Source of the DNA: a virus
Virus record (IMG/VR): IMGVR_UViG_3300044796_000658
Location: 1 to 64,000 of that record
Length of the DNA: 64,000 nt
Strand: one strand, 5' to 3'
Part shown: piece by piece, positions 1 through 64,000 of the stretch
How the letters are laid out: each line of letters starts with the position of its first letter
Position numbering within the stretch: the first letter of the stretch is position 1
The notes under the pieces: model-generated
What the model saw: the letters and a program-made list of their open reading frames with translations, nothing else
What the model was told of the DNA's origin: nothing
Databases searched by the model: none
Translations under genes and position numbers: made by a program

Positions 1-1854
1 ATGACAGTTAATAGTATTACTGTAGGAACAACAACAACCGGTAATTCGGGCACAAGTGCTCACGTTACTAACTCTGGAACCGCATCCGATGTAGTTCTTG
101 ATTTTGTTATCCCACGTGGAAATACGGGCGCCAAAGGTGCTCAAGGTGTTCGTGGTATTCAAGGTGTACAAGGCGTTCAAGGTGCCATTGGCGTTCAAGG
201 GCCACAAGGCGACGTTGGCGAGCAAGGCATTCAGGGCGTTAAAGGTGACAAGGGCGACAAAGGTGATGTTGGTGCCCAAGGCATTCAGGGTGTTAAAGGT
301 GACAAGGGTGATACCGGCGATGTTGGTGCACAAGGTATTCAAGGCGTTAAAGGTGATCAAGGAGACGTTGGGCCAAAGGGTGATGTTGGTGCTCAAGGCA
401 TCCAAGGTATCCAAGGCGTTAAAGGCGACAAAGGCGACAAAGGCGACAAAGGCGACATTGGCCCAAAGGGTGACCAAGGTGATGCCACGTTAATGTACTA
501 TGTGGATCGTGCTCCTGTTTCAGCAGGTGTATACGATGAAGAATTTGATGGTACTAATGATGTTCTTCCAGCTAACTGGTCACTTAACACTGTTTCAGGC
601 TTGGAATTGTTTGTGGCACCAATTGTGTGGCGGATGAAGGCCGCTAACAAGATTTGGACGGATACAAGCCGAACCACACTTGCCAATGATGGCGACTTGA
701 TTGGTGCGTTTCAATGTACCTACTCTGGCATCATCTTCACTTTGGTGAATGGTGCTGGTGCAACGTTAGTGGATGAAGGTGACGGCAATTGGTCTGTGGT
801 TCATAACGCCGATGGATGTTACCAAGCTAGTTCATTCAGTGCTGGAGACGACTTTACAGTTGCTTTCCGATTAAAAGTACCAGCAGGATACTCTGGTTTG
901 TTCGATGGAGCACCATCCAATGGTAACGTATTTCGGAACAATGCAAGTGCGTTCGGGGATGTGAGTAACTGGGAACTCCATAATCATAACCCTGATGCTT
1001 CTTTCGGTGCGATTTCAACAGAAACGTGGCTCAATCATACCATCGTTGCTCACCACGGTGCTGATGTAGGTCGCAGCCTTGATCTCTACCAAGATGGTAG
1101 TTTCTTAGGCAATACGCTTGGCTCAGGCGCAACCAGCATCGCTTGGACTACTCCAAGTATCGGTGGCTTGAATGGCACTGCGAGCTTCGTTGGTCGGTGG
1201 TCTGGATGTGCCATTCAGAATACGGCAGCTGATTTGGGTCGTGTTGCTGAAATTGAAACATTCTTAAACTCAACTGATCCAGCTGCCTTCGGCACCGTGT
1301 CCGATCTTGATACCATATCTGATCTCGACACAGTTTATGTTAACAGTCGGTGGCCTTCTTGGTTTACTCTTGAAGGAACTGGAAATAGCGATTACGTACT
1401 CACTCGTTCAAACTTTACACCGGGATCTGGTGATTTCGGTATTTGGTTCAAAGTTTGCGGTGGACCTCATACAAACACTGAATCCAAGAATTTCAGAGTT
1501 TATGTATCCAATGACGATCATAGCGAAGCTCGTGCATGGGAACTTTATGCTTCCAGCAATGGCCCTAGCATAAGATCACTTAGCGTTATTGGTAATGCTG
1601 AAAGCTTGTGGAGCGGCGCAGTTTCCGTTCCAGCTACGACAGTGGTATACGGTGGTCTCACAAGATCAGCCGATAACAACTGGAGTGTTTGGTATTCTAC
1701 AAATGGCATGTGTTGGGAACGACACGCTGTCGCATCACACAGTTTTGATGTGAGCAAAATTGAATTTCATATTAGCACCAATAGTTGCCCTTCCATGATG
1801 GGTATCGATTGGTTGCGTTCTCGTACCGACTTGGCTTGGCCTCGTTATTCATAA
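1..1854 (+). CDS. Collagen-like tail fibre/adhesin protein
   Basis: Probable receptor-binding or fibre protein of the virion. Residues 1-39 form a short leader ending IPRG. Residues 40-160 are an uninterrupted Gly-X-Y collagen-like stretch rich in [11 protein letters not shown] repeats, which should fold as a trimeric triple helix. The rest is beta-rich: residues about 250-430 look like a concanavalin A/laminin G-type lectin fold and residues 450-617 look like a second such domain. The ATG sits on the first base of the window, so its ribosome site is not visible and an earlier start is possible. A strong terminator follows. The product class is inferred from composition; host specificity cannot be read from it. 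Confidence 0.7.
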
Positions 1855-1864
1855 CGATCAAATT

Positions 1865-1902
1865 AACCAAAAAAGCCGCCCAATTGGGCGGCTTTTTTGG
1901 TT
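1865..1902. terminator. Bidirectional rho-independent terminator
   Basis: A perfect palindrome with stem GCCGCCC/GGGCGGC, flanked by an A-tract on the left and a T-tract on the right. It ends the fibre gene on the plus strand and can also stop transcripts from the other side. Confidence 0.85.
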
Positions 1903-1942
1903 ACATACTAGAACTAGAGATAGTTATAAAATAGTCGTTAAA

Positions 1943-1978
1943 ATAAAAAAAGCCATCCCGAAGGATGGCTTTTTTATT
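1943..1978. terminator. Bidirectional terminator after the capsid gene
   Basis: Hairpin AGCCATCC-cgaa-GGATGGCT with A7 before and T6 after. It lies just beyond the major capsid stop codon at 1991 and terminates the minus-strand head operon. Confidence 0.85.
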
Positions 1979-1990
1979 AAGTTTTAACAC

Positions 1991-3424
1991 TTAGATTACG
2001 AAGTTGGCGATTGACAACCGGGCGTAGAACTTAGCACCTTCACGAAGAAGCTTCTTGCCGTACCGAGTCATGAGACCCTTACGAGGCGTGAATGAATCTG
2101 GGTCAAGGACGGTTGGGGTCTGCGTGAGCGGAACGTATGGGCAGTAGTAGTACCCGCTGTCGAGGTAGCTGTCACCCTTATAACCGAGAAGAATTTGACC
2201 AGTTGGGAACAACGGATCTTTGTACATTCTCCACTTGCTGTTGATCGTTCCAACGTATTGAATACCGAGGTTACCAGTGAAGGTATCGCTCATGGTTGGG
2301 GCAAAACCAGCGGTTGCCGTTTCAAAGATTGAAGCAACTTCAGGGCTGCACACAATCCAGTTACATCCGCCCCGAAGGGTCTTACGGTGAACTACGTTGC
2401 TGATTTCAACCAGCTTGATGTAAAGAGCTTCGTACTTTTCCTTGATGGTGTCACCAAGAGCGGTATTGAAGTCCCACGCTGAAACTGTACCAGCGTTGTT
2501 CCGAAGATCGGTCAACACTTCACGGTCAATTTCCATGTTAATTTCTTGAGCCAATACTGAGGTCAGTTCGGCTTCGGCATCCAGATTGTGCTGGCTGCGA
2601 AGGTCTTGCTGAGCTTCGTATGTCCAAACGGCCTTCAATTTACGAGTGATAGCAACGATGTCTTCAGATTCAACAACGAGGTTGATTTCTGGGATGTCTT
2701 GCTGACCTTCGAGGTTTTGCTCGTAGTTGATAACAACACTGTTAACACCCGGATCGGCTGACCAAGTCAGGGTCAATACACCGGTTACCAAGTTGAGAAC
2801 ACCAGTGGAAACAGTTGGTGAAGGTGAACCAACGGCAGTCTTCGTAAAGGTGCCATCAGAAGCGATCACGAACGTGTAAATCAACACTGAGTCGTCATAG
2901 ATCGAGCCAGTTACCGTACCAGCGAGAACAGGTGTCCGTTCAAACTTGTATTGGAGGACAGTGCCACCACCGGCATTAGCTTGGGTTTCATTTGAGACGA
3001 ACTGGTGTGAGTACCAGATGTCGAGGTTTGCCGTACCATCGGCACGTTGTTGCAGCGACAAAGCGTCATCACCGGGGAATCCAGTCTGAGTAGCACCACG
3101 GGTTGCGCCCTTGTTGCTGCTGTAGCGGAAGCGGAGATAGTACACCAAGCCGGTTGGGCCGAGCAAAGGCTGAACGCTGACGATCTTGTTAGCGATCAAT
3201 TGTGGGTAAATACGGCGTACCAAGGGGATCGAGATCCGCTTGAACTGTGAAATGTCGCCGGTGTCGGTTGACTGTTCATTGATGAGTCTCTGGTTTTCCA
3301 TGAGAACTGCGGTGCTCTTGCGAGTGTCGCCGTTCTGGATGCCTTCGAGAAGACCAATGTCGCCCCATCGCTTGGATAGGACTGCCGCTTCGTTGAGATA
3401 GTGGCTGTTAAGATTCATTTGCAT
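1991..3424 (-). CDS. 23: Major capsid protein (T4 gp23-like)
   Basis: Forms the hexamers of the head shell. The T4 gp23-family signature IPLVRRIYPQL is at residues 66-76, followed by QPLLGPTG, and the family C-terminal block TRYGKKLL is near residue 460. The length of 477 residues is close to the family norm. T4 gp23 is matured by removal of an N-terminal piece after (L/I)xE; LLE-G at residues 26-29 and INE-Q at 49-51 are possible sites. Scaffold gene 22 and protease gene 21 lie upstream in T4 order, and a terminator follows. A GAGGAAAT ribosome site precedes the ATG. Short stretches of this protein recur in the small proteins at 58100-58321 and 59354-59578. Confidence 0.93.
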   Translation of the reverse strand: MQMNLNSHYLNEAAVLSKRWGDIGLLEGIQNGDTRKSTAVLMENQRLINEQSTDTGDISQFKRISIPLVRRIYPQLIANKIVSVQPLLGPTGLVYYLRFRYSSNKGATRGATQTGFPGDDALSLQQRADGTANLDIWYSHQFVSNETQANAGGGTVLQYKFERTPVLAGTVTGSIYDDSVLIYTFVIASDGTFTKTAVGSPSPTVSTGVLNLVTGVLTLTWSADPGVNSVVINYEQNLEGQQDIPEINLVVESEDIVAITRKLKAVWTYEAQQDLRSQHNLDAEAELTSVLAQEINMEIDREVLTDLRNNAGTVSAWDFNTALGDTIKEKYEALYIKLVEISNVVHRKTLRGGCNWIVCSPEVASIFETATAGFAPTMSDTFTGNLGIQYVGTINSKWRMYKDPLFPTGQILLGYKGDSYLDSGYYYCPYVPLTQTPTVLDPDSFTPRKGLMTRYGKKLLREGAKFYARLSIANFVI

Positions 3425-3460
3425 AAACTAATATTTCCTCTGGGTTAACCTTTAAGCTAT

Positions 3461-4429
3461 TTATTTAGAAGTCCGCAGCGGTCTGTCTTCATCACGGGAA
3501 CGTCCCGTTTGACCTGACAAGTATTTCCAGTCTGCGTAAATTTCTTCACCAGCATGTTCAACAATCGTGTTGCTGTTGGTGTTTGCTACGGGTTCACCAG
3601 AAGCATCCTTCGTTTCGCCGATCACTACACGACGATTCTCAGTATTGCCTTCACCCCGTCCCTCTGCCTTGCGTGCTTTTTCTAATCTCACATTGCGTTC
3701 ATTGCTCTTGTTTTCGCTGATGAGCGAATGCTGATGTTTCACAGCTTCGGTCAAACGAGTATTGTCTGTTGCCAAACGCATACTCTTAGCTTCCAAAATC
3801 TTGATCTGAGCCTTTTGCTCATCGAGTTGCTTGTTCAGGTTCTCGACTCTTGAGGAAGTCGCAACAGCGAAATCTTCATCGGACAGATAGTTTTGGGCGA
3901 CTTCGAGAATTCTCTCAAAAGCCAATTTGTGTTCGGTGACGGCTGGATCGTTCATTACGTCCTTCTTGGCCATCTCGTAATATTTTTCGCCTTGGATTGC
4001 CAAGAACTGATCAATCTTGTCGACCATGTAATCTCGGACTTCGGCCAACCGCTTGTCGTATTCTTCGTAAAGACTTACTTCGAGCGTGTCGTTCTTTGAA
4101 CGTTCTTCTTGGAGCATTTGGTAGGCTTCTTCATAGCCTTCTTCCAAAGCTGCATCAAATTCTTCTTTTTGAACCGCTAAGCGATCACGCAAGTCAGTGA
4201 TGATTTCCCACGCTTGGGCATAACCACGCTCTGCGACTTGTTCGTCAGAAGTTTTTTCTTCTTCGACAGTCTTATATGCTTCGCTAAGCTTGTCGCTATA
4301 TTCTGCTTCTAATTCCTTGGTTGCTTCTTCGAGGAAGTTGGAAATAGCCGTAGAAACTTCCTTTTGAGCATCTTCAGGGAGAAGACCAGCCATAGCTTTC
4401 ATGATCTGCTCGGTACTCTTGTTTGCCAT
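3461..4429 (-). CDS. 22: Prohead core scaffold protein (T4 gp22-like)
   Basis: Internal scaffold that templates head assembly and is later degraded by the prohead protease. It is a 322-residue, very acidic and helical protein. A long coiled coil covers about residues 30-240 (heptads such as EEATKELEAEYSDKLSEAY). The C-terminal 70 residues are charged and probably disordered. An LPE-D tripeptide at residues 17-20 fits the (L/I)xE rule for gp21 cleavage. It lies directly between the protease and capsid genes, as in T4. A TATATA box lies 44 bases upstream. Confidence 0.85.
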   Translation of the reverse strand: MANKSTEQIMKAMAGLLPEDAQKEVSTAISNFLEEATKELEAEYSDKLSEAYKTVEEEKTSDEQVAERGYAQAWEIITDLRDRLAVQKEEFDAALEEGYEEAYQMLQEERSKNDTLEVSLYEEYDKRLAEVRDYMVDKIDQFLAIQGEKYYEMAKKDVMNDPAVTEHKLAFERILEVAQNYLSDEDFAVATSSRVENLNKQLDEQKAQIKILEAKSMRLATDNTRLTEAVKHQHSLISENKSNERNVRLEKARKAEGRGEGNTENRRVVIGETKDASGEPVANTNSNTIVEHAGEEIYADWKYLSGQTGRSRDEDRPLRTSK

Positions 4430-4472
4430 TGATAATCTCTCCTAAGCCTTATGCTGCTATTCAGTTCAACCT

Positions 4473-4478
4473 TATATA
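4473..4478 (-). promoter_or_regulatory. Candidate late promoter box for the scaffold gene
   Basis: TATATA 44 bases upstream of the scaffold ATG on the minus strand. It resembles the T4 late box TATAAATA recognised by gp55, and a gp55-like gene is present at 38540. The assignment rests on recurrence upstream of other virion genes. Confidence 0.35.
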
Positions 4479-4576
4479 TGCAGCGACGTTAAACTTTTTT
4501 CTGAAATTATGTCGCATCATGTCCAAACAGATGCTCGATAGAAATATGTATGCCGGTGCCTTCATTTTTAAACAAC

Positions 4577-4602
4577 TTTTGCCACGATTCTTCGTGGCAA
4601 AA
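4577..4602. promoter_or_regulatory. 11-bp perfect hairpin in the 289-base gap between protease and scaffold genes
   Basis: TTTTGCCACGA-ttct-TCGTGGCAAAA lies about 150 bases upstream of the scaffold start. It could partly terminate transcription after the protease gene or protect an mRNA end. The rest of the 4430-4718 gap holds no convincing gene; the short reading frames there are not supported by start sites. Confidence 0.5.
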
Positions 4603-4718
4603 TTTATGTCTCAAAAAGGCTTTTTCGCTGGCCACTGATTTCTTCGCCGTGACCGATTTAACCTTCAATTGGTGATGAGCTTATAATTAACATCACGCTG
4701 TTTTATATAGTGGTCTAA

Positions 4719-5369
4719 TTATGCTTTTTTGCGAATATCTTTTTTGATGCTCTGCATTTGATTATCCAAGGCCAAGCCGAAGTAAGAAACAAAAGCCTTA
4801 CTGTTAACATTGTGATTTTCAACGATTGGCTTGACTGGTTCAAAATTTTCACGTTTGCTTGAAACCTTATTCATCGGCTGTTGGAAAGCAGCATAAGTGC
4901 TAGGATCGGCAACGGCATCAAAAGTGATTAATTTGTAACTTTCGCCAATAACCAAAACGCCTTCATTGTTCGTTTGGCCATTACCAACACCACGACTACT
5001 AATACCAATACGACCACCGGCTTCCATGATGCTCTTTAAGATCATGCCGCTTGGCGTACGAAGAATTTCGCCTTCACCCATCAACACATTACCTTCCCAC
5101 CATAAGCGGGTAACAACGTGACTTGTATTGGCCAAGTGAATAATCGAATCCGTAGGGTGATCGAGTTCGCCGTAAAGCCCCTTGGAGCTAACTGTTTCTG
5201 CTAATTTTTCCACGTTCGATGCTAGAACGTCATACGGGTACATCCGCTTATTCTTATTGGTGGCATTGGCCTCTTGAAACTTACCCTGAAACTTGGTTCG
5301 TCCGTTAGTGGATTCACTCAAAGCAAAGGAAGTCCATCCGCAGCAGTCAATAAGGAGATGATCAGTCAT
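4719..5369 (-). CDS. 21: Prohead core serine protease (T4 gp21-like)
   Basis: Maturation protease inside the prohead that cuts scaffold, capsid and core proteins at (L/I)xE sites. Family motifs are visible: NxNKRMYP near residues 38-45, the catalytic His in GELDHPT near 67-73, and the serine motif RIGISSRGVGNG near 116-127. The length of 216 residues matches T4 gp21. It lies upstream of scaffold and capsid genes. The serine-motif segment reappears, slightly diverged, in the small protein at 58321-58644. The minus-strand leader contains ATAAATATA about 40 bases upstream, close to a T4 late box. Confidence 0.9.
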   Translation of the reverse strand: MTDHLLIDCCGWTSFALSESTNGRTKFQGKFQEANATNKNKRMYPYDVLASNVEKLAETVSSKGLYGELDHPTDSIIHLANTSHVVTRLWWEGNVLMGEGEILRTPSGMILKSIMEAGGRIGISSRGVGNGQTNNEGVLVIGESYKLITFDAVADPSTYAAFQQPMNKVSSKRENFEPVKPIVENHNVNSKAFVSYFGLALDNQMQSIKKDIRKKA

Positions 5370-5405
5370 ATTTTTTACACTCCAAATCTATTACACACTT
5401 TGTCT

Positions 5406-5415
5406 CTATATTTAT
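5406..5415 (-). promoter_or_regulatory. Candidate late promoter box for the protease gene
   Basis: The minus strand reads CATAAATATA about 40 bases upstream of the protease ATG. This is the closest match in the window to the T4 late consensus TATAAATA. Confidence 0.35.
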
Positions 5416-5459
5416 GCCGGAAGCAGCGAAAATGTTGGACAAGCAGATTACATTAACTT

Positions 5460-6440
5460 GTGAACGAAATCTTATTAGGTGATTGTTTGGATAATATTAA
5501 GAAGATTGAGGACAACTCAATTGACATAATAATTACCGATCCCCCTTATTGGCTTGGCTCTAAATTCAAAATAGACGCCCAAGGTCAATACGTTGGCACC
5601 ACCACCGACTGTAAACACACCGGCACAACTTGGAAAATTGGCGATGGCTACTGGCTCGAAGCCATATTCAAAGAATTCTTTAGAGTTATAAAGCATGGAA
5701 GTTTTGTTTTGTTGTTCAGCATCGATAGATTCATTGACCTGCCAACCTATAATGCTCGCCGTAACGGTTTCGACGTCTGCCAGTCCGTTTACTGGAAATT
5801 CAAACAAGGAATGCCCAAGGGCACCAATACGAGCAAAAGAGTGGACGCTTTGATCCTTCAAGGAAACGCCGGTACACGTTCGCTTAGAAAGCAAGAGTTT
5901 GACAATCCATCCGGTAAGGAAATTGAAGTCAAATCAGGCAGCAACGGCTTTTCCCACGACGTTAAACTTATCAACAGAAAATCAGAAACAGTGCCACTAA
6001 CGGATGCCGGTAAAAAGTACGCAGGCTCAGTTTATGGATTGGCTTGCTTGGCTCCTGAAATCGAAGTAATCGGCGTATATCGCAAACCGGCCAAGTACGA
6101 CAACATGGCCACAGATGCCGCTAAATCGCTTGAAGACCCCACTGTACGGGCAGCAGCGGTCTACGTAGACAGATACAAAGAGAAATACGGCAAGTTTCCG
6201 GGTCAAGTGCTAGAAGTTAACAAACCGAATTCCACGGAACGCAACGGACACCCCACACAGAAGCCTGTACAACTCATGGAGGACTTGATTATGCTGTTCA
6301 GCAACGACGACGACATTGTGCTCGATCCCTTTTGCGGTTCGGGTACAACGCTTGTAGCGGCTAAGAAAATGGATAGAAAATACTTGGGATTTGAAATTAA
6401 TGAAACATTCAAGAATATTGCCGATGAGAGGTTAAAGTAA
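5460..6440 (+). CDS. DNA methyltransferase, beta class (N4-cytosine or N6-adenine)
   Basis: Transfers a methyl group from S-adenosylmethionine to an exocyclic amino group in DNA. The catalytic motif DPPYW is at residues 27-31 and the SAM-binding motif DPFCGSGTTL is near residue 284. This order (catalytic first, SAM second) defines the beta class. The central part, about residues 100-240, would recognise the target. The best start is GTG at 5460, since family members begin just before GDC; no strong ribosome site is visible. It faces the minus-strand head genes on both sides, so it is a separate insertion in the head module. No partner restriction gene is adjacent. Protection of phage DNA is the likely role. 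Confidence 0.85.
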   Translation: MNEILLGDCLDNIKKIEDNSIDIIITDPPYWLGSKFKIDAQGQYVGTTTDCKHTGTTWKIGDGYWLEAIFKEFFRVIKHGSFVLLFSIDRFIDLPTYNARRNGFDVCQSVYWKFKQGMPKGTNTSKRVDALILQGNAGTRSLRKQEFDNPSGKEIEVKSGSNGFSHDVKLINRKSETVPLTDAGKKYAGSVYGLACLAPEIEVIGVYRKPAKYDNMATDAAKSLEDPTVRAAAVYVDRYKEKYGKFPGQVLEVNKPNSTERNGHPTQKPVQLMEDLIMLFSNDDDIVLDPFCGSGTTLVAAKKMDRKYLGFEINETFKNIADERLK

Positions 6441-6467
6441 AAAAGCCCGGCAATGCCGGGCTTTTTT
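6439..6467. terminator. Bidirectional terminator
   Basis: GCCCGGC-aat-GCCGGGC between A6 and T6. It serves the converging methyltransferase and the minus-strand head gene. The same hairpin recurs at 20226-20256 and, with another loop, at 63820-63847. Confidence 0.85.
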
Positions 6468-6472
6468 GTAGT

Positions 6473-8383
6473 TTACTCAACTGCGTTCTTAGGATCAACC
6501 AACTGCTTAGGGATCAAAGCCTTTGGCACGTATGGGTTTTGGAGACCCGGCCACGTATCGCCTGAGCCATTGCCCCATTGATCGTCGTCTGCTACGCTTT
6601 CGGCACCCTTCATAACGTAATCGCCGTAAGGCTTTGGAACGTTCGGGTTTTCGAGTGATGGCCATACATCCTTGCCACCCTTGTTACCCCAACTTCTGTT
6701 GCGGGCTTCTTCGGAATTAGCGTGGCTGTACTTCATTTTCTCTTGGCCGATTTGAGGAGCTGGATCGTCCCAATCACCGGGGAACTTGCTAGGAATACCA
6801 TCAACCTTAGCGTTGGTAGCCATTTGAGGGTGATCACCGACTACCGTATCATGTGGGGTCTTAACCACAGTCCAAGTATCGCTTGCACCCGGCAAGTTGG
6901 CTTCTACAACATTTCTCAACCAGTCAGCAACTTCAACTGCGAATTCTACTGAACCAGCAGCCTTGCCACCGAGTACCAATTCCAATTCTGATACAATTTC
7001 GCTGGCTTCCGAACGAACTTCATCGTTGCGGCTTTCCAATGCGATCTTGCGAACATCGAGGACGGCATTGTAAAGGTCTTCGTAAACCTTCATTTCCGTA
7101 GCAATTGATTCATCCAGTGAAGGGAAGTAGTTGCCCATAGCCGATTGGAAATCCACGAAAGCGTCTTTGCTTTCTACTGGAGTCACATTGGCGAGAGTGT
7201 AAAGTTTTTCTACTCGTTCGCTATAAGCGTGGTGAGCAGTTCTCAAAATACCTTCTGCCATGAAGCTACAAGTATTGTCGTCAAAGTTAACAACACCGGC
7301 GTTTTCCAAAGCCGTTCCGATTGTCTTGGCCAACTCTTGTTGAGTCAAGAAAAGAACGCTTGGGAAGTTTTGAACAACGCTACCCAAAGTATCTTCGAGG
7401 GCAGCAGTGTCAGACAGATTGTTGTGTCTCTTGAGTTCTGAAACAGCCTTTGCGAAACCTGCGTCATTAGCCAAACGCAAACCAGCTTCACGCATAACCT
7501 TCGGGCTATCTTGCTTGATCATCTTGTCAAAGTGCATCTTGATGAGCTTGGCTTCATTGCGAGCCTTGGTCGTTGGGATGCTAACAGAGGTCAAGTTGCC
7601 CTTGGCGTCTTGGCGAGTAATTGATTCACTCAATACATAACCATTTTCAACAATGTCAGCGTATTGGAATACGTTTTCGGTCAAGGTCAACCACTCGTTG
7701 AGATGCTTCTTGCCACGACCGTATTGCTTGCCACCGCTCAAAGCGTGAAGGCGGCTATAAGAATGGCTGTTAACCTTACGACGGGATCGTTCGGAAGCCA
7801 ATTGTGAATGACGCTTCTTTCCACCAGCCTTGTAAGATGCACCGTGAAGTCTGTGAGCCTTCTTAGCTGCTGCTGACTTCTTAGGATCTTTAGCACCCTT
7901 GCGAACGAAAACCTTCGGGCCATTGTGGCCACGGGTTCCATACAAGCGAACGTGTGCTTCATCAAGAGGATCAGCTTCTGAAGGAACAAGAGTGCCTTCA
8001 CGCTTGTACTTGTCGGAAGCCAATTCCATGTATTTTTCAAGTAAGCCAGCTGCATTCGCATCTTTATCTTCGAGAATGGCTGACAAGAGATCGTTAACAA
8101 CTTCACGACGCTTGCTGTTGGCAGAAGCTTCGTCAATAACGAGTTCTTCAATGTTATCGAAGGTAATTCTTTCGCCTTCGACTCTATAATCCGAACGAAG
8201 GAAAGTTCCATCGCCCTTTTGGTAAATGACATTTTGATCGTTAACTGATTCCAGAACCAGCGACTCAACACCCAAGGTGCGTGCCAAATGGTCTTGAGCC
8301 TCGATCAACTCGTTCACAACCGTTGACAGAGAATCCTCTTTCATCGTCTCGAAATCTTTGTAATCTACAAGCTTTCTTTTCAT
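6473..8383 (-). CDS. Unrecognised 636-residue head-module protein
   Basis: I do not recognise a family. The N-terminus (YKDFETMKEDS) weakly resembles the capsid-targeting pattern of other proteins here. Residues about 150-235 are very basic, with many Lys, Arg and His (KKSAAAKKAHRLHG, KKRHSQLASERSRRK), suggesting nucleic-acid contact. Residues 240-500 are mostly helical. The C-terminal 120 residues are Asp, Pro, Trp and Asn rich with a repeated WPxLxNPxVPK unit (WPSLENPNVPK and WPGLQNPYVPK). It lies between portal and protease genes, so it is probably a virion or core component. A TATATA box is 70 bases upstream. Confidence 0.6.
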   Translation of the reverse strand: MKRKLVDYKDFETMKEDSLSTVVNELIEAQDHLARTLGVESLVLESVNDQNVIYQKGDGTFLRSDYRVEGERITFDNIEELVIDEASANSKRREVVNDLLSAILEDKDANAAGLLEKYMELASDKYKREGTLVPSEADPLDEAHVRLYGTRGHNGPKVFVRKGAKDPKKSAAAKKAHRLHGASYKAGGKKRHSQLASERSRRKVNSHSYSRLHALSGGKQYGRGKKHLNEWLTLTENVFQYADIVENGYVLSESITRQDAKGNLTSVSIPTTKARNEAKLIKMHFDKMIKQDSPKVMREAGLRLANDAGFAKAVSELKRHNNLSDTAALEDTLGSVVQNFPSVLFLTQQELAKTIGTALENAGVVNFDDNTCSFMAEGILRTAHHAYSERVEKLYTLANVTPVESKDAFVDFQSAMGNYFPSLDESIATEMKVYEDLYNAVLDVRKIALESRNDEVRSEASEIVSELELVLGGKAAGSVEFAVEVADWLRNVVEANLPGASDTWTVVKTPHDTVVGDHPQMATNAKVDGIPSKFPGDWDDPAPQIGQEKMKYSHANSEEARNRSWGNKGGKDVWPSLENPNVPKPYGDYVMKGAESVADDDQWGNGSGDTWPGLQNPYVPKALIPKQLVDPKNAVE

Positions 8384-8452
8384 CTGATAACTCCTAAACG
8401 CTTGGCCGACAAGGTCGCTACTAAATCCCCTGCGGAGTGTACGAACTTATCA

Positions 8453-8458
8453 TATATA
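8453..8458 (-). promoter_or_regulatory. Candidate late promoter box
   Basis: TATATA 70 bases upstream of the 636-residue head-module protein on the minus strand. Confidence 0.3.
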
Positions 8459-8498
8459 CACCCTCAGCTAATTTTTTGCTTTAAATCTAAATATCATT

Positions 8499-8855
8499 AT
8501 GACAAACTTAAAACGAGCGGGATTGTTAACCCTTAATCAATTTCGAGAAACAGCACTCGGCGATATGAAGGGTGAGATAAGTAGTGACACTAACAAAGAA
8601 GTTGCAGACGAAATCCTTGAATTACTCAAAGATTTTGATGAAAATTTTCGTATTCTTTTTGTATCTACCATTCACGAAGGTCGTAAACAACAATCCTTTT
8701 TAGATGCGTTGAAGAAAATGACCAGTCTGCTCAAAACTTTAAAGCAATTGCCAGACGAACGCAAAAAAGATGGTGAAAAAGATCCGTTGTCTAATACGGT
8801 AGCTAGACCACACGATGGCCCAGACGGTCCCGATGGCGCAGGTAATGGTGGTTAA
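8499..8855 (+). CDS. Unrecognised small helical protein
   Basis: 118 residues, helical and charged, ending in a flexible Gly/Pro/Asp tail (GPDGPDGAGNGG). The N-terminus LLTLNQFRETALGD loosely resembles the targeting sequences seen on its neighbours. It stands 19 bases upstream of the 484-residue gene on the same strand and is probably co-transcribed with it. Its start lacks an obvious ribosome site. No function can be assigned. Confidence 0.5.
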   Translation: MTNLKRAGLLTLNQFRETALGDMKGEISSDTNKEVADEILELLKDFDENFRILFVSTIHEGRKQQSFLDALKKMTSLLKTLKQLPDERKKDGEKDPLSNTVARPHDGPDGPDGAGNGG

Positions 8856-8873
8856 TCTCTAATTGGACTGGTA

Positions 8874-10328
8874 ATGAAAAATTTTAACGAATGGGTTTTA
8901 CTAGAAGCCGAAACTACTCCGCAAGGCAAAGTACAAAGTGTTGAAGAATATTTGACAAAGTCTTGGCATCCATTAATTGCACAAGGTAATTACCTAGTTT
9001 ACATCCCCGATGTTCACTATCGCCCAGACCTCCAAAACGCTGGTCCAAAAGATAGTAGTGGTGGAACAGGGCGACGAGATATAAGTGCCTACAATCACGA
9101 TCAAAGAGGAACAACCCTTTTTGGTTTGGCCGAATTTCTGAACAATGGTTTTAAGATCATCGAAGGCGAAATGGTTCATATCTCAAACCATTCGGTTTTA
9201 CTTGTAAGTATCGACCCCAAATCTAATATTCAATTTCTGGACGCCAAAAACGATCAAACGAACCCTTGGCGTTGGATTACTGAAAGATTGTCTGATTACA
9301 AGCATTATGCTAAATCTCTCAAATTGTCACCTGAGCAACACAAAGACTTGGCTTATGATATGGCGGAAGTTGAAAAAGAAATTATGTCGTGGTACAAACA
9401 AGGAACATATCCTAACGGCAGAGTAGCAGATGATAGAAAAATGCCACCAACAGATTTTCGGTTAAAGAAAATGCTTTGGCTTATTAATGTTCAAATTCCT
9501 AGCATCATTGGACATTATTCTGACAATAAACATAAAGTCAACATACCAAAATATAATACGTATTATGATGACCGGGGATCACCGTGGTCACGCAATATCC
9601 CTGCTAGAAAAGTCGATGTAGACGTTATCAGTCATTCGGGGCCATTGTCTACGACCAAATGGGCTATCGCCTTCAACCCAAAGGCTATGCGAAAAGTTGA
9701 CTCGGTTGTACTTCCAAGTTCGTTCAGCGGATTGAAAAAAACTAATGCCGATCCGGTTACAGGAAAACAAAATCTAATTGTCCAATCACCGCAAAGTAAG
9801 CAATATCTTGGCTTTGATGCCAAGATTAACAAGGGACTTCAAGAAATTACTGAGTTGATTAACAATATGTTGGAATGGGATGAAAGAATAACAGATGTTC
9901 AAGGCGGTATTAGAACGAAGAAAGACGTTATTAGTAAACTCAAGAAAGTTGGTGATTTAGCTACTTCGTTGGCAAGATCACAGCCTAATGAAGTGGAAGA
10001 ATTAGAAAAGAGATTCCAACACATTCTTGATCAAATTGATAATGAAGCCGTGTACAATGATACCGAAGATGATTATGGTGAGTTCACACAGCATCTTAAC
10101 GATGAATGCCGTGAAGAATTACGTCCTCATTTCAACAGACAAATTGGTGTTCGGAGAAAAGACATTGCTCCCGAAGAAGACGACGCCTTTGAAGATGCCA
10201 TTGAAAAATGTATGGATGCCAAACGGCAAGAATACGAAGATGATAGTGATAGAAAGCATTGGGGAGACATAGTAAATGCGTTTCGCAAAGTCATCCAGAA
10301 TATCCAATCTCTCAAGACATCGCAATAG
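8874..10328 (+). CDS. Unrecognised protein with capsid-targeting-like N-terminus
   Basis: 484 residues with no family that I recognise. It begins MKNFNEWVLLEAE, close to the T4 internal-protein signal MKTYQEFIAEA, and includes an LLE-A site that fits prohead protease cleavage. It could therefore be packaged in the head core. Residues 20-240 look like a globular domain with many Trp, Tyr and His. Residues 300-484 are helical and acidic (EEDDAFEDAIEKC). The end overlaps the converging gene at 10312 by 17 bases. Confidence 0.55.
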   Translation: MKNFNEWVLLEAETTPQGKVQSVEEYLTKSWHPLIAQGNYLVYIPDVHYRPDLQNAGPKDSSGGTGRRDISAYNHDQRGTTLFGLAEFLNNGFKIIEGEMVHISNHSVLLVSIDPKSNIQFLDAKNDQTNPWRWITERLSDYKHYAKSLKLSPEQHKDLAYDMAEVEKEIMSWYKQGTYPNGRVADDRKMPPTDFRLKKMLWLINVQIPSIIGHYSDNKHKVNIPKYNTYYDDRGSPWSRNIPARKVDVDVISHSGPLSTTKWAIAFNPKAMRKVDSVVLPSSFSGLKKTNADPVTGKQNLIVQSPQSKQYLGFDAKINKGLQEITELINNMLEWDERITDVQGGIRTKKDVISKLKKVGDLATSLARSQPNEVEELEKRFQHILDQIDNEAVYNDTEDDYGEFTQHLNDECREELRPHFNRQIGVRRKDIAPEEDDAFEDAIEKCMDAKRQEYEDDSDRKHWGDIVNAFRKVIQNIQSLKTSQ

Positions 10329-10986
10329 TATCGTAGTCGTTATCAACAGCCCATTGTGCTAAATCATGAAGGGCTTTGATGTTTCTCTGAATTCTTTCCT
10401 TGTCCACACCGCCGAAATGTACATCGGCCTTCCCCGGCTTTTTATCAACCTTGGCAGGCTCAACAGCCTTATCAATCTGGAAATCATTAATGGATTGAAT
10501 CTTCCACAACAATTCTCTTGATTGAAGTGACTGTACCCCTCGCATACCCATTAATTGCAACACCAAATCAGCCATGTCGTTGCTCATGTTAACTTCCGGT
10601 GCCCGATTCTGACTATCCGGAATTTCTACATCAATACGATAAACGACATCGGGATGGAACGTTCCGCTTTGTTCCTTGCGGAATTTCCCATGTTTAACAC
10701 CCATTTCCCCAATGGCATAAACAGCACCATTGACAATTTTAGCCCACTCTGTTTCAGGCACGCCAGTAGGGTACAGGTTCATAGTACCTTTTTTCAAATG
10801 AGTATTCAAACCATCAATGGTAAAAATACCTTCGGGATTGGTAGCTTTTTGACTCAAAGGTGCGTGTTGGTGAAGCCAAGCACGCACCTTATAGCCAAGG
10901 TCGGCGATGTCCTTAACATCGCTTGCCTCATATCCCTCTGGTTCAAACGTTACGCTTTCCGTTAACCACTTTTTGAAATTATTCAC
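10312..10986 (-). CDS. Unrecognised protein with capsid-targeting-like N-terminus
   Basis: 224 residues. It starts MNNFKKWLTESV, matching the recurrent M-x-x-F-x-x-W/F-L pattern, with an LTE-S site suited to the prohead protease. Residues 20-150 contain a compact domain with GVKHGKFRKEQSG. The last 50 residues are Lys rich, then helical. It overlaps the 3' end of the portal gene by 8 bases and is translated directly after it, so a head or core role is likely but inferred. Confidence 0.5.
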   Translation of the reverse strand: MNNFKKWLTESVTFEPEGYEASDVKDIADLGYKVRAWLHQHAPLSQKATNPEGIFTIDGLNTHLKKGTMNLYPTGVPETEWAKIVNGAVYAIGEMGVKHGKFRKEQSGTFHPDVVYRIDVEIPDSQNRAPEVNMSNDMADLVLQLMGMRGVQSLQSRELLWKIQSINDFQIDKAVEPAKVDKKPGKADVHFGGVDKERIQRNIKALHDLAQWAVDNDYDTIAMS

Positions 10987-13519
10987 CTTCTACCTCGCTG
11001 GCATCAATTTCTTCGTCGTCAATTCCTTGCGACAAATCGTAAATTTCCAAATCGTACATCTTCAACTCATCGTCAGTTGGATCAGGCAATTCTACTACTT
11101 CAGGCTTCTCTGGTTGACCGTACGTGTCTTGTGCTTCGGCTCCAGGCTGTTGATCGCCCCCCGCATCCATTTCGCCACCTGTAGGCGGTTGATCTGGAGG
11201 CGGTTGCTGCCCGCTCATATCATTTGGTACTGGCCCGCCTGCTTGTGATCCCAATTCATTGCCCGGTGCTTGCGGCATAGCCACACCCAACAATTGAGGA
11301 TTTTGACTCATTACTTGCAGCTTCAGTTCTTGCAGCTTCTGAATCATTGAACGAGCGACTTTTTCCTTCGCCTTTTCCAACGGTTCGTGCATAACATCCG
11401 TCAACAAGTCCAAGTCAGAATAAACCATCGTACCCTTCAAGGTGGAAAGACGGTTAACACGGGCATCCTTGATTTCGTTTTCTGAGATTTCACGGTAGTG
11501 AGATGGAGCAGTCATCTTGATCTGCAAATCATCAAACAAATCACTTGGATAGCCACGCAATTGTAAGTGTCGAATAGCAACCTGAACCAGTCCACTCGCA
11601 ACGTTTCTTTGTAGCCTCTCAACCAATCTCGCAAACTTAACATCAACACTGGATAACGTCACTTTGGTGATTGAAGGATCGTCTTGTGCCATGTAGTTTC
11701 TTGGGAAACACATTGAGATAAACAACTTGTTTCTGAAGTACAAGGCATCGTCAATTTCGCCTAAGTTTTGGGCACCGGGCAATGTTTCAACCCGTGTATT
11801 AGAATTCGGACGCAATGGAATCCAGAAGTCTTCATCGGCTGTCGGTGGCGTATTTCTTTCATCAACTGGCCCTGCACCCGACTGACCACCCTTAGAAGTA
11901 AATACCTTTTTCTTACGGAATTGATCTTTCAATCGTTCCATGAAAGCTTCAGTTTTGAACGATGATAATTGACCAACATCGATGTAAAAGACCCGTCTTT
12001 CCGGCGCACGTGAAAGACGATAGATTAACATACTATCTTCCATCAACTTCAATTGGTGCGCTGGGCCACGTGCTGCTTCAATCAAACTCACTCCATAAGG
12101 GAAAAACGTCTTGCGATTTCCGCCAATACTAAAGTGTACGATAGATTGAGGTTGGAATCTGATAGCCGTTGCCTGCATCAATTCCGCTTCTGTAGCCTTC
12201 GTTACGTCAACCTTAGCTAAACTCTGATAATCAGGCCCATCTTTGGCTTGTTGGAATTCAATAGTCTTGCCTTTGATCGTATCAATACGATAAATACTTT
12301 CAGGTGGAAGTACTTGTACTTTCAAAATACCTAACTTGGGTTCATCGGAATCAATGACGAGTTCAATGAAGTGATCGCCATAAAGGAACAAGTCCCGGCA
12401 CCAGCTCCAAATATTTTCGTCAAGGTTAATCATCGTCGGATGAAAAAAGAGGAATTCCAATTCTTCTTTGATGTCCGGATTTTTGCAGATGATATCGAGC
12501 ATGTGCCCGTTCTCACCGATCTGGCAATTATGAAATACGCCGATGTCAGTACAGAAATTTTCGTGCTGATCTACGGAAAGATCGTAAACGTCCTCTTCGG
12601 CACCTTCCCAAGTAGCCAATACGGTTACGTAATCGGGAATCTCGCCTAAATGCTGGCATTCACGATAGCAAAAACCTTCGTATCTCAATCTTTCGGAAAG
12701 GGTATCCCAATCCTTACCGAAGAACTCAGCGACTTGTTTGGTTTTCAATCCACCGGCAATGGATCTAACAATCTTGTATAGATTTTCTTTTTGTGTTTCG
12801 CCGGTACGCCATTCTTCAATGAAATCACGTTCCGTCATCCAGCCTTTGTTATGGGTGAAAATACGTGGGAATTGTTTGCGTTTGGCACAAGCAAAAGTTT
12901 TTTCTGGCCGTTTGCGGTAGAAAGGCATCATACGATCACCCTTCTTTAACTGCCCCGCTTCAATCCATTCACCATTTCTCAACAAAACCCTATGGTCAGC
13001 AGTACAGCGGAATTGCGCACCGTCTGAAACGGTTACAACAACAGTTTTAGACTTCTTGACAATGCGTGGATGATGTGCCCAACCGAGTGTGTAATCTTGC
13101 TTGCCAAAATCGTAACAATATACGAGGAACTTTTCCCCTGTCATCTTGCGGGCAGCGAGGTCTTTAATTTCAATAAAGCCGAATGGAGTAGCAACTTTGG
13201 TATGTCCAGCAACGCAGGCTTCGTCAGCGAAAATCGTAATAGCATTTTCAATTTCGGGTACTGTTCTTAATCTTTCGTATTCTTTATATCGGCTTTGACG
13301 GTTTGTTACGCTGGATAAATCGATGAAGTCATTGCTGTCACGAAGCCTTACAACACCCCTACTACCACCAAAATATTCACCACTTTGACGAATGTCTTGA
13401 ATGGCGTCTGGAACGGTAACGCCCGCACCTTCAATATCGTGAGTTACTTCACGCCGACGGATGGGATCAAGCTCACCTTGAAACTGCCATACCTTGTACA
13501 AATCACTCCAAAACGGCAT
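10979..13519 (-). CDS. 20: Portal protein (T4 gp20-like) interrupted by an intein
   Basis: Dodecameric ring at the head vertex through which DNA enters and to which the neck binds. The precursor is 846 residues; removing the intein (residues 102-331) leaves 616, close to the family size. Portal-family blocks are visible after the intein: WCRDLFLYGDHFIELV, the VLPPESIYRIDT segment, and SRAPERRVFYIDVG followed by the basic FRKKKVF region. The last 110 residues are Pro, Gly and acidic rich. It heads the T4-order module 20-21-22-23. A segment near its C-terminus (LQELKLQVMSQNP, about 11275-11345) reappears in the small protein at 58321-58644. A TATATA box lies 78 bases upstream. Confidence 0.88.
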   Translation of the reverse strand: MPFWSDLYKVWQFQGELDPIRRREVTHDIEGAGVTVPDAIQDIRQSGEYFGGSRGVVRLRDSNDFIDLSSVTNRQSRYKEYERLRTVPEIENAITIFADEACVAGHTKVATPFGFIEIKDLAARKMTGEKFLVYCYDFGKQDYTLGWAHHPRIVKKSKTVVVTVSDGAQFRCTADHRVLLRNGEWIEAGQLKKGDRMMPFYRKRPEKTFACAKRKQFPRIFTHNKGWMTERDFIEEWRTGETQKENLYKIVRSIAGGLKTKQVAEFFGKDWDTLSERLRYEGFCYRECQHLGEIPDYVTVLATWEGAEEDVYDLSVDQHENFCTDIGVFHNCQIGENGHMLDIICKNPDIKEELEFLFFHPTMINLDENIWSWCRDLFLYGDHFIELVIDSDEPKLGILKVQVLPPESIYRIDTIKGKTIEFQQAKDGPDYQSLAKVDVTKATEAELMQATAIRFQPQSIVHFSIGGNRKTFFPYGVSLIEAARGPAHQLKLMEDSMLIYRLSRAPERRVFYIDVGQLSSFKTEAFMERLKDQFRKKKVFTSKGGQSGAGPVDERNTPPTADEDFWIPLRPNSNTRVETLPGAQNLGEIDDALYFRNKLFISMCFPRNYMAQDDPSITKVTLSSVDVKFARLVERLQRNVASGLVQVAIRHLQLRGYPSDLFDDLQIKMTAPSHYREISENEIKDARVNRLSTLKGTMVYSDLDLLTDVMHEPLEKAKEKVARSMIQKLQELKLQVMSQNPQLLGVAMPQAPGNELGSQAGGPVPNDMSGQQPPPDQPPTGGEMDAGGDQQPGAEAQDTYGQPEKPEVVELPDPTDDELKMYDLEIYDLSQGIDDEEIDASEVEGE
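12527..13216 (-). mobile_element. Intein within the portal protein
   Basis: A 230-residue protein-splicing element. It begins with Cys102 (block A, CVAGHTKVATPFG). It carries the block B histidine motif CTADHRVLL near residues 172-180 and block F (VYDLSVDQHENF). It ends with His-Asn at 330-331, followed by Cys332 as the first downstream extein residue, so all splicing residues are present. No LAGLIDADG motif is visible. The central part, residues 200-300, has a helical segment (KTKQVAEFFGKDWDTL) that could be a DNA-binding helix-turn-helix left from a homing domain. The flanks read IFADEA and CQIGENGHML. Confidence 0.88.
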
Positions 13520-13596
13520 ATTCTTTACTCTCTTATTATGCTTTCAATGCTATCATAGTTAACTTTCTTCAATTGGCAGAAAGACTATGTTTCAAA

Positions 13597-13602
13597 TATA
13601 TA
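13597..13602 (-). promoter_or_regulatory. Candidate late promoter box for the portal gene
   Basis: TATATA (within GCTATATATTTG on the minus strand) 78 bases upstream of the portal ATG. Confidence 0.3.
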
Positions 13603-13636
13603 GCTCAAAAAGACGAAACCATCAGACCTATTATCG

Positions 13637-14086
13637 ATGAAATACATTTTAATTCACACCCACCACGGCTCCCCTTACGATGTTTTGGTGGAATATTTCA
13701 GCAAAGTTCCCGGTGTTTGGGCGGGGGAAACCGGCAAAAACTATAAACAAGTTAAAGATTTGACCGATCTTCAAAATATGGACAAGCGTGCCATCAAGTT
13801 CGTTGATGTCATCTTAGAAAACAAGCAAATCCAATCTCCGGTGATCGAAAAATTGACGCTCAACATCTTTCTGATGGGTAACGAAGTGGGATCGCAAGAC
13901 TATTTACGGTTCAGGCTGAGAAGAATGTACGAGATTTGGCGAAGGAATGGGGGAATAGTTTTAGGCCCAACCATCGATGAATGGGCAAAGATCGAGAATT
14001 TGTACGATAGAAAAATTGACAAAGTGGAATTGAAGAATAGCGAAATCATTGACAAGTACTTATCAAAATTTCTACTACATATGTGA
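13637..14086 (+). CDS. Unrecognised small protein
   Basis: 149 residues. It opens with a beta strand and a His cluster (YILIHTHHGSPYD), followed by helical and mixed segments. It ends within the ATGATGG where the next gene starts, so the two are translationally coupled. I recognise no family. The gene diverges from the portal gene across a 117-base intergenic region. Confidence 0.5.
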   Translation: MKYILIHTHHGSPYDVLVEYFSKVPGVWAGETGKNYKQVKDLTDLQNMDKRAIKFVDVILENKQIQSPVIEKLTLNIFLMGNEVGSQDYLRFRLRRMYEIWRRNGGIVLGPTIDEWAKIENLYDRKIDKVELKNSEIIDKYLSKFLLHM

Positions 14087-14316
14087 TGGAAAGTTTCAAA
14101 AATTGGATGGAAGGTGAATACGGCACTTCGGCTTATGGGTTTGTTGGGGCTTGGGCCTCTTCTTCTGGGAACTCTAACCCACAAGGGGCGAATGACGAAA
14201 CATTTGCCAAGCAGGGTGTTAAATCAAACTACACAGCAGTGGATATGCAAAAAAAATTGCCGCCGAAAAATCGGCGGCAACCATTAGGCAACATTAGTGC
14301 CCGAATTGGCGTTTGA
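14086..14316 (+). CDS. Small protein with capsid-targeting-like N-terminus
   Basis: About 76 residues; an alternative start lies one codon earlier at 14083. It begins MESFKNWMEGEYG, matching the F-x-x-W-M-x-x-E pattern found on other candidate core proteins. The rest is Ser, Gly and Asn rich and then basic. Its last codons run through the hairpin that terminates the converging minus-strand gene and overlap that gene's end. Function unknown. Confidence 0.45.
   Translation: MESFKNWMEGEYGTSAYGFVGAWASSSGNSNPQGANDETFAKQGVKSNYTAVDMQKKLPPKNRRQPLGNISARIGV
14249..14280 (-). terminator. Terminator of the small minus-strand gene at 14294
   Basis: On the minus strand TTGCCGCCGA-tttt-TCGGCGGCAA is followed by T8. 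It lies inside the coding region of the plus-strand gene that ends at 14316. Confidence 0.8.
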
Positions 14317-14542
14317 TAGCATCTTGCTGTAGCCTTTGAATTCTGCGTCTTTCAGCAGAAGGATCTAAGGTTGGTCGTGGTAGCGAAAGATTGGAGTCAT
14401 TCGGTGCCATGCTAAATGGTGGTTGAACAATTCCCGGTGGTGGCGCAACAAATGGCCTACGAGGGGCTTGTAAATTCGCTCTAGCCCGTTGTTGTTGTTG
14501 GCGAAAATTGTTGTTCCCGCCGCTTCGACAGCTACATCCCAT
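14294..14542 (-). CDS. Small basic, Pro/Gln-rich protein
   Basis: 82 residues beginning MGCSCRSGG, with a Gln run and a Pro-rich centre (RRPFVAPPPGIVQPPF) and a basic helical end. It is probably largely disordered. It lies just downstream of the 363-residue gene, with 21 bases between them, and ends at a good terminator, so the two likely form one transcript. Function unknown. Confidence 0.5.
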   Translation of the reverse strand: MGCSCRSGGNNNFRQQQQRARANLQAPRRPFVAPPPGIVQPPFSMAPNDSNLSLPRPTLDPSAERRRIQRLQQDAIKRQFGH

Positions 14543-14563
14543 AAATAATACCTCCTGTATTAT

Positions 14564-15655
14564 TTAGTAGCAACTCGTTATCTTCGCTTTTGCTTTACTT
14601 GCTTCCATCAAATGGGATGATACAAATCTCTTTAACACATCGCTAGGGATTGCTTTATTCAGATTGTTGTCATGTGGAATGCCACAACCATACAGAGTAG
14701 GACATAGAACTTTTTGCCCGACAGGTCGCTTGCGATGATGAAGGAAATCAATAATCGCTTCCTTAAACTTGTCAAAAAAGGCAGCGGGCGATGAGTCTTT
14801 CACGTTATCGTAAAGCCCAAACGCTGCGATTTGTTGTACAACGGTATCCAGAACGAATTCTACCGGTACTCGCCGCTTTCCTGTCCCAACACGACTGAAA
14901 TCAATGAACCATGAGTAGGTATCGGGGTCGTAGTGGAATAAGGGGTTCTGTTGTCCAAGTTTGACATGTAAATCAATGTACCCTTGCAGGTCAACTAAAT
15001 GCATGTGTCCCTTGGCCAAATAGAAGCAATGATAGTAATACCCAATCAAACTGCGGTAAGTTAATATCAAAGTATTCCGCTGACGGCGGGGACGATACAA
15101 TTCGTTTCTCAGACAATTCGTGCAGAAGATTTGACCAACCGGAACCACACTCTTATTGAAGGCGGTAATGGACTTGGACAAAATCGTATTCTTTTCACAG
15201 CAATTACAAACGCAAGCAACACGGGTACCAATGGCCAAATCATCATCCCCCGAAAAATTAGTGATTGTCACTTTCTTGATTTCGGGCTTGGTGGCATTCG
15301 GCATTCCTACAACTGCCGGAGGCGTTGTGGGATAAGAACGTGTTCTTGAACTAACACTAGATGTTGTTGAAGTTGTTGAAACATCAAAATTGGGCATCCC
15401 CGGATCAATTAACTTTATCGTCTCTTTGGCAGCATCGGAGAAAGCTTTATTACTTCCTTTCACCAAATCATGCAGGTGCATTAAGATGCCCCACGCTGCC
15501 CGTCCCACTTTGCCACATGCTTTTATGCAAGTGATGCGATAGGACTCAGTGTATTGAGGATTGGCAATGTCTTCATACAACTCTGAAAGAGTCATATCGC
15601 CCTCAACATCGGGGCATACGACATTAGTGCCATTCGCAAGTAGTACTTGTCCCAT
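14564..15655 (-). CDS. Unrecognised protein with a zinc-binding cluster
   Basis: 363 residues. The N-terminal 85 residues are helical. Residues 90-130 are a Ser/Thr-rich linker (STTSTTSSVSSRTR). Residues about 145-190 hold CVCNCC followed by CTNC, spaced like a zinc ribbon. The C-terminal 170 residues form a globular domain with FHYDPDTYSWFIDFSR. I recognise no family. It could be a regulator or a virion component; the sequence does not decide. Confidence 0.5.
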   Translation of the reverse strand: MGQVLLANGTNVVCPDVEGDMTLSELYEDIANPQYTESYRITCIKACGKVGRAAWGILMHLHDLVKGSNKAFSDAAKETIKLIDPGMPNFDVSTTSTTSSVSSRTRSYPTTPPAVVGMPNATKPEIKKVTITNFSGDDDLAIGTRVACVCNCCEKNTILSKSITAFNKSVVPVGQIFCTNCLRNELYRPRRQRNTLILTYRSLIGYYYHCFYLAKGHMHLVDLQGYIDLHVKLGQQNPLFHYDPDTYSWFIDFSRVGTGKRRVPVEFVLDTVVQQIAAFGLYDNVKDSSPAAFFDKFKEAIIDFLHHRKRPVGQKVLCPTLYGCGIPHDNNLNKAIPSDVLKRFVSSHLMEASKAKAKITSCY

Positions 15656-15708
15656 AGGATTGTAACCCGTTCATTAAATCAATGCAGGGAATTTTTGTCG
15701 GATACTCA

Positions 15709-15714
15709 TATATA
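15709..15714 (+). promoter_or_regulatory. Candidate late promoter box
   Basis: TATATA (CTCATATATAACTC) 39 bases upstream of the small gene at 15753, which has a targeting-type N-terminus. Confidence 0.35.
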
Positions 15715-15752
15715 ACTCAAGCGATAGTGATTATCTATAGGAGTTTAATACA

Positions 15753-15962
15753 ATGAGAGACTTTCACGACTGGATGAAAGATAACGGCAAGAAGATTGAA
15801 ATCAGTGAAGGTAGTGCGAAACGTGCTGGTGTACGAGCACATGCTTATCCTCCTGCTTACAATCGGGCACAATACGCAGGTGTCAAAAATGACAACCCTG
15901 CCGCTTTGACGCCAACGGCTGCTGATGCTGCCTATTACTTGACCAATAAAGACGCCGACTAA
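15753..15962 (+). CDS. Small protein with capsid-targeting-like N-terminus
   Basis: 69 residues beginning MRDFHDWMKDNGKK, with ISE-G at residues 17-20 as a possible prohead protease site. The remainder (RAHAYPPAYNRAQYAG) is Ala/Tyr rich. An AGGAG ribosome site is placed correctly before the ATG, a TATATA box lies upstream and a terminator follows. It is therefore a well-supported single-gene transcript, plausibly for an internal head protein. Confidence 0.6.
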   Translation: MRDFHDWMKDNGKKIEISEGSAKRAGVRAHAYPPAYNRAQYAGVKNDNPAALTPTAADAAYYLTNKDAD

Positions 15963-15980
15963 ATTTTAGTAAGTTAAACT

Positions 15981-16013
15981 AAGCCCCCGGTTTTTCCGGG
16001 GGTTTTCGTTTTT
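15981..16013 (+). terminator. Rho-independent terminator
   Basis: CCCCCGG-ttttt-CCGGGGG followed by TTTTCGTTTTT, directly after the small gene ending at 15962. Confidence 0.85.
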
Positions 16014-16686
16014 ACACAAGTTCGTGAAACCAAGTTCTCACAAACTTAAACTTTTTCACGGCCCATCCAGCTTTTGTCAAATCAAATTTTTCATCTGGCT
16101 TGCAAACGTATTCTTCATTTTGCTCGGCGTAACCCAACTGCCATACGTGATCTTCGGGCATTTCAATTACAACACTTTCCTTGAAATACTCCAATGCCAC
16201 TTTCATCGGCAAATTCTCAATCGCCTCACGCCACATTTGAGGCTTGGAAACAAAGAAAATTTGATTGAGTGTCCTGCGTTCATCAATAACGTAAATTGGA
16301 ACTTGGCTTTGCATTAAGTATAGAACCGCTTCGGACTTTCCTGAGTCTTCTTCTGCGATTGCTACACTGATGGGTTTAGAGCAATAGTTAATGGGCGTTG
16401 AATAATCAAAACCTGCCGTGTATTCCTTACTGACTGCCATATTGTAGATGGTTTCAGTAATATTTTGACCGCTGAATTTTGGGTGTGGAAATGCCAAATC
16501 TCCCTTAAAACAGACAGATACTTTTTTTGAAACATCTACGCCGTGCTCTACAAAACCAGAATGTGGCGGTTGATCATTTTCAGTTGCCGACTGTCTTAAT
16601 TTCGTCAGGATTTGTTCACTCACTGCTGGATTACGACTTTGACCGACACAACCAGAAAAACCCGCATTCAAACTCACATACTTCAT
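16012..16686 (-). CDS. Class II glutamine amidotransferase-like protein lacking the catalytic Cys
   Basis: 224 residues. From about residue 115 on (PISVAIAEEDSGKSEAVLYL, then VIDERRTLNQIFF) it aligns with the second half of the amidotransferase at 48581-49942 (AVAIAERGDD, then VIDMRKTLGQIFF), so the two are paralogues. The N-terminus is MKYVSLNAGFSGC, with no Cys at position 2, the residue that releases ammonia in this family, and the segment that would align with its Arg and Asn motifs is missing. It is probably not a glutaminase; a regulatory or partner role is possible. A longer frame starts at 16746, but a terminator lies inside it, so ATG 16686 is preferred. Confidence 0.6.
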   Translation of the reverse strand: MKYVSLNAGFSGCVGQSRNPAVSEQILTKLRQSATENDQPPHSGFVEHGVDVSKKVSVCFKGDLAFPHPKFSGQNITETIYNMAVSKEYTAGFDYSTPINYCSKPISVAIAEEDSGKSEAVLYLMQSQVPIYVIDERRTLNQIFFVSKPQMWREAIENLPMKVALEYFKESVVIEMPEDHVWQLGYAEQNEEYVCKPDEKFDLTKAGWAVKKFKFVRTWFHELV

Positions 16687-16703
16687 ACTGTGCACCTTAA
16701 AGC

Positions 16704-16728
16704 AAAAAAGAGGCCGTTTGGCCCCTTT
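16704..16728 (-). terminator. Terminator after the 191-residue gene
   Basis: On the minus strand AAAGGGGCC-aaac-GGCCTCTT is followed by T5-6. The stem has one mismatch. It separates the 191-residue gene from the amidotransferase-like gene and rules out the longer start at 16746. Confidence 0.7.
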
Positions 16729-16750
16729 ATTACTACGAGATGTCATTCAG

Positions 16751-17326
16751 TTAATCAAGGAGAAGTCGGACGCCTTCAAGCGGGTTCTCGTTCAATTTCT
16801 TTTTCTTCTTGTCTTTTGCGTCTTCTTCATTTAGTTTGTCGTTACGCATAACGAATTCAACTTGTCCCTCTGTAGTAATGAGTGGGGGTTGTTCAGTAAT
16901 CAATTTTTCTTCCATAGCCTTTACCTCGCTCACGAGTAAGAGTTGACCGGTTTGAATCATTGGCAAATATTGGGCGTTACCGGTAAATTCACCACCCACA
17001 GGAATCGCCTTGCCATCATTAAGGTATAGATTGTCTAAAGTGCGATTCTTGAAAACGAAAGTTTGTTCTGTTAGTACTGTTCCATCGTTCTCAGCCAACT
17101 TCTTAACAAGGCGAAGTTCCCCGGACTGAACTAACTGCATGTAATAATCATCACCAACGAATTGTCCCTTGTGAGGAATATTTCGTACGTTTGAAGCGGT
17201 TGGGCGTGGCAATTGATATGAGCCAGCGGTATTGTTTTGGAATAAGAAACTTCCGGCACCGCTCATGTCGTGATCACGTTTAGCTAATTGTTGAGCTTTG
17301 CGAAGTTGCTTTCGTGGGTTCATCAT
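16751..17326 (-). CDS. Unrecognised protein with an internal duplication
   Basis: 191 residues. Two copies of a unit of about 26 residues are visible: IPHKGQFVGDDYYMQLVQSG followed by ELRLV, near residues 50-75, and IPVGGEFTGNAQYLPMIQTG followed by QLLLV, near 108-133. This is a tandem beta-rich module. The C-terminus is acidic and then Lys rich (DAKDKKKKKLNE). The MMNPRKQLRKAQQLAKR start is basic. A TATATA box is 36 bases upstream and a terminator follows, so it is its own transcript. Function unknown; a virion decoration role is possible. Confidence 0.55.
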   Translation of the reverse strand: MMNPRKQLRKAQQLAKRDHDMSGAGSFLFQNNTAGSYQLPRPTASNVRNIPHKGQFVGDDYYMQLVQSGELRLVKKLAENDGTVLTEQTFVFKNRTLDNLYLNDGKAIPVGGEFTGNAQYLPMIQTGQLLLVSEVKAMEEKLITEQPPLITTEGQVEFVMRNDKLNEEDAKDKKKKKLNENPLEGVRLLLD

Positions 17327-17361
17327 TCTTTTGGTCTTCTTTCTTGCGTAATATACCTTAA

Positions 17362-17367
17362 TATATA
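17362..17367 (-). promoter_or_regulatory. Candidate late promoter box
   Basis: TATATA (AACTATATATTAAGG on the minus strand) 36 bases upstream of the 191-residue gene. Confidence 0.35.
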
Positions 17368-17402
17368 GTTCCTAAACCATTTTTTCAGGAGAGCAGACCA
17401 CT

Positions 17403-17954
17403 ATGTCGAAAACAACTACCGAACCGGCCAAATGGCACAAGATTTACCGAGACAATGAAGACAAGTGCTTCTTTGTCGGAAAAGACGGAAAATCCGGCCT
17501 TGCCCGCTCCGAGTACGATTGGCGAACCACCGATTCACTTTCACGGGAATCTGGGTTAACCAAGCGGGAATGTGAAGAAATCCTCGATTTCTACGCCAAG
17601 AAGGGTGTCGTCATCCAACATTCAGGCGGCGAAAAGTGGGGTTATTGGGAACGAGTCGGTGTACCGAAGTCGGAAACCGATCCGATTGCCAAGGATCACC
17701 AAGATCGCACCGACCGTCAAGTTGCGGTTAACGGTGGCGCCAAGAAACCCACCCTTCCCGGTGGAACCAGCGTTATCGCCGCACCGGCACCCGCCCCCGG
17801 AACAGCTCCTGCTCCTGCTCCCGGTACTGGTACCACCGGTGCTCCCAAGGCTCCCGCCAAGAAACCCGTAACTGGAACCAGTGGTGGCAATGCGGGAATT
17901 GGTGCCCCCATTTCTGCGAAACCCGCCGTCAAAAAGCCAGTAGCGACTCCTTAA
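17403..17954 (+). CDS. Winged-helix-like protein with Ala/Pro-rich tail
   Basis: 183 residues. Residues 1-90 are a compact domain. The helix-turn-helix-like stretch WRTTDSLSRESGLTKRECEE and the beta-wing-like segment GVVIQHSGGEKWGYWERVG suggest a winged helix. Residues 105-183 are low complexity, built from Ala, Pro, Gly, Lys and Thr (APAPAPGT repeats). It may bind DNA or tether to another protein. An AGGAGAG ribosome site precedes the ATG. No clear family was recognised. Confidence 0.55.
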   Translation: MSKTTTEPAKWHKIYRDNEDKCFFVGKDGKSGLARSEYDWRTTDSLSRESGLTKRECEEILDFYAKKGVVIQHSGGEKWGYWERVGVPKSETDPIAKDHQDRTDRQVAVNGGAKKPTLPGGTSVIAAPAPAPGTAPAPAPGTGTTGAPKAPAKKPVTGTSGGNAGIGAPISAKPAVKKPVATP

Positions 17955-17996
17955 TGTTTAATGTTCACAACAGTTATACCAATACTATGTTGAGGT

Positions 17997-19409
17997 ATGA
18001 CTGTTGTAGACAAAGACATTCCATCGAATCGCAAATTGCTTGGCCAATTCCTCACGCCCCTCGACGTAGCTCAATTCTGCGTAGATCGTATCGACACCGA
18101 TGCTGATCTAATCGTAGAACCGAGTTGCGGCGAGGGTGTGTTTTTGGATCTGCTAAGAAAAAAATTCCCCGAAGCACATATCATTGGCAACGAATTAGAT
18201 CCCGATCTTATGGCCAATTATCAGGGCGAAGAGCATATCTTAAATCAAAATTTTTACGATATGAAATCTTTGCCACCTGCACGCAAGGTAGCATTCGTCG
18301 GAAATCCACCGTACAGAAGTCCGGCACTATCACTCAAAACTCACAACGCATATATGAATATGTTGCGAAATGAGGCCAATATTGGCGGTGTACGTGAAGA
18401 AGCTGTGCTGTTCATCCTTCACACATTCTATCTGGCCGAGTCTCTTGGATACGACTGTGAAGCACATTACATTTTGCCTCGTGCCATCTTTCAGAACAAC
18501 TCAAAAGTATTCACAAAGTTCGCAAACTTATTGAATGAAAAATTTGGTGTAAGAGCCGTCTACGATCTTGGGAAAACATTCGACTCCGTATCTCGCAATC
18601 TGGTTTTTGTTTCAATGACAAAAGGCCCGAAATCTAAAACCATCAACGTCAATGATGAACCCAGAGAAGATTGGCTAGGTGCCGGAGCCGACATCATACC
18701 CTTCCAAAAGATTTTCAAAAAAACGTATCTCGGTTCCGTTCCATGTGAAAGCATTTTTCTGTCTTGCGCCAATGAATCCAAAGAAGAATTTAAAAATAGA
18801 CTCGCCCATTTATTTAATACAGAAGTCAATACCAATAATATCGTAGACCTTTTATCGTACAAGGGCGAACCACATCTAAGGGCACTCAAAAAAAGAAGCG
18901 TAGAAAAAGTTAACGTGGTGCTGGATTACATCAAAGAAGCCAAGAAACTTGTTGCTCTTGAAGATTTTAGCAATTCGGTGTATTATCAACCGATAAGACA
19001 CAGACATGAAAACCGCTGGTATTTCAGGCATAATGCTCTCAAGAAAGCGTCATTCGTTTATCAAATAAACTCAAATCCCTGTCCATCGTTTTCTTTCCCC
19101 GGAAATCCTAGTAGTTCTTCCAAGGATTACTTTGTTTATTGCGATTACGACATTAACAGAAATAGCGGGCCAGGCGCACAACGTCTTGTACCAATAGAAA
19201 ATGTAGAAAACAACTTGACTGATTGGTTCAAAGATTACTGGCAATCCAATACAAAATTGGCCTTGAATTTAGTGATAGATTATTTACAATGGGTAGGTGA
19301 GTCGGAGTGGTACAAGACCACCAAGAAAATGAATGAGCGGTTTTACTTCGGAATCCCCGTTAATTTTTTGAAAGAATTCCATGCCCAGAAAAGTACTCGT
19401 AGTGGGTGA
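17997..19409 (+). CDS. N6-adenine DNA methyltransferase, gamma class
   Basis: 470 residues. The SAM-binding motif IVEPSCGEGVFL is at residues 40-51 and the catalytic motif NPPY is near residue 103, the gamma-class order seen in Eco57I/TaqI-type enzymes. QFLTPLDVAQF near residue 17 is the usual N-terminal QxxTP motif. The C-terminal half, residues 250-470, would recognise the target. No nuclease domain is visible, so it probably acts as a stand-alone modification enzyme. Its 3' end overlaps the next gene by 29 bases. Confidence 0.85.
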   Translation: MTVVDKDIPSNRKLLGQFLTPLDVAQFCVDRIDTDADLIVEPSCGEGVFLDLLRKKFPEAHIIGNELDPDLMANYQGEEHILNQNFYDMKSLPPARKVAFVGNPPYRSPALSLKTHNAYMNMLRNEANIGGVREEAVLFILHTFYLAESLGYDCEAHYILPRAIFQNNSKVFTKFANLLNEKFGVRAVYDLGKTFDSVSRNLVFVSMTKGPKSKTINVNDEPREDWLGAGADIIPFQKIFKKTYLGSVPCESIFLSCANESKEEFKNRLAHLFNTEVNTNNIVDLLSYKGEPHLRALKKRSVEKVNVVLDYIKEAKKLVALEDFSNSVYYQPIRHRHENRWYFRHNALKKASFVYQINSNPCPSFSFPGNPSSSSKDYFVYCDYDINRNSGPGAQRLVPIENVENNLTDWFKDYWQSNTKLALNLVIDYLQWVGESEWYKTTKKMNERFYFGIPVNFLKEFHAQKSTRSG

Positions 19410-20019
19410 ACAAGAGAACCAGAGTTACTACGAGCCGTTTTCCGATTTCGGGGAAGCGGCGTATGATTGTGAAATCCTCTGGACAAATCCTCACTCTATC
19501 GCTTTGGTTGTATTTACAGGCGGTGCTGACGTAAGTCCATCACTGTATGATGAAGAAGCAAATATCGGAACATTCACATCGCCACGGCGTGACATCTTCG
19601 AAATGATCGCCTTCACCAAAGCACGTTCGTATAGCCTGCGAATGGCGGGAATTTGCCGTGGGGCACAATTCTTAAATGTGATGGCAGGCGGGAAGATGAT
19701 CCAGCACGTTGACAGCCACGGCAACTACCACTCAATGACGACCATTGACGGCGAAGAAATGGAAGTCAGCAGCACTCACCACCAAATGATTATCCCACCA
19801 AAGCAAGATGCCCTTTTAGTGGGTTGGTCTTCGGTACGGCGCAGCGGTGTTTACTTGGGTGCCAAAGGCCCAACTGACGTTCCCGAAAAGGAAACCGAAG
19901 TTATCTACTTGCCAAAAATCAATGCGGTCGGGATGCAATATCACCCCGAAAGCATGAGCGTCCACAGCAAGGGTTTCCAATACGCTGCAACGCTAGTCAA
20001 GAAGTACCTGTATGATTAA
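19381..20019 (+). CDS. Class I glutamine amidotransferase, gamma-glutamyl hydrolase type (PuuD-like)
   Basis: 212 residues of the class I amidotransferase fold. The nucleophile Cys92 lies in GICRGAQFLNVMAGG. FTGGADVSPSLYDE at residues 45-58 is the PuuD-type glycine loop. The catalytic His-x-Glu pair is in YHPES near residue 190. Family members hydrolyse gamma-glutamyl bonds, for example in gamma-glutamyl-GABA. It overlaps the methyltransferase end, which shows co-transcription. Its presence in the same phage as a gamma-glutamylcyclotransferase-like protein and two ATP-grasp ligases is notable. The substrate is unknown. Confidence 0.8.
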   Translation: MPRKVLVVGEQENQSYYEPFSDFGEAAYDCEILWTNPHSIALVVFTGGADVSPSLYDEEANIGTFTSPRRDIFEMIAFTKARSYSLRMAGICRGAQFLNVMAGGKMIQHVDSHGNYHSMTTIDGEEMEVSSTHHQMIIPPKQDALLVGWSSVRRSGVYLGAKGPTDVPEKETEVIYLPKINAVGMQYHPESMSVHSKGFQYAATLVKKYLYD

Positions 20020-20021
20020 TC

Positions 20022-20050
20022 TTGACAAAATGCCGTGTTCATGATATGCT
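20022..20050 (+). promoter_or_regulatory. Sigma70-type promoter
   Basis: TTGACA at 20022-20027, a 17-base spacer, and TATGCT at 20045-20050. This is a near-consensus host promoter in front of the 46-residue membrane peptide. Confidence 0.75.
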
Positions 20051-20083
20051 CTGTGAGTGTTTTTACACCATTGGAGAAAAATC

Positions 20084-20224
20084 ATGGCTTCGTTCGGTGA
20101 CGGTATCAAGTTCGATGCTGGCAAGGCATCCAATTTGGGATGTTTAGGCTGTTCCGTTATCATCATCTTGGGAATGATGGTGGTCGGACTTACGGGAACT
20201 GTCATCTACCTGTTGTGTCGTTAA
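20084..20224 (+). CDS. 46-residue single-span membrane protein
   Basis: The gene encodes a small protein with a 20-residue hydrophilic start, two Cys (GCLGC), then one hydrophobic segment (SVIIILGMMVVGLTGTVIYL) ending in CR. A GGAG site lies 8 bases before the ATG. With its own near-consensus promoter and a terminator directly after the stop, it is an independent and probably early or constitutive transcript. Acting on the host membrane (superinfection exclusion or lysis timing) is a guess. Confidence 0.7.
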   Translation: MASFGDGIKFDAGKASNLGCLGCSVIIILGMMVVGLTGTVIYLLCR

Positions 20225-20225
20225 C

Positions 20226-20256
20226 AAAAAAAGCCCGGCAATGCCGGGCTTTTTCG
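20226..20256. terminator. Bidirectional terminator
   Basis: The same GCCCGGC-aat-GCCGGGC hairpin as at 6439, between A7 and T5. It serves the small membrane gene and the converging 680-residue gene. Confidence 0.85.
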
Positions 20257-20257
20257 T

Positions 20258-22300
20258 TTAATGTCCAAATCCAAATTTCTTTGGAATCCATTTATTGGTT
20301 TTCTTATCATAAGCCCATATGTGTAATGGTGGGGCTTTTTCAGTAGGCATCGGTGCCCGCTTAACTTTCTTCGGCTTTTCAGCAGCAGGTTCAGGGTCAT
20401 CACCGAACAAATTCGTACTCTTAAGACTTGCAGGACGCAAAGGCTCTTCCTTGGGTTTAGGTTCGGCCTTCGGCTCTTTGATTTTCTTTGGAGCCGGTGG
20501 GGTATGCGCTGCCGTCTGCGTCATAACATCAATTGCCTTCTTTGGCACATCCTTCTTGATTTCAGTTGCACCAGAATTACTCTTACGCTTCTCAATAATG
20601 CTTTGAGCCATGTGCTGTAGTGCGATAGGCATACCCTTGCTTCTGATCTTATCTGGGTTCATTTCACCCAATTTGATAAGCATCTTGCCCAACATTTCAG
20701 CCGCCGCATCGAGCTTGGTATCACTGTACCCAAACTCTTTATCAGCACGCAAATTGGTAACAAGCCAAGACTTGTAAGTTTTCACCATTTCCGGCGTAAC
20801 GTGAACGTCCGCTGCTTCCGCTTCGGTTGGAATCTTGAAATCCCGTAACTCTTTTTCAGCATCATCACGATTATCGTCATCACGTTTGTGATCCCGACCA
20901 GCCATCGCCGACATATCTGTATCATTATTTTTAGAATGTTTGAGATAAGTGCTGATTTCTTGTGTTGCTACCTGTCGTGCTTTGTTAATCCGAAAATCTT
21001 GATCGGCATATTCGGCACTACCAACAACAGCATCACTGCTTAAGGAGTCCATAGCCGCTTGTTCCAATTGATCCAAGCTATCGCCCAATGGCTGATTGGT
21101 TTGGCCTTGCATAAATCTCAAAGCGATTTTGGCACCGGCGTTGGCATCGTGTTGAAGGATCGACATCCAATCCATCGAAGGGTCCATATTCTTCTTGAAA
21201 CGAGAACTCGCCTTATTGAGTGATGGTACATTTTCAGGATCGCTAAGGTGTTTGTTTTGACCATCAATCCACTTCTGGATTAAATCAAACTTATGACCAG
21301 CAACCTTCTTCGCCGTATCCACAGTACTACCAGCCTTGAACCCCGGATGATAAGTACCACGTTCCATCCAACGCATCGCTGAGACACGGGGTAATGGGTT
21401 GTCGTAGAAGTTAACACCCTTGTCTTTCAAATCTTCAAGTCTTTGTTTCAATGCTTCAATGTGAACGGGAATCGGAATTGTTCGGCCTCCACCAACCTCC
21501 CAATCCATCACTTCACCAGCCTTATGACCCTTAGAAGGCATCATAGCCTTGGGATCATTAACCAAGTGACCGCTATACCGTCTCATGAAAGCAGGAACCA
21601 AAACCCTCTTCAATTCATCAGGCGATAATTGGCTTTTGAAAGCTTGAATAAATTCGTGATCGTTCTCATCGAGATAAATTGGTTCTTTGACCTTAACACC
21701 GCCACGGTGATCTTCGGCATTACTTGATCCAAAACCGCCAACGTGAGTTACGAATGGTTTCCGTCCACCAGATGTAGCTGTAAGGTTCGGCTTGTAATCC
21801 TTCAAAGCATAAGCCTGTGAAAGTTCAGGAACCTTATCACTGTCGTGGAAATAGGAATTGCCCAACCACTCTTTGGCAGTACGAGTGGAAGAATCACGAG
21901 TCAAGTTAATCTTGGCAGGATCATATCCCAAATCTTCAAGCTTCTGTAAAAGTTGCTTAGAGTGCGTATCAACCTCTAAATCAAAGCGGATTGGAATAAA
22001 ATCTTTTTTGCCTTTGGTTTTTTCAAATTGCGTTTGAATGGAAATGTTTCTTTTGGATGGATCTGGTTTTTGAAGAACCTTCTCACTGTACCGATAAGCA
22101 ACGGCTTTCGCCAATACCACGCCCAATAAACGCCGCATTTCTTCGCCGCTATATTTGTCACCGTAATTTTGTGTTACGTAATCGGCAATCGGTTTTAGGT
22201 AAGCAGTATCCGCATCATCGAAGTAAATTTCCTTGCCGAATGGAACGGCGGGCATTTCGACGAGCAGTCTGTGCTCAAAATATTTTTTGAAATTCATCAT
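20258..22300 (-). CDS. Unrecognised large protein with capsid-targeting-like N-terminus
   Basis: About 680 residues. The favoured start gives MMNFKKYFEHRLLVEMPA, which fits the targeting pattern with LVE-M as a possible protease site; a GAGAGG ribosome site supports this over the frame that starts at 22312. Residues 20-180 and 190-420 look globular (HVGGFGSSNAEDHRGGVKV). The last 130 residues are Lys, Pro and Ala rich and probably disordered. A head-core or ejected protein is plausible given its size and N-terminus. No family was recognised. Confidence 0.55.
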   Translation of the reverse strand: MMNFKKYFEHRLLVEMPAVPFGKEIYFDDADTAYLKPIADYVTQNYGDKYSGEEMRRLLGVVLAKAVAYRYSEKVLQKPDPSKRNISIQTQFEKTKGKKDFIPIRFDLEVDTHSKQLLQKLEDLGYDPAKINLTRDSSTRTAKEWLGNSYFHDSDKVPELSQAYALKDYKPNLTATSGGRKPFVTHVGGFGSSNAEDHRGGVKVKEPIYLDENDHEFIQAFKSQLSPDELKRVLVPAFMRRYSGHLVNDPKAMMPSKGHKAGEVMDWEVGGGRTIPIPVHIEALKQRLEDLKDKGVNFYDNPLPRVSAMRWMERGTYHPGFKAGSTVDTAKKVAGHKFDLIQKWIDGQNKHLSDPENVPSLNKASSRFKKNMDPSMDWMSILQHDANAGAKIALRFMQGQTNQPLGDSLDQLEQAAMDSLSSDAVVGSAEYADQDFRINKARQVATQEISTYLKHSKNNDTDMSAMAGRDHKRDDDNRDDAEKELRDFKIPTEAEAADVHVTPEMVKTYKSWLVTNLRADKEFGYSDTKLDAAAEMLGKMLIKLGEMNPDKIRSKGMPIALQHMAQSIIEKRKSNSGATEIKKDVPKKAIDVMTQTAAHTPPAPKKIKEPKAEPKPKEEPLRPASLKSTNLFGDDPEPAAEKPKKVKRAPMPTEKAPPLHIWAYDKKTNKWIPKKFGFGH

Positions 22301-22327
22301 GGCCTCTCTCATTATATATTATCTATC

Positions 22328-23245
22328 ATGGATTTCATGGGTTCTAAAAAAAGACTTGTTGCCGAAATCGAAAAGTACGTCATCGGAACAACTGTTTTGG
22401 ATGCTTGTTGCGGTTCCGGCGCTGTATCGCAACATCTCGCCAAGTTGGGCAAACACGTAATTGCCTCTGATTTATTACATTTTCCCGGTACCATTGTCAG
22501 AGGCTCCATAGGGTTAACCGACTCACAAAAAAAATCTGCCGACCAATTTATTGAGTACGCAAATACCCTCAAAGGTAAACAGGGATTTTTCTACAACAAC
22601 TACAGCAACGAAAGAACTTACTTCCTTCCCCACAATGCAGCCTTCTTAGATCATATCCGTGAAGAAATCGAAAACGTATCCGACTCCAAACTTAAGGATT
22701 ATCTATTGTATTGCGGCTTAGAAGCAATGAGTCGTGTACAAAATGTTTGCGGCATGCAAGCGTGCTTCCTCAAACACTTCAAACGAACAGCGAAATTAAC
22801 TATATTTTTACGGGAAGAACCGATCTATTCAGGACAAGCCGAGTTCATCAGACAAAACGCTATACAAACCGTACAAGAAAGAAAATTTGATACTGTTTAC
22901 ATAGACCCGCCGTATACCGAAAGACAATACGGAAAGACCTATCATCTGTACGAAACTTTTATACGGAATGATAACCCTGAAATCTTCGGCAAAACAGGAC
23001 AACGAAAAACTCTTGAAGAACCGAGTGAATTCTGTCAGATTTACAAATACGAACAAGCCTTTGTTAACTTCGTTGCCAATTGTTCGGGACGGGTGATTAT
23101 CAGCTATAACTCCGAAGGAAACATGAAGAAAGAAAGGTTCGTAGAGTTATTTTCGCCCAAAGTGATTGAAATGCCGCTTCCAAAGTACAATTCTCACGGT
23201 AAGTCAGGGATAGTTTCGGAATATCTTTTCGTGATTGATAAATAA
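22328..23245 (+). CDS. DNA adenine methylase, D12/alpha class (Dam-like)
   Basis: About 305 residues. MGSKKRLVAEI at the start is the D12-class motif X. LDACCGSGAVSQHL near residues 21-34 is the SAM-binding motif. VYIDPPYTERQYG near residue 195 is the catalytic motif, so the order is alpha class. ATG 22328 is chosen because it gives the family start; the longer frame from 22271 runs into the divergent gene. It methylates adenine N6. It is the third methyltransferase in the window, each of a different class. Confidence 0.85.
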   Translation: MDFMGSKKRLVAEIEKYVIGTTVLDACCGSGAVSQHLAKLGKHVIASDLLHFPGTIVRGSIGLTDSQKKSADQFIEYANTLKGKQGFFYNNYSNERTYFLPHNAAFLDHIREEIENVSDSKLKDYLLYCGLEAMSRVQNVCGMQACFLKHFKRTAKLTIFLREEPIYSGQAEFIRQNAIQTVQERKFDTVYIDPPYTERQYGKTYHLYETFIRNDNPEIFGKTGQRKTLEEPSEFCQIYKYEQAFVNFVANCSGRVIISYNSEGNMKKERFVELFSPKVIEMPLPKYNSHGKSGIVSEYLFVIDK

Positions 23246-23248
23246 GAT

Positions 23249-24139
23249 ATGCCCAACTGCTTCGCAAATACCCTGCTCATTAGCCGCCCCACCCAAAACG
23301 GTCGTGGAACGTGCGGCCCATCATGTGGTGTCAACGGTGGAGGTGATTGTAACACCCCCGGCCTCAGCCCACGCCGCAAACGAGATGCCGTTATCGATGA
23401 ACTTAAGGACTACGTCTTGCTTATGCTCGGCGGGCCTGTCATCGGCATAGAACTGGACGATCAGCAACTTGATATGGCCGTCAAGCAAACGCTCAAGATT
23501 ATGGAATACTTTGCCCCACGGGAATATTTCACCTATTATACATTCAGTACAACCCCCGGCCAAAGTGTTTATGAGATGCCTCCCGATGTCGGATACGTCC
23601 GCCACGTGGCCTACCGTGAAACTACCGAATACGGCTTTCAAGCAGAAGATTTAGGCGGTTCTATCCCCCTTGAGTACTTCTATCCGGGTGGTTCGGGAGG
23701 CGGCAGTGGTGGTCTTGGCGGATTCATGAACCCAATTCAACCATTATGGGGCAGCGCCGGTGAATGGGTGTTGTACAAAAACTACGAAAGAATGTATACT
23801 CGTTTGAGTAGCTCGCTTGGCGGTTGGGAATGGGTTAACGGATATAGACACATTAAACTCTATCCAATTCCTTTCCGTCCAACCCGTGTTATTGTTCACT
23901 ACATGCAGAAATGTAAGGATTGGGAAGACATCACTCTGGCGATGAATGAGGGTGCGTTGGCCCATGCGAAGATGATGCTTGGATTAATTCGTCGTAAATA
24001 TACCAATCCGCCCGGCCCCGGTGGTGGCATTCAATTGGACGGCGCTCAAATGTACCAAGAAGGCAAAGAAGAATACGAAAAATGGAAAGAAGAATTGATT
24101 TACAAATGGGGTGACATCCTCCCCATTTCTCTTGGATAG
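23249..24139 (+). CDS. Probable neck/head-tail connector protein
   Basis: 296 residues. The N-terminal 50 residues are Cys and Gly rich (NGRGTCGPSCGVNGGGDC). The rest resembles a virion protein type common in T4-like phages, with a beta-rich centre and a Gly-rich loop (GGSGGGSGGLGG). The C-terminal block is helical (EGALAHAKMMLGLIRRKYTN, then IQLDGAQMYQEGKEE). I read it as a structural connector, possibly a neck component, but could not match it firmly to gp13 or gp14. It starts 3 bases after the methylase stop. Confidence 0.45.
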   Translation: MPNCFANTLLISRPTQNGRGTCGPSCGVNGGGDCNTPGLSPRRKRDAVIDELKDYVLLMLGGPVIGIELDDQQLDMAVKQTLKIMEYFAPREYFTYYTFSTTPGQSVYEMPPDVGYVRHVAYRETTEYGFQAEDLGGSIPLEYFYPGGSGGGSGGLGGFMNPIQPLWGSAGEWVLYKNYERMYTRLSSSLGGWEWVNGYRHIKLYPIPFRPTRVIVHYMQKCKDWEDITLAMNEGALAHAKMMLGLIRRKYTNPPGPGGGIQLDGAQMYQEGKEEYEKWKEELIYKWGDILPISLG

Positions 24140-24161
24140 TGCTGCCTGTAATCTTGGGTTG

Positions 24162-24203
24162 AAAAATCTCCTTATACACTATAATGGTTGTAAGGAGATT
24201 TTT
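24162..24203 (+). promoter_or_regulatory. Hairpin that hides the ribosome site of the HNH gene, with a -10 box in its loop
   Basis: AAAAATCTCCTTA (24162-24174) pairs perfectly with TAAGGAGATTTTT (24191-24203). The 3' arm contains the GGAG ribosome site for the ATG at 24206. The loop carries TATAAT (24180-24185). Long read-through RNA would fold and hide the start; RNA begun at the loop promoter would lack the 5' arm and be translatable. The hairpin and its T-tract can also end transcripts of the upstream gene. Confidence 0.65.
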
Positions 24204-24205
24204 TT

Positions 24206-24970
24206 ATGAAACGAACACAAAAAGAAGTTGAAGGTTATTTTGAATCACAAGGCTGCAAGCTATTGGATGAATATACCGGTTGTATGAAGCCCATGAAATA
24301 CCAATGTAAGTGTGAGAGAGAAGATTATAAATCTTGGAATAAATTCAAAGATAGAGGACACAGATGTGGCTATTGTCATGAAACCGGCAGAAAGAAAAAG
24401 TTAACTTTTGAAGAAGCTAAAAAAGAATTCGATGATAGAGGATTTGAATTAATTGAAACAGAATACAAGAATGTCAGCTATCCAATGTCATATCGATGCA
24501 AATGTGGAAATATCTCACGTATTTGTATAACAAGTTTGCGAAATAACGCCTCATGCTATGAATGTGGTCTTAATAAAAACAAAAAAGAAAATCATCATAT
24601 GTGGATTGAAGATAGATCGCAAAAAGCAGAATACGATCTTATCAAAAAGAAATGTTATAAAGCTTTAAGAAAAAGTCTCAAAGCAGTATGTCGCTACAAG
24701 ACATCTCGTACTGAATACATGTTGGGATATTCACCCAAACAGCTTCAAGAACATTTAAAGAGCCACCCCAATTGGCAAAGTGTGAAAAATGGCAAATGGC
24801 ATTTAGATCATATATTTCCAATTAATGCCTTTAAGGAGCATGGAATTGATGATTTGAAAATCATTAACTGTTTGGAAAACCTTCAACCGATGGAAGGAAG
24901 AGCGAATATTAGCAAAGGCAGGAAATATAATGAGAAAGAGTTCTTGGATTGGCTAAATAAGAAACAATGA
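24206..24970 (+). CDS. HNH homing endonuclease with twin zinc ribbons
   Basis: 254 residues. Two similar N-terminal modules each have a CxC...CxxC set: residues 8-60 (QCKC, then CGYC) and 70-120 (RCKC, then CYEC). These are probably DNA-binding zinc fingers. The C-terminal HNH domain shows WHLDHIFPINAF near residues 200-211, then NCLENLQPM and NISKGRKY. Such free-standing phage endonucleases cut sites in related genomes to spread themselves. It sits between two unrelated genes, and its start is hairpin controlled. The stop overlaps the next ATG (ATGA). Confidence 0.85.
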   Translation: MKRTQKEVEGYFESQGCKLLDEYTGCMKPMKYQCKCEREDYKSWNKFKDRGHRCGYCHETGRKKKLTFEEAKKEFDDRGFELIETEYKNVSYPMSYRCKCGNISRICITSLRNNASCYECGLNKNKKENHHMWIEDRSQKAEYDLIKKKCYKALRKSLKAVCRYKTSRTEYMLGYSPKQLQEHLKSHPNWQSVKNGKWHLDHIFPINAFKEHGIDDLKIINCLENLQPMEGRANISKGRKYNEKEFLDWLNKKQ

Positions 24971-25734
24971 GTGAATATTGGATTCAAGATGGCGGCGACG
25001 TAGATTATGCCGATGGTGACATAGGTGATATGAACCATGAAGCCATCGTCATTCGTACCGTACAAGGCAGAATAATCGATACGGCATCATCAAAGTATCA
25101 TTTGAGAAATAATCATGGCGGGTATTTTGATGCCGACTCCCAATGGGACGAATTTCAAAATGCCTTAGCAATGGAATTCGCCAAGGAAATGATTGAAGCT
25201 AAGCCAGCCAATCAAAAAAAGATAGAAAAATCGGTTCATTACGATCCTGAGCCGTTTTTCAAGGCAGCATTAAAGCAATGCGGTGTCAAACAACCAGAAT
25301 ACGATGTCGCAAACGGCGTTGGCGATGCTCGTGATTACGCTATGGAACGTTGGGGATGGAAAACCTATCGTAACGGCAACGTTGATACTTGGCGACTGAC
25401 TCGTAAAGACATGCAGGATATTATCAAAGGATTAGATGCCATTTCAGACGCAGATGGTTGGTCAGAGAAAAAATTTAAAAAGTATCGTTTCACAATTAAC
25501 GTGTTTTCAACCAAAAAGCACTTCTATCTAACAGTAGAACAAATGGAAAAATGGATCAGTAATCCAACTGCTACGATTGCCCAAGATAGTGCTACCGACA
25601 TTTATGGAGCAAATCAAGATTTAGCCAAAAGTCTGATGCATCCTCATTACCACAATCGGCCCGGTGTTAATCCTTTTGGCGATAGCGTGCTATATTCTTT
25701 TAAGGCGTTTTTAGAGAGCATCAATGGAAAATAA
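24967..25734 (+). CDS. Unrecognised protein
   Basis: 255 residues, starting with the ATGA overlap with the endonuclease gene. The acidic N-terminus (GGDVDYADGDIGDMNHE) is followed by a mixed domain; residues 105-145 contain GVGDARDYAMERWGWK. Phage-encoded hypothetical proteins of this type (DUF-like, with an IRTVQGRIIDT start) occur near virion genes, but I cannot name a family. It overlaps the next gene by 11 bases. Confidence 0.5.
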   Translation: MSEYWIQDGGDVDYADGDIGDMNHEAIVIRTVQGRIIDTASSKYHLRNNHGGYFDADSQWDEFQNALAMEFAKEMIEAKPANQKKIEKSVHYDPEPFFKAALKQCGVKQPEYDVANGVGDARDYAMERWGWKTYRNGNVDTWRLTRKDMQDIIKGLDAISDADGWSEKKFKKYRFTINVFSTKKHFYLTVEQMEKWISNPTATIAQDSATDIYGANQDLAKSLMHPHYHNRPGVNPFGDSVLYSFKAFLESINGK

Positions 25735-26251
25735 AAAATTTGAAGAGTGGATGAAAGAGAAAGAACCGGATCTTTTAGAAGATTCGGGTCGTTACAGCGT
25801 AGAAGTTAACTACCGAACCAGCTATTCAGAAGTCATTGACAACTACGCCCGCTTGACTCTGGGATACGTTTCAGCCGGATTAAAGAACGTCGGCTACCAC
25901 GTACGCAATCTCTACACCGAAAAACCCTACCGCATCCTCGTCAGCACCCGCAATTGGGATGATGGCGAATGGGTAGGTGTACTCTTATTCAATAGCCAAG
26001 AAAAGGTATTTGTAATTGCCAAAGGTCATTACAACAAAGACCGAAAAACTGTTTCAATTCAATCATCGCATAAAGCACAGGGAAATACGCCAGCGGAATT
26101 GACAAAGGAAATGCGGAACTTGACCGAGAAATTGAAGAAAGAAAATCCGAGAGGCAGTAACACTCTGGAGCCAGCACCGATGAAGCGTGGGCCGAAACCG
26201 AAGTTCATGCAGAAGATCAACAAAATCCAAGGGCCATTCAAGCCTTATTAA
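25724..26251 (+). CDS. Unrecognised protein with targeting-like N-terminus
   Basis: 175 residues starting MENKKFEEWMKEKEPDLLED, which fits the F-x-x-W-M-x-E pattern and has an LLE-D site. Residues 25-120 form a beta-rich domain (RILVSTRNWDDGEWVGVLLF). The last 45 residues are basic and Pro rich (KRGPKPKFMQKINK) and may bind DNA. If processed by the prohead protease it would be an internal head protein; this is inference. Confidence 0.5.
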   Translation: MENKKFEEWMKEKEPDLLEDSGRYSVEVNYRTSYSEVIDNYARLTLGYVSAGLKNVGYHVRNLYTEKPYRILVSTRNWDDGEWVGVLLFNSQEKVFVIAKGHYNKDRKTVSIQSSHKAQGNTPAELTKEMRNLTEKLKKENPRGSNTLEPAPMKRGPKPKFMQKINKIQGPFKPY

Positions 26252-26272
26252 ATATTTTATGTATCCCCCGGA

Positions 26273-26278
26273 TATATA
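26273..26278 (+). promoter_or_regulatory. Candidate late promoter box
   Basis: TATATA (CCGGATATATACATT) 30 bases upstream of the small gene at 26308. Confidence 0.35.
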
Positions 26279-26307
26279 CATTAGGCTTATCCAGAGGAGA
26301 GAACATA

Positions 26308-26562
26308 ATGAACACACTTAAAGAAATGCGAGAAAAAATTCTCGATGAAATGGAGAATATTCCACGACGACCACAAGAAACTCAAAGTCCATTAAGAGAA
26401 CTTTATTGGTCAAAGATGATGCACAATCGTGGAAAAAATGGGGCCAATCTGTCTCATTTTGAAATTTTCAAAGAATGCTTAACTGAATTACAAGCACGGT
26501 ATCCAAACTTAAATTTTAAATACAATACAGACTTTTTTAACCATCCGGGGAATAGATATTAA
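26308..26562 (+). CDS. Small unrecognised helical protein
   Basis: 84 residues, charged, with a helical first half (LKEMREKILDEMENI). GAGGAGAG lies just before the ATG, a strong ribosome site, with TATATA 30 bases upstream, so expression is well supported. Function unknown. A perfect hairpin and a tRNA-like gene follow. Confidence 0.55.
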   Translation: MNTLKEMREKILDEMENIPRRPQETQSPLRELYWSKMMHNRGKNGANLSHFEIFKECLTELQARYPNLNFKYNTDFFNHPGNRY

Positions 26563-26567
26563 AAGAA

Positions 26568-26591
26568 GCAAGCCTTCAATTGAAGGCTTGC
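26568..26591. terminator. Perfect hairpin between the small gene and the tRNA
   Basis: GCAAGCCTTCA-at-TGAAGGCTTGC, an 11-bp stem with a 2-base loop. The minus-strand side is followed by TTCTTTTAAT, so it could terminate the converging minus-strand genes. On the plus side there is no T-tract; it may act as an RNA processing signal before the tRNA. Confidence 0.5.
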
Positions 26592-26600
26592 CAAATGATA

Positions 26601-26712
26601 GGAAAGTTGGCTGAGAGGTTTAAGGCTCTCGACTGAAAATCGAGCGATCCAACGGGGTGTGTCTGATAACTTGCCCCCAGTAGATTCGTGGGTTCGAATC
26701 CCGCACTTTCCG
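26601..26712 (+). tRNA. Unusual class II-type tRNA with anticodon GAA
   Basis: The acceptor stem GGAAAGT/ACTTTCC pairs perfectly. The D-arm is GCT-GAGAGGTTTAA-GGC, with the 3-bp stem typical of Ser/Leu tRNAs. The anticodon arm is CTCGA-CTGAAAA-TCGAG, giving anticodon GAA (Phe) at 26635-26637. The T-arm is GTGGG-TTCGAAT-CCCGC. The variable region spans 43 bases (26645-26687) with inner GGGG/CCCC pairing, far longer than the usual 4-5 bases of tRNA-Phe and longer than Ser arms. The discriminator is G and no CCA is encoded. It could be a Ser-type tRNA with a shifted anticodon loop, a tRNA with an insertion, or a non-functional relic. Confidence 0.7.
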
Positions 26713-26768
26713 TTTACATATTATATATTAGCGATATTTGAATTTTATTTTTCAAAATATTAATCTAT

Positions 26769-26933
26769 TTAAATCACAACTTCGGTAGGTGCCCAATCCA
26801 ATTTCGGCAGTTCTGTTTCCAATAAACGTTGAGCGAGTTTTTCAATTCGCTCAACTTCTTCTGTTTTGTTTTTGACTTTTTTTGATTCCAACCATATTTC
26901 CTTGATCATCAATCTTTCGTATTCGTCAAGCAT
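26769..26933 (-). CDS. Small unrecognised protein
   Basis: 54 residues, helical and charged (EYERLMIKEIWLESKKVKNK). The start ATG comes one base after the stop of the upstream gene (TGATATG), which argues for translational coupling and against the longer frame from 27038. Function unknown. Confidence 0.5.
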   Translation of the reverse strand: MLDEYERLMIKEIWLESKKVKNKTEEVERIEKLAQRLLETELPKLDWAPTEVVI

Positions 26934-26934
26934 A

Positions 26935-27483
26935 TCATCTCTCGATAAAGTTCGGATTGTAGAGATATTTTTTCTGCAATTTGTTATAAACGTATTTGTA
27001 AACCTTGGGAGCATCTGCCGTACTGCCTTGCCATACATCTTGATGGAATGGACTTAATCTATGACCCAGAATTTCTGCTTGCGGAACTTCGCCTTTGGCG
27101 GCATGTGCATTGGCATACAAATCCGGTGACGAAGGACGAGATATTGGTTTAGGGGGCGTATAAACAGGTCGTTGTGCCGGTTGGGGGACTCTGTTACTCT
27201 TGCTGTTGGATACAGTGGTTTTGAGATACTGATCAATACCATCAAGCATAATGGCAGAAACGGCTTGTGGTGTTAATTGCCCTCGTCCTGATTTTTCTTT
27301 GATTGTAGCTTGAACCATATTCCACCAAGAATCACCCAATGTAGGACTGGCTAATACCTTATTGACCTTCTCTTTATCATGCGGACTCATTATTTGATGA
27401 GCCTGCATGGCCAAGTTTTCAACACCTTGATTATCTTCGTGTAAAGTAATAGATTTCTTAAAGTAAAATTCTTGCCATTTCAT
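26935..27483 (-). CDS. Unrecognised protein with targeting-like N-terminus
   Basis: 182 residues beginning MKWQEFYFKKSITLHEDN, with an LHE-D site. Residues 20-95 are helical (MQAHQIMSPHDKEKVNKVLA). A Pro-rich linker (RPVYTPPKPISRPSSP) precedes a short C-terminal domain. It may be an internal head protein by its N-terminus, but this is inferred. It is coupled to the 54-residue gene that follows. Confidence 0.5.
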   Translation of the reverse strand: MKWQEFYFKKSITLHEDNQGVENLAMQAHQIMSPHDKEKVNKVLASPTLGDSWWNMVQATIKEKSGRGQLTPQAVSAIMLDGIDQYLKTTVSNSKSNRVPQPAQRPVYTPPKPISRPSSPDLYANAHAAKGEVPQAEILGHRLSPFHQDVWQGSTADAPKVYKYVYNKLQKKYLYNPNFIER

Positions 27484-27513
27484 ATGCTGGTATTTACCTA
27501 TGAAGATAGAAAA

Positions 27514-28164
27514 TCAATAAGCTTTAAATTTTTCATTGATTTTTTCTATCGCTTCTACTGGATCGGCATGAGACAGAATTGGTCTACCGACAACAAAATA
27601 ATCGGCATTAATATCAACATCCGCCAAACGCTTTTGATCGTCAAATGCTACTTTACCAAACGGACGGAAGCCGGGACAAATCGCTTTTAGGTCTAATGCT
27701 TTGTATATATCGCATTCACGACCAGCGCAGACCACAGTGGTAATACCAATTTCACGGAATGTTTCTGTAAATCTCTGTACTGGATAACCACGGTAGATAG
27801 TTCTCACAGAATCATCGTCGAGGCTCGTCAGTGTCGTTACAGCGGCAATGGTGGTCTTTCTACCCGAAACAGCATTGAGAGCGTGTTTGAGCATATCGGC
27901 CCCGCCACTAGCGTGTACTGTGATAATACTGGCACCGGCTTTGGATAATCTTGATGCAGCGTTGAAAACCGTACCGGGCGTGTCGTGAAGTTTAGGATCG
28001 GCAAAAACTTCGCCGTAATTGCGTAATTCTTTAATGACCTGAACGCCGTATTCCAGCAATAGATCATTAACTTTAAATCCCCACACTTTACCAGAAAACA
28101 TTTTGGCAAAACCAATGGCTGTTTCCATTGGCATATCATCCAATGCGACAATTAACTGTTTCAT
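27514..28164 (-). CDS. pyrF: Orotidine 5'-phosphate decarboxylase
   Basis: 216 residues, a single-domain TIM barrel. It converts orotidine monophosphate to UMP, the last step of de novo pyrimidine synthesis. Visible motifs are IVALDD at the start, GFKVNDLLL (catalytic Lys), the family signature FADPKLHDTPGT (Asp-x-Lys-x-x-Asp), and VVGRPI near residue 192 for phosphate binding. Length and motifs indicate an intact enzyme. Phages seldom carry this gene. With CTP synthase and ribonucleotide reductase in the same window, it points to a pyrimidine supply role during infection. Confidence 0.9.
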   Translation of the reverse strand: MKQLIVALDDMPMETAIGFAKMFSGKVWGFKVNDLLLEYGVQVIKELRNYGEVFADPKLHDTPGTVFNAASRLSKAGASIITVHASGGADMLKHALNAVSGRKTTIAAVTTLTSLDDDSVRTIYRGYPVQRFTETFREIGITTVVCAGRECDIYKALDLKAICPGFRPFGKVAFDDQKRLADVDINADYFVVGRPILSHADPVEAIEKINEKFKAY

Positions 28165-28231
28165 GAGAATCCCGCTATACTAAGGAGGATTGTACTATAA
28201 TCCAAAAAGTATAGGAAATAAAGGCCAATTA

Positions 28232-28450
28232 ATGTTTGTATACTCTCGTATGATTGACAACAATGTTTGTCAATATTACCACAACAGTGTCAAAAGATCA
28301 GCTATCTATTTTTTTGGTGATAATTGGCAAATGCGATTACTAGACAAAAATAGAGTCATAGAAACAATCGAAGAATGTTCCCATGACTCTATGCATGCTA
28401 ATATTGAAACTATGAAAAGATGGATTATCTTAGGTGAAATTAGTCGCTAA
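28232..28450 (+). CDS. Small unrecognised protein
   Basis: About 72 residues (MFVYSRMIDNNVCQYYHNS at the start). The frame extends upstream to a TTG at 28190 next to AGGAGG, but the spacing there is too short, so ATG 28232 after AAAGG is preferred. It overlaps the converging glycosyltransferase by 11 bases. Function unknown. Confidence 0.4.
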   Translation: MFVYSRMIDNNVCQYYHNSVKRSAIYFFGDNWQMRLLDKNRVIETIEECSHDSMHANIETMKRWIILGEISR

Positions 28451-29240
28451 TCTTAGTTAACAGGGTTTCAAAACATTTTTCCCAATCGCCCTTGATCAAT
28501 CTAGTTGTCGGATACCACAAACCATCCCATCTCGCATCTGGCTCATCCGGCCCTAATAGTACATACGTCCGTTTACCCATAGCACCCGCTAAATGAACCG
28601 CACCCGTATCCACAGATACTACATAATCCAGCGAATTGATCAATTTAGCAGTATCGTACCAGTCAGTGATCGTAACGCCATTGAGAGGAAAATCTTCGGC
28701 ACCTTTAACCAAATCCCAATTATTGATACTTGGCTGAATGTGGAAAAGGTTAACGCCTTTGTCTACAAGTGGCTTAAAGAATTTCAGAGGACAGGATCGT
28801 TGAACATTTCTCGGATGGTCTGGATTGCCTTCCCAAGCAATACCGACATTGATCCCCTTGGGAATTTCCGTCTTTTCCGTCAGAATAATATAAGGTTCCA
28901 ACGGAATTGGTTTATGTAACAAGAAAGGCAGACTTAGAGAACATATGTGGTAATCATTATAAGGCAGCACATCACCGCCTTTTTCCAAAAAGCCATACCC
29001 CAAGTGTTTTACGATACGCTCCATTTCCATCGGTGCGTGCAGCGTAATAGACTTAGGGGTTTGTTCCTTCAAAAAACGCAGGAATCGCAAAAACATAATC
29101 TGATCGCCAATTCCCTGCTCCATGTATACAATAACATCTTTATTGTTAAGATTTTCACCGTACCACCGACGACTATACAAGTAAGTCTTTCGGTAGTACT
29201 CCATTTTTGGTTCGCTAAATCGTTCTATGTAATCACGCAT
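28440..29240 (-). CDS. Family 9 glycosyltransferase-like protein (heptosyltransferase fold)
   Basis: 266 residues. MEQGIGDQIMFLRFLRFL near residue 40 is the N-terminal GT9 motif, NVGIAWEGNPDHPRN lies in the middle, and VDTGAVHLAGAMGKRTYVLL near residue 215 is the nucleotide-sugar binding motif. GT9 enzymes add heptose or related sugars to lipopolysaccharide cores. In a phage it could change the host surface or glycosylate virion proteins. The frame extends to 29351, but ATG 29240 with an AAGAAG site is preferred. It follows the dioxygenase-like gene with a 4-base gap. Confidence 0.75.
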   Translation of the reverse strand: MRDYIERFSEPKMEYYRKTYLYSRRWYGENLNNKDVIVYMEQGIGDQIMFLRFLRFLKEQTPKSITLHAPMEMERIVKHLGYGFLEKGGDVLPYNDYHICSLSLPFLLHKPIPLEPYIILTEKTEIPKGINVGIAWEGNPDHPRNVQRSCPLKFFKPLVDKGVNLFHIQPSINNWDLVKGAEDFPLNGVTITDWYDTAKLINSLDYVVSVDTGAVHLAGAMGKRTYVLLGPDEPDARWDGLWYPTTRLIKGDWEKCFETLLTKISD

Positions 29241-29244
29241 GATA

Positions 29245-29757
29245 TTACTTCTTTTCAATAACGAAATCAAAAGTTCCCATATCGCCCGCTTGATTGATAA
29301 CACGGCTCTTATCAAACCAGTGATCCGTCTCATTGTATTTGTCATCAGCAAAATACAACTGCGTAGTTAAGTTTTTGTAGCTCTTTAGGGAAACCTTGGC
29401 GTGAATGTGCGAACAGCGGAATTCAGTTTCGGAGATTGAGTAATCGCCGGGAATAATCGTATGAAGCGAGTACTTGCCATCTTTATCTGTAATGACCTTA
29501 CCACGGAAGTTAAAGCCATCATTGTCATAAACGCCCGCTGCATCGGCTTGCCAGAAATCCAAGAGGACACCACCTACAGGATCACCGTTAACATCAAGTA
29601 CTCGACCTGACAAATGAAGTGATGGTTGTTCGCAGAGAGTGTTGCGGAAAGGCGCCTTCGCTTTGTAAAACGGCCCTAGAATATCAGCACCAGTAGGAGT
29701 GAGCATTTCGGAAGCCTTTTTGGTAATAAACTTTTGATATTCAAAATTCTGTGTCAT
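29245..29757 (-). CDS. Intradiol ring-cleavage dioxygenase homologue
   Basis: 170 residues with the beta-sandwich pattern of catechol/protocatechuate dioxygenases: GPFYKAKAPFRNTL, then LSGRVLDVNGDPVGGVLLDFWQ (split in two strands), then RGKVITDKDGKYSLHTIIPG. All four ferric-iron ligands appear: Tyr77 (AGVYDND), Tyr106 (PGDYSI), His117 and His119 (CSHIHAKV). It is the size of a single catalytic subunit. Such enzymes open catechol-type rings with oxygen. I know of no phage precedent. It could act on host or plant-derived aromatics, or have been adapted as a virion domain. It is co-directional with the glycosyltransferase. Confidence 0.8.
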   Translation of the reverse strand: MTQNFEYQKFITKKASEMLTPTGADILGPFYKAKAPFRNTLCEQPSLHLSGRVLDVNGDPVGGVLLDFWQADAAGVYDNDGFNFRGKVITDKDGKYSLHTIIPGDYSISETEFRCSHIHAKVSLKSYKNLTTQLYFADDKYNETDHWFDKSRVINQAGDMGTFDFVIEKK

Positions 29758-29774
29758 TGTACTTTATCTTTTCA

Positions 29775-30311
29775 TTAGAAAATAGGGTAATCTCTCTTAG
29801 GCTGAGGTACGTTTCCTTCACCTGTCGTTGTCGTTTCTTGGAATCTCTCACAAATAATCTGTAAGTGGAGAGCACCCCACATTTGGAACTGAGTTAACCT
29901 AGTATCTACTACCACCCAATTTTCACTTAGGTGTGGCGTATGGATTCTGGAGCCACGTTTGGGTTGATGCCCAATCGCTGCTACCACGGCTCGTACATTA
30001 CACTCAAACACCACATCGCCAATCCCATCGATACCGAATTGGGTTGAAGGATTTTGCGGTTCAATTGGTTCGTACATTCCGAAAATTTGAATTGGCACAG
30101 GACTCCACAACTTACTACGATCTTCTACGTAAAGTGGGTCAATGTTTTGTATTTGAATCAGCACTTCGTAATAAAACAAAGGACTGCCATAAGCCATAAT
30201 GAGCTCTTGGTCATAACGATTGAATAGATCGTGAGCCTGATTCATCGGGTCAAATTGGTTAATTGAACCGGTGAGTTGATAGGGAGTGCCATCTGGATTG
30301 CGGATTGCCAT
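29775..30311 (-). CDS. Probable virion neck or tail-completion protein
   Basis: 178 residues, beta rich (YEVLIQIQNIDPLYVEDRSK, then VVFECNVRAVVAAIG). The pattern of a short extended N-terminus and a central barrel recalls T4-like neck/closure proteins, but I could not match it firmly. It lies in the neck-tail region upstream of the gp15-like gene. No targeting sequence is present. Confidence 0.4.
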   Translation of the reverse strand: MAIRNPDGTPYQLTGSINQFDPMNQAHDLFNRYDQELIMAYGSPLFYYEVLIQIQNIDPLYVEDRSKLWSPVPIQIFGMYEPIEPQNPSTQFGIDGIGDVVFECNVRAVVAAIGHQPKRGSRIHTPHLSENWVVVDTRLTQFQMWGALHLQIICERFQETTTTGEGNVPQPKRDYPIF

Positions 30312-30326
30312 ACTATATTTATCGTT

Positions 30327-30704
30327 ATGAAGAAATATTCAACAATCACAATGATCAATAAAAACACGGAGTTAGTTGCCGAAAGACCTATCCTGCGTCC
30401 CTATTTGAATAATGGAAAATTAAGCTTTGAATTTGCTGATAATAATGACTTGGAAAAATTAGGCAAATATCTTTCCGAATATTACAATAAACCTGACTTT
30501 AATCCAAAATTAGTACCACCGTTAAGTTTGTTTTACAAAACTTACGAAGAGGGTCAACTTGAAACAATGTGGATTATCAAAGGTGCTCAGTTAATTGATC
30601 TCATTTTTGATGCAGTAGACTTCACAGAATTGCCAACTCTTGAACTCGTATTTTCATTCTCAGATTACACATTTAGAAATGTCTACCTAGAACATATCGT
30701 CTAA
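30327..30704 (+). CDS. Unrecognised small protein
   Basis: 125 residues from ATG 30327 (MKKYSTITMINKN); the longer frame from 30276 overlaps the divergent gene and is not favoured. It is a mixed alpha/beta protein with an acidic centre. It ends one base before the converging gene at 30705. Function unknown. Confidence 0.45.
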   Translation: MKKYSTITMINKNTELVAERPILRPYLNNGKLSFEFADNNDLEKLGKYLSEYYNKPDFNPKLVPPLSLFYKTYEEGQLETMWIIKGAQLIDLIFDAVDFTELPTLELVFSFSDYTFRNVYLEHIV

Positions 30705-31103
30705 TTACTTGGCACCCAATACAGGTGTAATCTTAATTCTTTGACCCGAAGAACCATCTAACATTACCGGAGCGTTAGGAAATCTTTCGGCAAGCAAAAC
30801 AGTTGTACCAGCATTGTCGGTAATCATATAACCGTAAGTGATAACTGCGCTGTTGAATGTCCAAATCTGTTCAGCAAAAACCGCCGTATAATTACCAGTC
30901 AAGTCGTCAATGACGTAATCCCAATCACTAGGGGATAGCAATTTCGTTGTGTAATCCGGATGAATAACTTCTTGATATATGCCTGAATTATCAGTCTTAC
31001 TTGGCGTATGATCGTTAGAATAAAGCTTCAATCGCAAAATCTGATTTTGCGTCATTGTGCCTAAAATGAAAAGCTGGCCGTTTAATAATGTGGTGAAACT
31101 CAT
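30705..31103 (-). CDS. Probable virion structural protein
   Basis: 132 residues, beta rich. The C-terminal half (YGYMITDNAGTTVLLAERFP, then GQRIKITPVL) resembles a small beta-sandwich repeat common in tail or fibre proteins of myoviruses. The context of neck and tail genes supports a structural role, but the exact part is unknown. Confidence 0.45.
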   Translation of the reverse strand: MSFTTLLNGQLFILGTMTQNQILRLKLYSNDHTPSKTDNSGIYQEVIHPDYTTKLLSPSDWDYVIDDLTGNYTAVFAEQIWTFNSAVITYGYMITDNAGTTVLLAERFPNAPVMLDGSSGQRIKITPVLGAK

Positions 31104-31165
31104 ATTTGATATATAGTTAATCGAAAAATTAACGTCTAACGTCTCAATAAGAAAAGGAGGTTAAT

Positions 31166-31705
31166 TTGACAATCAAAAAAAAAGATGGAACGGATTTTCG
31201 CCTCCAAGGGCCAAATCCCATCATGACAGAACAAGAGTTGTGGGACAAATACACTTTGCACAACTTTGCGAGTGACGAAGAGTTCATTCACGCAGCGCCA
31301 ACACTTCCAACATTTGAAAGTTTGGATGATGTTCAAACCGAAGAAATTGAAGTATCCGTTAAAGAAACTCCTGTACCACCACAACCACCTAAAAAGAAGC
31401 ACCCCGACAAAAATACTATTCGTGTTTTGTGTTTGCCAGCAACCTTCCAGCAAACCATAGATCCTGTTTATGGTGAAACAAAAAGCACGCTTATGTACGG
31501 ACGACAATTTGCTTTTGATTGCGAGGTCGAAGATACCAACGACATAACCTGTCGCCTAAAAACGAACCTTATGATGGTGGAAAAACAAAGCATCATATTC
31601 TTTCCAAAAGAAAGACGTTGGTGGAAAGTTGCTTCGGCAGAAAAGAATAAAGATGTTCTTATATTGAATTGTTTGTTATCCGACATTCAACCATCGTTTA
31701 CCTAA
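31166..31705 (+). CDS. Unrecognised tail-region protein
   Basis: 179 residues from a TTG start, chosen because AGGAGG lies 5 bases upstream. The first 85 residues are polar and end in a Pro-rich stretch (PVPPQPPKKKHP). Residues 90-179 form a beta domain with CEVEDTNDITCRLKTNLMMV and FFPKERRWWKV. It lies near the gp15-like gene, so a tail role is likely but not shown. Confidence 0.45.
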   Translation: MTIKKKDGTDFRLQGPNPIMTEQELWDKYTLHNFASDEEFIHAAPTLPTFESLDDVQTEEIEVSVKETPVPPQPPKKKHPDKNTIRVLCLPATFQQTIDPVYGETKSTLMYGRQFAFDCEVEDTNDITCRLKTNLMMVEKQSIIFFPKERRWWKVASAEKNKDVLILNCLLSDIQPSFT

Positions 31706-31955
31706 CTTCATTGGTCAGTTGTAGGCTAATACCGTGCTTTTCAAATTCTTCACGGCAATCATCATACGCTTTTAGATAACCTGCTTCATAAACATCAATC
31801 ATCATTTGAACGAAATTGCGAAAATCGGTTTCTGTAATAATTTGATGCGCAGTTCGCTCTAAAATATCATTATGATTTTCTGCTTTCTCGGTACCCATGA
31901 ACTTAACTGTATATTCTTTGATAGCTACCAAATAGCGGTTCGGCGTTTGAAACAA
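31698..31955 (-). CDS. Small unrecognised protein
   Basis: 85 residues, mainly helical (DFRNFVQMMIDVYEAGYLKA). It follows the 190-residue gene with an 8-base gap and is probably coupled to it. Its end overlaps the converging gene by 8 bases. Function unknown. Confidence 0.45.
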   Translation of the reverse strand: MFQTPNRYLVAIKEYTVKFMGTEKAENHNDILERTAHQIITETDFRNFVQMMIDVYEAGYLKAYDDCREEFEKHGISLQLTNEVR

Positions 31956-31963
31956 GGTTCACC

Positions 31964-32536
31964 TCACAAAATTTTGTATTTTTTCTTGGGCCTGAAAACG
32001 ATTTTGCCCGACTCAACCAACCAACTCATTCTCTCATAAATATTGTCTGGTCTGGTTTTTAACTCTTCTGCATTATTGGATATATACTCGTTAAATACAT
32101 TCACCTTTGATTGATCTTCATTATTCATAGGTCGGACAACCGCTGTTCTTTTGACCACTAACAACATAGCAATAGGGTCGTGTTTCTTAACCTTTAAATC
32201 GGTTTTTGCGAACCATAATCTCAACCCACCTATCCACCAATCGGTCTGAAATCCGGTTGGCATAACCACTGGTGCTTGGCCCGTAATTGCCAAGGGGTGT
32301 GTTACCAAAACTAAATTCGTATCATCCGGAGTCAACAATTCGGCCTTAATATTTAATTCATAAATACCCGGAAAGATTTCGGTCGGATTCCATTCTTCGC
32401 CCGGAAACAACAACTCATACGCCGATGAAGCCATATCCCTGTAGCAGCCGTGAAGATACGGTTGTTGTTCGCCGCCTTTCAAATTAGGCGTACTAATTTG
32501 AAAGGGGCGTATCCAATCTTGGCTAAACTTGATCAT
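31964..32536 (-). CDS. Unrecognised tail-region protein
   Basis: 190 residues. The N-terminal part (FSQDWIRPFQISTPNLKGG) leads into a beta-rich domain (IYELNIKAELLTPDDTNLVL) and a basic C-terminus (VFRPKKKYKIL). It diverges from the gp15-like gene 21 bases away. It is possibly a minor tail or head-closure protein. Confidence 0.45.
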   Translation of the reverse strand: MIKFSQDWIRPFQISTPNLKGGEQQPYLHGCYRDMASSAYELLFPGEEWNPTEIFPGIYELNIKAELLTPDDTNLVLVTHPLAITGQAPVVMPTGFQTDWWIGGLRLWFAKTDLKVKKHDPIAMLLVVKRTAVVRPMNNEDQSKVNVFNEYISNNAEELKTRPDNIYERMSWLVESGKIVFRPKKKYKIL

Positions 32537-32557
32537 GTATACCTAAATAGGAGTTAT

Positions 32558-33532
32558 ATGTCGGATAAATTTCTCAATGACTGTGCCGAACCTAATCCAA
32601 TAGATCCAAGACTGGATATTGATCCTGTTAATCCCGATTGTCCAGATTGCGACCGGGAGCCAAGCCAAAAAGACGTTCCCCTTCTTCAAGATAACCGACA
32701 TAACAAAACCGGCCTTGGCAGAGCGGCCAATTGCGATCCTATGCAATCTGGTCATATTGTTGACGACTTCAAGCAAGACCCAAAAAGACTCCAAGAACCT
32801 TGGATGGCTTCTTATATTCCACGTTATAGCAAAGCTAAGCGTGGTTGTGATGAAGCTGTTAAAGATTTATTTGAAGACATTGTGGTTATTGACGAGCAAG
32901 GTAGTGCACATAAAGTTCCGATTATATGGGCAACACAAGAGCGGGCAGTAGCAGCAATCATTCAGCCAAACGTTCGAAAAGACGATAGTACGGTAGTGGA
33001 TCGCATACGTTTACCTATGCTGGCAATCTATGATAGCGACTTTTCTATCAATAACGACAGATACATTTATCACGGTGCCGTTGACTATCTTCGCAATCGC
33101 CGTGCCGATGGTAAACCGGGCCTAACAACTCAAGAAGAACGACCACGTGATACCATCTTTGGTGTAACCCGTGGTTTGCCAGTGGACATTGGATATACGC
33201 TGTTTGCGTGGACTCTTTACAAAGAGGATATGAACCAGATCCTAGAGCAAATTGTATTAAAATTTTCACCGATAGCATACATAAAAGTGCAAGGCGTATA
33301 TTGGGAGACAATCGTTAAGCTTGAGTCGATAGCCAACAATGAAAACTTGGAACCCGGCGGAAATAATCTCCGTGTTATCAAGTGGCAATTCAACTTGCGT
33401 GCCGAAACGTTTATTCCACAACCGATTGTTCGTAAGAAGTCAGTTCTTCAAACGAGAATCAATGTGGTAGACGATATCGACGACAAGGAAATTACCGGCA
33501 TCATTGCCAGACTTGAAACTTCGGCGGAATGA
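32558..33532 (+). CDS. 15: Tail sheath stabiliser/completion protein (T4 gp15-like)
   Basis: 324 residues from ATG 32558 with a TAGGAG site; the longer frame from 32450 is not favoured. The order of segments follows T4 gp15: VPIIWATQERAVAAI, then RIRLPMLAIYDSDF, then GYTLFAWTLYKEDMNQILEQ (T4 has a similar YEDDMFQIVEQI), then the closing NNLRVIKWQFNLRAETFIPQ. gp15 caps the tail and joins it to the head. The first 60 residues are Pro, Asp and Cys rich and unlike T4. It is followed by the sheath and tube genes, matching the T4 order. Confidence 0.75.
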   Translation: MSDKFLNDCAEPNPIDPRLDIDPVNPDCPDCDREPSQKDVPLLQDNRHNKTGLGRAANCDPMQSGHIVDDFKQDPKRLQEPWMASYIPRYSKAKRGCDEAVKDLFEDIVVIDEQGSAHKVPIIWATQERAVAAIIQPNVRKDDSTVVDRIRLPMLAIYDSDFSINNDRYIYHGAVDYLRNRRADGKPGLTTQEERPRDTIFGVTRGLPVDIGYTLFAWTLYKEDMNQILEQIVLKFSPIAYIKVQGVYWETIVKLESIANNENLEPGGNNLRVIKWQFNLRAETFIPQPIVRKKSVLQTRINVVDDIDDKEITGIIARLETSAE

Positions 33533-33542
33533 AAAAACAGAC

Positions 33543-33746
33543 ATGATTGAAATTACAAATACGCAAATGGGTCCGATACAAATTGTGGTTCGCTCAAAAC
33601 GAAAGTTAAGGGCATTCACAACAATGACCATCCCTGGCCGTGGGTCGAGTAAAAATAAAGTTTACATCGAGGATGAGTCGGTCACTGATTATATACAGTT
33701 AGTGGAAAAACACGGCCTAATTTCCACAAGGCGAATTACAGAGTAA
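33543..33746 (+). CDS. Small protein before the tail sheath gene
   Basis: 67 residues from ATG 33543, which follows the gp15-like stop; an in-frame ATG at 33504 would overlap that gene. It is a beta-rich, basic protein (MGPIQIVVRSKRKLRAF, then VTDYIQLVEKHGLI). The position between gp15 and gp18 suggests a small tail component. No family was recognised. Confidence 0.5.
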   Translation: MIEITNTQMGPIQIVVRSKRKLRAFTTMTIPGRGSSKNKVYIEDESVTDYIQLVEKHGLISTRRITE

Positions 33747-33764
33747 AGTAGGGAGATCTAAACA

Positions 33765-36146
33765 ATGTCATTAAAAGGTTTTCCGCCTTCCAACCTAATC
33801 AGTCCGAGCGTACGGATTTCTGAAGTCGATTTGAGCTTCCTACCGGCAGTTCAGACGGGGCACCGGGCGGGATTAGTTGGTTTTGCGAGCAAAGGGCCAA
33901 TTAACAACCCGACTTTGGTAAGTTCTGTGAATGAACTTCATACCATCTTCGGACATCCGCATCCAGACGTAGGCGATCCCTACCTGATTTATGCGGCAGA
34001 GCAGTACTTGCAATTCGGCAGTGAGTTATTCATTGTTCGTGTTGGTAGCATTGACCCTGTTGATAGCGAAGCGGCGTTGGTTGCCTCTGTAGATATTCCT
34101 ACGGCTGGTGGCCCGGTTCAAATTTTGTCGAATGTTGCCGGTCCTTATACCTTCCCCGACGATGCGTTTTTCCGTTGGAAGTTAAATGGAATTCTGGCTT
34201 CTAAGACTTTGGTTGTGTTGGCGGGAACATTCTCAGTCACCGACCTTGTTAACAATCTTAACGCCCAATTGACTCCCGCTATTGACGGTATTGAGTTCTT
34301 TTGGACGAACCCTGACTCTGTGACGGGTGCTGCTCAATCCACAAGTAAAATTGCGGTCGAGTCAGTATTCAGCTATGGTGTTAACTCTTCCATTGAATTC
34401 GTATCCGTTCAATCTTCATTGTATGGCCCTCAATGGGACAACGGTGGATTATCTTGGGTAGCTCCTATCTCTGGTCTCGGCCAAGGTATGACTGACGCCA
34501 ACCAAACAGGTACTATTGGTCGTTATCCTAACAACTCATCGCAAACTCTTGGAAATTACGATTTCACTGGATTGTCTGGACTTAACCTCCAAATCGTAAT
34601 TGACGGTACTGATAATATCTTGATCGATAATATCGTTCAAGTGGTTGATATTGATGAAAGTGCCCAAACCACTCAAGACGTTGTAGATTTTATCAACAAC
34701 CAAATTGATGTTGGTGATATTCCCGGTGGGTTCGTGGCTGTTGTTTCTAGCAACTTCCTCAAACTTCAAACCTTACATACTGGTGCAGGTGCGAGACTGT
34801 TGGTGAAAACCTCTAGCACCGCTGATGCTTTGTTCGGTTTGGACAATGACACCCACACTGGTACAAGTCCAGCAGGAGTTTCAGGTACTTCAAACTACAC
34901 TGCCGGTAGAGTAACCGGTTCGGTTAATAGTGGTGGTACGGTTTGTTTCAGCTTGAGTGCTGACTCCGCTGGTATTGATGGAAATCAAACGCAAGTTAAG
35001 ATTACGAACAACATTGTTGATGGTAATTTCACGCTCGAAGTTTATTCTTATGGAAGCCAAGTTGAACAATTTGGTCTCTTGAGCAAGGATGAAACCAACA
35101 CTTACTTTGTTGAATCTTATCTGTCGCTGGTTTCAAATTACGTTCGTGTTGCCAACAATGACAATACTTTGGCGTTGCCTGCGAATGGCATCTATCAATT
35201 GGCCGGTGGTAGCGATGGTATTCCTGCCGATCCTGATAGCCAAGACATTCTGTTGATTGGTAGTGCCACCTCAATGACCGGACTTCAAGCGTTGTCCGAT
35301 CCAGAGCAAGTTGACATTGACCTCGTAGCAGTTCCGGGGCACCCAAGTACAGCCAACATTCTCGGATTGTTGGACTTCTGTGAAAACGTGCGTGAAGACT
35401 GTTTCTCTGTCATTGAACCTCCATTCGGCTTGAGTGTAACGGAAATTATTCACTGGCAGAATGGTACTCACCCGCTCAACGACACAAGATTTGATAGCAA
35501 CTTTGGTTCGCTTTACTGGCCGTGGGTTAAAGTTCGTGATACCTTCAACCGTGTTGATGTATGGGTTCCGCCAGCAGGCGTTGTATTGGGTGCTATCGCA
35601 AGATCAGACACCATTGCGGCTCCTTGGATCGCACCAGCAGGCACCACCCGTGGTCTCTGCCCAACAGTCCTCGACGTATTCACCCGTCCTACGCTTGCAG
35701 AGCGGGACTCAATGTATGGAAATCGCAATGCGGTCAATCCGATTGTTAACTTCCCAGACATTGAAGCATTCGTCATTATGGGTAACAAGACGCTTCAACG
35801 CCTTCCATCGGCTTTGGATCGCATCAATGTTCGCCGGATGATGTTGTATGTTGAAAAACAAATCAAGAATGCTTCACGTGATCTGTTGTTTGAACCTAAT
35901 GACTCTGTCACGTGGTCGAGATTCGTCTCAATCGCCACTGGTATTCTTGACACGGTTAAGAACGGTCGTGGCATCACAGACTACAAAGTTCAATGTGACG
36001 ATCAATTGAATACCGCCGATGTAGTAGATCGCAATGAAATGCGAGCAAGAATTGGCATCATCCCGACTAAGGCAGTTGAGTTCATCTTCATTGAGTTCTC
36101 GATCTTCCGAACGGGAACTGCTTTCACCGAGAGCACAACTTTCTAA
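33765..36146 (+). CDS. 18: Tail sheath protein (T4 gp18-like)
   Basis: Contractile sheath subunit that drives DNA delivery. 793 residues, somewhat longer than T4 gp18. The start SPSVRISEVDLSFLP, followed by GHRAGLVGFASKGP, is the conserved N-terminal handshake region. The C-terminal core carries FVIMGNKTLQRLPSALDRIN followed by VRRMMLYVEKQI, typical of sheath proteins from T4 to R-pyocins. Residues about 130-500 are the variable surface domains. A GGGAG ribosome site precedes the ATG. The tube genes follow directly. Confidence 0.92.
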   Translation: MSLKGFPPSNLISPSVRISEVDLSFLPAVQTGHRAGLVGFASKGPINNPTLVSSVNELHTIFGHPHPDVGDPYLIYAAEQYLQFGSELFIVRVGSIDPVDSEAALVASVDIPTAGGPVQILSNVAGPYTFPDDAFFRWKLNGILASKTLVVLAGTFSVTDLVNNLNAQLTPAIDGIEFFWTNPDSVTGAAQSTSKIAVESVFSYGVNSSIEFVSVQSSLYGPQWDNGGLSWVAPISGLGQGMTDANQTGTIGRYPNNSSQTLGNYDFTGLSGLNLQIVIDGTDNILIDNIVQVVDIDESAQTTQDVVDFINNQIDVGDIPGGFVAVVSSNFLKLQTLHTGAGARLLVKTSSTADALFGLDNDTHTGTSPAGVSGTSNYTAGRVTGSVNSGGTVCFSLSADSAGIDGNQTQVKITNNIVDGNFTLEVYSYGSQVEQFGLLSKDETNTYFVESYLSLVSNYVRVANNDNTLALPANGIYQLAGGSDGIPADPDSQDILLIGSATSMTGLQALSDPEQVDIDLVAVPGHPSTANILGLLDFCENVREDCFSVIEPPFGLSVTEIIHWQNGTHPLNDTRFDSNFGSLYWPWVKVRDTFNRVDVWVPPAGVVLGAIARSDTIAAPWIAPAGTTRGLCPTVLDVFTRPTLAERDSMYGNRNAVNPIVNFPDIEAFVIMGNKTLQRLPSALDRINVRRMMLYVEKQIKNASRDLLFEPNDSVTWSRFVSIATGILDTVKNGRGITDYKVQCDDQLNTADVVDRNEMRARIGIIPTKAVEFIFIEFSIFRTGTAFTESTTF

Positions 36147-36157
36147 TAGGAATAAAT

Positions 36158-36778
36158 ATGGCAAGAAATTCTTGTACTGATTATACAACGTCTGCGAATA
36201 CCGTATTTAGCAGCACCCCCGCTGCCAGTGGCAACATGGGCATCGGGGCTTTGGGTGATCAGAACACTCTGTTGAAACGGAAGTTTCGGTTCCTCTTTGG
36301 TATCGATTTCTGTAATCACTCTAAGCAAGTCAGTCCTTCATTCGTCAAGATGGCTTCACGGCCTGACATTACGATTGAAGACACTGAGTTGCACTTTTTG
36401 AATGAAACGACTTGGATTCCCGGCAAAGCCAAATGGGAAACCATCACGGTAACCTACTACGACGTAGCAGGTGCTCAAAATGCGGGTCTGTATTCGTGGC
36501 TTGCTACGGTATATGACTTTACTAGCCAATGTCGCACAATGGCCTCCAAGCCAATTGACTACGCTGGTACGGCACACCTAGTTATGTTGGATGGTTGCGG
36601 CAACCCACTTGAAAAATGGACACTCGGCAACTTGTGGCCAACCTCAGTCAAGTTCGGTGAAGTAGGCTACGACTCAAGTGATGTAGCTGAAGTAGAACTG
36701 ACTTTGCGTTATTCAAACGTAACTTACGTCAGCTTCTGTGGCCCACAACCTGATATTTGCCCTTGCTCAACCTGCTAA
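36158..36778 (+). CDS. 19: Tail tube protein (T4 gp19-like), copy 1
   Basis: 206 residues. It forms the inner tube through which DNA passes. Family features are KRKFRFLFGIDF near residue 40, ETTWIPGKAKWETITVTYYD near 82-101, a central YSWLATVYDF helix and LDGCGNPLEKWTL near 138. It ends in a Cys-rich tail (CPCSTC). The gene is 12 bases after the sheath gene. A second related gene follows. Confidence 0.88.
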   Translation: MARNSCTDYTTSANTVFSSTPAASGNMGIGALGDQNTLLKRKFRFLFGIDFCNHSKQVSPSFVKMASRPDITIEDTELHFLNETTWIPGKAKWETITVTYYDVAGAQNAGLYSWLATVYDFTSQCRTMASKPIDYAGTAHLVMLDGCGNPLEKWTLGNLWPTSVKFGEVGYDSSDVAEVELTLRYSNVTYVSFCGPQPDICPCSTC

Positions 36779-36783
36779 TCCAA

Positions 36784-36812
36784 TAGTAGACAATACAAAG
36801 TATTGTCTACTA
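36784..36812. promoter_or_regulatory. 13-bp perfect hairpin between the two tube genes
   Basis: TAGTAGACAATAC-aaa-GTATTGTCTACTA directly after the first tube stop. There is no long T-tract, so it may attenuate transcription or protect the sheath/tube mRNA end, lowering expression of the second tube gene. Confidence 0.6.
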
Positions 36813-36821
36813 TCTTAATAC

Positions 36822-37397
36822 ATGGCTAGAAACTTATTAGAAATTGATCCGGCGAGTCAGACCGATTGTAACATCATGGGTCTGTCTCATGGGTTAAATC
36901 TTAACGAACTCTCTCCAAAGCAAAAGCACCGTTGGTTGTTCAGCATTCCTGATGTGTCTGCTCAACCCAATAGTACCAAGACTCTACCGCCACGTAAAGG
37001 CGCACGTCCCGGCGTGTCTTTTAAAGAACAAGAATTCCAACATCTTTCCGAAACGATTTATTATCCACTCAAAGCTGAATGGAAAACGGTCAACCTCGTA
37101 CTTTATGACATTAGATGTAACAAGAATCCTGTTTTTGATTGGCTAAGACGGATATACACACTTTCCAATAACAGTAGCAACAGTTTAACATTTAATCCTT
37201 GCCAACTTCTAGGTAGCGAGTTCAAAAAGGACAAAGCCCTTTTGGAACTTTACGACGGTTGTGGCAACACATTAGAACAATGGACTTTTGAGAACATTTA
37301 CCCAAGTAGCATTGATTGGGGTGATCTGGATATGGACTCATCCGATATAGTCGTGGTCGATCTCACACTCAGATACGACAGAGCATACATGTCATAA
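36822..37397 (+). CDS. Tail tube protein paralogue, copy 2
   Basis: 191 residues with the same layout as copy 1: KQKHRWLFSIPD, SETIYYPLKAEWKTVNLVLYD, VFDWLRRIYTL and LYDGCGNTLEQWTFENIYPS, and a shared end (DSSDIVVVDLTLRYDRAYMS, against DSSDVAEVELTLRYSNVTYVS). The two copies clearly arose by duplication. It could form a specialised ring at one end of the tube, as T4 gp54 or gp3 partners do, or a minor tube species. No ribosome site is obvious. Confidence 0.82.
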   Translation: MARNLLEIDPASQTDCNIMGLSHGLNLNELSPKQKHRWLFSIPDVSAQPNSTKTLPPRKGARPGVSFKEQEFQHLSETIYYPLKAEWKTVNLVLYDIRCNKNPVFDWLRRIYTLSNNSSNSLTFNPCQLLGSEFKKDKALLELYDGCGNTLEQWTFENIYPSSIDWGDLDMDSSDIVVVDLTLRYDRAYMS

Positions 37398-37403
37398 ATT
37401 TTG

Positions 37404-37432
37404 TTGACATATTCCTTCGTTTAAGTTATCAT
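37404..37432 (+). promoter_or_regulatory. Sigma70-type promoter
   Basis: TTGACA at 37404-37409, a 17-base spacer and TATCAT at 37427-37432, upstream of the gene at 37465. Confidence 0.75.
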
Positions 37433-37464
37433 GTTTCCTTGTAATTTATTCATGGAGATGCGAT

Positions 37465-38001
37465 ATGTCTAACGTTGCCGTACCCAAGAATCTTGGAAAA
37501 TTGTCAGCAACAAAAATTGTTTATTATGCCATGAGCAAAGGATTAACTACAAGCAAAGACATTAGGGCATTTTTTGACAAATGCGACAAGACAGGCAGAC
37601 GAAAAACTATCGTAATGGGCAAAGGGACTTTATCTACCGTCCGATCACAATACCTACTCTCAGTTCGCACTCATAATCCCGATCTCGATAATAAAATCTG
37701 CGAAATATTTGACAATGGATTCCTTGGGAATCTAATAGATGCCATTATCGTCAAGCCGGGCATTAGTAGAAGTGAAATTCGGGTATTCTTATACGGCACT
37801 ATAAAAAGAGTGTTATCTGATACTACTCTCAGCGAGTTGAAAGAAGCAGAAATTCTTACTTGCGAGATGGCTACAACAGGACATCCAAGCCAATTAATGC
37901 CAATTGACATTAAACAATTAAAAAAACATCAACTGTATTATCACCTCGAAACACTCAAGCAAAGATATACCAAAAAAGAAATTCTAGATGCATTGCGTTA
38001 A
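37465..38001 (+). CDS. Probable winged-helix DNA-binding protein
   Basis: 178 residues, helical and basic. Two similar helical units, near residues 10-60 and 80-135 (LSATKIVYYAMSKGLTTSKD and IVKPGISRSEIRVFLYGTIK), look like helix-turn-helix or winged-helix domains. It has its own near-consensus host promoter, a GGAG ribosome site and a terminator, so it is an independent and probably early gene. It could be a transcription regulator. No family name can be given. Confidence 0.55.
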   Translation: MSNVAVPKNLGKLSATKIVYYAMSKGLTTSKDIRAFFDKCDKTGRRKTIVMGKGTLSTVRSQYLLSVRTHNPDLDNKICEIFDNGFLGNLIDAIIVKPGISRSEIRVFLYGTIKRVLSDTTLSELKEAEILTCEMATTGHPSQLMPIDIKQLKKHQLYYHLETLKQRYTKKEILDALR

Positions 38002-38003
38002 AC

Positions 38004-38032
38004 AAAAAACCCCTCGTTTAGAGGGGTTTTTT
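38004..38032. terminator. Bidirectional terminator
   Basis: AACCCCTC-gttta-GAGGGGTT with A6 and T6 flanks, between the plus-strand gene ending at 38001 and the minus-strand gene ending at 38038. Confidence 0.85.
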
Positions 38033-38037
38033 ATAAG

Positions 38038-38235
38038 TTATTCTAATACAATTGCACCGTTAACTTTTGTTTTTACAATAGCAAACAAATCAACGTCCAC
38101 GTTGCCTGTATCCAAGGTGTCAAAGTCCATGCCATAAATGTCACGACCAACCACCCGATAAGCCTCTTCTTCATTCTTGGCATTCACAACAAATACCCGA
38201 CTTGAAGATGATTCAATAGCTACAAACTGTTTCAT
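38038..38235 (-). CDS. Small unrecognised protein
   Basis: 65 residues. The start FVAIESSSSRVFVVNAKNEE and the AYRVV helix resemble small phage proteins of beta-alpha type. It lies 9 bases after the 74-residue gene in the same direction. Function unknown. Confidence 0.5.
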   Translation of the reverse strand: MKQFVAIESSSSRVFVVNAKNEEEAYRVVGRDIYGMDFDTLDTGNVDVDLFAIVKTKVNGAIVLE

Positions 38236-38244
38236 AAGTTCCCT

Positions 38245-38469
38245 TTAAAATTCAATTCCAAGTACCTTTCGGCATTCGGCCAGTGCTTCTTCCAATTGTT
38301 TTGTCTTCCAAGCAAGTACACGACAGGCACCACTTTTGTTAAGTCTGCCTTTCTTAGTGTAAACCTTGTTTTCGTTTCCCAAAAGAGCTTCAATCAATTC
38401 CCCATGTCCACTTTCCATGAGCTTTTGAATTAACTCGCCCCGCTCCAACAAGTCAACCATGTTAGTCAT
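38245..38469 (-). CDS. Small unrecognised protein
   Basis: 74 residues, helical (LLERGELIQKLMESGHGELI), then a basic segment (KKGRLNKSGACRVLAWKTKQ) often seen in small T4-like phage proteins of unknown role. TATATT lies 30-40 bases upstream on the minus strand. Function unknown. Confidence 0.5.
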   Translation of the reverse strand: MTNMVDLLERGELIQKLMESGHGELIEALLGNENKVYTKKGRLNKSGACRVLAWKTKQLEEALAECRKVLGIEF

Positions 38470-38539
38470 AATTTGCCCCGATGTGATTTATTGATGCTTT
38501 AATATAGTAACGGGCAATACCCCAAGTTAAGTTTTTTTA

Positions 38540-38995
38540 TTATTGTTCGTGACTTTCAATTTTGATTTCAGGTTTTTTATAGTTGTTTTTCTTTCTGGCC
38601 TTCATCGAATTGGTCTGACGATCAGAAGTTTTTTCCGATAGATGGTCATGGTAACGAATCTTCAGTTCATTATAATTTTTAGCAGTCCTGTAAAGTTGAC
38701 GGAAGTGATTTAAAATAATCGTCGTACAAAAGTTAAATGCACGACCCTTCTCTGGATCAAATCTATGCAGTTTTTCAAAGCAAATCAGCACACCTTCCTG
38801 CAAAGCATCATCCTTATCAACCAACTGAAAACGAAACGCCCTAATGATATTCTTGGCAAGAAGATAAAAAGCTTCAGCTAATTCCACCCGTGCCTCTGCG
38901 AATTCTTTAGAGTTTTCCCCTAAATTATCCTTGGTGGATTTGAAGCGACCGATAATCGCTTCGAACATGTGGTTATTCAAATATTCGATTTTCAT
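38540..38995 (-). CDS. 55: Late-transcription sigma factor (T4 gp55-like)
   Basis: 151 residues. The core DKDDALQEGVLICFEKLHRFDPEKG (given in part), followed by FNFCTTIILNHFRQLYR, is the sigma region 2 seen in T4 gp55. gp55 binds host RNA polymerase and directs it to late promoters with a TATAAATA box. The N-terminal 50 residues are helical and the C-terminal 35 are basic and polar. The small size without region 4 matches the family. TATATA boxes ahead of several virion genes in this window are the expected targets. Confidence 0.8.
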   Translation of the reverse strand: MKIEYLNNHMFEAIIGRFKSTKDNLGENSKEFAEARVELAEAFYLLAKNIIRAFRFQLVDKDDALQEGVLICFEKLHRFDPEKGRAFNFCTTIILNHFRQLYRTAKNYNELKIRYHDHLSEKTSDRQTNSMKARKKNNYKKPEIKIESHEQ

Positions 38996-39113
38996 AGGAT
39001 TCCGGTTCTAAAAAAATTGTGAGACTTGGCTATTAATTATTATGTATGCCACTTTCCATTAAAATAGAAAGAGTCGTTCTAAAATTATTAAAATCAATAA
39101 ATTGTTTACCGAA

Positions 39114-39296
39114 ATGTTAAACAATCCTTTCGCCGCCAAGGTCTATCGTGACATTGCGAAGTGTTATGCGGATGCAGGATATGTTAACGAGGCCACCGTT
39201 TTTTCGGAATTAGCCCAAGAGGTTTTTGATGAGTATCACAGCGCAAATCATTCTGATGCCGGGAGAGAACCTAACGAAAACGCTGGAAAGCCTTGA
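39114..39296 (+). CDS. Small helical protein overlapping the TPR gene
   Basis: 60 residues from ATG 39114; a TTG four codons earlier is an alternative. Helical hairpin (AAKVYRDIAKCYADAGYVNE) in the style of a single TPR unit. Its last 68 bases overlap the next gene in another frame, so the two are coupled. It may partner that TPR protein. Confidence 0.45.
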   Translation: MLNNPFAAKVYRDIAKCYADAGYVNEATVFSELAQEVFDEYHSANHSDAGREPNENAGKP

Positions 39297-40080
39297 CGGT
39301 CAAGTTTCTCACGCTTTGATCGGACTCTACAAAGATGCTCATGTGGAAAAGCTCCCAAATTGGTGCAAGACCAAACCTGTCAACTCTCATTTCAACGAAT
39401 GGCGCAACCAGAACCTCAAAGGCCAAACCCTTATCATCAATCCGGGGGAAGAACTGTCCGGCGATTTGGACATAGCAGAAGGAACGTACAGAGTATACGT
39501 CATGGATGAAATGTCAGTGTCAAAGGAAACTCGTATCGTTCAACCGGGCGACGGCAAATTCGTCAATCCAATTTACGAATGCTTTGATACGCCGCAAAGA
39601 AAAGAACTAGTTAACGTTTTTATCAAACCCATAGCAACGGGAAGTCATTTGGATTTAGTTGAAAAGTGGATCAAAGAAGAACCCGGTTCATGCGAAGCGG
39701 ATTACTACAAAGCATTTGAATTGCTTAGTAAGAACGACACCAAGGGCTTCATCAAACAGGGCGAGTACTTCTTGTTCCGTACGGGCGAGAAGAACCGATC
39801 TTCCATGATCATGATGAAATACTATTTGGGCGTGATGTTGTTGAGAGACGGACAACCCAACAAAGCAGCGAGCTACTTAATGGCGGGATTGGAAATGGCA
39901 CCAACAATGGCAGAGTTTTGGTGCGGATTAGGAGATTGCTTCCGCAAGACGGGTCAAGCAATGAAAGCGATGAGAATGTACAAGAATGCTATTATTATGG
40001 GCAAGAAAAGAGATACTCAAGATGACCTTCCAATCATCTTGAGTATGTATGAAGAATATCCTCAAGGGATGTTTTCATAA
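39229..40080 (+). CDS. TPR protein with a glycosyltransferase-like N-terminus
   Basis: 283 residues. The start SITAQIILMPGENLTKTLES, followed by HALIGLYKDA, resembles the first strand of family 2 glycosyltransferases but lacks a clear DxD catalytic site. Residues 190-270 contain two TPR units (YYLGVMLLRDGQPNKAASYL and FWCGLGDCFRKTGQAMKAMR). AGAGG precedes the ATG. It probably acts as an adaptor; an enzyme role is uncertain. Confidence 0.5.
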   Translation: MSITAQIILMPGENLTKTLESLDGQVSHALIGLYKDAHVEKLPNWCKTKPVNSHFNEWRNQNLKGQTLIINPGEELSGDLDIAEGTYRVYVMDEMSVSKETRIVQPGDGKFVNPIYECFDTPQRKELVNVFIKPIATGSHLDLVEKWIKEEPGSCEADYYKAFELLSKNDTKGFIKQGEYFLFRTGEKNRSSMIMMKYYLGVMLLRDGQPNKAASYLMAGLEMAPTMAEFWCGLGDCFRKTGQAMKAMRMYKNAIIMGKKRDTQDDLPIILSMYEEYPQGMFS

Positions 40081-40787
40081 ACTTGATTTTGAGAATATCT
40101 AATCACTTCCAAAGCTTGTTTTTCGTTACATCCATATAATCCCGAACCCCAAGCAGCATTGAGTTCAATCGCTGCCCAACCTCGATCCTTAATGACACCA
40201 ACATCAATCACAATAGCTTTGGGTGTTTCTACTGATTGAAGAACTGATTCGGCAAATGCCACAGCTTCTTGTTTTTCTGGAAATGACGAATACCAATCTT
40301 CATCTTTTTGAAGCAGTCCATGCCGAAGATAAACCGATAAAGTTAACACCTTGCCGTTCAAGGCGAAACACCGAAATTCCTTTTCCCATTCTACTGATTC
40401 TTGTACCAAAACTGATATGTTGCCTTCAATATACTCTGGCAACTTATCATATACCTTGGCAGCGAACGATTTGTCATTGGGCGGCTTAACAAAACACGGA
40501 AGATGTTTTTTGGCATCTTCAAATGTCGTTAATAAAATTTCACGTTTTCTGAATTCCTCTGGCAACCTAACCAACCAGTCGTCAGGCGGCTCATTGGCTA
40601 TTATACCTAATTGATCCGCAATCATTGGTGTAAACAGCGATTCAACGTAAAGTACAGGATCGAAAAGAGGCTTATCGGGCAATCGCCAATTCTGCAATCG
40701 CTCAACATTCCAGCCCAATTCATGAGCCGTACGCCAAAGGCGTTGACTGTCACTGGTGTAACGAGAAGATAAGATAAGTGTCGGCAT
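40062..40787 (-). CDS. ATP-grasp ligase, R2K clade (copy 1)
   Basis: 241 residues. ATP-grasp features are FVKPPNDKSFAAKVYD near residue 105, VSVLVQES, EFRCFALNGKVLTLSVY near 145 and the C-terminal metal-binding VIDVGVIKDRGWAAIELNAA. R2K-clade ATP-grasps are predicted amide-bond ligases found in phages. It is paralogous to the ligase at 41396. The longer frame to 40823 overlaps the cyclotransferase gene; ATG 40787 gives MPTLILSS, matching MPTLLIEE of the paralogue. The substrate is unknown. Confidence 0.72.
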   Translation of the reverse strand: MPTLILSSRYTSDSQRLWRTAHELGWNVERLQNWRLPDKPLFDPVLYVESLFTPMIADQLGIIANEPPDDWLVRLPEEFRKREILLTTFEDAKKHLPCFVKPPNDKSFAAKVYDKLPEYIEGNISVLVQESVEWEKEFRCFALNGKVLTLSVYLRHGLLQKDEDWYSSFPEKQEAVAFAESVLQSVETPKAIVIDVGVIKDRGWAAIELNAAWGSGLYGCNEKQALEVIRYSQNQVYENIP

Positions 40788-40788
40788 A

Positions 40789-41130
40789 TTAACCCCATAT
40801 TCCAAAGCATTCATAGAAACCATTTAAGTCTGATCGAAAGATGTAGGCGGTGATTTCTTCACCGTCATGGTCGCCTTTCATTTCTACAAACTCTCTGTCA
40901 TACAGGGCTTCGTGTAAATCAATTTCTTCAACATCTTCGTCGGGAACATCCCAAAGTTCGCCCTCTACCGAATAGCCATCCCCATCCGGAACAAGAGCCG
41001 GAAATTTGCCATTTTCAAACAGCCGGTAACACTCTTTTGTTTCGGCTTCGTTATCTACCAGTGTCGCATTTTCCAAATAATGGTTGTTGCGGTGCCCGGA
41101 CTTTAACGTACCATAAACGAAAAGAAGCAT
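40789..41130 (-). CDS. Gamma-glutamylcyclotransferase-like protein (GGCT/AIG2 fold)
   Basis: 113 residues. LLFVYGTLKSGHRNNHYLE at the start is the GGCT substrate-binding signature (YGTL), followed by YSVEGELWDVPDEDVEEID and LHEALYDREFVE with a candidate catalytic Glu. The family splits gamma-glutamyl amines into 5-oxoproline and free amine. It lies between two ATP-grasp genes with a 1-base gap to the next, so ligase and cyclotransferase probably make and unmake the same bond. Confidence 0.8.
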   Translation of the reverse strand: MLLFVYGTLKSGHRNNHYLENATLVDNEAETKECYRLFENGKFPALVPDGDGYSVEGELWDVPDEDVEEIDLHEALYDREFVEMKGDHDGEEITAYIFRSDLNGFYECFGIWG

Positions 41131-41132
41131 AA

Positions 41133-41399
41133 TTAGCCCTTTCTCTTGGGTTTGGGTTTACTCATTGCTTCAACTGCTGCTTGTAGGGCTTTTTTCGCTT
41201 TTTTCGCCTTTTTGGGCGGTGAAATCCAAGATCCATGTGCAGGGTCCCACGCATAAATATGACCACTTTGCAGATCAACAAAAGCCCACTTGTCCGGACA
41301 GTGCGTTTTGATCGGACCAAGCGGAAAAGTTTCTACGTATTCTTTAACGATTTCGCCTGTCAGCAATTTCGTTTCGTATTTCGGCGTCATTTTTGTCAT
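41133..41399 (-). CDS. Small basic protein of the ATP-grasp cluster
   Basis: 88 residues from ATG 41399, which overlaps the upstream ligase stop (ATGA); the longer frame to 41444 is not needed. A compact N-terminal part (DKWAFVDLQSGHIYAWDPAH) precedes a Lys/Ala-rich tail (KKAKKAKKAL). It could bind nucleic acid or serve as a ligase substrate. No family was recognised. Confidence 0.5.
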   Translation of the reverse strand: MTKMTPKYETKLLTGEIVKEYVETFPLGPIKTHCPDKWAFVDLQSGHIYAWDPAHGSWISPPKKAKKAKKALQAAVEAMSKPKPKRKG

Positions 41400-42154
41400 G
41401 GCAAAATCTCCAAAACGGCTTTCAAGATCGGAACAACATCGCACTTATAGATACCAGCTCCGTTGATCGGGCCGATTTCCATAAGTTTGAATCCATCATC
41501 CGTTAAGGCAACATCAGCTACATATAATGGATGCGGATGCCACTTGGACGCTTCAATAAGATCGGCAGCAGCTTTCGGAAAACCATTTTCAGTTAACAGT
41601 CCACCTTCGCTGTATAGACTTCCCGTTATGACTTTGCCATTGGCCACAATCATACGGAATTCTTTTTTGATGACTTCAGGACGAGAAACAACACACAAAG
41701 TATCGTCTTTGGTGTTATACGTTCTGGCGTTCTTTTCCCATACCTTGTAATAATCCTTTTCAATCACCGCACCCGTAAACGTCTTATCGTTTGAATCGGG
41801 ACGAATGAACATCCTATTATTAACACCGAACATCTCATACAATTCATCCTTCAACCTCACCACTTCGGCGAATGGATAGAAGGCATACCGCTGTTGTACA
41901 AGGTCTTTGCCCCAATAAGGGTAATAACCTTGGCAGGAAAGTTTGTGCCAGTCACACCACAGCGTCGGGCAATCAGGACGAGTCTGTAACTGTTTGATGA
42001 AATTGAGAGAACCGAAGAAAGTAGCCGGTTTGGGAAGGTCTTTTGTTTTGGCGTTAATGATCTGAACGTCCATGCCTAATTCTTGCGCAGCGTACCCCAT
42101 CCGGTTGACTTCCCGGTGATCGTAAACATGTTCTTCTATGAGGAGCGTTGGCAT
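41396..42154 (-). CDS. ATP-grasp ligase, R2K clade (copy 2)
   Basis: 252 residues. MFIRPDSNDKTFTGAVIEKD near residue 113 and EFRMIVANGKVITGSLYSEG near 170 are the R2K ATP-grasp blocks; VADVALTDDGFKLMEIGPIN near 220 holds the metal-binding residues. It is expected to form an amide bond between a carboxylate and an amine using ATP. It shares order and operon with the other ATP-grasp and the GGCT-like gene. The two copies are diverged and may have different substrates. Confidence 0.75.
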   Translation of the reverse strand: MPTLLIEEHVYDHREVNRMGYAAQELGMDVQIINAKTKDLPKPATFFGSLNFIKQLQTRPDCPTLWCDWHKLSCQGYYPYWGKDLVQQRYAFYPFAEVVRLKDELYEMFGVNNRMFIRPDSNDKTFTGAVIEKDYYKVWEKNARTYNTKDDTLCVVSRPEVIKKEFRMIVANGKVITGSLYSEGGLLTENGFPKAAADLIEASKWHPHPLYVADVALTDDGFKLMEIGPINGAGIYKCDVVPILKAVLEILP

Positions 42155-42156
42155 GT

Positions 42157-42408
42157 CTATCTTTTATCAATTTGTTCATTATCGAGCTTGTCTTTAATGG
42201 ACTGCTCATAGCGTGCGCCGAGATTCATTGCCGCACAGAAAGCATCCGCATCTTCTTGCCAAGCGAACGTTAACTCTGCGTTGTGCTTCATCATCAATAC
42301 GCTCTTCTTTTTGGTGTTCATGATACGGAAGTACTTCATCATCATACCCGGCCCCGCACCATCGGATCGAACGTAAGAAGATTCCATAACAACGTAAGCG
42401 TTACTCAT
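42157..42408 (-). CDS. Small unrecognised protein of the ATP-grasp cluster
   Basis: 83 residues, mixed beta and helix (VMESSYVRSDGAGPGMMMKY), with a MAN-type C-terminal helix. It ends 2 bases before the ligase ATG, so it is coupled to it. Function unknown. Confidence 0.5.
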   Translation of the reverse strand: MSNAYVVMESSYVRSDGAGPGMMMKYFRIMNTKKKSVLMMKHNAELTFAWQEDADAFCAAMNLGARYEQSIKDKLDNEQIDKR

Positions 42409-42450
42409 GACAAACCCTCATGTGTTTATCCATGATAACACATTAGTAAA

Positions 42451-43029
42451 TTAAAATAAAGAGTTAAGATCGTTGACAATTGCTGTAACCTGATCTTGGA
42501 AACGGGCAATCTGTACAATCTTACGACCACTTGGCAGCTTGTTTAACTCTTTTTCTAACTCATGGATTGTCGTATTGATGATCTTCCAATTCATTTGATT
42601 ATCACGACTTTGCTGCATGACATCTTCGGCTGAACCAGTTGGCGAGACGGCAAAAATCGCATCAATGTCATTAACGACAACAGTGATCTTATCCCTGAAT
42701 CGGGATGCTGCCATCATTCTCTTGCCCTTTGGAACTTCTTTCAAACGATCATTCAAATTGAAAACGTTACAATTAATAACCTTCCAATCGTTTCTGACTG
42801 CCTTGCGTTCCGCTTCTTCCTCTTCGGGCGTAATGACTTCTTTGGTTGGGAAATAAGACTGCAAACGATCCTTGTACTTTAACAAGGATCGCAGAAAGGT
42901 CATATTACATCCACAACCGGGATCTTTCAAAAATGATTTGATTTGCTCTGCGGACTCTGGAAACAGGTCTTGGAAACGCTTGTCCCAAAGTGCCTGTTTC
43001 AGATCCATTATCGTTACTTTATTCTTCAT
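42451..43029 (-). CDS. Unrecognised protein with a duplicated module
   Basis: 192 residues. Two copies of a unit of about 45 residues are visible: near 80-125 (WKVINCNVFNLNDRLKEVPK, then FRDKITVVVNDIDAIF) and near 148-192 (WKIINTTIHELEKELNKLPS, then FQDQVTAIVNDLNSLF). The N-terminal 65 residues contain CGCN. ATG 43029 is preferred to 43041; it overlaps the upstream membrane gene. Function unknown. Confidence 0.5.
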   Translation of the reverse strand: MKNKVTIMDLKQALWDKRFQDLFPESAEQIKSFLKDPGCGCNMTFLRSLLKYKDRLQSYFPTKEVITPEEEEAERKAVRNDWKVINCNVFNLNDRLKEVPKGKRMMAASRFRDKITVVVNDIDAIFAVSPTGSAEDVMQQSRDNQMNWKIINTTIHELEKELNKLPSGRKIVQIARFQDQVTAIVNDLNSLF

Positions 43030-43408
43030 CCGAATCCTCAAAAGTCGTCAATGAGACAATGTACACGTAGATAGCAGCGAATACCGGGGACAATAGGCTA
43101 ATCATAAAGCCCCATACTAATGCCCAAAGTTCAAACCGACCGAACTCAGGCCCGAAGCCAGCGAACCGAGCAATAGCGAAAACGGCCAAGCCGCTCCAGA
43201 ATCCGTTGCACTGGTGACAGTTCATCATTTCTACGACTTTATCAAAGAACCATTCCAAGCACGAATAGTTTCCCCATCGCTTTTGTGGTGCTCCGTTTTC
43301 GTTTTCTTTAAAAATTAACCAATACTTGAACGAACTCGCAATTGAGCTGTCGGCAAGAAGGTGGCTCAAACCGATACCACCTAAAATCATAAGTACAAAA
43401 TTCAGCAT
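43019..43408 (-). CDS. Integral membrane protein (DUF1360-like)
   Basis: 129 residues with an N-terminal hydrophobic segment (FVLMILGGIGLSHLL), a CHQCNGFWSGL motif near residues 64-74, and two further hydrophobic stretches near 75-90 and 92-120. The C-x-x-C-x-G-x-W signature after the first span is like DUF1360 membrane proteins. It lies 3 bases after the preceding gene. It probably sits in the host inner membrane. Confidence 0.55.
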   Translation of the reverse strand: MLNFVLMILGGIGLSHLLADSSIASSFKYWLIFKENENGAPQKRWGNYSCLEWFFDKVVEMMNCHQCNGFWSGLAVFAIARFAGFGPEFGRFELWALVWGFMISLLSPVFAAIYVYIVSLTTFEDSDEE

Positions 43409-43411
43409 ATT

Positions 43412-43783
43412 TTACCGCCATGTGGATAGATAAAGTTGATCCCCTTCTCGATAGACGAAAAACGCTTCCTTTATAATGGTCTCTGCGTTCAGTGTTTTCT
43501 CTGCTTCGCCTATCAAACAATTGTAGTGTTCAACTACATTAGTTGATATTTTCTCCACAACAACAACTTCGCCGAAATAGTCGGAAAGTAATTTAACTTC
43601 ATCCCCATCGACGGTGTTCAAAAAATCCAATATGACTTTTTGTCCCATCGCTTTCAGATCGGGCGACTGTTTGGATAAAGCCCATGTGTGGAAGAGGTGT
43701 TTTCGTTTAGGGAATTTTTTGCGCAACTCGCTATCTTCAAAAACGAGTTTTTCAACATTATAAAGGGTAATTGTTTTAGCCAT
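43412..43783 (-). CDS. Unrecognised small protein
   Basis: 123 residues from ATG 43783 (MAKTITLYNVEKLVF); the longer frame to 43804 adds a doubtful leader. It is helical in the middle (FLNTVDGDEVKLLSDYFG) with a beta-rich end. It is the first gene of the minus-strand cluster that runs through the ATP-grasp genes. Function unknown. Confidence 0.5.
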   Translation of the reverse strand: MAKTITLYNVEKLVFEDSELRKKFPKRKHLFHTWALSKQSPDLKAMGQKVILDFLNTVDGDEVKLLSDYFGEVVVVEKISTNVVEHYNCLIGEAEKTLNAETIIKEAFFVYREGDQLYLSTWR

Positions 43784-43821
43784 CATTATATTACAGTGGC
43801 ACAACCTAGAGAGTTAAAAAA

Positions 43822-44904
43822 ATGAGTGAAGATAAATCTTTCAAGCAACAACGTAAGCCAACTAACCCGTTGGAAGGCTTTAATTTGGATGATGCTGCTG
43901 GTGTCATGGATAAGATCAAAAATTTAGAAAAGAACTATCAGGCATCCGACCCCTTGGCAGAGAAGCTAGGTGGCAATATGCCTTTCGGACTAGAAGGAAA
44001 CGTGCCTCCCGAAGTTGCTAACATGTTTAAGAAAGACGGACTTTCGCAAATCAACAAGCAACCCGAACCAGCTCCCGCACGACCAATATCTCGTCCCAAA
44101 GTTAATAATACCAAACTTGATGAACTCCTTCAAGCTCTCAAACCTTCTACCGCTCAGTACGAAGAAGCCATTCTCCCATCGTACTCCAAATTTTACAACA
44201 ACGGTGAAGCACCCGAAGGTGGCATCATTCACGTACGACGAATGACCGGTGATGAAGAAGAAATTTTAGGTACGCCTCGGTTCTTGAAAAAAGGCCAAGC
44301 AGTTGACATGATCTTTGAAAATTGCGTTAAGGAAAAAATCAGTCCTCAACATTGGTTAACTGTTGATAGAACTTATCTCTTGATGTATCTTCGTGGCATC
44401 TCATTGGGTACGCAATACGACGTTGAATTAACTTGTCCAATGTGTTCGGCGAGATTTGAATCCGTTATCGATTTGGATACTTTGCGAGTTCGCTATTGCC
44501 CGAAGGATTTCAATCAAGATTCATTGAAAGGTGAATTGCCGATCAGTAAGTTCAAGTTTGAGTACAGATTGCCAACCATTGTTGATGAAATGAAAATTGG
44601 CGAATACTACGACAAGGTGATCAAGGAAAATCGCCAAGACGACAGCGCCACGTTCCGCTTGGCAACACTGATCGAGGAAATTGAAGGCTTGGATGAATTT
44701 TTCGCCTTGATGGAGTTAATCAAAGCGTTGCCGATTGTTGATTTTGCTTACTTGAGAGAAATCGTCAGCGACTCTTTGTTTGGAACTGAAACCAAAGTTG
44801 ATCAATATTGCTTAGCTTGTGACAAAGAATTCAAGACGGAGTTGCCGCTGGGAGCAAGTTTTTTCTTCCCCCGCCGGAAGAAGGCAAGCCCAACCCGAGC
44901 TTAA
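43822..44904 (+). CDS. Baseplate protein (T4 gp26-like)
   Basis: 360 residues. The N-terminal 110 residues are polar and Pro rich. Residues 115-345 show the T4 baseplate-protein pattern: ILPSYSKFYNNGE, GGIIHVRRMTGDEEEILGTP, and WLTVDRTYLLMYLRGISLGT. Paired zinc-ribbon Cys (CPMC near residue 210 and CLAC near 332) stand on each side of the helical core. Proteins of this type help build the baseplate hub. It ends with FFFPRRKK. Two small genes follow. Confidence 0.62.
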   Translation: MSEDKSFKQQRKPTNPLEGFNLDDAAGVMDKIKNLEKNYQASDPLAEKLGGNMPFGLEGNVPPEVANMFKKDGLSQINKQPEPAPARPISRPKVNNTKLDELLQALKPSTAQYEEAILPSYSKFYNNGEAPEGGIIHVRRMTGDEEEILGTPRFLKKGQAVDMIFENCVKEKISPQHWLTVDRTYLLMYLRGISLGTQYDVELTCPMCSARFESVIDLDTLRVRYCPKDFNQDSLKGELPISKFKFEYRLPTIVDEMKIGEYYDKVIKENRQDDSATFRLATLIEEIEGLDEFFALMELIKALPIVDFAYLREIVSDSLFGTETKVDQYCLACDKEFKTELPLGASFFFPRRKKASPTRA

Positions 44905-44921
44905 GGATCAAAAAGCAGCTA

Positions 44922-45080
44922 ATGGAGGAGCAGTGGTTTTTCCTTTATAATTTCCACATGTCTCCACAGGAAACAAAGAAAATACCGATCTTTGATCGCA
45001 AATGGTTTATAGATAGATTTGTGGCACAAAAAGCCAAAGAACAAGAAGCCTACGAACGTGAAGTTAAAAAGAAGCATTAA
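44922..45080 (+). CDS. 52-residue protein after the baseplate gene
   Basis: Encodes MEEQWFFLYNFHMSPQETKK followed by a basic helical end (EREVKKKH). It starts 17 bases after the gp26-like stop and stops just before the next ATG. Small genes in this position accompany gp26-like genes in related phages. The ribosome site is weak. A small baseplate accessory role is possible. Confidence 0.45.
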   Translation: MEEQWFFLYNFHMSPQETKKIPIFDRKWFIDRFVAQKAKEQEAYEREVKKKH

Positions 45081-45081
45081 A

Positions 45082-45186
45082 ATGAAAAATACCTTAATTT
45101 TTATTATGATGATCGTATTATTGATAGTTCTTTTTTACGCTGGCTTGTGGTCATTGATTTACTTGGGACAACATTATGGAAGTTGA
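45082..45186 (+). CDS. 34-residue single-span membrane peptide
   Basis: MKNTLIFIMMIVLLIVLFYA is an almost wholly hydrophobic start, followed by a short polar end (GQHYGS). It begins 1 base after the preceding stop. It may be a holin-like or membrane accessory peptide. Small size keeps confidence low. Confidence 0.45.
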   Translation: MKNTLIFIMMIVLLIVLFYAGLWSLIYLGQHYGS

Positions 45187-45187
45187 A

Positions 45188-45230
45188 TCACGGAAAAAAA
45201 TAAAATCACGGATTGATCTAAATTCACGGA
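45188..45230 (+). promoter_or_regulatory. Three direct repeats upstream of the MerR-YfbU gene
   Basis: TCACGGA occurs at 45188-45194, 45206-45212 and 45224-45230, exactly 18 bases apart; two copies extend to TCACGGATT. They end 29 bases before the ATG of the regulator, so they are likely operator sites for that protein or iterons for another. A 26-codon frame crosses them but is not convincing. Confidence 0.55.
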
Positions 45231-45259
45231 TTACCTTTCTACATACATTAGGATAGCGA

Positions 45260-45937
45260 ATGACCAACATTAGCATCAACAAAGCCGCTGCCATTCTTAA
45301 CCTTCATGTTGATACGTTAAGAGATTTGGACAGACGTGGTATTTTGATAGCGAATAAAACGACGGGTGGACATCGTCGCTATAACTCATTAGAGGTTTTT
45401 AAATTGGCGAACAAAAAAAATGGTAATTTGACCAAATTCGAACGAACAATGTTGGCAACCAATTATTGGATACTGGCGTTGGGAAATTCGAAAGAAAAAG
45501 CTGAGTGGGAACGTAAAGCCGAAGCAGTTCTTTATGGTTATGAAGCAGAATATTTTCTTGATATGGATGATGACGTTTTATCATCAGATGATTGCCATGA
45601 AGTATCTGCTATTATGCAAATGTATTGGATTGGACAACGAGAATATCAAAAATTGGATGATAAGTCTGGTATTACCGAATACCATATGACCAATTTAGGT
45701 TTTTCGGATGACAATCGTGCTGGATATGCACGATACCGAAAAAATGAAGATGGCCAAGAGTTATTTCAAGGCTTGGTTTCCGAATGTAAGGATTTCACCA
45801 AAATGGTTCCCAATGGTCTTGAGATGGCCAGATACAGAAAAATGCTTTTGAGATGGAATTCAATCCAAAAAAATAAGAACATTGGTAAATTCGTTGATAA
45901 AGAAGATTTGATTGAAGTATTTGTCAATACCCACTAA
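45260..45937 (+). CDS. MerR-type HTH fused to a YfbU-like domain
   Basis: 225 residues. Residues 1-55 are a MerR/excisionase-type helix-turn-helix: ISINKAAAILNLHVDTLRDL, then RRGILIANKTTGGHRRY. Residues 58-205 match the YfbU family in layout: FERTMLATNYWILALGN, GYEAEYFLDMDDDVLSSDDC, VSAIMQMYWIG and ARYRKMLLRWNS. YfbU is a bacterial protein of unclear function, linked to cell death in E. coli. I know of no such fusion. The 18-base repeats just upstream suggest autoregulation. The host stress pathway is a possible target. Confidence 0.72.
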   Translation: MTNISINKAAAILNLHVDTLRDLDRRGILIANKTTGGHRRYNSLEVFKLANKKNGNLTKFERTMLATNYWILALGNSKEKAEWERKAEAVLYGYEAEYFLDMDDDVLSSDDCHEVSAIMQMYWIGQREYQKLDDKSGITEYHMTNLGFSDDNRAGYARYRKNEDGQELFQGLVSECKDFTKMVPNGLEMARYRKMLLRWNSIQKNKNIGKFVDKEDLIEVFVNTH

Positions 45938-45938
45938 T

Positions 45939-46817
45939 ATGAACCATGTAACATGGAGTCGTAAAATTAAAAAAAGAGACAAGATGTGCCAAACATGTGG
46001 CACATCTTGTCGCCTTGTCGCTCATCATATTAAATCATGGGTTCAATATCCAGAATTTAGATATGATTTAACTAATGGCAAAACTCTATGCGAACAATGT
46101 CACAAAGACATAAAAATCAAACAAAACCCCGCACAAAAACAAAGCAACCAAGATTATTCACAATTCGAACCAACTGGAGAAAAATACCATTATTGGAATG
46201 TGTTAAATAGCCAAGAACGGCGAGGTAAAAAATATTTCATTCTTTGTAAATGCAATTGTGGAACTATCAAATTCGTAGAAAAATGTGGACTCAAAAAAGG
46301 CAAAAGTAAAAGTTGTGGATGTTTTAAAAAAGAAATATTAATCCAAAATTTTTCTGGTAAAAACAATCCACAATATACTCATGGTCAATCGTTAAGAAAA
46401 TCTTGGACAAAAGAATATCGTTGTTGGGTTGATATTAAAACTAGATGTTATAATGACAACCGTAGAGGATATGAGAATTATGGCGGCAGAGGAATTAAAA
46501 TGTGTGAAACATGGTTGAATGATTTTGAACATTTTTTTGCCGATATGGGTAAAGCACCATCACCCAAACACGAGTTAGATAGAATTGATGTTAACGGCAA
46601 TTATGAAAAAAACAATTGTCGATGGATAACACATAGTCAAAATTGTTTAAATACCACCAAAAATAAATTTATAACATTGAATAACAAAACTCAAACATAC
46701 GTTGAGTGGGAAAGAGAACTCCAATTGACACGTGGTACAATAAGTCGTCGTGTTAAAAAAGGATATTCAATTGAACGGTGTTTGTCACCTGTGAAGGAGA
46801 GCAAAAATGAAGGATAG
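45939..46817 (+). CDS. HNH homing endonuclease
   Basis: 292 residues from ATG 45939, just after the regulator stop (TAATATG). An N-terminal HNH unit has CQTCG, AHHIKSW and LCEQCH. A zinc module follows (CKCNCG, then CGCF). The C-terminal region EYRCWVDIKTRCYNDN, then YENYGGRGIKMCETWLNDF and LDRIDVNGNY, is a DNA-binding repeat typical of free-standing phage homing endonucleases. The end has an HTH-like IERCL stretch. It overlaps the next gene by 11 bases. It lies between two unrelated genes, as a mobile insertion does. Confidence 0.85.
   Translation: MNHVTWSRKIKKRDKMCQTCGTSCRLVAHHIKSWVQYPEFRYDLTNGKTLCEQCHKDIKIKQNPAQKQSNQDYSQFEPTGEKYHYWNVLNSQERRGKKYFILCKCNCGTIKFVEKCGLKKGKSKSCGCFKKEILIQNFSGKNNPQYTHGQSLRKSWTKEYRCWVDIKTRCYNDNRRGYENYGGRGIKMCETWLNDFEHFFADMGKAPSPKHELDRIDVNGNYEKNNCRWITHSQNCLNTTKNKFITLNNKTQTYVEWERELQLTRGTISRRVKKGYSIERCLSPVKESKNEG
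45978..46011 (+). promoter_or_regulatory. 14-bp hairpin inside the start of the HNH gene
   Basis: GACAAGATGTGCCA-aacatg-TGGCACATCTTGTC is a perfect stem within codons 14-24, where the CQTC zinc motif is encoded. It could slow translation or transcription of the endonuclease. Some symmetry may simply come from Cys codons. Confidence 0.45.
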
Positions 46818-47535
46818 AGCACAAAATCCAGTAGTCGGTGATGAAATTCTGTTAAAGATGTTCGCAAGAAATTCGAACAATCTAGCGGACGTTTACAGTA
46901 TTTCATCCGTTGACATCTACAAGAGAGAATGTACTGAAAAAACCTGTGATAATCCCGAAGGCAACATTCTTATTGAGTCGCTGACGGATTGTGTAGCCCG
47001 TACGGATACCGGAACCTATCAAGTTATTCTAGGAACTTCGGCACCACAATACACCATCGGAAAGTATCACGATGTTTGGAACGTTATCTTCAAAGCAGGA
47101 GACGATGTAGCCAAGGTTAAACAAAACTTTAGCATCTATCCCGACCTGTGGATTACAAGCCCCACTCCGGTAGTGTACAGTTTTGACTTCTCATTCACAC
47201 CGAATAGAATCAGACAGGGTTCAATCAAGTGGCTTATCATTCAAATTACACCTAATGTACCGAGGGCAACCGACTTACAGAGGTATTACGAGAATGTCGC
47301 CATTTCAGCAGACTTAAAGATCAGCATTGAACAGAATTGCGGGCCATGTACACCAGCGGAACGGGACTTACGAATGATCGTGGATTGCGAACCAGTAACG
47401 ACAAGGGACAAGGTGTTCGCCTACTACAAACTGGATACGACCGAAATGGACTGTGGCATCTACGACGTTACGTTTACGTTGGACTTTGCCGGAAACCGGG
47501 AAGTGAGTCCCATCCAACAGTTTCAGATATATTAA
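46807..47535 (+). CDS. Probable virion beta-sandwich protein
   Basis: 242 residues, mostly beta (YSISSVDIYKRECTEKTCDN, then WNVIFKAGDDVAKVKQNF). The repeated style of two sandwich halves recalls virion structural proteins of T4-like phages. Cys-rich ECTEKTCD and CGPC motifs could bind metal or form disulphides. It sits in a baseplate-tail gene region. No exact family was recognised. Confidence 0.5.
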   Translation: MKDRAQNPVVGDEILLKMFARNSNNLADVYSISSVDIYKRECTEKTCDNPEGNILIESLTDCVARTDTGTYQVILGTSAPQYTIGKYHDVWNVIFKAGDDVAKVKQNFSIYPDLWITSPTPVVYSFDFSFTPNRIRQGSIKWLIIQITPNVPRATDLQRYYENVAISADLKISIEQNCGPCTPAERDLRMIVDCEPVTTRDKVFAYYKLDTTEMDCGIYDVTFTLDFAGNREVSPIQQFQIY

Positions 47536-47557
47536 GTCGCCTGCTAAATACAACACC

Positions 47558-48112
47558 ATGAGTAATGACGACGACGATTTTGATGTAGAAGACATACTTG
47601 GAAATCTTAACAAAAAAGACTCCAAGAAAAAGAAGATCAATAGCAAACGCAAAGGCAACAATGGCGAGCTAGACCTGATCCTTTCTTTGACCGCTCGTTT
47701 TCCCGGCAAGACATTTTTCCGTGTCGTAGGCAGTGGAAACCGTGGCTCGCAAGTTAGCTTGGGCGAACACAAGGAAATGTTCACTGGTGATATTGTCTGC
47801 CCACCTAATTTCAAATTTACCATTGAATGCAAATACGGATATGACGGTGTAGAAATGTTGTCGTTCTTTCCGGACGGACATCGTCAGGTCAACGAATGGA
47901 TCAAACAAGCCGCAAGGGATGCCGGTAGCCTCAACAAACAACCTTTACTCTGTTGGCGCAAGCCCCGTCAACCTTGGCTGGCCTTCATCAAATGGGAAAT
48001 GTTACAAGCAATCACCCCGCAACCTCTACACCATATGAGGTATAAGGATTACGGGGTTCTCTCTCTTAGCTCTCTGCTAACCCAACCGGATGAATTCTGG
48101 TTCAAGTCCTAA
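47558..48112 (+). CDS. PD-(D/E)xK nuclease, resolvase-like
   Basis: 184 residues. GELDLILSLTARFPG near residues 36-50 (Glu37), MFTGDIV (Asp78) and FTIECKYG (Glu90, Lys92) give the E...D...ExK catalytic set of the restriction-endonuclease fold, as in archaeal Hjc-type Holliday junction resolvases. The first 32 residues are acidic, then Lys rich. It probably resolves branched replication or packaging DNA, together with the gp46/gp47 pair. It overlaps the converging lipoprotein gene by 4 bases. Confidence 0.7.
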   Translation: MSNDDDDFDVEDILGNLNKKDSKKKKINSKRKGNNGELDLILSLTARFPGKTFFRVVGSGNRGSQVSLGEHKEMFTGDIVCPPNFKFTIECKYGYDGVEMLSFFPDGHRQVNEWIKQAARDAGSLNKQPLLCWRKPRQPWLAFIKWEMLQAITPQPLHHMRYKDYGVLSLSSLLTQPDEFWFKS

Positions 48113-48351
48113 TATTTTGGTGCTGGTGTACCTTCAACGAAACCCTTGTTCCATGCCTGATCTAGTTCGGCATCATATTGGGTGTATTTGGTATGATTGA
48201 GAGTGTACGGATTGTCTAGGGACGACAATCGCTTCTGTCCGGCCATAAGTCCCGTGTCGTGGGCTTGCTTGATTTGTTCGGCTCTCTGTGCTTCACTTTG
48301 ACAACCACAGATAAACATTAACGTCAACAATAACAATACTTTTTTCAACAT
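48109..48351 (-). CDS. Small lipoprotein
   Basis: 80 residues from ATG 48351, with GGAG 6 bases upstream. LKKVLLLLTLMFICGCQSE is a lipoprotein signal peptide with lipobox FICGC; the mature protein starts at Cys. The rest is helical and polar (YDAELDQAWNKGFVEG). It could be an outer-membrane spanin or a superinfection factor. Its presence supports a Gram-negative host. Confidence 0.68.
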   Translation of the reverse strand: MLKKVLLLLTLMFICGCQSEAQRAEQIKQAHDTGLMAGQKRLSSLDNPYTLNHTKYTQYDAELDQAWNKGFVEGTPAPKY

Positions 48352-48361
48352 TTGGTACTCC

Positions 48362-48397
48362 AAAAAACGCCCGCCGAATGGCGGGCGTTGGTTTTTT
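48362..48397. terminator. Bidirectional terminator
   Basis: ACGCCCGCC-gaat-GGCGGGCGT with A6 on the left and T6 on the right. It ends the minus-strand operon that starts at the amidotransferase. Confidence 0.85.
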
Positions 48398-48624
48398 CAC
48401 TGTTCGCTAATCGTCAGAGTTACTGTCGCTGAATGGGCCTCACTGCGAATCAGTGAGACCTTATCCATGATTCGCCGGAACTCTTCGGCGGTCATGTTTT
48501 TCGCTTGGATGGAGTTGTAAACCCCGGTGCGAAAACTTTCAAGCGACTTCACCATTTTGTCGTAAATGGCGTCAAACTGTTTAAGCTGTTCCACTTTGTA
48601 CCCCCAAGGAACGGATGACTTCAA
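48397..48624 (-). CDS. Small protein related to the amidotransferase C-terminus
   Basis: 75 residues, helical. MTAEEFRRIMDKVSLIRSEA aligns with LSNRELSQIIDQFEVIRSLG, the C-terminal end of the upstream amidotransferase, so this gene may be a duplicated copy of that domain. The 5' end overlaps the amidotransferase by 44 bases; an internal GTG at 48594 is an alternative start. It may compete with or cap the enzyme's C-terminal helix. Confidence 0.5.
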   Translation of the reverse strand: MKSSVPWGYKVEQLKQFDAIYDKMVKSLESFRTGVYNSIQAKNMTAEEFRRIMDKVSLIRSEAHSATVTLTISEQ

Positions 48625-49942
48625 ATTGGTCGATGATCTGACTCAACTCTCTGTTGCTCAGATGATTGCGAGCGGCTTCATCATGAACGCTCTTCTTGAG
48701 AACAGTTAAGTCCCCCAAGATTCCATCCACATTTTTGCGGAACAACTCAAAGTCGATGTCGCCCTCAAAGGGCAGGTCTTGTGCTGTAACAACGACGCCG
48801 TTTTTCAACTCTTCTTCGCCGGGTTCCCGACTCACCGCATCGCTTCTTGGAGGGAGGGTATGCCCGTTGTTGACGCTATTTCTAGCGGGGTTCCCCACCT
48901 TTTTTTTTTCGCCCGCTGGCACAGTAGGAGTAGTCGGCTCTTCCTTCAAATCAGGCGGTACGGATTCGTCCGATTTGAGACGACACAAGACCTTCATCGG
49001 GGGCAGAGACACTTCAACCGGCTTCTTGAAGTTAAGTTTGTCATCCTCGTCTTCGGCTTGCCAGTGATCGATGTGCTTCGTCTTCGTGATCTTGAACTTA
49101 CGAATCTGCCAAGGCTTGTTTGGGCCTTCTTCGTTTTCGTCCGTAGACAGGAGCCAGACTTGGTAGGGAGGGAACTCGATGATAACGTGATCGGCTGTGA
49201 CGTAATCCTTAGCCGAAGGCGTATCTTCGATAACCGACCGCCAGATTTCGGCAGTGGAACAGAAGAAGATTTGGCCGAGCGTTTTCCGCATGTCGATCAC
49301 CCACAGAGGGCGTTCTTCATCACGGAACAACCAGAGGTAGCGGGAATTGTCGTCCCCACGCTCTGCGATTGCCACGGCCATTGCGCCATAGTTAACACGG
49401 CTGAAGATTTCCTTCATACCGAGCAACCGTTCGGCCAAAAACGTCGACATGGTAGGGAACTCTTCTTTGAGTTGAGTTTCCCGTTCCTTGGCGATGACTC
49501 TTGACGATTCGAACATGCGGAGCAAGATTTCGCTGTCACAATCGCTTTCAATGGAATACCGACCCTTCAAGGCCGAGAATTCCGGAATCTTCCCGTTGTG
49601 TACCATTGCGACACGACGGTCGTCTGATACGTGCGGGTGATTGTTCTTGTTAATTCTTTCCGGCCCGCCACCGACCGAAGTCGCCCGACAGTGACCGATG
49701 AACAAATCGACGCCGCCTTGAATGAAAGCGGGAACGTCTTTTTGCCAAATGTCTTGTTTAATGTACTCGGAACTCTTTTTGGGTTCCTTGTCGTACATGA
49801 TCGAACCATCCGCAACCGAACAACCGTAAAAACCGGATGCGTCAGTGCCACGAGGTTCAGTTTTAACGAACAACTTGTTGAGCAAGTCGTAGGTTACTTT
49901 GGGGTCTTTGCTCACCCCAATAAAGCCGAAGATTCCGCACAA
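48581..49942 (-). CDS. Class II glutamine amidotransferase
   Basis: 453 residues. MCGIFGFIGV places the catalytic Cys at position 2. TEPRGTDASGFYG near residue 28, GHCRATSVGGG near 83 and MVHNGKI near 113 are the glutamine-binding motifs of GlmS/PurF-type enzymes. Residues 1-270 are this domain. Residues 280-400 are a polar, Pro-rich linker. The last 60 residues are a helical end duplicated in the next gene. It releases ammonia from glutamine for an unknown acceptor; no synthetase domain is fused. A degenerate paralogue lies at 16012. Confidence 0.85.
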   Translation of the reverse strand: MCGIFGFIGVSKDPKVTYDLLNKLFVKTEPRGTDASGFYGCSVADGSIMYDKEPKKSSEYIKQDIWQKDVPAFIQGGVDLFIGHCRATSVGGGPERINKNNHPHVSDDRRVAMVHNGKIPEFSALKGRYSIESDCDSEILLRMFESSRVIAKERETQLKEEFPTMSTFLAERLLGMKEIFSRVNYGAMAVAIAERGDDNSRYLWLFRDEERPLWVIDMRKTLGQIFFCSTAEIWRSVIEDTPSAKDYVTADHVIIEFPPYQVWLLSTDENEEGPNKPWQIRKFKITKTKHIDHWQAEDEDDKLNFKKPVEVSLPPMKVLCRLKSDESVPPDLKEEPTTPTVPAGEKKKVGNPARNSVNNGHTLPPRSDAVSREPGEEELKNGVVVTAQDLPFEGDIDFELFRKNVDGILGDLTVLKKSVHDEAARNHLSNRELSQIIDQFEVIRSLGVQSGTA

Positions 49943-50024
49943 AGTATCGCTCCTTTTTGTTCGTTCAAAACTCTGCGGGTGATTCGCAACTGTTTAGAAC
50001 AGTTTAACATTTTAGAAAATACTA

Positions 50025-50444
50025 TCAAGCCCCAATGTTTTCTGGCGCCAGTCCATTTTCCGGCGATTCTTCTTCATCAGCATCTTGATCAGATGCCAAA
50101 TCGTTAACGGGCACTTCGGAATCTTGGGTGATTTTCTCAATGACTGCAACCGCTCCAGCCAGTATACCAGACATATCTGATTTTTCATCTATAGCTTTAC
50201 AGATGGCTACACCGACTTTTTGAAGCGATTTTAGAGAATTAAGATCCTCATCATCCCACCTACCATGTACAACACGACGAATTTGATTGATAATACCTTG
50301 GCTCGCACGAATCAAGGCACGATTACCTAAATTCGGCGCATCTTCAGACAAACTCTGTAACGCAGACAAGATGTCTCCGACTTTTTGACCTAAATAATAT
50401 TTGTTCTCATTAATGAGAAAGTTTTTGAAATGAATAGCTGCCAT
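50025..50444 (-). CDS. Unrecognised protein with targeting-like N-terminus
   Basis: 139 residues from ATG 50444 (MAAIHFKNFLINENKYYLG), with INE-N as a possible prohead protease site; the longer frame to 50522 overlaps the oxidoreductase. It is mostly helical (VGDILSALQSLSEDAPNLGN), with an acidic C-terminal tail (DADEEESPENG). It may be a head-core protein. Function unknown. Confidence 0.5.
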   Translation of the reverse strand: MAAIHFKNFLINENKYYLGQKVGDILSALQSLSEDAPNLGNRALIRASQGIINQIRRVVHGRWDDEDLNSLKSLQKVGVAICKAIDEKSDMSGILAGAVAVIEKITQDSEVPVNDLASDQDADEEESPENGLAPENIGA

Positions 50445-50461
50445 ATTCTTATATAGTAGCC

Positions 50462-51484
50462 TTACAAAGCATATCGCAGCCAAATCGGCATCACACGCTG
50501 CAAGTAGTCCATGAACTTCCACAATCCTATCCGACTGTCATTGTGGCCGTAACGATCCGTATAAGTTTCAGGAAATGCCATACCACAACCAAACAATCCC
50601 GGTGCAATAATGCCAGTTCTTGTATCGTAAGTCAATTTCGCATTTTCACTGTACATGAATTCTTTGACCCTAATTCTCTTTGGAATAAATCCCGTAGCTA
50701 CAACGATTTTATCACAAAACTTAACATTTTCTGTGAACGTTGATCTCACCAAATTGGGAATTTTCTTTCCAATTACCATCGTTTTCGTCCACTCTGCAAC
50801 TTCGCCCTTCAACCCCTTATCATCGTACAAGGTATGATCTTCAAACTTAACAGCAAAACAAAACGGACTGCGGTAAACATTGGTGACTTTTTTGACCGGT
50901 AACTCAATGAGATTTTTAACGACTAACATCGCTGAATGTGACGATCCAACAACCGCCACCTTATCTTCTTCAACAAAAGCTTCCCGACACTTTTCTGAAT
51001 CAAGGGCAACTTCCAACGGAATCATTTTTGGTCGTTTGATAAACTCATTATTTTCAATCTTATAAGTACCACCCGAAGCCATAATAATATTTTTGGCAAA
51101 GTAAACGGCCTTGTTTTGCATCGTTACCTGCCAGCCACCTTCGCCTTCTTCAAGATCAACAACTTTACCCTTAATCGTTGGAATTTGTGATTTTAAGTTG
51201 TCCGTAACATCCATCAAAGGTTCGATAATGTACTTTAATTGACAATTTGAATCAGGCGGCAATTCAAACAGTTCATGCTGAGGATGGTTTCCGAAAGACT
51301 TACAAGCAGTCAAAAACCTAACAAACAACTCCACACGAGTATTGCTTGGTACATTTCGCCACTTGGAAAAATTGCCGACTTCAAAACTCTCATCAATCCA
51401 AACAACATCTTGTTTATTATCCAAAAGTTGTCCAACCGCTGCAATTCCTGCCGGGCCTGCACCAATGACTATCCAATCACTCAT
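50462..51484 (-). CDS. FAD-dependent oxidoreductase/monooxygenase
   Basis: 340 residues. VIGAGPAGIAAVGQL near residues 6-20 is the FAD-binding GxGxxG motif. VAVVGSSHSAMLVVKNL near 180-196 is the second, NADPH-binding Rossmann motif. ATGFIPKRI near 268 closes the FAD site. This layout fits flavin-containing or N-hydroxylating monooxygenases, such as lysine/ornithine N-hydroxylase-like enzymes. I know of no common phage equivalent. It could modify a phage or host amine, or act on small aromatics together with the dioxygenase homologue. The substrate is unknown. Confidence 0.78.
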   Translation of the reverse strand: MSDWIVIGAGPAGIAAVGQLLDNKQDVVWIDESFEVGNFSKWRNVPSNTRVELFVRFLTACKSFGNHPQHELFELPPDSNCQLKYIIEPLMDVTDNLKSQIPTIKGKVVDLEEGEGGWQVTMQNKAVYFAKNIIMASGGTYKIENNEFIKRPKMIPLEVALDSEKCREAFVEEDKVAVVGSSHSAMLVVKNLIELPVKKVTNVYRSPFCFAVKFEDHTLYDDKGLKGEVAEWTKTMVIGKKIPNLVRSTFTENVKFCDKIVVATGFIPKRIRVKEFMYSENAKLTYDTRTGIIAPGLFGCGMAFPETYTDRYGHNDSRIGLWKFMDYLQRVMPIWLRYAL

Positions 51485-51501
51485 TATAATATCCTTGGAA
51501 A

Positions 51502-51702
51502 TTAATACTTCAAATCCTCGCCAGCCAGAACAGCTTCGAGCGGATTATAACATGCCTTATTCCATTTGTTCCATTGCGGAACAGTTACCCTAGCCTTGCA
51601 AGCAGGACACCAACGTTGACAACAAGCCGTTTCATCCAAATCATGATCCAATTCGTTTTGTGCCCAACGCAACACTTCCAACAAATCATTTTTAGTATTC
51701 AC
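51502..51702 (-). CDS. Small zinc-finger-like protein
   Basis: 66 residues with CCQRWCPAC at residues 27-35, which could bind one zinc, and a helical start (LLEVLRWAQNELDHDL). It stands 3 bases downstream of the 140-residue gene. Function unknown. Confidence 0.5.
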   Translation of the reverse strand: MNTKNDLLEVLRWAQNELDHDLDETACCQRWCPACKARVTVPQWNKWNKACYNPLEAVLAGEDLKY

Positions 51703-51705
51703 GAC

Positions 51706-52128
51706 TCAATCCTCGGAAATCAACAACTTTTTTGGCGTTGGTTTTTTCTTTTTACCAACTCTAATTTGCAAATCTTTGTCCCACATGTTAAACATGTAGA
51801 TGCCGGGCAAATCCTGCTCAAATGCCCGAAGACGATAACCCCACCCATCATCGCCAATCTCTGTTACGACGGCACGAATGCAATCTTTCATCAAGGTTGG
51901 TGAAGTCGAAACAACATAGACCTTGTCGCCAACTTTAAACTTCTCAGTCTTTCGCCACAATTTCAAAGTTTCTTCCGCACACTTGAGATGCTCTTCAGTG
52001 TACTCAAAAGAAAAAGGATTGCATTCGATTTTCCGTTCTTGACACAGTTTCCTGAAATGAGCCTTGGCATCTTTGCCAAGCATTTCAATCGTATCCACCT
52101 TCAACATGACTTTGGTTTGAATGCTCAT
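51706..52128 (-). CDS. Unrecognised protein
   Basis: 140 residues. A helical first half (AHFRKLCQERKIECNPFSFE) is followed by a small SH3-like barrel (FKVGDKVYVVSTSPTLMKDC, then VVTEIGDDGWGYRLRAF). It ends with a Lys-rich tail. It overlaps the upstream gene by 4 bases. Function unknown. Confidence 0.5.
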   Translation of the reverse strand: MSIQTKVMLKVDTIEMLGKDAKAHFRKLCQERKIECNPFSFEYTEEHLKCAEETLKLWRKTEKFKVGDKVYVVSTSPTLMKDCIRAVVTEIGDDGWGYRLRAFEQDLPGIYMFNMWDKDLQIRVGKKKKPTPKKLLISED

Positions 52129-52373
52129 CTCTTGAGCTCCACAACTTTTTTGATTTGGAACTTTGGCAAAACGGATTCGTTATCAATGTACTCAGTTGCC
52201 AGAGCAATTGCCTCTTCCCCCGACATTCTGGGATGTTGATAAACGAGATTGTAAAAGATTTCCGCCCGCCGAGCTGTTCTCGCAGCATCATCAGGATCGG
52301 TGGCACTGTAAATTTCCTTGCCGATGACACCCGTTGTTTCAACGAGGTACTTCTTCTTCGACCACTGGCTCAT
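52125..52373 (-). CDS. Small unrecognised protein overlapping pyrG
   Basis: 82 residues from ATG 52373 (MSQWSKKKYLVETTGVIGKE). Its start lies within the 3' end of the CTP synthase gene by 35 bases, which couples translation. The YSATDPDDAARTARRAEIFY segment resembles small phage proteins that follow a beta-alpha pattern. Function unknown. Confidence 0.5.
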   Translation of the reverse strand: MSQWSKKKYLVETTGVIGKEIYSATDPDDAARTARRAEIFYNLVYQHPRMSGEEAIALATEYIDNESVLPKFQIKKVVELKR

Positions 52374-53994
52374 TCTTGATCCCCTTGCGTTCCATTGCGA
52401 TTTCAATTAACTTGTGAAACAAAGGCGAAGAATTACCCAGACGACTCTTGAACTCTGGATGCGCCTGAACTCCCACAAAGAATGGATGCACCTTTGTATC
52501 TAATTCCATCACTTCAATCAATCCCGTTTGAGGATTGGTACCAGACACCTTAAACCCATGTTCAGTAAATTGCCCTGTGTACGCAGCATTAACTTCATAA
52601 CGGTGCCGGTGTCTTTCGGAAATTAACTTCTTTCCGTACGCCTTATATGCCAACGAGTCCTTAACCAACTCACAATCATAAGCACCCAATCTCAACGTTC
52701 CGGACTTGGTCTTAACACTTTGTTGCCCTTCAATGTAATGTACAACGTGCGAACCCTTCGTTGCGCTGAATTCTTGACTCGTAGCATCCTCAATGCCAAT
52801 ATGACGAGCAAATTCAATCACCGCACATTGCAACCCCAAGCAGATGCCAAGGAAAGGTATCTTACGTTCCCGTACATACTCAATCGCCCTAATCTTGCCC
52901 TCTACTCCACGATTGTCAAAGCCGCCCGGTACAATCACACAGTCAATTCCCTCAAAGAACTTCTGCATACCTCTGAGAGTATGACATTCTTCCAATCGCT
53001 CAGCCTCAATCCAACGAATATTCGCTTTGGCATTGTTACTCACCGCTGCATGATAAATGGCTTCCTTCAAACTGAGGTACGCATCCGTCATACTGGTGTA
53101 CTTGCCAATGATGCCTATATTCAAATGTGGCATGTCTTTGGCGTTAACGTACTTCTCTACCAATTCCCGATATTTATGGATTCTAACCCCCGTACGACGC
53201 AAATGGAACCTATCTGCGATCAGATCATCCACATGTCTCGTATAGAACGTAATCGGAACTTCGTACACGCTGCTAGTGTCTGGAGCATCGAATACCGCTT
53301 CCTTGGAAATCCCTGTTAACTCAGAAATCTTGGCAAGCAACTTTTCGGGGCATGGCCGATCAGTACGACAAATCAAAACATCAGGAAACAAACCAAATTG
53401 CTGTAATTCCGTAATGCTCTTCTGTAACGGCTTAGTTTTGAATTCCCCAATCGTGTTAACCCACAAAATCGGGGCAACATGGCAAAGCATGACGTTATTT
53501 GGGCCGTGCTTATGTCGGAATTGCTGAATGGCCATCATGAAGTGGCCGCTTTCCAAATCGCCTACAGTACCACCGATTTCAACGATCACGATGTCATGGT
53601 CTTTACCGAAGTCTTCTAGGATTGCGTGAATTTTATTGGTGACGTGGGGATGGATTTGAATTGTTTGACCGAGATACTTGCCTTCTTTCTCTTCATCAAA
53701 AACCTGTGAGAGAAGGTGGCCGTTAGTACAGATGTTCTTTTGTGAGACCTCGATACCAGTGATGCGTTCGTAAGTTCCTAAATCCAAGTCGGTTTCGGAA
53801 CCATCGTCGCACACAAGGCATTCACCATGCTGGTACGGTGAAAGTGTGGATGCCGATCTGTTGAGATAGGGGTCGAATTTGATGATATTAATTTTTTCCC
53901 CCCGCATCTTCAAAAGCAAACCGATAGAAGCCGCCGACACACCCTTACCACAACCACTGATTACGCCGCCTGTCACAAAAATATATTTGCACAT
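52339..53994 (-). CDS. pyrG: CTP synthase
   Basis: 551 residues, the full bacterial length. The synthase domain (residues 1-265) starts KYIFVTGGVISGCGKGVSAAS, with a P-loop variant (GCGKG for the usual SLGKG). It continues with SPYQHGECLVCDDGSETDLD and YERITG. The amidotransferase domain has the nucleophile in GICLGLQCAV near residue 385 and HPEF near 518. It makes CTP from UTP, ATP and glutamine. With PyrF and the ribonucleotide reductase, this gives the phage a pyrimidine route. Phage-borne PyrG is rare. Confidence 0.93.
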   Translation of the reverse strand: MCKYIFVTGGVISGCGKGVSAASIGLLLKMRGEKINIIKFDPYLNRSASTLSPYQHGECLVCDDGSETDLDLGTYERITGIEVSQKNICTNGHLLSQVFDEEKEGKYLGQTIQIHPHVTNKIHAILEDFGKDHDIVIVEIGGTVGDLESGHFMMAIQQFRHKHGPNNVMLCHVAPILWVNTIGEFKTKPLQKSITELQQFGLFPDVLICRTDRPCPEKLLAKISELTGISKEAVFDAPDTSSVYEVPITFYTRHVDDLIADRFHLRRTGVRIHKYRELVEKYVNAKDMPHLNIGIIGKYTSMTDAYLSLKEAIYHAAVSNNAKANIRWIEAERLEECHTLRGMQKFFEGIDCVIVPGGFDNRGVEGKIRAIEYVRERKIPFLGICLGLQCAVIEFARHIGIEDATSQEFSATKGSHVVHYIEGQQSVKTKSGTLRLGAYDCELVKDSLAYKAYGKKLISERHRHRYEVNAAYTGQFTEHGFKVSGTNPQTGLIEVMELDTKVHPFFVGVQAHPEFKSRLGNSSPLFHKLIEIAMERKGIKNEPVVEEEVPR

Positions 53995-54142
53995 TATTCT
54001 GTTGCCTCTTCCTTCTGTAATGGTTGGGCACTCCCAAAGCCATATGTTTAACCTATATCTACAGTTAGTGTATTACACCAAGAATGATATTACCATTTTT
54101 GCCTATATAATCAACCCCATCACCCTTCAACGAGGTGTCCCA

Positions 54143-54553
54143 TTGCCATTCAACGTCATTTGTGAAAAATTAGCAAAAAAAGTAACTACGTGGGCTGGTT
54201 CCACCAATGCCACTATACTTGCTTTTGCTCTTATTATCAGTTGGACAATCGGGGGACTCTTTGAGGGCTTTTCCGATTCTTACCAAATGATAATTAATAC
54301 CGGTACCACCATCATCACTTTCCTGATGGTATTCCTCATCCAGCGTACCCAAAACAAAGACTCAACCGCAATACAACTCAAACTCAATGAACTCATCGCT
54401 TCCGTGGATGGTTCCAGCAACCGTTTACTCAATATCGAAGACCTATCCGAGTCTGATATCGAAATACTGCGCAAGAGGTACCGTAGTCTGGCTCTAAGAA
54501 CCAAATCCGACGATAACTTTACGAGTCGTCACACAATCGAAGAGATTGAATGA
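54143..54553 (+). CDS. Low-affinity iron permease family membrane protein (Fet4-like)
   Basis: 136 residues from TTG 54143, preceded by GAGGTG; this start gives the usual family N-terminus, while the longer frame from 53879 overlaps pyrG. Two hydrophobic spans lie near residues 21-38 (ATILAFALIISWTIGG) and 48-66, with the signature GFSDSYQMIINTGTTIITFL, then MVFLIQRTQNKDSTAIQLKL. A polar C-terminal tail follows. Family members are small inner-membrane proteins linked to divalent iron uptake. It may help iron supply for the ribonucleotide and iron enzymes, or alter the membrane. It would be a rare auxiliary metabolic gene. Confidence 0.78.
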   Translation: MPFNVICEKLAKKVTTWAGSTNATILAFALIISWTIGGLFEGFSDSYQMIINTGTTIITFLMVFLIQRTQNKDSTAIQLKLNELIASVDGSSNRLLNIEDLSESDIEILRKRYRSLALRTKSDDNFTSRHTIEEIE

Positions 54554-54554
54554 C

Positions 54555-55241
54555 TTACAGTTTCTCTTTGAATGAAAACATGACCGCACCCCAGAGACGA
54601 GGATTGGAAATAACAGGCTTGAACTCTACCTTCTTACGCTTCTTAGCGACTTGATAGCATACTACGATACGGACATCATTGCCGTCACCATAGTTCGTTC
54701 CGCTGTCATGAATGAGATTCCAGTCACTTGGAATCGTTACAGAGTCAGAATAAGCAGAGCCGCCAATAGCGAGAACTCCGTAAACCAACCAATTCTTGTG
54801 CCCTACCTTGAAAGTACCAGCATCCACAGCAGCATTAACTGTTGAGGAATAAGCACTGCTCATCTTTTCAAAGGTTCCAATATTGTACCACTCATCATTA
54901 GCAATCAAGCGGTGTTTGGAAAGTTGGTGAGCCACAGTTACCGTAGTATCAACATTGACCACCGCTGCCAATTTGCTGAATACCGACAAGGCAAAAGTTC
55001 CGAACAAAACCTCTTTGATGAGGTTATAGGAACTTCCTTGGGTGTCAGTACAAGTTGCGGCGGTTGTGTGACCAGTATCACCGGGGCCAGCAACGTGCAT
55101 TACAAAGTTCGTGTAATTAACAGCCGTGACTTCGGTTGGAGCCGTTTCTGCTGTTACGGCAATCGTAGTTGTCGTAGTATCAGAACCTGCACTAACGGCT
55201 GTCGGGCCAAATGAGCGGTCGAATGTAATCTTATGTGCCAT
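54555..55241 (-). CDS. Probable virion surface protein
   Basis: 228 residues, Thr, Ala and Val rich and beta stranded (SAGSDTTTTTIAVTAETAPT). It has a helix-poor body like immunoglobulin or lectin-type decoration domains found on heads and fibres. It ends KKRKKVEF, then RLWGAVMFSF. It lies alone between opposite-strand genes and has no family I can name. A structural role is inferred from composition. Confidence 0.5.
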   Translation of the reverse strand: MAHKITFDRSFGPTAVSAGSDTTTTTIAVTAETAPTEVTAVNYTNFVMHVAGPGDTGHTTAATCTDTQGSSYNLIKEVLFGTFALSVFSKLAAVVNVDTTVTVAHQLSKHRLIANDEWYNIGTFEKMSSAYSSTVNAAVDAGTFKVGHKNWLVYGVLAIGGSAYSDSVTIPSDWNLIHDSGTNYGDGNDVRIVVCYQVAKKRKKVEFKPVISNPRLWGAVMFSFKEKL

Positions 55242-55343
55242 GAATTTTTCCTTTAACTTATTTATCCCGAAGCCAAAAATCTCTACAGTAGGTTAGTAAA
55301 ACTTATGAAATCTAATTTTCTATTTAGCTATCTAAATATCACC

Positions 55344-55598
55344 ATGCTAAAATTTAACGAATATCACCAAATCCAAGAGTCTGCCGTAAACGAAATTCTC
55401 GTTAATCCTGCACTCAAACTCAAAATTCGCAAGAATCAATTTGGTGAGTTTGAAGTACGTGTTTTGAGACTCGTTGGCAAAGTATGGCGTTCCAACGAAA
55501 AGGAAACTGCCTTTATGAGCGATCTTCAAGATGCCATTGGTACGATGCAAGATATGGCACGGAGGATGACCGTTTCCTCCGCACCAAATCAAGCTTAA
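55344..55598 (+). CDS. Small protein with targeting-like N-terminus
   Basis: 84 residues from ATG 55344 (MLKFNEYHQIQESAVNEIL), with IQE-S as a prohead protease candidate; the earlier ATG at 55305 gives an unlikely leader. It continues as a beta hairpin (LKIRKNQFGEFEVRVLRL) and a helix. It ends 1 base before the converging reductase gene. Possibly an internal head protein. Confidence 0.5.
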   Translation: MLKFNEYHQIQESAVNEILVNPALKLKIRKNQFGEFEVRVLRLVGKVWRSNEKETAFMSDLQDAIGTMQDMARRMTVSSAPNQA

Positions 55599-57869
55599 CT
55601 AGAACGAAACGGCACAAGCGCCTCCTGCACAAGCTGCCTCTCCAATCAAGTTAGTTTCATCACTATCTTCGGTGAGTGAGGCGTAATCAACGTGCTTCCA
55701 TTCACGCTTTAAGTCACACCACATTTTCCAATTGCTGACTTCTTTCAAGCAATAAATCATTCTACCTTTGTCGCCACTAAAGTAGCGGTCGGCAAATTGT
55801 TCTGCCCGACGTACCCAATCTATTTTCAGATCGTATTTGTTTAACCAATTAGGATTGTCCGGCTTTGCAACTTTATTAATACCACGCAAAGTATCACAAG
55901 CAACCCACAAGCTATCAAAAGCGTGAAGGCCATCCACAATTAACCCTGATGCGAAGATAGAGGCATCTCCATACTTGGCAACCAATTCTTCCGGCGTACT
56001 CACAGCACAGAACGGAGCTTGCGGATAATCCAAATCACCAGTTGAAGGCAACAAACTGATACCTGCGAAGAATTCACGATTGTCATAGATGTAATTTTCT
56101 ACTTCATCCCATTCTTCAGGTTTAACTGAAACGGTATTAGAAACATTGTGACGAAGCCAAGGCTGCGCACATCGTTCAAGTCTAGTACCGGCACTCACCC
56201 AATTCTGTTGTGTCAATTTGACAAACTTCAAAAGGTTAATAGCGCTGATATGCTCTTTCGTCAAAGCCTTATCATCAACTTCAATACAGAACGTCAAGAT
56301 GGAATCATGACCATTCTTTGACCAAACACTCTTTTCACAAGCCAACGGATTGACATCAGCAAAGAATTTCAATGGTGCTTCAAGGTTGTTACCCTGTACT
56401 CGTCGGAAATATCTCTTGCTGTGGTGAGGGTGGACGCCCGATGACGTTCCCAACATACAACTTGTCGTACCAGCAGGCTTGATACAAGTGCATCTGGCAG
56501 CAGGATTGATCCCCAACTCTACCGCAAATTCACCGTTAACTTCCTTGATAATTTCAGCCATCTTACGCTGAATATCAGGACTGAACATCACTCTGGAATT
56601 TTCCATCATTCCCGTAATACTGACGCCCAACAACGCTTCTCTAGCCGTAATCCGCTCACTGACTTCACCCAGATAAGGGAAAGACGTATAGCTGGCTTGG
56701 AGCGTACCGATGATAGCACCTGCACGAGCAGCTACCTCAAAATCTTCTTCATTCTCAATCATCTTGCCGTTGATTTCGGTCAAGTTACAGAACTGCCAAC
56801 CACTGTTTCCAAATTCATCATAAGCGTACAGGGCGATTTCAACGCAAGGGTTGAAACCACATTCTTCGCTGTCCGACCAGATGAATCCGGGTTCGCCGTA
56901 TTCCTTAACCCAAGTCATCAGGTTTTTGAATTGCTCTTTGGTGGTCTTATTACGAATTAACAAGGCACTATTGTTGCTTCTTGCTCGTTGTGGGTTTTCA
57001 TAGAACCAGTTACCGGTCTTGGCCTTGGCCATTTCCATATCGTCTGGACTGAATAAACAGATCGTAGCCGAACGACGAACACCACCGCTGAGAACGGCAT
57101 CGGATGCGTACATCACAATGTCGTAAGCATCAATAGGTCTTAGAGCAACCGTTTCCGGGTTAATTGTAATTCTAGCGTGTAGTTCATTCTTGACAACTAC
57201 TTCCGGTGTATTCAATTCGCTATCGCACTTTATGTCAAACTTAAGACGATTATCAAGCAGCTTGCGAATTAACTCTAATGATTTTTCCAGCGGTTCAGGG
57301 CCGGGGCATTTACCTGAGCCTGATGACAGTGGGGTACCTTTAGGGCTGATGTTGGCGTAATCGAATTCAACCGTGTAGCCGAAGTAATCGGAGTCTGGAT
57401 TCGTGTAGGAATCGATGAGGACGCCTAGAGAGTCGCCCCAACCTGCGATAGAATCGGGAATGAGGTATGTCATTCCACCATTGGCAGGTTTATGCAATAC
57501 TGGCAACTTAGCAACGTGGTGCTTCTGTACAGAGAAACCTACGCCACTTCCGCAGAGGAGGAGGTAGAAGGCTTCTTGGAAAAAGCGTGGTCGGTCGCAA
57601 TAAGAGAAACAGCAGTTGTAAATCCGAGCATTAACCTTTTCAATTGGCTTGCCACCGAATTGCAATGCTCGCTGAGAACCGAGTACTCTTTTTTCCAGTA
57701 CACGATCAAAGGCCCAATTGATTTTTTCTTCGGCGTGTGAATGCTTTCTGATGTGCATTTGTCTGACACGATCTACCGCTTCTGGCCATGTTTCACGACG
57801 TTTTTTATCTTCTAGGTATCTTGCGTATTTGCTTGTGTATGTGTAATCTTGTAACGCTTCTACTGACAT
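55599..57869 (-). CDS. nrdJ: Class II (adenosylcobalamin-dependent) ribonucleoside reductase
   Basis: 756 residues, close to monomeric B12-dependent enzymes. Motifs: GSQRALQFGG near residue 64, YNCCFSYC near 83 (first redox Cys), FNPCVEIALY near 345 with Asn, catalytic Cys and Glu, and FCNLTEI near 365 (second redox Cys). The C-terminus ends in the swinging CAGGACAVSF dithiol. No radical-Tyr small subunit is needed, so the enzyme works with or without oxygen if the host supplies B12. It reduces ribonucleotides for phage DNA synthesis. It is the last gene of a minus-strand operon with gp46/gp47 and the six-gene array. Confidence 0.9.
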   Translation of the reverse strand: MSVEALQDYTYTSKYARYLEDKKRRETWPEAVDRVRQMHIRKHSHAEEKINWAFDRVLEKRVLGSQRALQFGGKPIEKVNARIYNCCFSYCDRPRFFQEAFYLLLCGSGVGFSVQKHHVAKLPVLHKPANGGMTYLIPDSIAGWGDSLGVLIDSYTNPDSDYFGYTVEFDYANISPKGTPLSSGSGKCPGPEPLEKSLELIRKLLDNRLKFDIKCDSELNTPEVVVKNELHARITINPETVALRPIDAYDIVMYASDAVLSGGVRRSATICLFSPDDMEMAKAKTGNWFYENPQRARSNNSALLIRNKTTKEQFKNLMTWVKEYGEPGFIWSDSEECGFNPCVEIALYAYDEFGNSGWQFCNLTEINGKMIENEEDFEVAARAGAIIGTLQASYTSFPYLGEVSERITAREALLGVSITGMMENSRVMFSPDIQRKMAEIIKEVNGEFAVELGINPAARCTCIKPAGTTSCMLGTSSGVHPHHSKRYFRRVQGNNLEAPLKFFADVNPLACEKSVWSKNGHDSILTFCIEVDDKALTKEHISAINLLKFVKLTQQNWVSAGTRLERCAQPWLRHNVSNTVSVKPEEWDEVENYIYDNREFFAGISLLPSTGDLDYPQAPFCAVSTPEELVAKYGDASIFASGLIVDGLHAFDSLWVACDTLRGINKVAKPDNPNWLNKYDLKIDWVRRAEQFADRYFSGDKGRMIYCLKEVSNWKMWCDLKREWKHVDYASLTEDSDETNLIGEAACAGGACAVSF

Positions 57870-57923
57870 TCTGATCCTTAATTCTTAAACTTTGAGGGAA
57901 GGTATTTAAAGTGATACCGTCAA

Positions 57924-58103
57924 TTATTCTTTAAATTGTTGAGCAAAAGAGTTCAAATCAATGAAATGTTCCTTTAAAATGCCCGGAAATGATTCTTCTG
58001 CTTGTTTTAGAATTTCGGCATCAGACGGAGTAGTAAGACTTTCATGATCGGCAGCTTGGAACCAATACAAAATACGATTTGCATCTTCTTTAGTTAAATT
58101 CAT
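57924..58103 (-). CDS. 59-residue protein between the array and the reductase
   Basis: Starts with the ATGA overlap with the last array gene. The sequence MNLTKEDANRILYWFQAADH leads into an acidic helix. It lacks the C-terminal tag of the six array genes. A 54-base gap separates it from the reductase start. Function unknown. Confidence 0.55.
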   Translation of the reverse strand: MNLTKEDANRILYWFQAADHESLTTPSDAEILKQAEESFPGILKEHFIDLNSFAQQFKE

Positions 58104-58321
58104 TCTGACTCTTCTTTCAATATTTCACATTTGATTTTTGGTTTTTTTATTCTAATAAGCGGTGTTGTTAACAATATCGAATCCATTGACGGATAGGCTC
58201 TTCGTATCAGAGGCATATGCAAAGTCGGATACGTTAAAGTCGGATACGTTCTACGATTTTCCGGAATCTCTTTGAGTGGAATTTCCTTAAATCCTTTTAA
58301 TTTTTCAATACGTTCTGGCAT
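58100..58321 (-). CDS. Tagged array protein 6 (capsid-like peptide)
   Basis: 73 residues. The body carries RRTYPTL and TYPTL, then MPLIRRAYPSM, which resemble the major capsid segment IPLVRRIYPQL (residues 66-76). The end is KKPKIKCEILKEESE, the shared tag. It starts with a TAATG overlap with the previous member and ends in ATGA with the next gene. No known domain is present. I infer a peptide that imitates or competes with a capsid contact, but the function is unknown. Confidence 0.65.
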   Translation of the reverse strand: MPERIEKLKGFKEIPLKEIPENRRTYPTLTYPTLHMPLIRRAYPSMDSILLTTPLIRIKKPKIKCEILKEESE

Positions 58322-58644
58322 TATTCTTCCCCCAATATTTCACATTGGATTTTAGACTTTTTCAACACGTAAGGCTTAGTACACTCATAGGCATAACTGT
58401 ATTCATCCTGCCATCGTTCATTGCCGTTAAAAGTTGTACCAGAACCAACACCACGGGAACTGATACCAACACGAGGCATGGGAACGGCCAAAATAGATGG
58501 ATTTTGAGCCATGACTTCAAGTTTCAATTTCTGCAATTGCTTAATTTTCAATTCTGCTATTATTTTTTCTTGTTCTGTCTTTGTGAGCTCTTTGAATTCT
58601 TTCAAAAAATTCTCTACAATTCTAATTTCACTTTCAGTTGGCAT
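58321..58644 (-). CDS. Tagged array protein 5 (portal/protease-like chimera)
   Basis: 107 residues. After a helical start (VENFLKEFKELTKTEQEK), residues 38-59 (LQKLKLEVMAQNP, then AVPMPR) match the portal C-terminal segment (LQELKLQVMSQNP, then GVAMPQ) at 14 of 22 positions by eye. The next residues, RVGISSRGVGSGTTFNG, match the serine motif of the prohead protease at 12 of 17. The end KKSKIQCEILGEE is the shared tag. The gene joins pieces of two head proteins in one short chain. It is coupled to its neighbours by TAATG overlaps. Confidence 0.7.
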   Translation of the reverse strand: MPTESEIRIVENFLKEFKELTKTEQEKIIAELKIKQLQKLKLEVMAQNPSILAVPMPRVGISSRGVGSGTTFNGNERWQDEYSYAYECTKPYVLKKSKIQCEILGEE

Positions 58645-58955
58645 TATTCAATCTCCTTTAATATTTCGCATTTTATTTTTGATTTTTTGATACGAATGTA
58701 ACCATAGTTAGTTTGCATGATAGGATCTGCTGAATGTGAGACAGTTAATGGCTCGCCCCACGAATTTTGAAGAATAATCTCCCCACATGGATTTGCGCCA
58801 ACATAATTAACAGAATGACTCCAAACATTACGATCTGCAAACTGAGACGGAATATTAACTAGCGGTATACCCGATGACATACCATATTCAACTTCATCCC
58901 ATTGTGATGACAATGATGATGAAATTGATGTTGGCCACGTTGCATAAACTGGCAT
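58644..58955 (-). CDS. Tagged array protein 4 (reductase-like peptide)
   Basis: 103 residues from ATG 58955, which overlaps the previous stop (TAATG); the frame upstream to 58979 is not needed. The body has QWDEVEYG, SQFADRN and GANPCGEIILQ. These resemble EWDEVEN, EQFADRY and FNPCVEIALY of the class II ribonucleotide reductase encoded 0.8 kb downstream; NPCGEI is the catalytic-cysteine motif of many reductases. The end KKSKIKCEILKEIE is the shared tag. It cannot be an enzyme at this size. Competition with the reductase or mimicry of it is possible. Confidence 0.65.
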   Translation of the reverse strand: MPVYATWPTSISSSLSSQWDEVEYGMSSGIPLVNIPSQFADRNVWSHSVNYVGANPCGEIILQNSWGEPLTVSHSADPIMQTNYGYIRIKKSKIKCEILKEIE

Positions 58956-59158
58956 TATTCTTCCCCTAATATTTCGCAAGTAATTTTTGGTTTTGGAAAA
59001 TATGATCCAAAAACTTGTTGGTGGTAATCTGCTGGCAGTGCGTAATGATGCCTATAATTTTTGTTGAAAATTTGTGATTGTGTGATTCCACAATGTCTGT
59101 ATAAAGCAGCCATCACCTCTCGCTTCAAAGCCTCCAAAGTTTCTTCTTCAGTTTTCAT
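58955..59158 (-). CDS. Tagged array protein 3
   Basis: 67 residues. A helical start (EEETLEALKREVMAALYRHC) is followed by an aromatic and His-rich stretch (NYRHHYALPADYHQQVFGSY). The end KPKITCEILGEE is the shared tag. I found no clear source for its body in this window; it may copy a phage protein encoded elsewhere. The ATG lies 11 bases inside the upstream gene. Confidence 0.65.
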   Translation of the reverse strand: MKTEEETLEALKREVMAALYRHCGITQSQIFNKNYRHHYALPADYHQQVFGSYFPKPKITCEILGEE

Positions 59159-59354
59159 CTGGCAGCTCCTTTAATATTTCGCATATGATCTTGGATTTCT
59201 TTTTCGATTTCTCCGAGCTCCAGCTATGATCAAACGGATCGTGCCAAACGTAATCGTCAGAGTAAGAGTTGGCGTACGAATACGAATATAATGATGTTGA
59301 TGCCGCTGGCACATCAACCGTGATGTTCATATCTTCAATAACAACTTGTGGCAT
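59148..59354 (-). CDS. Tagged array protein 2
   Basis: 68 residues. A short beta start (QVVIEDMNITVDVPA) leads into a Ser/Tyr-rich centre (SLYSYSYANSYSDDYVWHD) and a basic run (KSKKKSK). The end KIICEILKELPDEN is the shared tag plus five residues. No source protein is evident in this window. TAATG couples it to the previous member. Confidence 0.65.
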   Translation of the reverse strand: MPQVVIEDMNITVDVPAASTSLYSYSYANSYSDDYVWHDPFDHSWSSEKSKKKSKIICEILKELPDEN

Positions 59355-59578
59355 TACTCTTCCCCCAATATTTCACAGGTGATTTTAGACTTGATTTTAG
59401 GCTTAACAATTTGTTTGCCGTATCTTGTCAAGGTAGGTGTGGTGGCGATACCGTGGTAATACAATGGATTGACACGGGTACGGTAACTTTCACGGGCTGC
59501 TGTTTCGCTCGTATAATAATCATAATACGAAGACAAGTTGATTGGCGTATTGCCTGTTTTTACTGCTTCTATTTTCAT
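59354..59578 (-). CDS. Tagged array protein 1 (capsid-like peptide)
   Basis: 74 residues. The stretch RVNPLYYHGIATTPTLTRYG, followed by KQIV, resembles the capsid C-terminal region with TPT and TRYGKKLL. A Tyr-rich start (SSYYDYYTSETAARESYRTR) precedes it. The end KSKITCEILGEE is the shared tag. The ATG overlaps the stop of the gp46-like gene (ATGA), so the whole array is translated after that gene. Confidence 0.65.
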   Translation of the reverse strand: MKIEAVKTGNTPINLSSYYDYYTSETAARESYRTRVNPLYYHGIATTPTLTRYGKQIVKPKIKSKITCEILGEE

Positions 59579-61521
59579 TTGATCCTACTTATTCCGTTTT
59601 CTTTAATGACTGTGATAGTATCGTAGTTACTTAACATTTCCAACAATTCAGGATCGTGTGTAGTCACCAAGACTTGACGATCTCTTGCCAATTCGCAAAT
59701 CATGGCAAAAACGGATTGAATGCCCGGTCTGTCCAGATTTGTACCAACCTCATCCAGACTGACAAGACTCGGACAGGAACCAGCCGTTAAAGCGGTTACG
59801 TTTGCGAATCCCTGCGAAATACCCAAGCTGATGCGTTGATGTTCACCGCCAGACATTGCGCTGTGTACGAAAGGATCACCGTCTGGAGGATTCCTCTCAA
59901 TCTTCTCAACCAATTCCGTATTGAACTTAAGAGTGATCTTATTATCAATCAAGAATTGGAGCCAGAAGTTAATCTTGGCATTGAGCAATGGAACGATTTC
60001 ATCAATGATAAACGACCGAATGCCCTTGTCGCCGAAACCCATAATCCAAAAATCGTAATATGGGATTTGAGAAGTATGCTCATCAACTTCCTTACGCTGC
60101 GACATCATCTTTTGACGATTGAAATCTAATTCTGCTTCCAAATTGGCCAAGATCGGCCCATAAGGATCGCCTGCCTCGTACTCAGTTACTTTCTGCTCTA
60201 ATTGTTCTGACAGTGTATCAATCTTTTGTTCGATAATCAATGCCGCTGCATTAGCATTCTTCTGAAAAGCCGCTGTCAACTGTGAACGCTTGGATTCCAA
60301 CTCACGAATATTCCTCACGACACCCAATTCACGAATTTTGGCATTTTCAATCGCTTCAACAATAGCCGCAATCGCCCTATCGTACTTGCCCATCTTGACA
60401 GCCGCCGCATCCCAATCGGTCTGATTCTTCTTGATCTCTTCCCTGATTTCAGCAATCTGATCCTCGTTATGGGAAATCACGTGCTGGAAATTTTCCTTGT
60501 TCACAACACCGAAACAAACCTTACATTTAGTACCGTTACTCGTCGTCAAAGAATGGGTTTGTTGCTTCAATTCCTCAATGTCTTTTTCACTCTTCTTGAT
60601 TGCGTAAGCGAGTTCTTTAGTTCCTAGCATCAACGTTTGACGATCTTCACGTACTTGACTGTGTTTCTTTTCCGCTTCTCGAATCGCTTCCTGTATCGCT
60701 TGACGAGATTTCGTTTTTTCTTGAATCGACTCTTCAACCAAAGAAATGTTCTCGTAGCTACTCACCGAATCTGGCTGAATTTGGGCCATCTCCTCTTTTG
60801 CCCTAACAATCTGTAGCTTCAATCGCTCAATGCTGTTCATCTGGCCCATTCGCCAATCTTCACGCTGCTTTGAGATGTTGATAATTTGCCGTTCAGCAGT
60901 TTGAACATTAACAGAACTTTTTTCATAAACTGCTTTGATGACTTCCAGCTTTTGAAGAATTACAGTTTTCCGCTTCTTCGCCGACTCACAAAACTTATTG
61001 TACTTGTCTAGAGACAACAAACTCTCTGCGATCTGCCTTTTTTCAGAAGGGTTGCACATCAAGAAAGGCTTAGCGTTATGCTGGCCGAAACAAACAATGT
61101 TAATGAAGGCATTGTAGTTCAGTTTGATGATCTTGTTGATTTCATCTTGGGTTGCAGGAATACCACCGAGCTTCTGTAAATCGCCATCCTTGTACAGAGT
61201 CAAATCGTTCTTTTCTCTTCTGCGATTGATCACATAAGCGTGACCGTCCAATTCAAAGCCAATTTCAACTTCCAACTTGGACTTCATCTTAATGTTGATG
61301 ACTTCGTATTGGTTGAGGCTCTTGATCAGCTTGCCATAAAAGGCGTAAACAATGGCTTCTATGATGGTACTCTTACCAGCACCATTACTCGCATCTTTGC
61401 CAATATCAAGATTTTCACCTTTGATACAAACGATGTTGCCGTACTTTGTGAAATCGATGAAAAGAGGATTCTCGTTTCCGAACGATAAAAAGTTTGATGC
61501 TTTGATGTAATTGATTTTCAT
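59575..61521 (-). CDS. 46: Recombination nuclease ATPase subunit (T4 gp46/SbcC-like)
   Basis: 648 residues. With the gp47-like subunit it resects DNA ends for recombination-dependent replication. The Walker A motif is in DASNGAGKSTIIEAIVYAFYG near residues 45-65 (given in part). A long coiled coil has a zinc hook (CKVC near 314). The signature motif HSAMSGGEHQRISLGI is near 560 and Walker B (LVSLDEVGTNLD) follows. ATG 61521 overlaps the gp47 stop (ATGA) and is preferred to 61530. The array of six small genes follows without a gap. Confidence 0.9.
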   Translation of the reverse strand: MKINYIKASNFLSFGNENPLFIDFTKYGNIVCIKGENLDIGKDASNGAGKSTIIEAIVYAFYGKLIKSLNQYEVINIKMKSKLEVEIGFELDGHAYVINRRREKNDLTLYKDGDLQKLGGIPATQDEINKIIKLNYNAFINIVCFGQHNAKPFLMCNPSEKRQIAESLLSLDKYNKFCESAKKRKTVILQKLEVIKAVYEKSSVNVQTAERQIINISKQREDWRMGQMNSIERLKLQIVRAKEEMAQIQPDSVSSYENISLVEESIQEKTKSRQAIQEAIREAEKKHSQVREDRQTLMLGTKELAYAIKKSEKDIEELKQQTHSLTTSNGTKCKVCFGVVNKENFQHVISHNEDQIAEIREEIKKNQTDWDAAAVKMGKYDRAIAAIVEAIENAKIRELGVVRNIRELESKRSQLTAAFQKNANAAALIIEQKIDTLSEQLEQKVTEYEAGDPYGPILANLEAELDFNRQKMMSQRKEVDEHTSQIPYYDFWIMGFGDKGIRSFIIDEIVPLLNAKINFWLQFLIDNKITLKFNTELVEKIERNPPDGDPFVHSAMSGGEHQRISLGISQGFANVTALTAGSCPSLVSLDEVGTNLDRPGIQSVFAMICELARDRQVLVTTHDPELLEMLSNYDTITVIKENGISRIK

Positions 61522-62558
61522 TCGGCGCAAATCTCCTGTGCTATTTTGAGCAAGTCATTCGTGTCTAAATTTTGTGTATTGCTGGCAGAAATGAACCTTT
61601 GGAAAAGGTCGCCATCTTGCAAATTGAATTTGAGCATTCGATCTTCTTTGGATTCTTCTTTCGCAATGATTTCCTTCGGTAGAAATGTTACTTGTGAATC
61701 CGGTGATGTAGAACGTACCTTGCTCTGTAAATCTACTACGTCGGCAGAATTGAGGTCATCGACGTAAACCCTCACGAAATTGCGGCCCAAATCTTCGGGC
61801 AAATCCACAGCATCCAAAATCAAATGCTTCGGTGAAAAATCATTAACTATCGCAATCGTTTCCAATGTTTCAGTATCCATCGCCAAGATGTGTTTTTCCT
61901 GAAAGGCTTCGTTAAATGTTAACTGTAATGGCGAACCGATGTACTCTACCTTGTCGGTCAATTTTTGGGCACCGTGATAGTGTCCCAAGAAAACTCTGTT
62001 CCATCCGTCAAAAAGATCACGGCTAACAGGTACCATATCGTTTTCATTCTCAACCGATACTTCTGCTTTTGTTCTATGATTAAAGTTAAGTACGGCACCA
62101 TCTACGGCAATATGACCAATCAATACGTTAGACTTCTTCGCTTTCCAATTCTTTAGAGTATTAATTGGATTATGAGTGAAGGGCAAGAAGTCAATTGGGA
62201 AATCGCCGACCATCACGGTTGATGGTTCCGATACGACAGTAACGTTTTTAAGGGCAGCGAACGGATGTACACTAGAGATTTCTTTACTTTCGTAAAACCA
62301 CAGATCGTGGTTGCCGAGTAGAAGATAAAGATTAATGTCGGGATTGGCATTCAGAACATTGAATGTTTTGTTGTAAGCCAAAACTTGAATTTTTTGACGG
62401 TCTTGAAAGAGGTCGCCGCCAAAAACGATATTTTTGATCTTCCGCTTGCGGGCCGTATCAAAAACCCACTGGAGGACTTTTAGACAATCCTCCAAGCGAT
62501 CTTGACTACCTTTATGTGCTGCGATGTGAACGTCTGAGAAAAATAAAATTTCGGGCAT
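61518..62558 (-). CDS. 47: Recombination nuclease subunit (T4 gp47/SbcD-like)
   Basis: 346 residues, a calcineurin-like phosphoesterase. Metal-binding motifs in order: FSDVHIAAH near residue 7, FGGDLFQDR near 46, LLGNHDLW near 81, IGHIAVDG near 147 and LGHYHG near 190. It forms the nuclease part of the Mre11-Rad50-like complex with gp46. It is the first gene of the operon that leads into gp46, the six-gene array and the ribonucleotide reductase. Confidence 0.9.
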   Translation of the reverse strand: MPEILFFSDVHIAAHKGSQDRLEDCLKVLQWVFDTARKRKIKNIVFGGDLFQDRQKIQVLAYNKTFNVLNANPDINLYLLLGNHDLWFYESKEISSVHPFAALKNVTVVSEPSTVMVGDFPIDFLPFTHNPINTLKNWKAKKSNVLIGHIAVDGAVLNFNHRTKAEVSVENENDMVPVSRDLFDGWNRVFLGHYHGAQKLTDKVEYIGSPLQLTFNEAFQEKHILAMDTETLETIAIVNDFSPKHLILDAVDLPEDLGRNFVRVYVDDLNSADVVDLQSKVRSTSPDSQVTFLPKEIIAKEESKEDRMLKFNLQDGDLFQRFISASNTQNLDTNDLLKIAQEICAE

Positions 62559-62624
62559 AGAAGTACCGAGGGGTTATGTCGGTATATTCTAACGATAATC
62601 TTTTCATTTTCTATCTTACTTTTT

Positions 62625-63020
62625 TCACTTCAACAAACTCTTGGGCTTTTGCTCAACTTTGGCAACTTTATTTAACTTTGGATTGCGTTTTGAAACACTA
62701 ATCTCATTGAAAAATTCGTTATACTTTTGATCGTCAGCGACACGTCTTAACACTTTCCAAACGTCGGCAATGGAAATGTTTTGGATAGGTACAGGAGTTG
62801 CCGGTGGTGGTGGTGCGCCCATTCCGCCCATATCACCGCCCATAGGAGGCCCGCCACCCATTCCGCCCATCATAGGATCAGCACCGGGAGCACCTCCCAT
62901 CGCATCAGGGGCACCACCCATTTCACCACCTGGAGCAGGCGGCATACCACCAGCCGGGGGCGGTGGACCAAGAGGAGCTTCGGTTAAGCGGGTACAGGCT
63001 TCATAAAAACTTTGCTTCAT
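62625..63020 (-). CDS. Gly/Pro/Met-rich protein with targeting-like N-terminus
   Basis: 131 residues. It starts MKQSFYEACTRLTEAPLG, close to the T4 capsid-targeting pattern and with LTE-A, an ideal prohead protease site. Residues 18-75 are a low-complexity run of Gly, Pro, Met and Ala (MGGMGGGPPMGGDMGG). Residues 78-131 are a helical and basic end (VWKVLRRVADDQKYNEFF). Likely an internal head protein, inferred from the N-terminus. Confidence 0.6.
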   Translation of the reverse strand: MKQSFYEACTRLTEAPLGPPPPAGGMPPAPGGEMGGAPDAMGGAPGADPMMGGMGGGPPMGGDMGGMGAPPPPATPVPIQNISIADVWKVLRRVADDQKYNEFFNEISVSKRNPKLNKVAKVEQKPKSLLK

Positions 63021-63044
63021 ATGAGATTATTTAGTACTATTTTC

Positions 63045-63073
63045 TTGACTTATGAGAAAAATTATGAGATTAT
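63045..63073 (+). promoter_or_regulatory. Possible sigma70-type promoter
   Basis: TTGACT at 63045-63050, a 17-base spacer and GATTAT at 63068-63073, about 60 bases upstream of the gene at 63133. The -10 is a weak match. Confidence 0.35.
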
Positions 63074-63132
63074 ATTATCAACGCTGGTTGAGCCGGAACC
63101 AGTAACAACGTAGATTCTCAGGGGAGAAGACG

Positions 63133-63462
63133 ATGAAAAGACCACTTCAAGAACCCAAATCTCAGCGATACAGAGCAATTGCCGTCTTTGCCAGTGGCAA
63201 AGAAGGGTTGATAACGCTCGGTAGCAACTACGCCTTTGTACAGGAAAACTACGACGAAGCGTTTCACAAACTGTACGGCGTGGACAGCGAAGGGAACCAA
63301 ACAGCGAGCATTAAGGAGGTTCATGTCCAGCAATGGCAAGGGCAATCCGATGTTGGCCGCTGGAATACCCTCAAGGTTCTTCCGGTGCCACAACCCGTCG
63401 TCATCGGCATCGGCGTACGCAAAAAGCCGGTTGAAACCGCTGCGGAACCGACCATCGGTTAA
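63133..63462 (+). CDS. Small unrecognised protein
   Basis: 109 residues with an AGGGGAG ribosome site. A beta-rich fold (YRAIAVFASGKEGLITLGSN) is followed by an extended, Pro/Val-rich C-terminus (VLPVPQPVVIGIGVRKK). It lies alone between opposite-strand genes. Function unknown. Confidence 0.55.
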   Translation: MKRPLQEPKSQRYRAIAVFASGKEGLITLGSNYAFVQENYDEAFHKLYGVDSEGNQTASIKEVHVQQWQGQSDVGRWNTLKVLPVPQPVVIGIGVRKKPVETAAEPTIG

Positions 63463-63484
63463 ATAAAAAAATATTTTTCACAAA

Positions 63485-63508
63485 ATCGGCGGATTTTTAT
63501 CCGCCGAT
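63485..63508. terminator. Hairpin after the gene ending at 63462
   Basis: ATCGGCGGAT-tttt-ATCCGCCGAT. The minus-strand side is followed by TTTTGTGAAAAATATTTTTT. It may end or attenuate transcription before the next gene at 63523. Confidence 0.55.
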
Positions 63509-63522
63509 CATTATTTAACGGT

Positions 63523-63816
63523 ATGATAAACGTTAAACCCCCAGATCCGTTTTGTGAAGCCGTATTAGGTGAATTCAAACCGGACAAAGTAAAAACAGAC
63601 AAAGGCACTCTCGCCTTTGCACGCAAAGGCGAACTTTTCATCGCCGAAGAATACGCACAAAAATGGGTTGATCCCGTTACCTTCCAAAATAAATGGATCT
63701 TTGGAAATGTGAACCTAGTCGAATGGCGACTGGTAAGCAAATTGGATGGCTCGGTTAGCTACGAAAGGCAAATGGAACCTTGCCTCAAAGGTGGCAAACT
63801 TAAGGATATGCTCTAA
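63523..63816 (+). CDS. Small unrecognised protein
   Basis: 97 residues, compact alpha/beta (PDPFCEAVLGEFKPDKVK, then KGELFIAEEYAQKWVD). It ends shortly before a strong terminator. No ribosome site is prominent. Function unknown. Confidence 0.5.
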   Translation: MINVKPPDPFCEAVLGEFKPDKVKTDKGTLAFARKGELFIAEEYAQKWVDPVTFQNKWIFGNVNLVEWRLVSKLDGSVSYERQMEPCLKGGKLKDML

Positions 63817-63819
63817 ACG

Positions 63820-63847
63820 AAAAAGCCCGGCTTAGCCGGGCTTTTTT
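63820..63847. terminator. Bidirectional terminator
   Basis: GCCCGGC-tta-GCCGGGC with A4-5 and T6, between the plus-strand gene and the converging helicase. Same stem as at 6439 and 20226. Confidence 0.85.
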
Positions 63848-64000
63848 CATTCTTGTACAGTCACTTTATGCCCTTCGGCCTCAATGATCTTCACTCGCTT
63901 CCAAGAGTGCTTTTCCAGATAATCATTGATTTCAAAGATAAAGTCATAATACTTTAAGTGATCCTTGTCATTCGCCATACGCAATCCACGACCAAATCTT
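63847..64000 (-). CDS. Superfamily 2 helicase, C-terminal fragment (UvsW-like)
   Basis: The visible 51 codons read RFGRGLRMANDKDHLKYYDF at the start and end in a basic/acidic tail. RFGRGLR is helicase motif VI with its arginine fingers, followed by the usual YDFI strand. The gene continues beyond the right edge. In T4-like phages this position suits UvsW, which unwinds R-loops and branched DNA, but other SF2 helicases cannot be excluded. Confidence 0.65.
   Translation of the reverse strand, partial: RFGRGLRMANDKDHLKYYDFIFEINDYLEKHSWKRVKIIEAEGHKVTVQE

Follow-up and report, generated by a model that had tools for sequence, protein, structure and literature searches.

Two R2K-clade ATP-grasp proteins and a gamma-glutamylcyclotransferase in an accessory cassette of a T4-like phage

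R2K-clade ATP-grasp enzymes span bacteria, jumbo phages, giant viruses, and all eukaryotes (CDC123), with a ligase activity that is only predicted in the literature found. The modification of peptides or proteins by these enzymes is a published prediction (PMC4431377, PMC7824862), as is the peptide/amide ligase activity of the clade as a whole (PMC4431377), and a literature search for tested R2K_2 or R2K_3 enzymes returned nothing past such predictions and no prokaryotic R2K protein with tested activity. The best-studied R2K protein, CDC123, has been described as an ATPase and an assembly chaperone for eIF2 (PMC12860950). Elsewhere among the ligases, RimK extends the C-terminus of RpsF with glutamates, and the protease RimB keeps RimK in check (PMC10092738). 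The gamma-glutamylcyclotransferase (GGCT) fold is characterized by a YGSL motif and an acid/base Glu, and its GGACT members act on gamma-glutamylamines (PMC7022552). In phages, ATP-grasp and GGCT genes recur together in a cassette of the PaP3/LUZ24/phiEco32 type, which is present in PaP3 and in many viral contigs.

The window analyzed here is the opening 64 kb of an uncultivated virus record that is 174.7 kb long. Its T4-like head and tail genes encode a major capsid protein, a portal, an S77 prohead protease, and a sheath, as well as gp19-like tubes, a gp15-like stabiliser, and a baseplate hub. Two R2K proteins (referred to as ligases A and B), a GGCT, and a small Lys-rich protein are encoded side by side, together with the following neighbors.

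39226..40080, plus strand: conserved flanking phage gene (TPR), which shares the 19 nt at its 3' end with ligase B
40062..40787, minus strand: ligase B, bacterial-type R2K_2 ATP-grasp protein of 241 aa (PF18299, 115 bits; bacterial homologues; tree; AF2)
40789..41130, minus strand: GGACT/AIG2-type GGCT of 113 aa (PF06094, E=2e-20; YtfP 1xhs, YkqA 2qik)
41133..41399, minus strand: small Lys-rich orphan protein of 88 aa, whose start overlaps the ligase A stop (ATGA)
41396..42154, minus strand: ligase A, phage-type R2K-clade ATP-grasp protein of 252 aa (Pfam R2K_2/R2K_3, PHROG 7313, alignments, AF2, Foldseek)
42157..42408, minus strand: orphan 83-aa gene (g83), 2 nt upstream of ligase A
42451..43041, minus strand: conserved flanking phage gene g196, which borders the insertion on its upstream side and is syntenic in five relatives (L291-L295)

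The four cassette genes, from ligase A to ligase B, all lie on the minus strand and form a tightly spaced unit of 2.1 kb. Ligase A and the small gene overlap by 4 nt (ATGA), while 2 nt separate the small gene from the GGCT and 1 nt separates the GGCT from ligase B, which implies co-translation of all four products. These junctions, together with Pfam scores above the cut-offs (about 26 bits for both R2K_2 and R2K_3), bear out the earlier note on this DNA, which had placed two R2K ATP-grasp ligases and a GGCT in one operon. In a profile search of the whole 174.7-kb record, ligases A and B were the only R2K genes and the cassette GGCT the only GGACT gene. For the small gene, ATG 41399 (88 aa) is the most likely start, rather than GTG 41444; it was placed downstream of the start of the longest open reading frame because of the ATGA junction. 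The start of ligase B, most likely ATG 40787 (241 aa), was moved in the same direction because its bacterial homologues, which begin there too, align from Met13 of the longer frame. The orphan gene g83 found no family match in profile searches and no match in related phages; it probably belongs to the insertion.

Ligase B is the better preserved member of the pair. It scores 115.2 bits against R2K_2 and 80.2 bits against R2K_3, shares 50-56% identity with its closest bacterial R2K_2 relatives (stand-alone proteins of Planctomycetota, Lysobacter, Tahibacter, Massilia, and Herpetosiphon), and nests inside the bacterial R2K_2 clade in a quick tree with several long branches. Its predicted active site comprises the RAGNYA-region Lys in strand 2 (K101), a second Lys in the following loop (K106), the ExR motif (E137xR139), D195, and the ExN metal/ATP motif (E208xN210); all seven residues (K101, K106, E137, R139, D195, E208, and N210) are invariant among 30 aligned homologues. 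The earlier note had asked whether ATP-binding residues are missing, and in ligase B all of them are present, whereas ligase A carries Arg in place of the first Lys and Gly in place of the ExN Asn, both of which are also seen in some phage relatives.

Ligase A scores 52.9 bits against R2K_2 and 47.7 bits against R2K_3, and its motif residues read FIRP...K124, E165xR167, D214, and E226-I-G. While K124, E165xR167, D214, and E226 are retained, the first conserved Lys is replaced by Arg118, as it is by Arg in all eight aligned sequences (alignment A8), and the position of the ExN Asn (ExGD in R2K.3) is occupied by Gly228 within E226-I-G-P; Gly is found there in two ligase A relatives as well (EVG or EIG; L100 and L102). 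With about 30% identity to phage R2K proteins, ligase A is placed among them in the tree, its exact place being unsure because the tree stems from a quick search and has several long branches. By profile score, ligase A appears to be a divergent phage R2K protein of doubtful activity: it may bind metal in an altered way and still be active, or it may be no ligase at all. A search of viral contigs with either ligase alone as query found no close viral relative.

Profile-profile comparison revealed distant homology between the two ligases along their whole length. Since ligase A groups with phage R2K proteins and ligase B with bacterial R2K_2 proteins, the pair is not a tandem duplication, which the tree rules out, and the two ligases have separate origins. 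For both AlphaFold models (pLDDT 85 for ligase A and 93 for ligase B), Foldseek placed LysX/ArgX, RimK, and D-Ala-D-Ala ligases (Ddl) on top at 9-16% identity and TM 0.4-0.7. This supports an ATP-grasp amide-ligase fold for both proteins, with the reservation that TM-scores of about 0.4-0.7 indicate the superfamily and not the substrate.

The ranking also bears on the question of whether the R2K proteins might form no amide and instead serve host or phage proteins as ATPases or ATP-driven assembly chaperones. Such a role would follow CDC123, the founder of the R2K clade, which is reported to be an ATPase promoting eIF2 assembly (PMC12860950), and would agree with the weakened metal-binding residues of ligase A. 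The complete set of ATP-grasp ligase residues in ligase B does not fit this picture, CDC123 is absent among the best 50 Foldseek matches listed, where LysX/ArgX, RimK, and Ddl rank first, and a chaperone gives no reason for a GGCT in the operon. We therefore consider this role unlikely.

The GGCT belongs to PF06094 (GGACT, E=2e-20), with YtfP (1xhs) and YkqA (2qik) as structural relatives. Its active site is intact, consisting of Y6, G7, T8, and L9 (in YGTLK) and Glu74, and YG[TS]L together with this Glu is kept in all 67 viral GGCT relatives compared. The enzyme is thus predicted to cleave gamma-glutamyl compounds, which ones being left unfixed by sequence in a fold that accommodates several substrates; gamma-Glu-epsilon-Lys, gamma-glutamyl amino acids, and glutathione are candidates. 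The small protein has a pI of 9.8 and 16 Lys in its 88 residues, 10 of them within the last 30; sequence and profile searches found no relative and recognized no carrier-protein family. Because GGACT enzymes act on gamma-glutamylamines, the Lys-rich protein could, speculatively, be an acceptor or carrier. A self-contained reversible tagging system, in which the ligases would put gamma-glutamyl or aminoacyl groups on Lys side chains, either in this protein or in one of the host, and the GGCT would remove them as 5-oxoproline, is improbable in our estimation. If true, it would be the first reversible system of R2K enzymes, and the clade would gain a biochemical function.

A ligase step followed by the removal of a gamma-glutamyl cap is found in butirosin biosynthesis (BtrJ/BtrG). 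By analogy, the two ligases might build a short peptide or a gamma-glutamyl-protected metabolite, from which the GGCT would remove the cap. Two different ligases in one operon do fit successive ligations, as has been argued for linked peptide ligases (PMC4431377). Since the cassette holds no other biosynthetic or export gene and no recognized carrier protein, and its small orphan protein has no relative, a small-molecule pathway of this kind seems very unlikely.

The genomic context of the cassette was compared with that of related phages, which were collected through a capsid search that yielded 240 related stretches (73-91% identity among the 80 kept). In five relatives (L291-L295), the gene order is sheath, tube, g38245, sigma, and TPR, followed by g196, g129 (not detected in L294), g130, and the hub. 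The cassette and g83 sit exactly between the TPR gene and g196. This site is empty in L291, L293, and L295, where the gap measures about 40-50 bp. In L294 the gap is about 340 bp long; that of L292 measures about 1.9 kb and holds an M14 zinc carboxypeptidase gene (L292 6714-8150). The cassette is a discrete accessory insertion, and the TPR-g196 interval is a site for accessory cargo. No mobile-element scars were found at the cassette borders. The TPR protein of the window has a shorter C-terminus than in the relatives examined, and its homologue in one relative has a GT2-like N-terminus. Across 35 related records (one of 343 kb, many of them fragments), neither R2K nor GGACT genes were detected, with controls silent in one search; the same R2K search does detect R2K in the present record and in ten others. 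The empty-site comparison marks the cassette as optional cargo, which favors a role in conflict or niche adaptation over one in core replication. A second accessory insertion lies nearby, where MerR/YfbU-like and HNH genes (45260-46817, plus strand) separate the hub from g46807; the two are adjacent in the five relatives, without these genes.

According to the earlier note, R2K ligases often lie next to GGCT-like proteins. This pairing was absent from all phage and bacterial neighborhoods searched, and a conserved R2K-GGCT linkage is therefore rejected: no R2K gene was found in 80 viral GGCT neighborhoods or in GGCT-bearing phage records, no GGCT adjoined the R2K loci L003-L010 and L099-L105, no GGACT gene was present in 15 R2K-bearing phage records, and 80 bacterial R2K_2 genes had no GGCT at a distance of up to 4 kb. 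What the statement does fit is the cassette of the PaP3/LUZ24 type, in which the ATP-grasp does not belong to R2K; the earlier note probably merged the two, whereas its prediction of peptide or protein modification by R2K enzymes agrees with published inference (PMC4431377, PMC7824862). Membership of the present cassette in the PaP3/LUZ24 type was rejected as well, given that the ATP-grasp of that type is not R2K and that the PaP3 amidoligases are missing here. Homologues of the PaP3 COOH-NH2 ligase and Amidoligase_2 were found neither in the window nor in the rest of the record, and a PF12224 profile search gave no match, though its control stayed silent. Among stand-alone viral GGCT genes, those of the jumbo-phage contigs L012, L021, and L025 (430-595 kb) have a nearby ClpX-like gene in common, and metallophosphatase or sigma-like genes lie close to some of them.

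These results raise the question of whether the cassette enzymes are merely neighbors by chance, that is, separately acquired genes that came to lie at one insertion site and in one operon but have unconnected roles, the R2K proteins working on host proteins and the GGCT on free gamma-glutamyl compounds such as glutathione. The different origins of the two ligases in the tree, the unrelated carboxypeptidase cargo at the same site in L292, and the lack of R2K-GGCT co-occurrence in other phages and near the 80 bacterial R2K_2 genes agree with this explanation. The ATGA, 2-nt, and 1-nt junctions, which imply co-translation of four products, do not, and independent phages pair GGCT with amide ligases. 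The latter pairing, seen in PaP3 and its viral relatives, means that the two chemistries occur together again, with a different set of ligases. Because the R2K-GGCT linkage is not conserved where searched, joint function is argued from a single cassette. Joint action is thus favored by co-translation and disfavored by the unconserved pairing, and on balance we lean tentatively toward it, at slightly under an even chance, with chance neighborhood as a sizeable though lesser possibility.

In the joint explanation, the cassette, lodged in a T4-like myovirus between two of its conserved genes, would be a horizontally assembled, moron-like cargo that combines ATP-dependent amide ligation with the removal of gamma-glutamyl groups by the GGCT. 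Ligase B, and possibly ligase A, would activate a carboxylate, presumably that of glutamate, with ATP to form an acyl-phosphate, which would then be joined to an amine. The resulting amino-acid or gamma-glutamyl amide would sit on a small molecule or on a protein of the host or the phage. From such amines the GGCT would strip the gamma-glutamyl groups, which would cyclise intramolecularly to 5-oxoproline; the group could in this way be reversed, trimmed, or used as temporary protection. A cassette of a GGCT and two R2K enzymes offers a compact hypothesis on the chemistry, namely gamma-glutamyl amides, in a clean genetic unit.

Further genes had been proposed as partners of the cassette, two of which lie elsewhere in the window as follows.

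19381-20019, plus strand: PuuD-like protein (Peptidase_C26)
48581-49942, minus strand: class II amidotransferase (GAT-II; GATase_6; first residues (M)CGIFGF)

Both genes exist as the earlier note had described, but their tie to the cassette is unsupported: three relatives carry GAT-II without any R2K or GGACT gene, for which reason it was rejected as a partner, and nothing was found that links the PuuD-like gene to the cassette. A paralogue of part of GAT-II, without the N-terminal Cys glutaminase region, is located at 16012-16746 (minus strand). The proposal that Glu-terminated array tags at 58-59 kb serve as ligase substrates likewise found no support, as the terminal residues vary (GEE three times, EIE, ELPDEN, and EESE) and the terminal codons double as part of the ribosome-binding site for the gene that follows. 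The array itself (58100-59600, minus strand) consists of six tandem small ORFs (58.1-59.5 kb) with differing bodies and a common C-terminal KIxCEIL motif, which shows synonymous codon changes and runs into the ribosome-binding site of the next gene.

Other elements of the window include a 112-nt tRNA (26601-26712, plus strand) with a very long variable arm, a class II (serine-like) body, and discriminator G. Its anticodon loop CUGAAAA gives GAA (Phe), and ARAGORN detects it only with introns allowed; it may be a tRNA of Ser type that decodes Phe codons, or its model may be wrong. An Rfam STnc430 match (49.5 bits, cut-off 47) falls at the end of a tail-fibre-like gene (1850-1982, plus strand), and a low-affinity iron permease domain (PF04120, E=6e-44) is encoded in this phage genome at 53879-54553 (plus strand).

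With regard to known systems, both ligases are members, at the Pfam level, of the R2K enzymes of bacteria and jumbo phages (R2K_2/R2K_3; Burroughs 2015, Iyer 2021), and two or three R2K genes each are ordinary in jumbo phages; unlike the cassette, the other R2K phages and bacteria examined have no GGACT in the phage record or nearby. Ligase B shares every active-site residue with the bacterial stand-alone R2K_2 proteins (Planctomycetota, Lysobacter, Tahibacter, Massilia, Herpetosiphon, and Streptomyces), whose genes, in contrast to ligase B, lack conserved neighbors and a GGCT. The cassette GGCT shares fold family and catalytic motifs with the GGACT/AIG2/YtfP cyclotransferases but differs in sitting in an R2K operon. 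The PaP3/LUZ24/phiEco32 cassette, composed of a COOH-NH2 ligase, Amidoligase_2, GAT-II, ATP-grasp, and GGCT, is likewise a phage operon in which a GGCT adjoins an ATP-grasp ligase; the ATP-grasp of the PaP3/LUZ24 type, however, has no R2K match by Pfam, unlike ligases A and B, and GAT-II is located inside that cassette but outside the present one. RimK and LysX/ArgX are the closest solved folds to both ligases but, at about 11-16% identity, not of the same family. The ligase-plus-remover logic resembles that of RimK/RimB, with the difference that the remover here would be a cyclotransferase.
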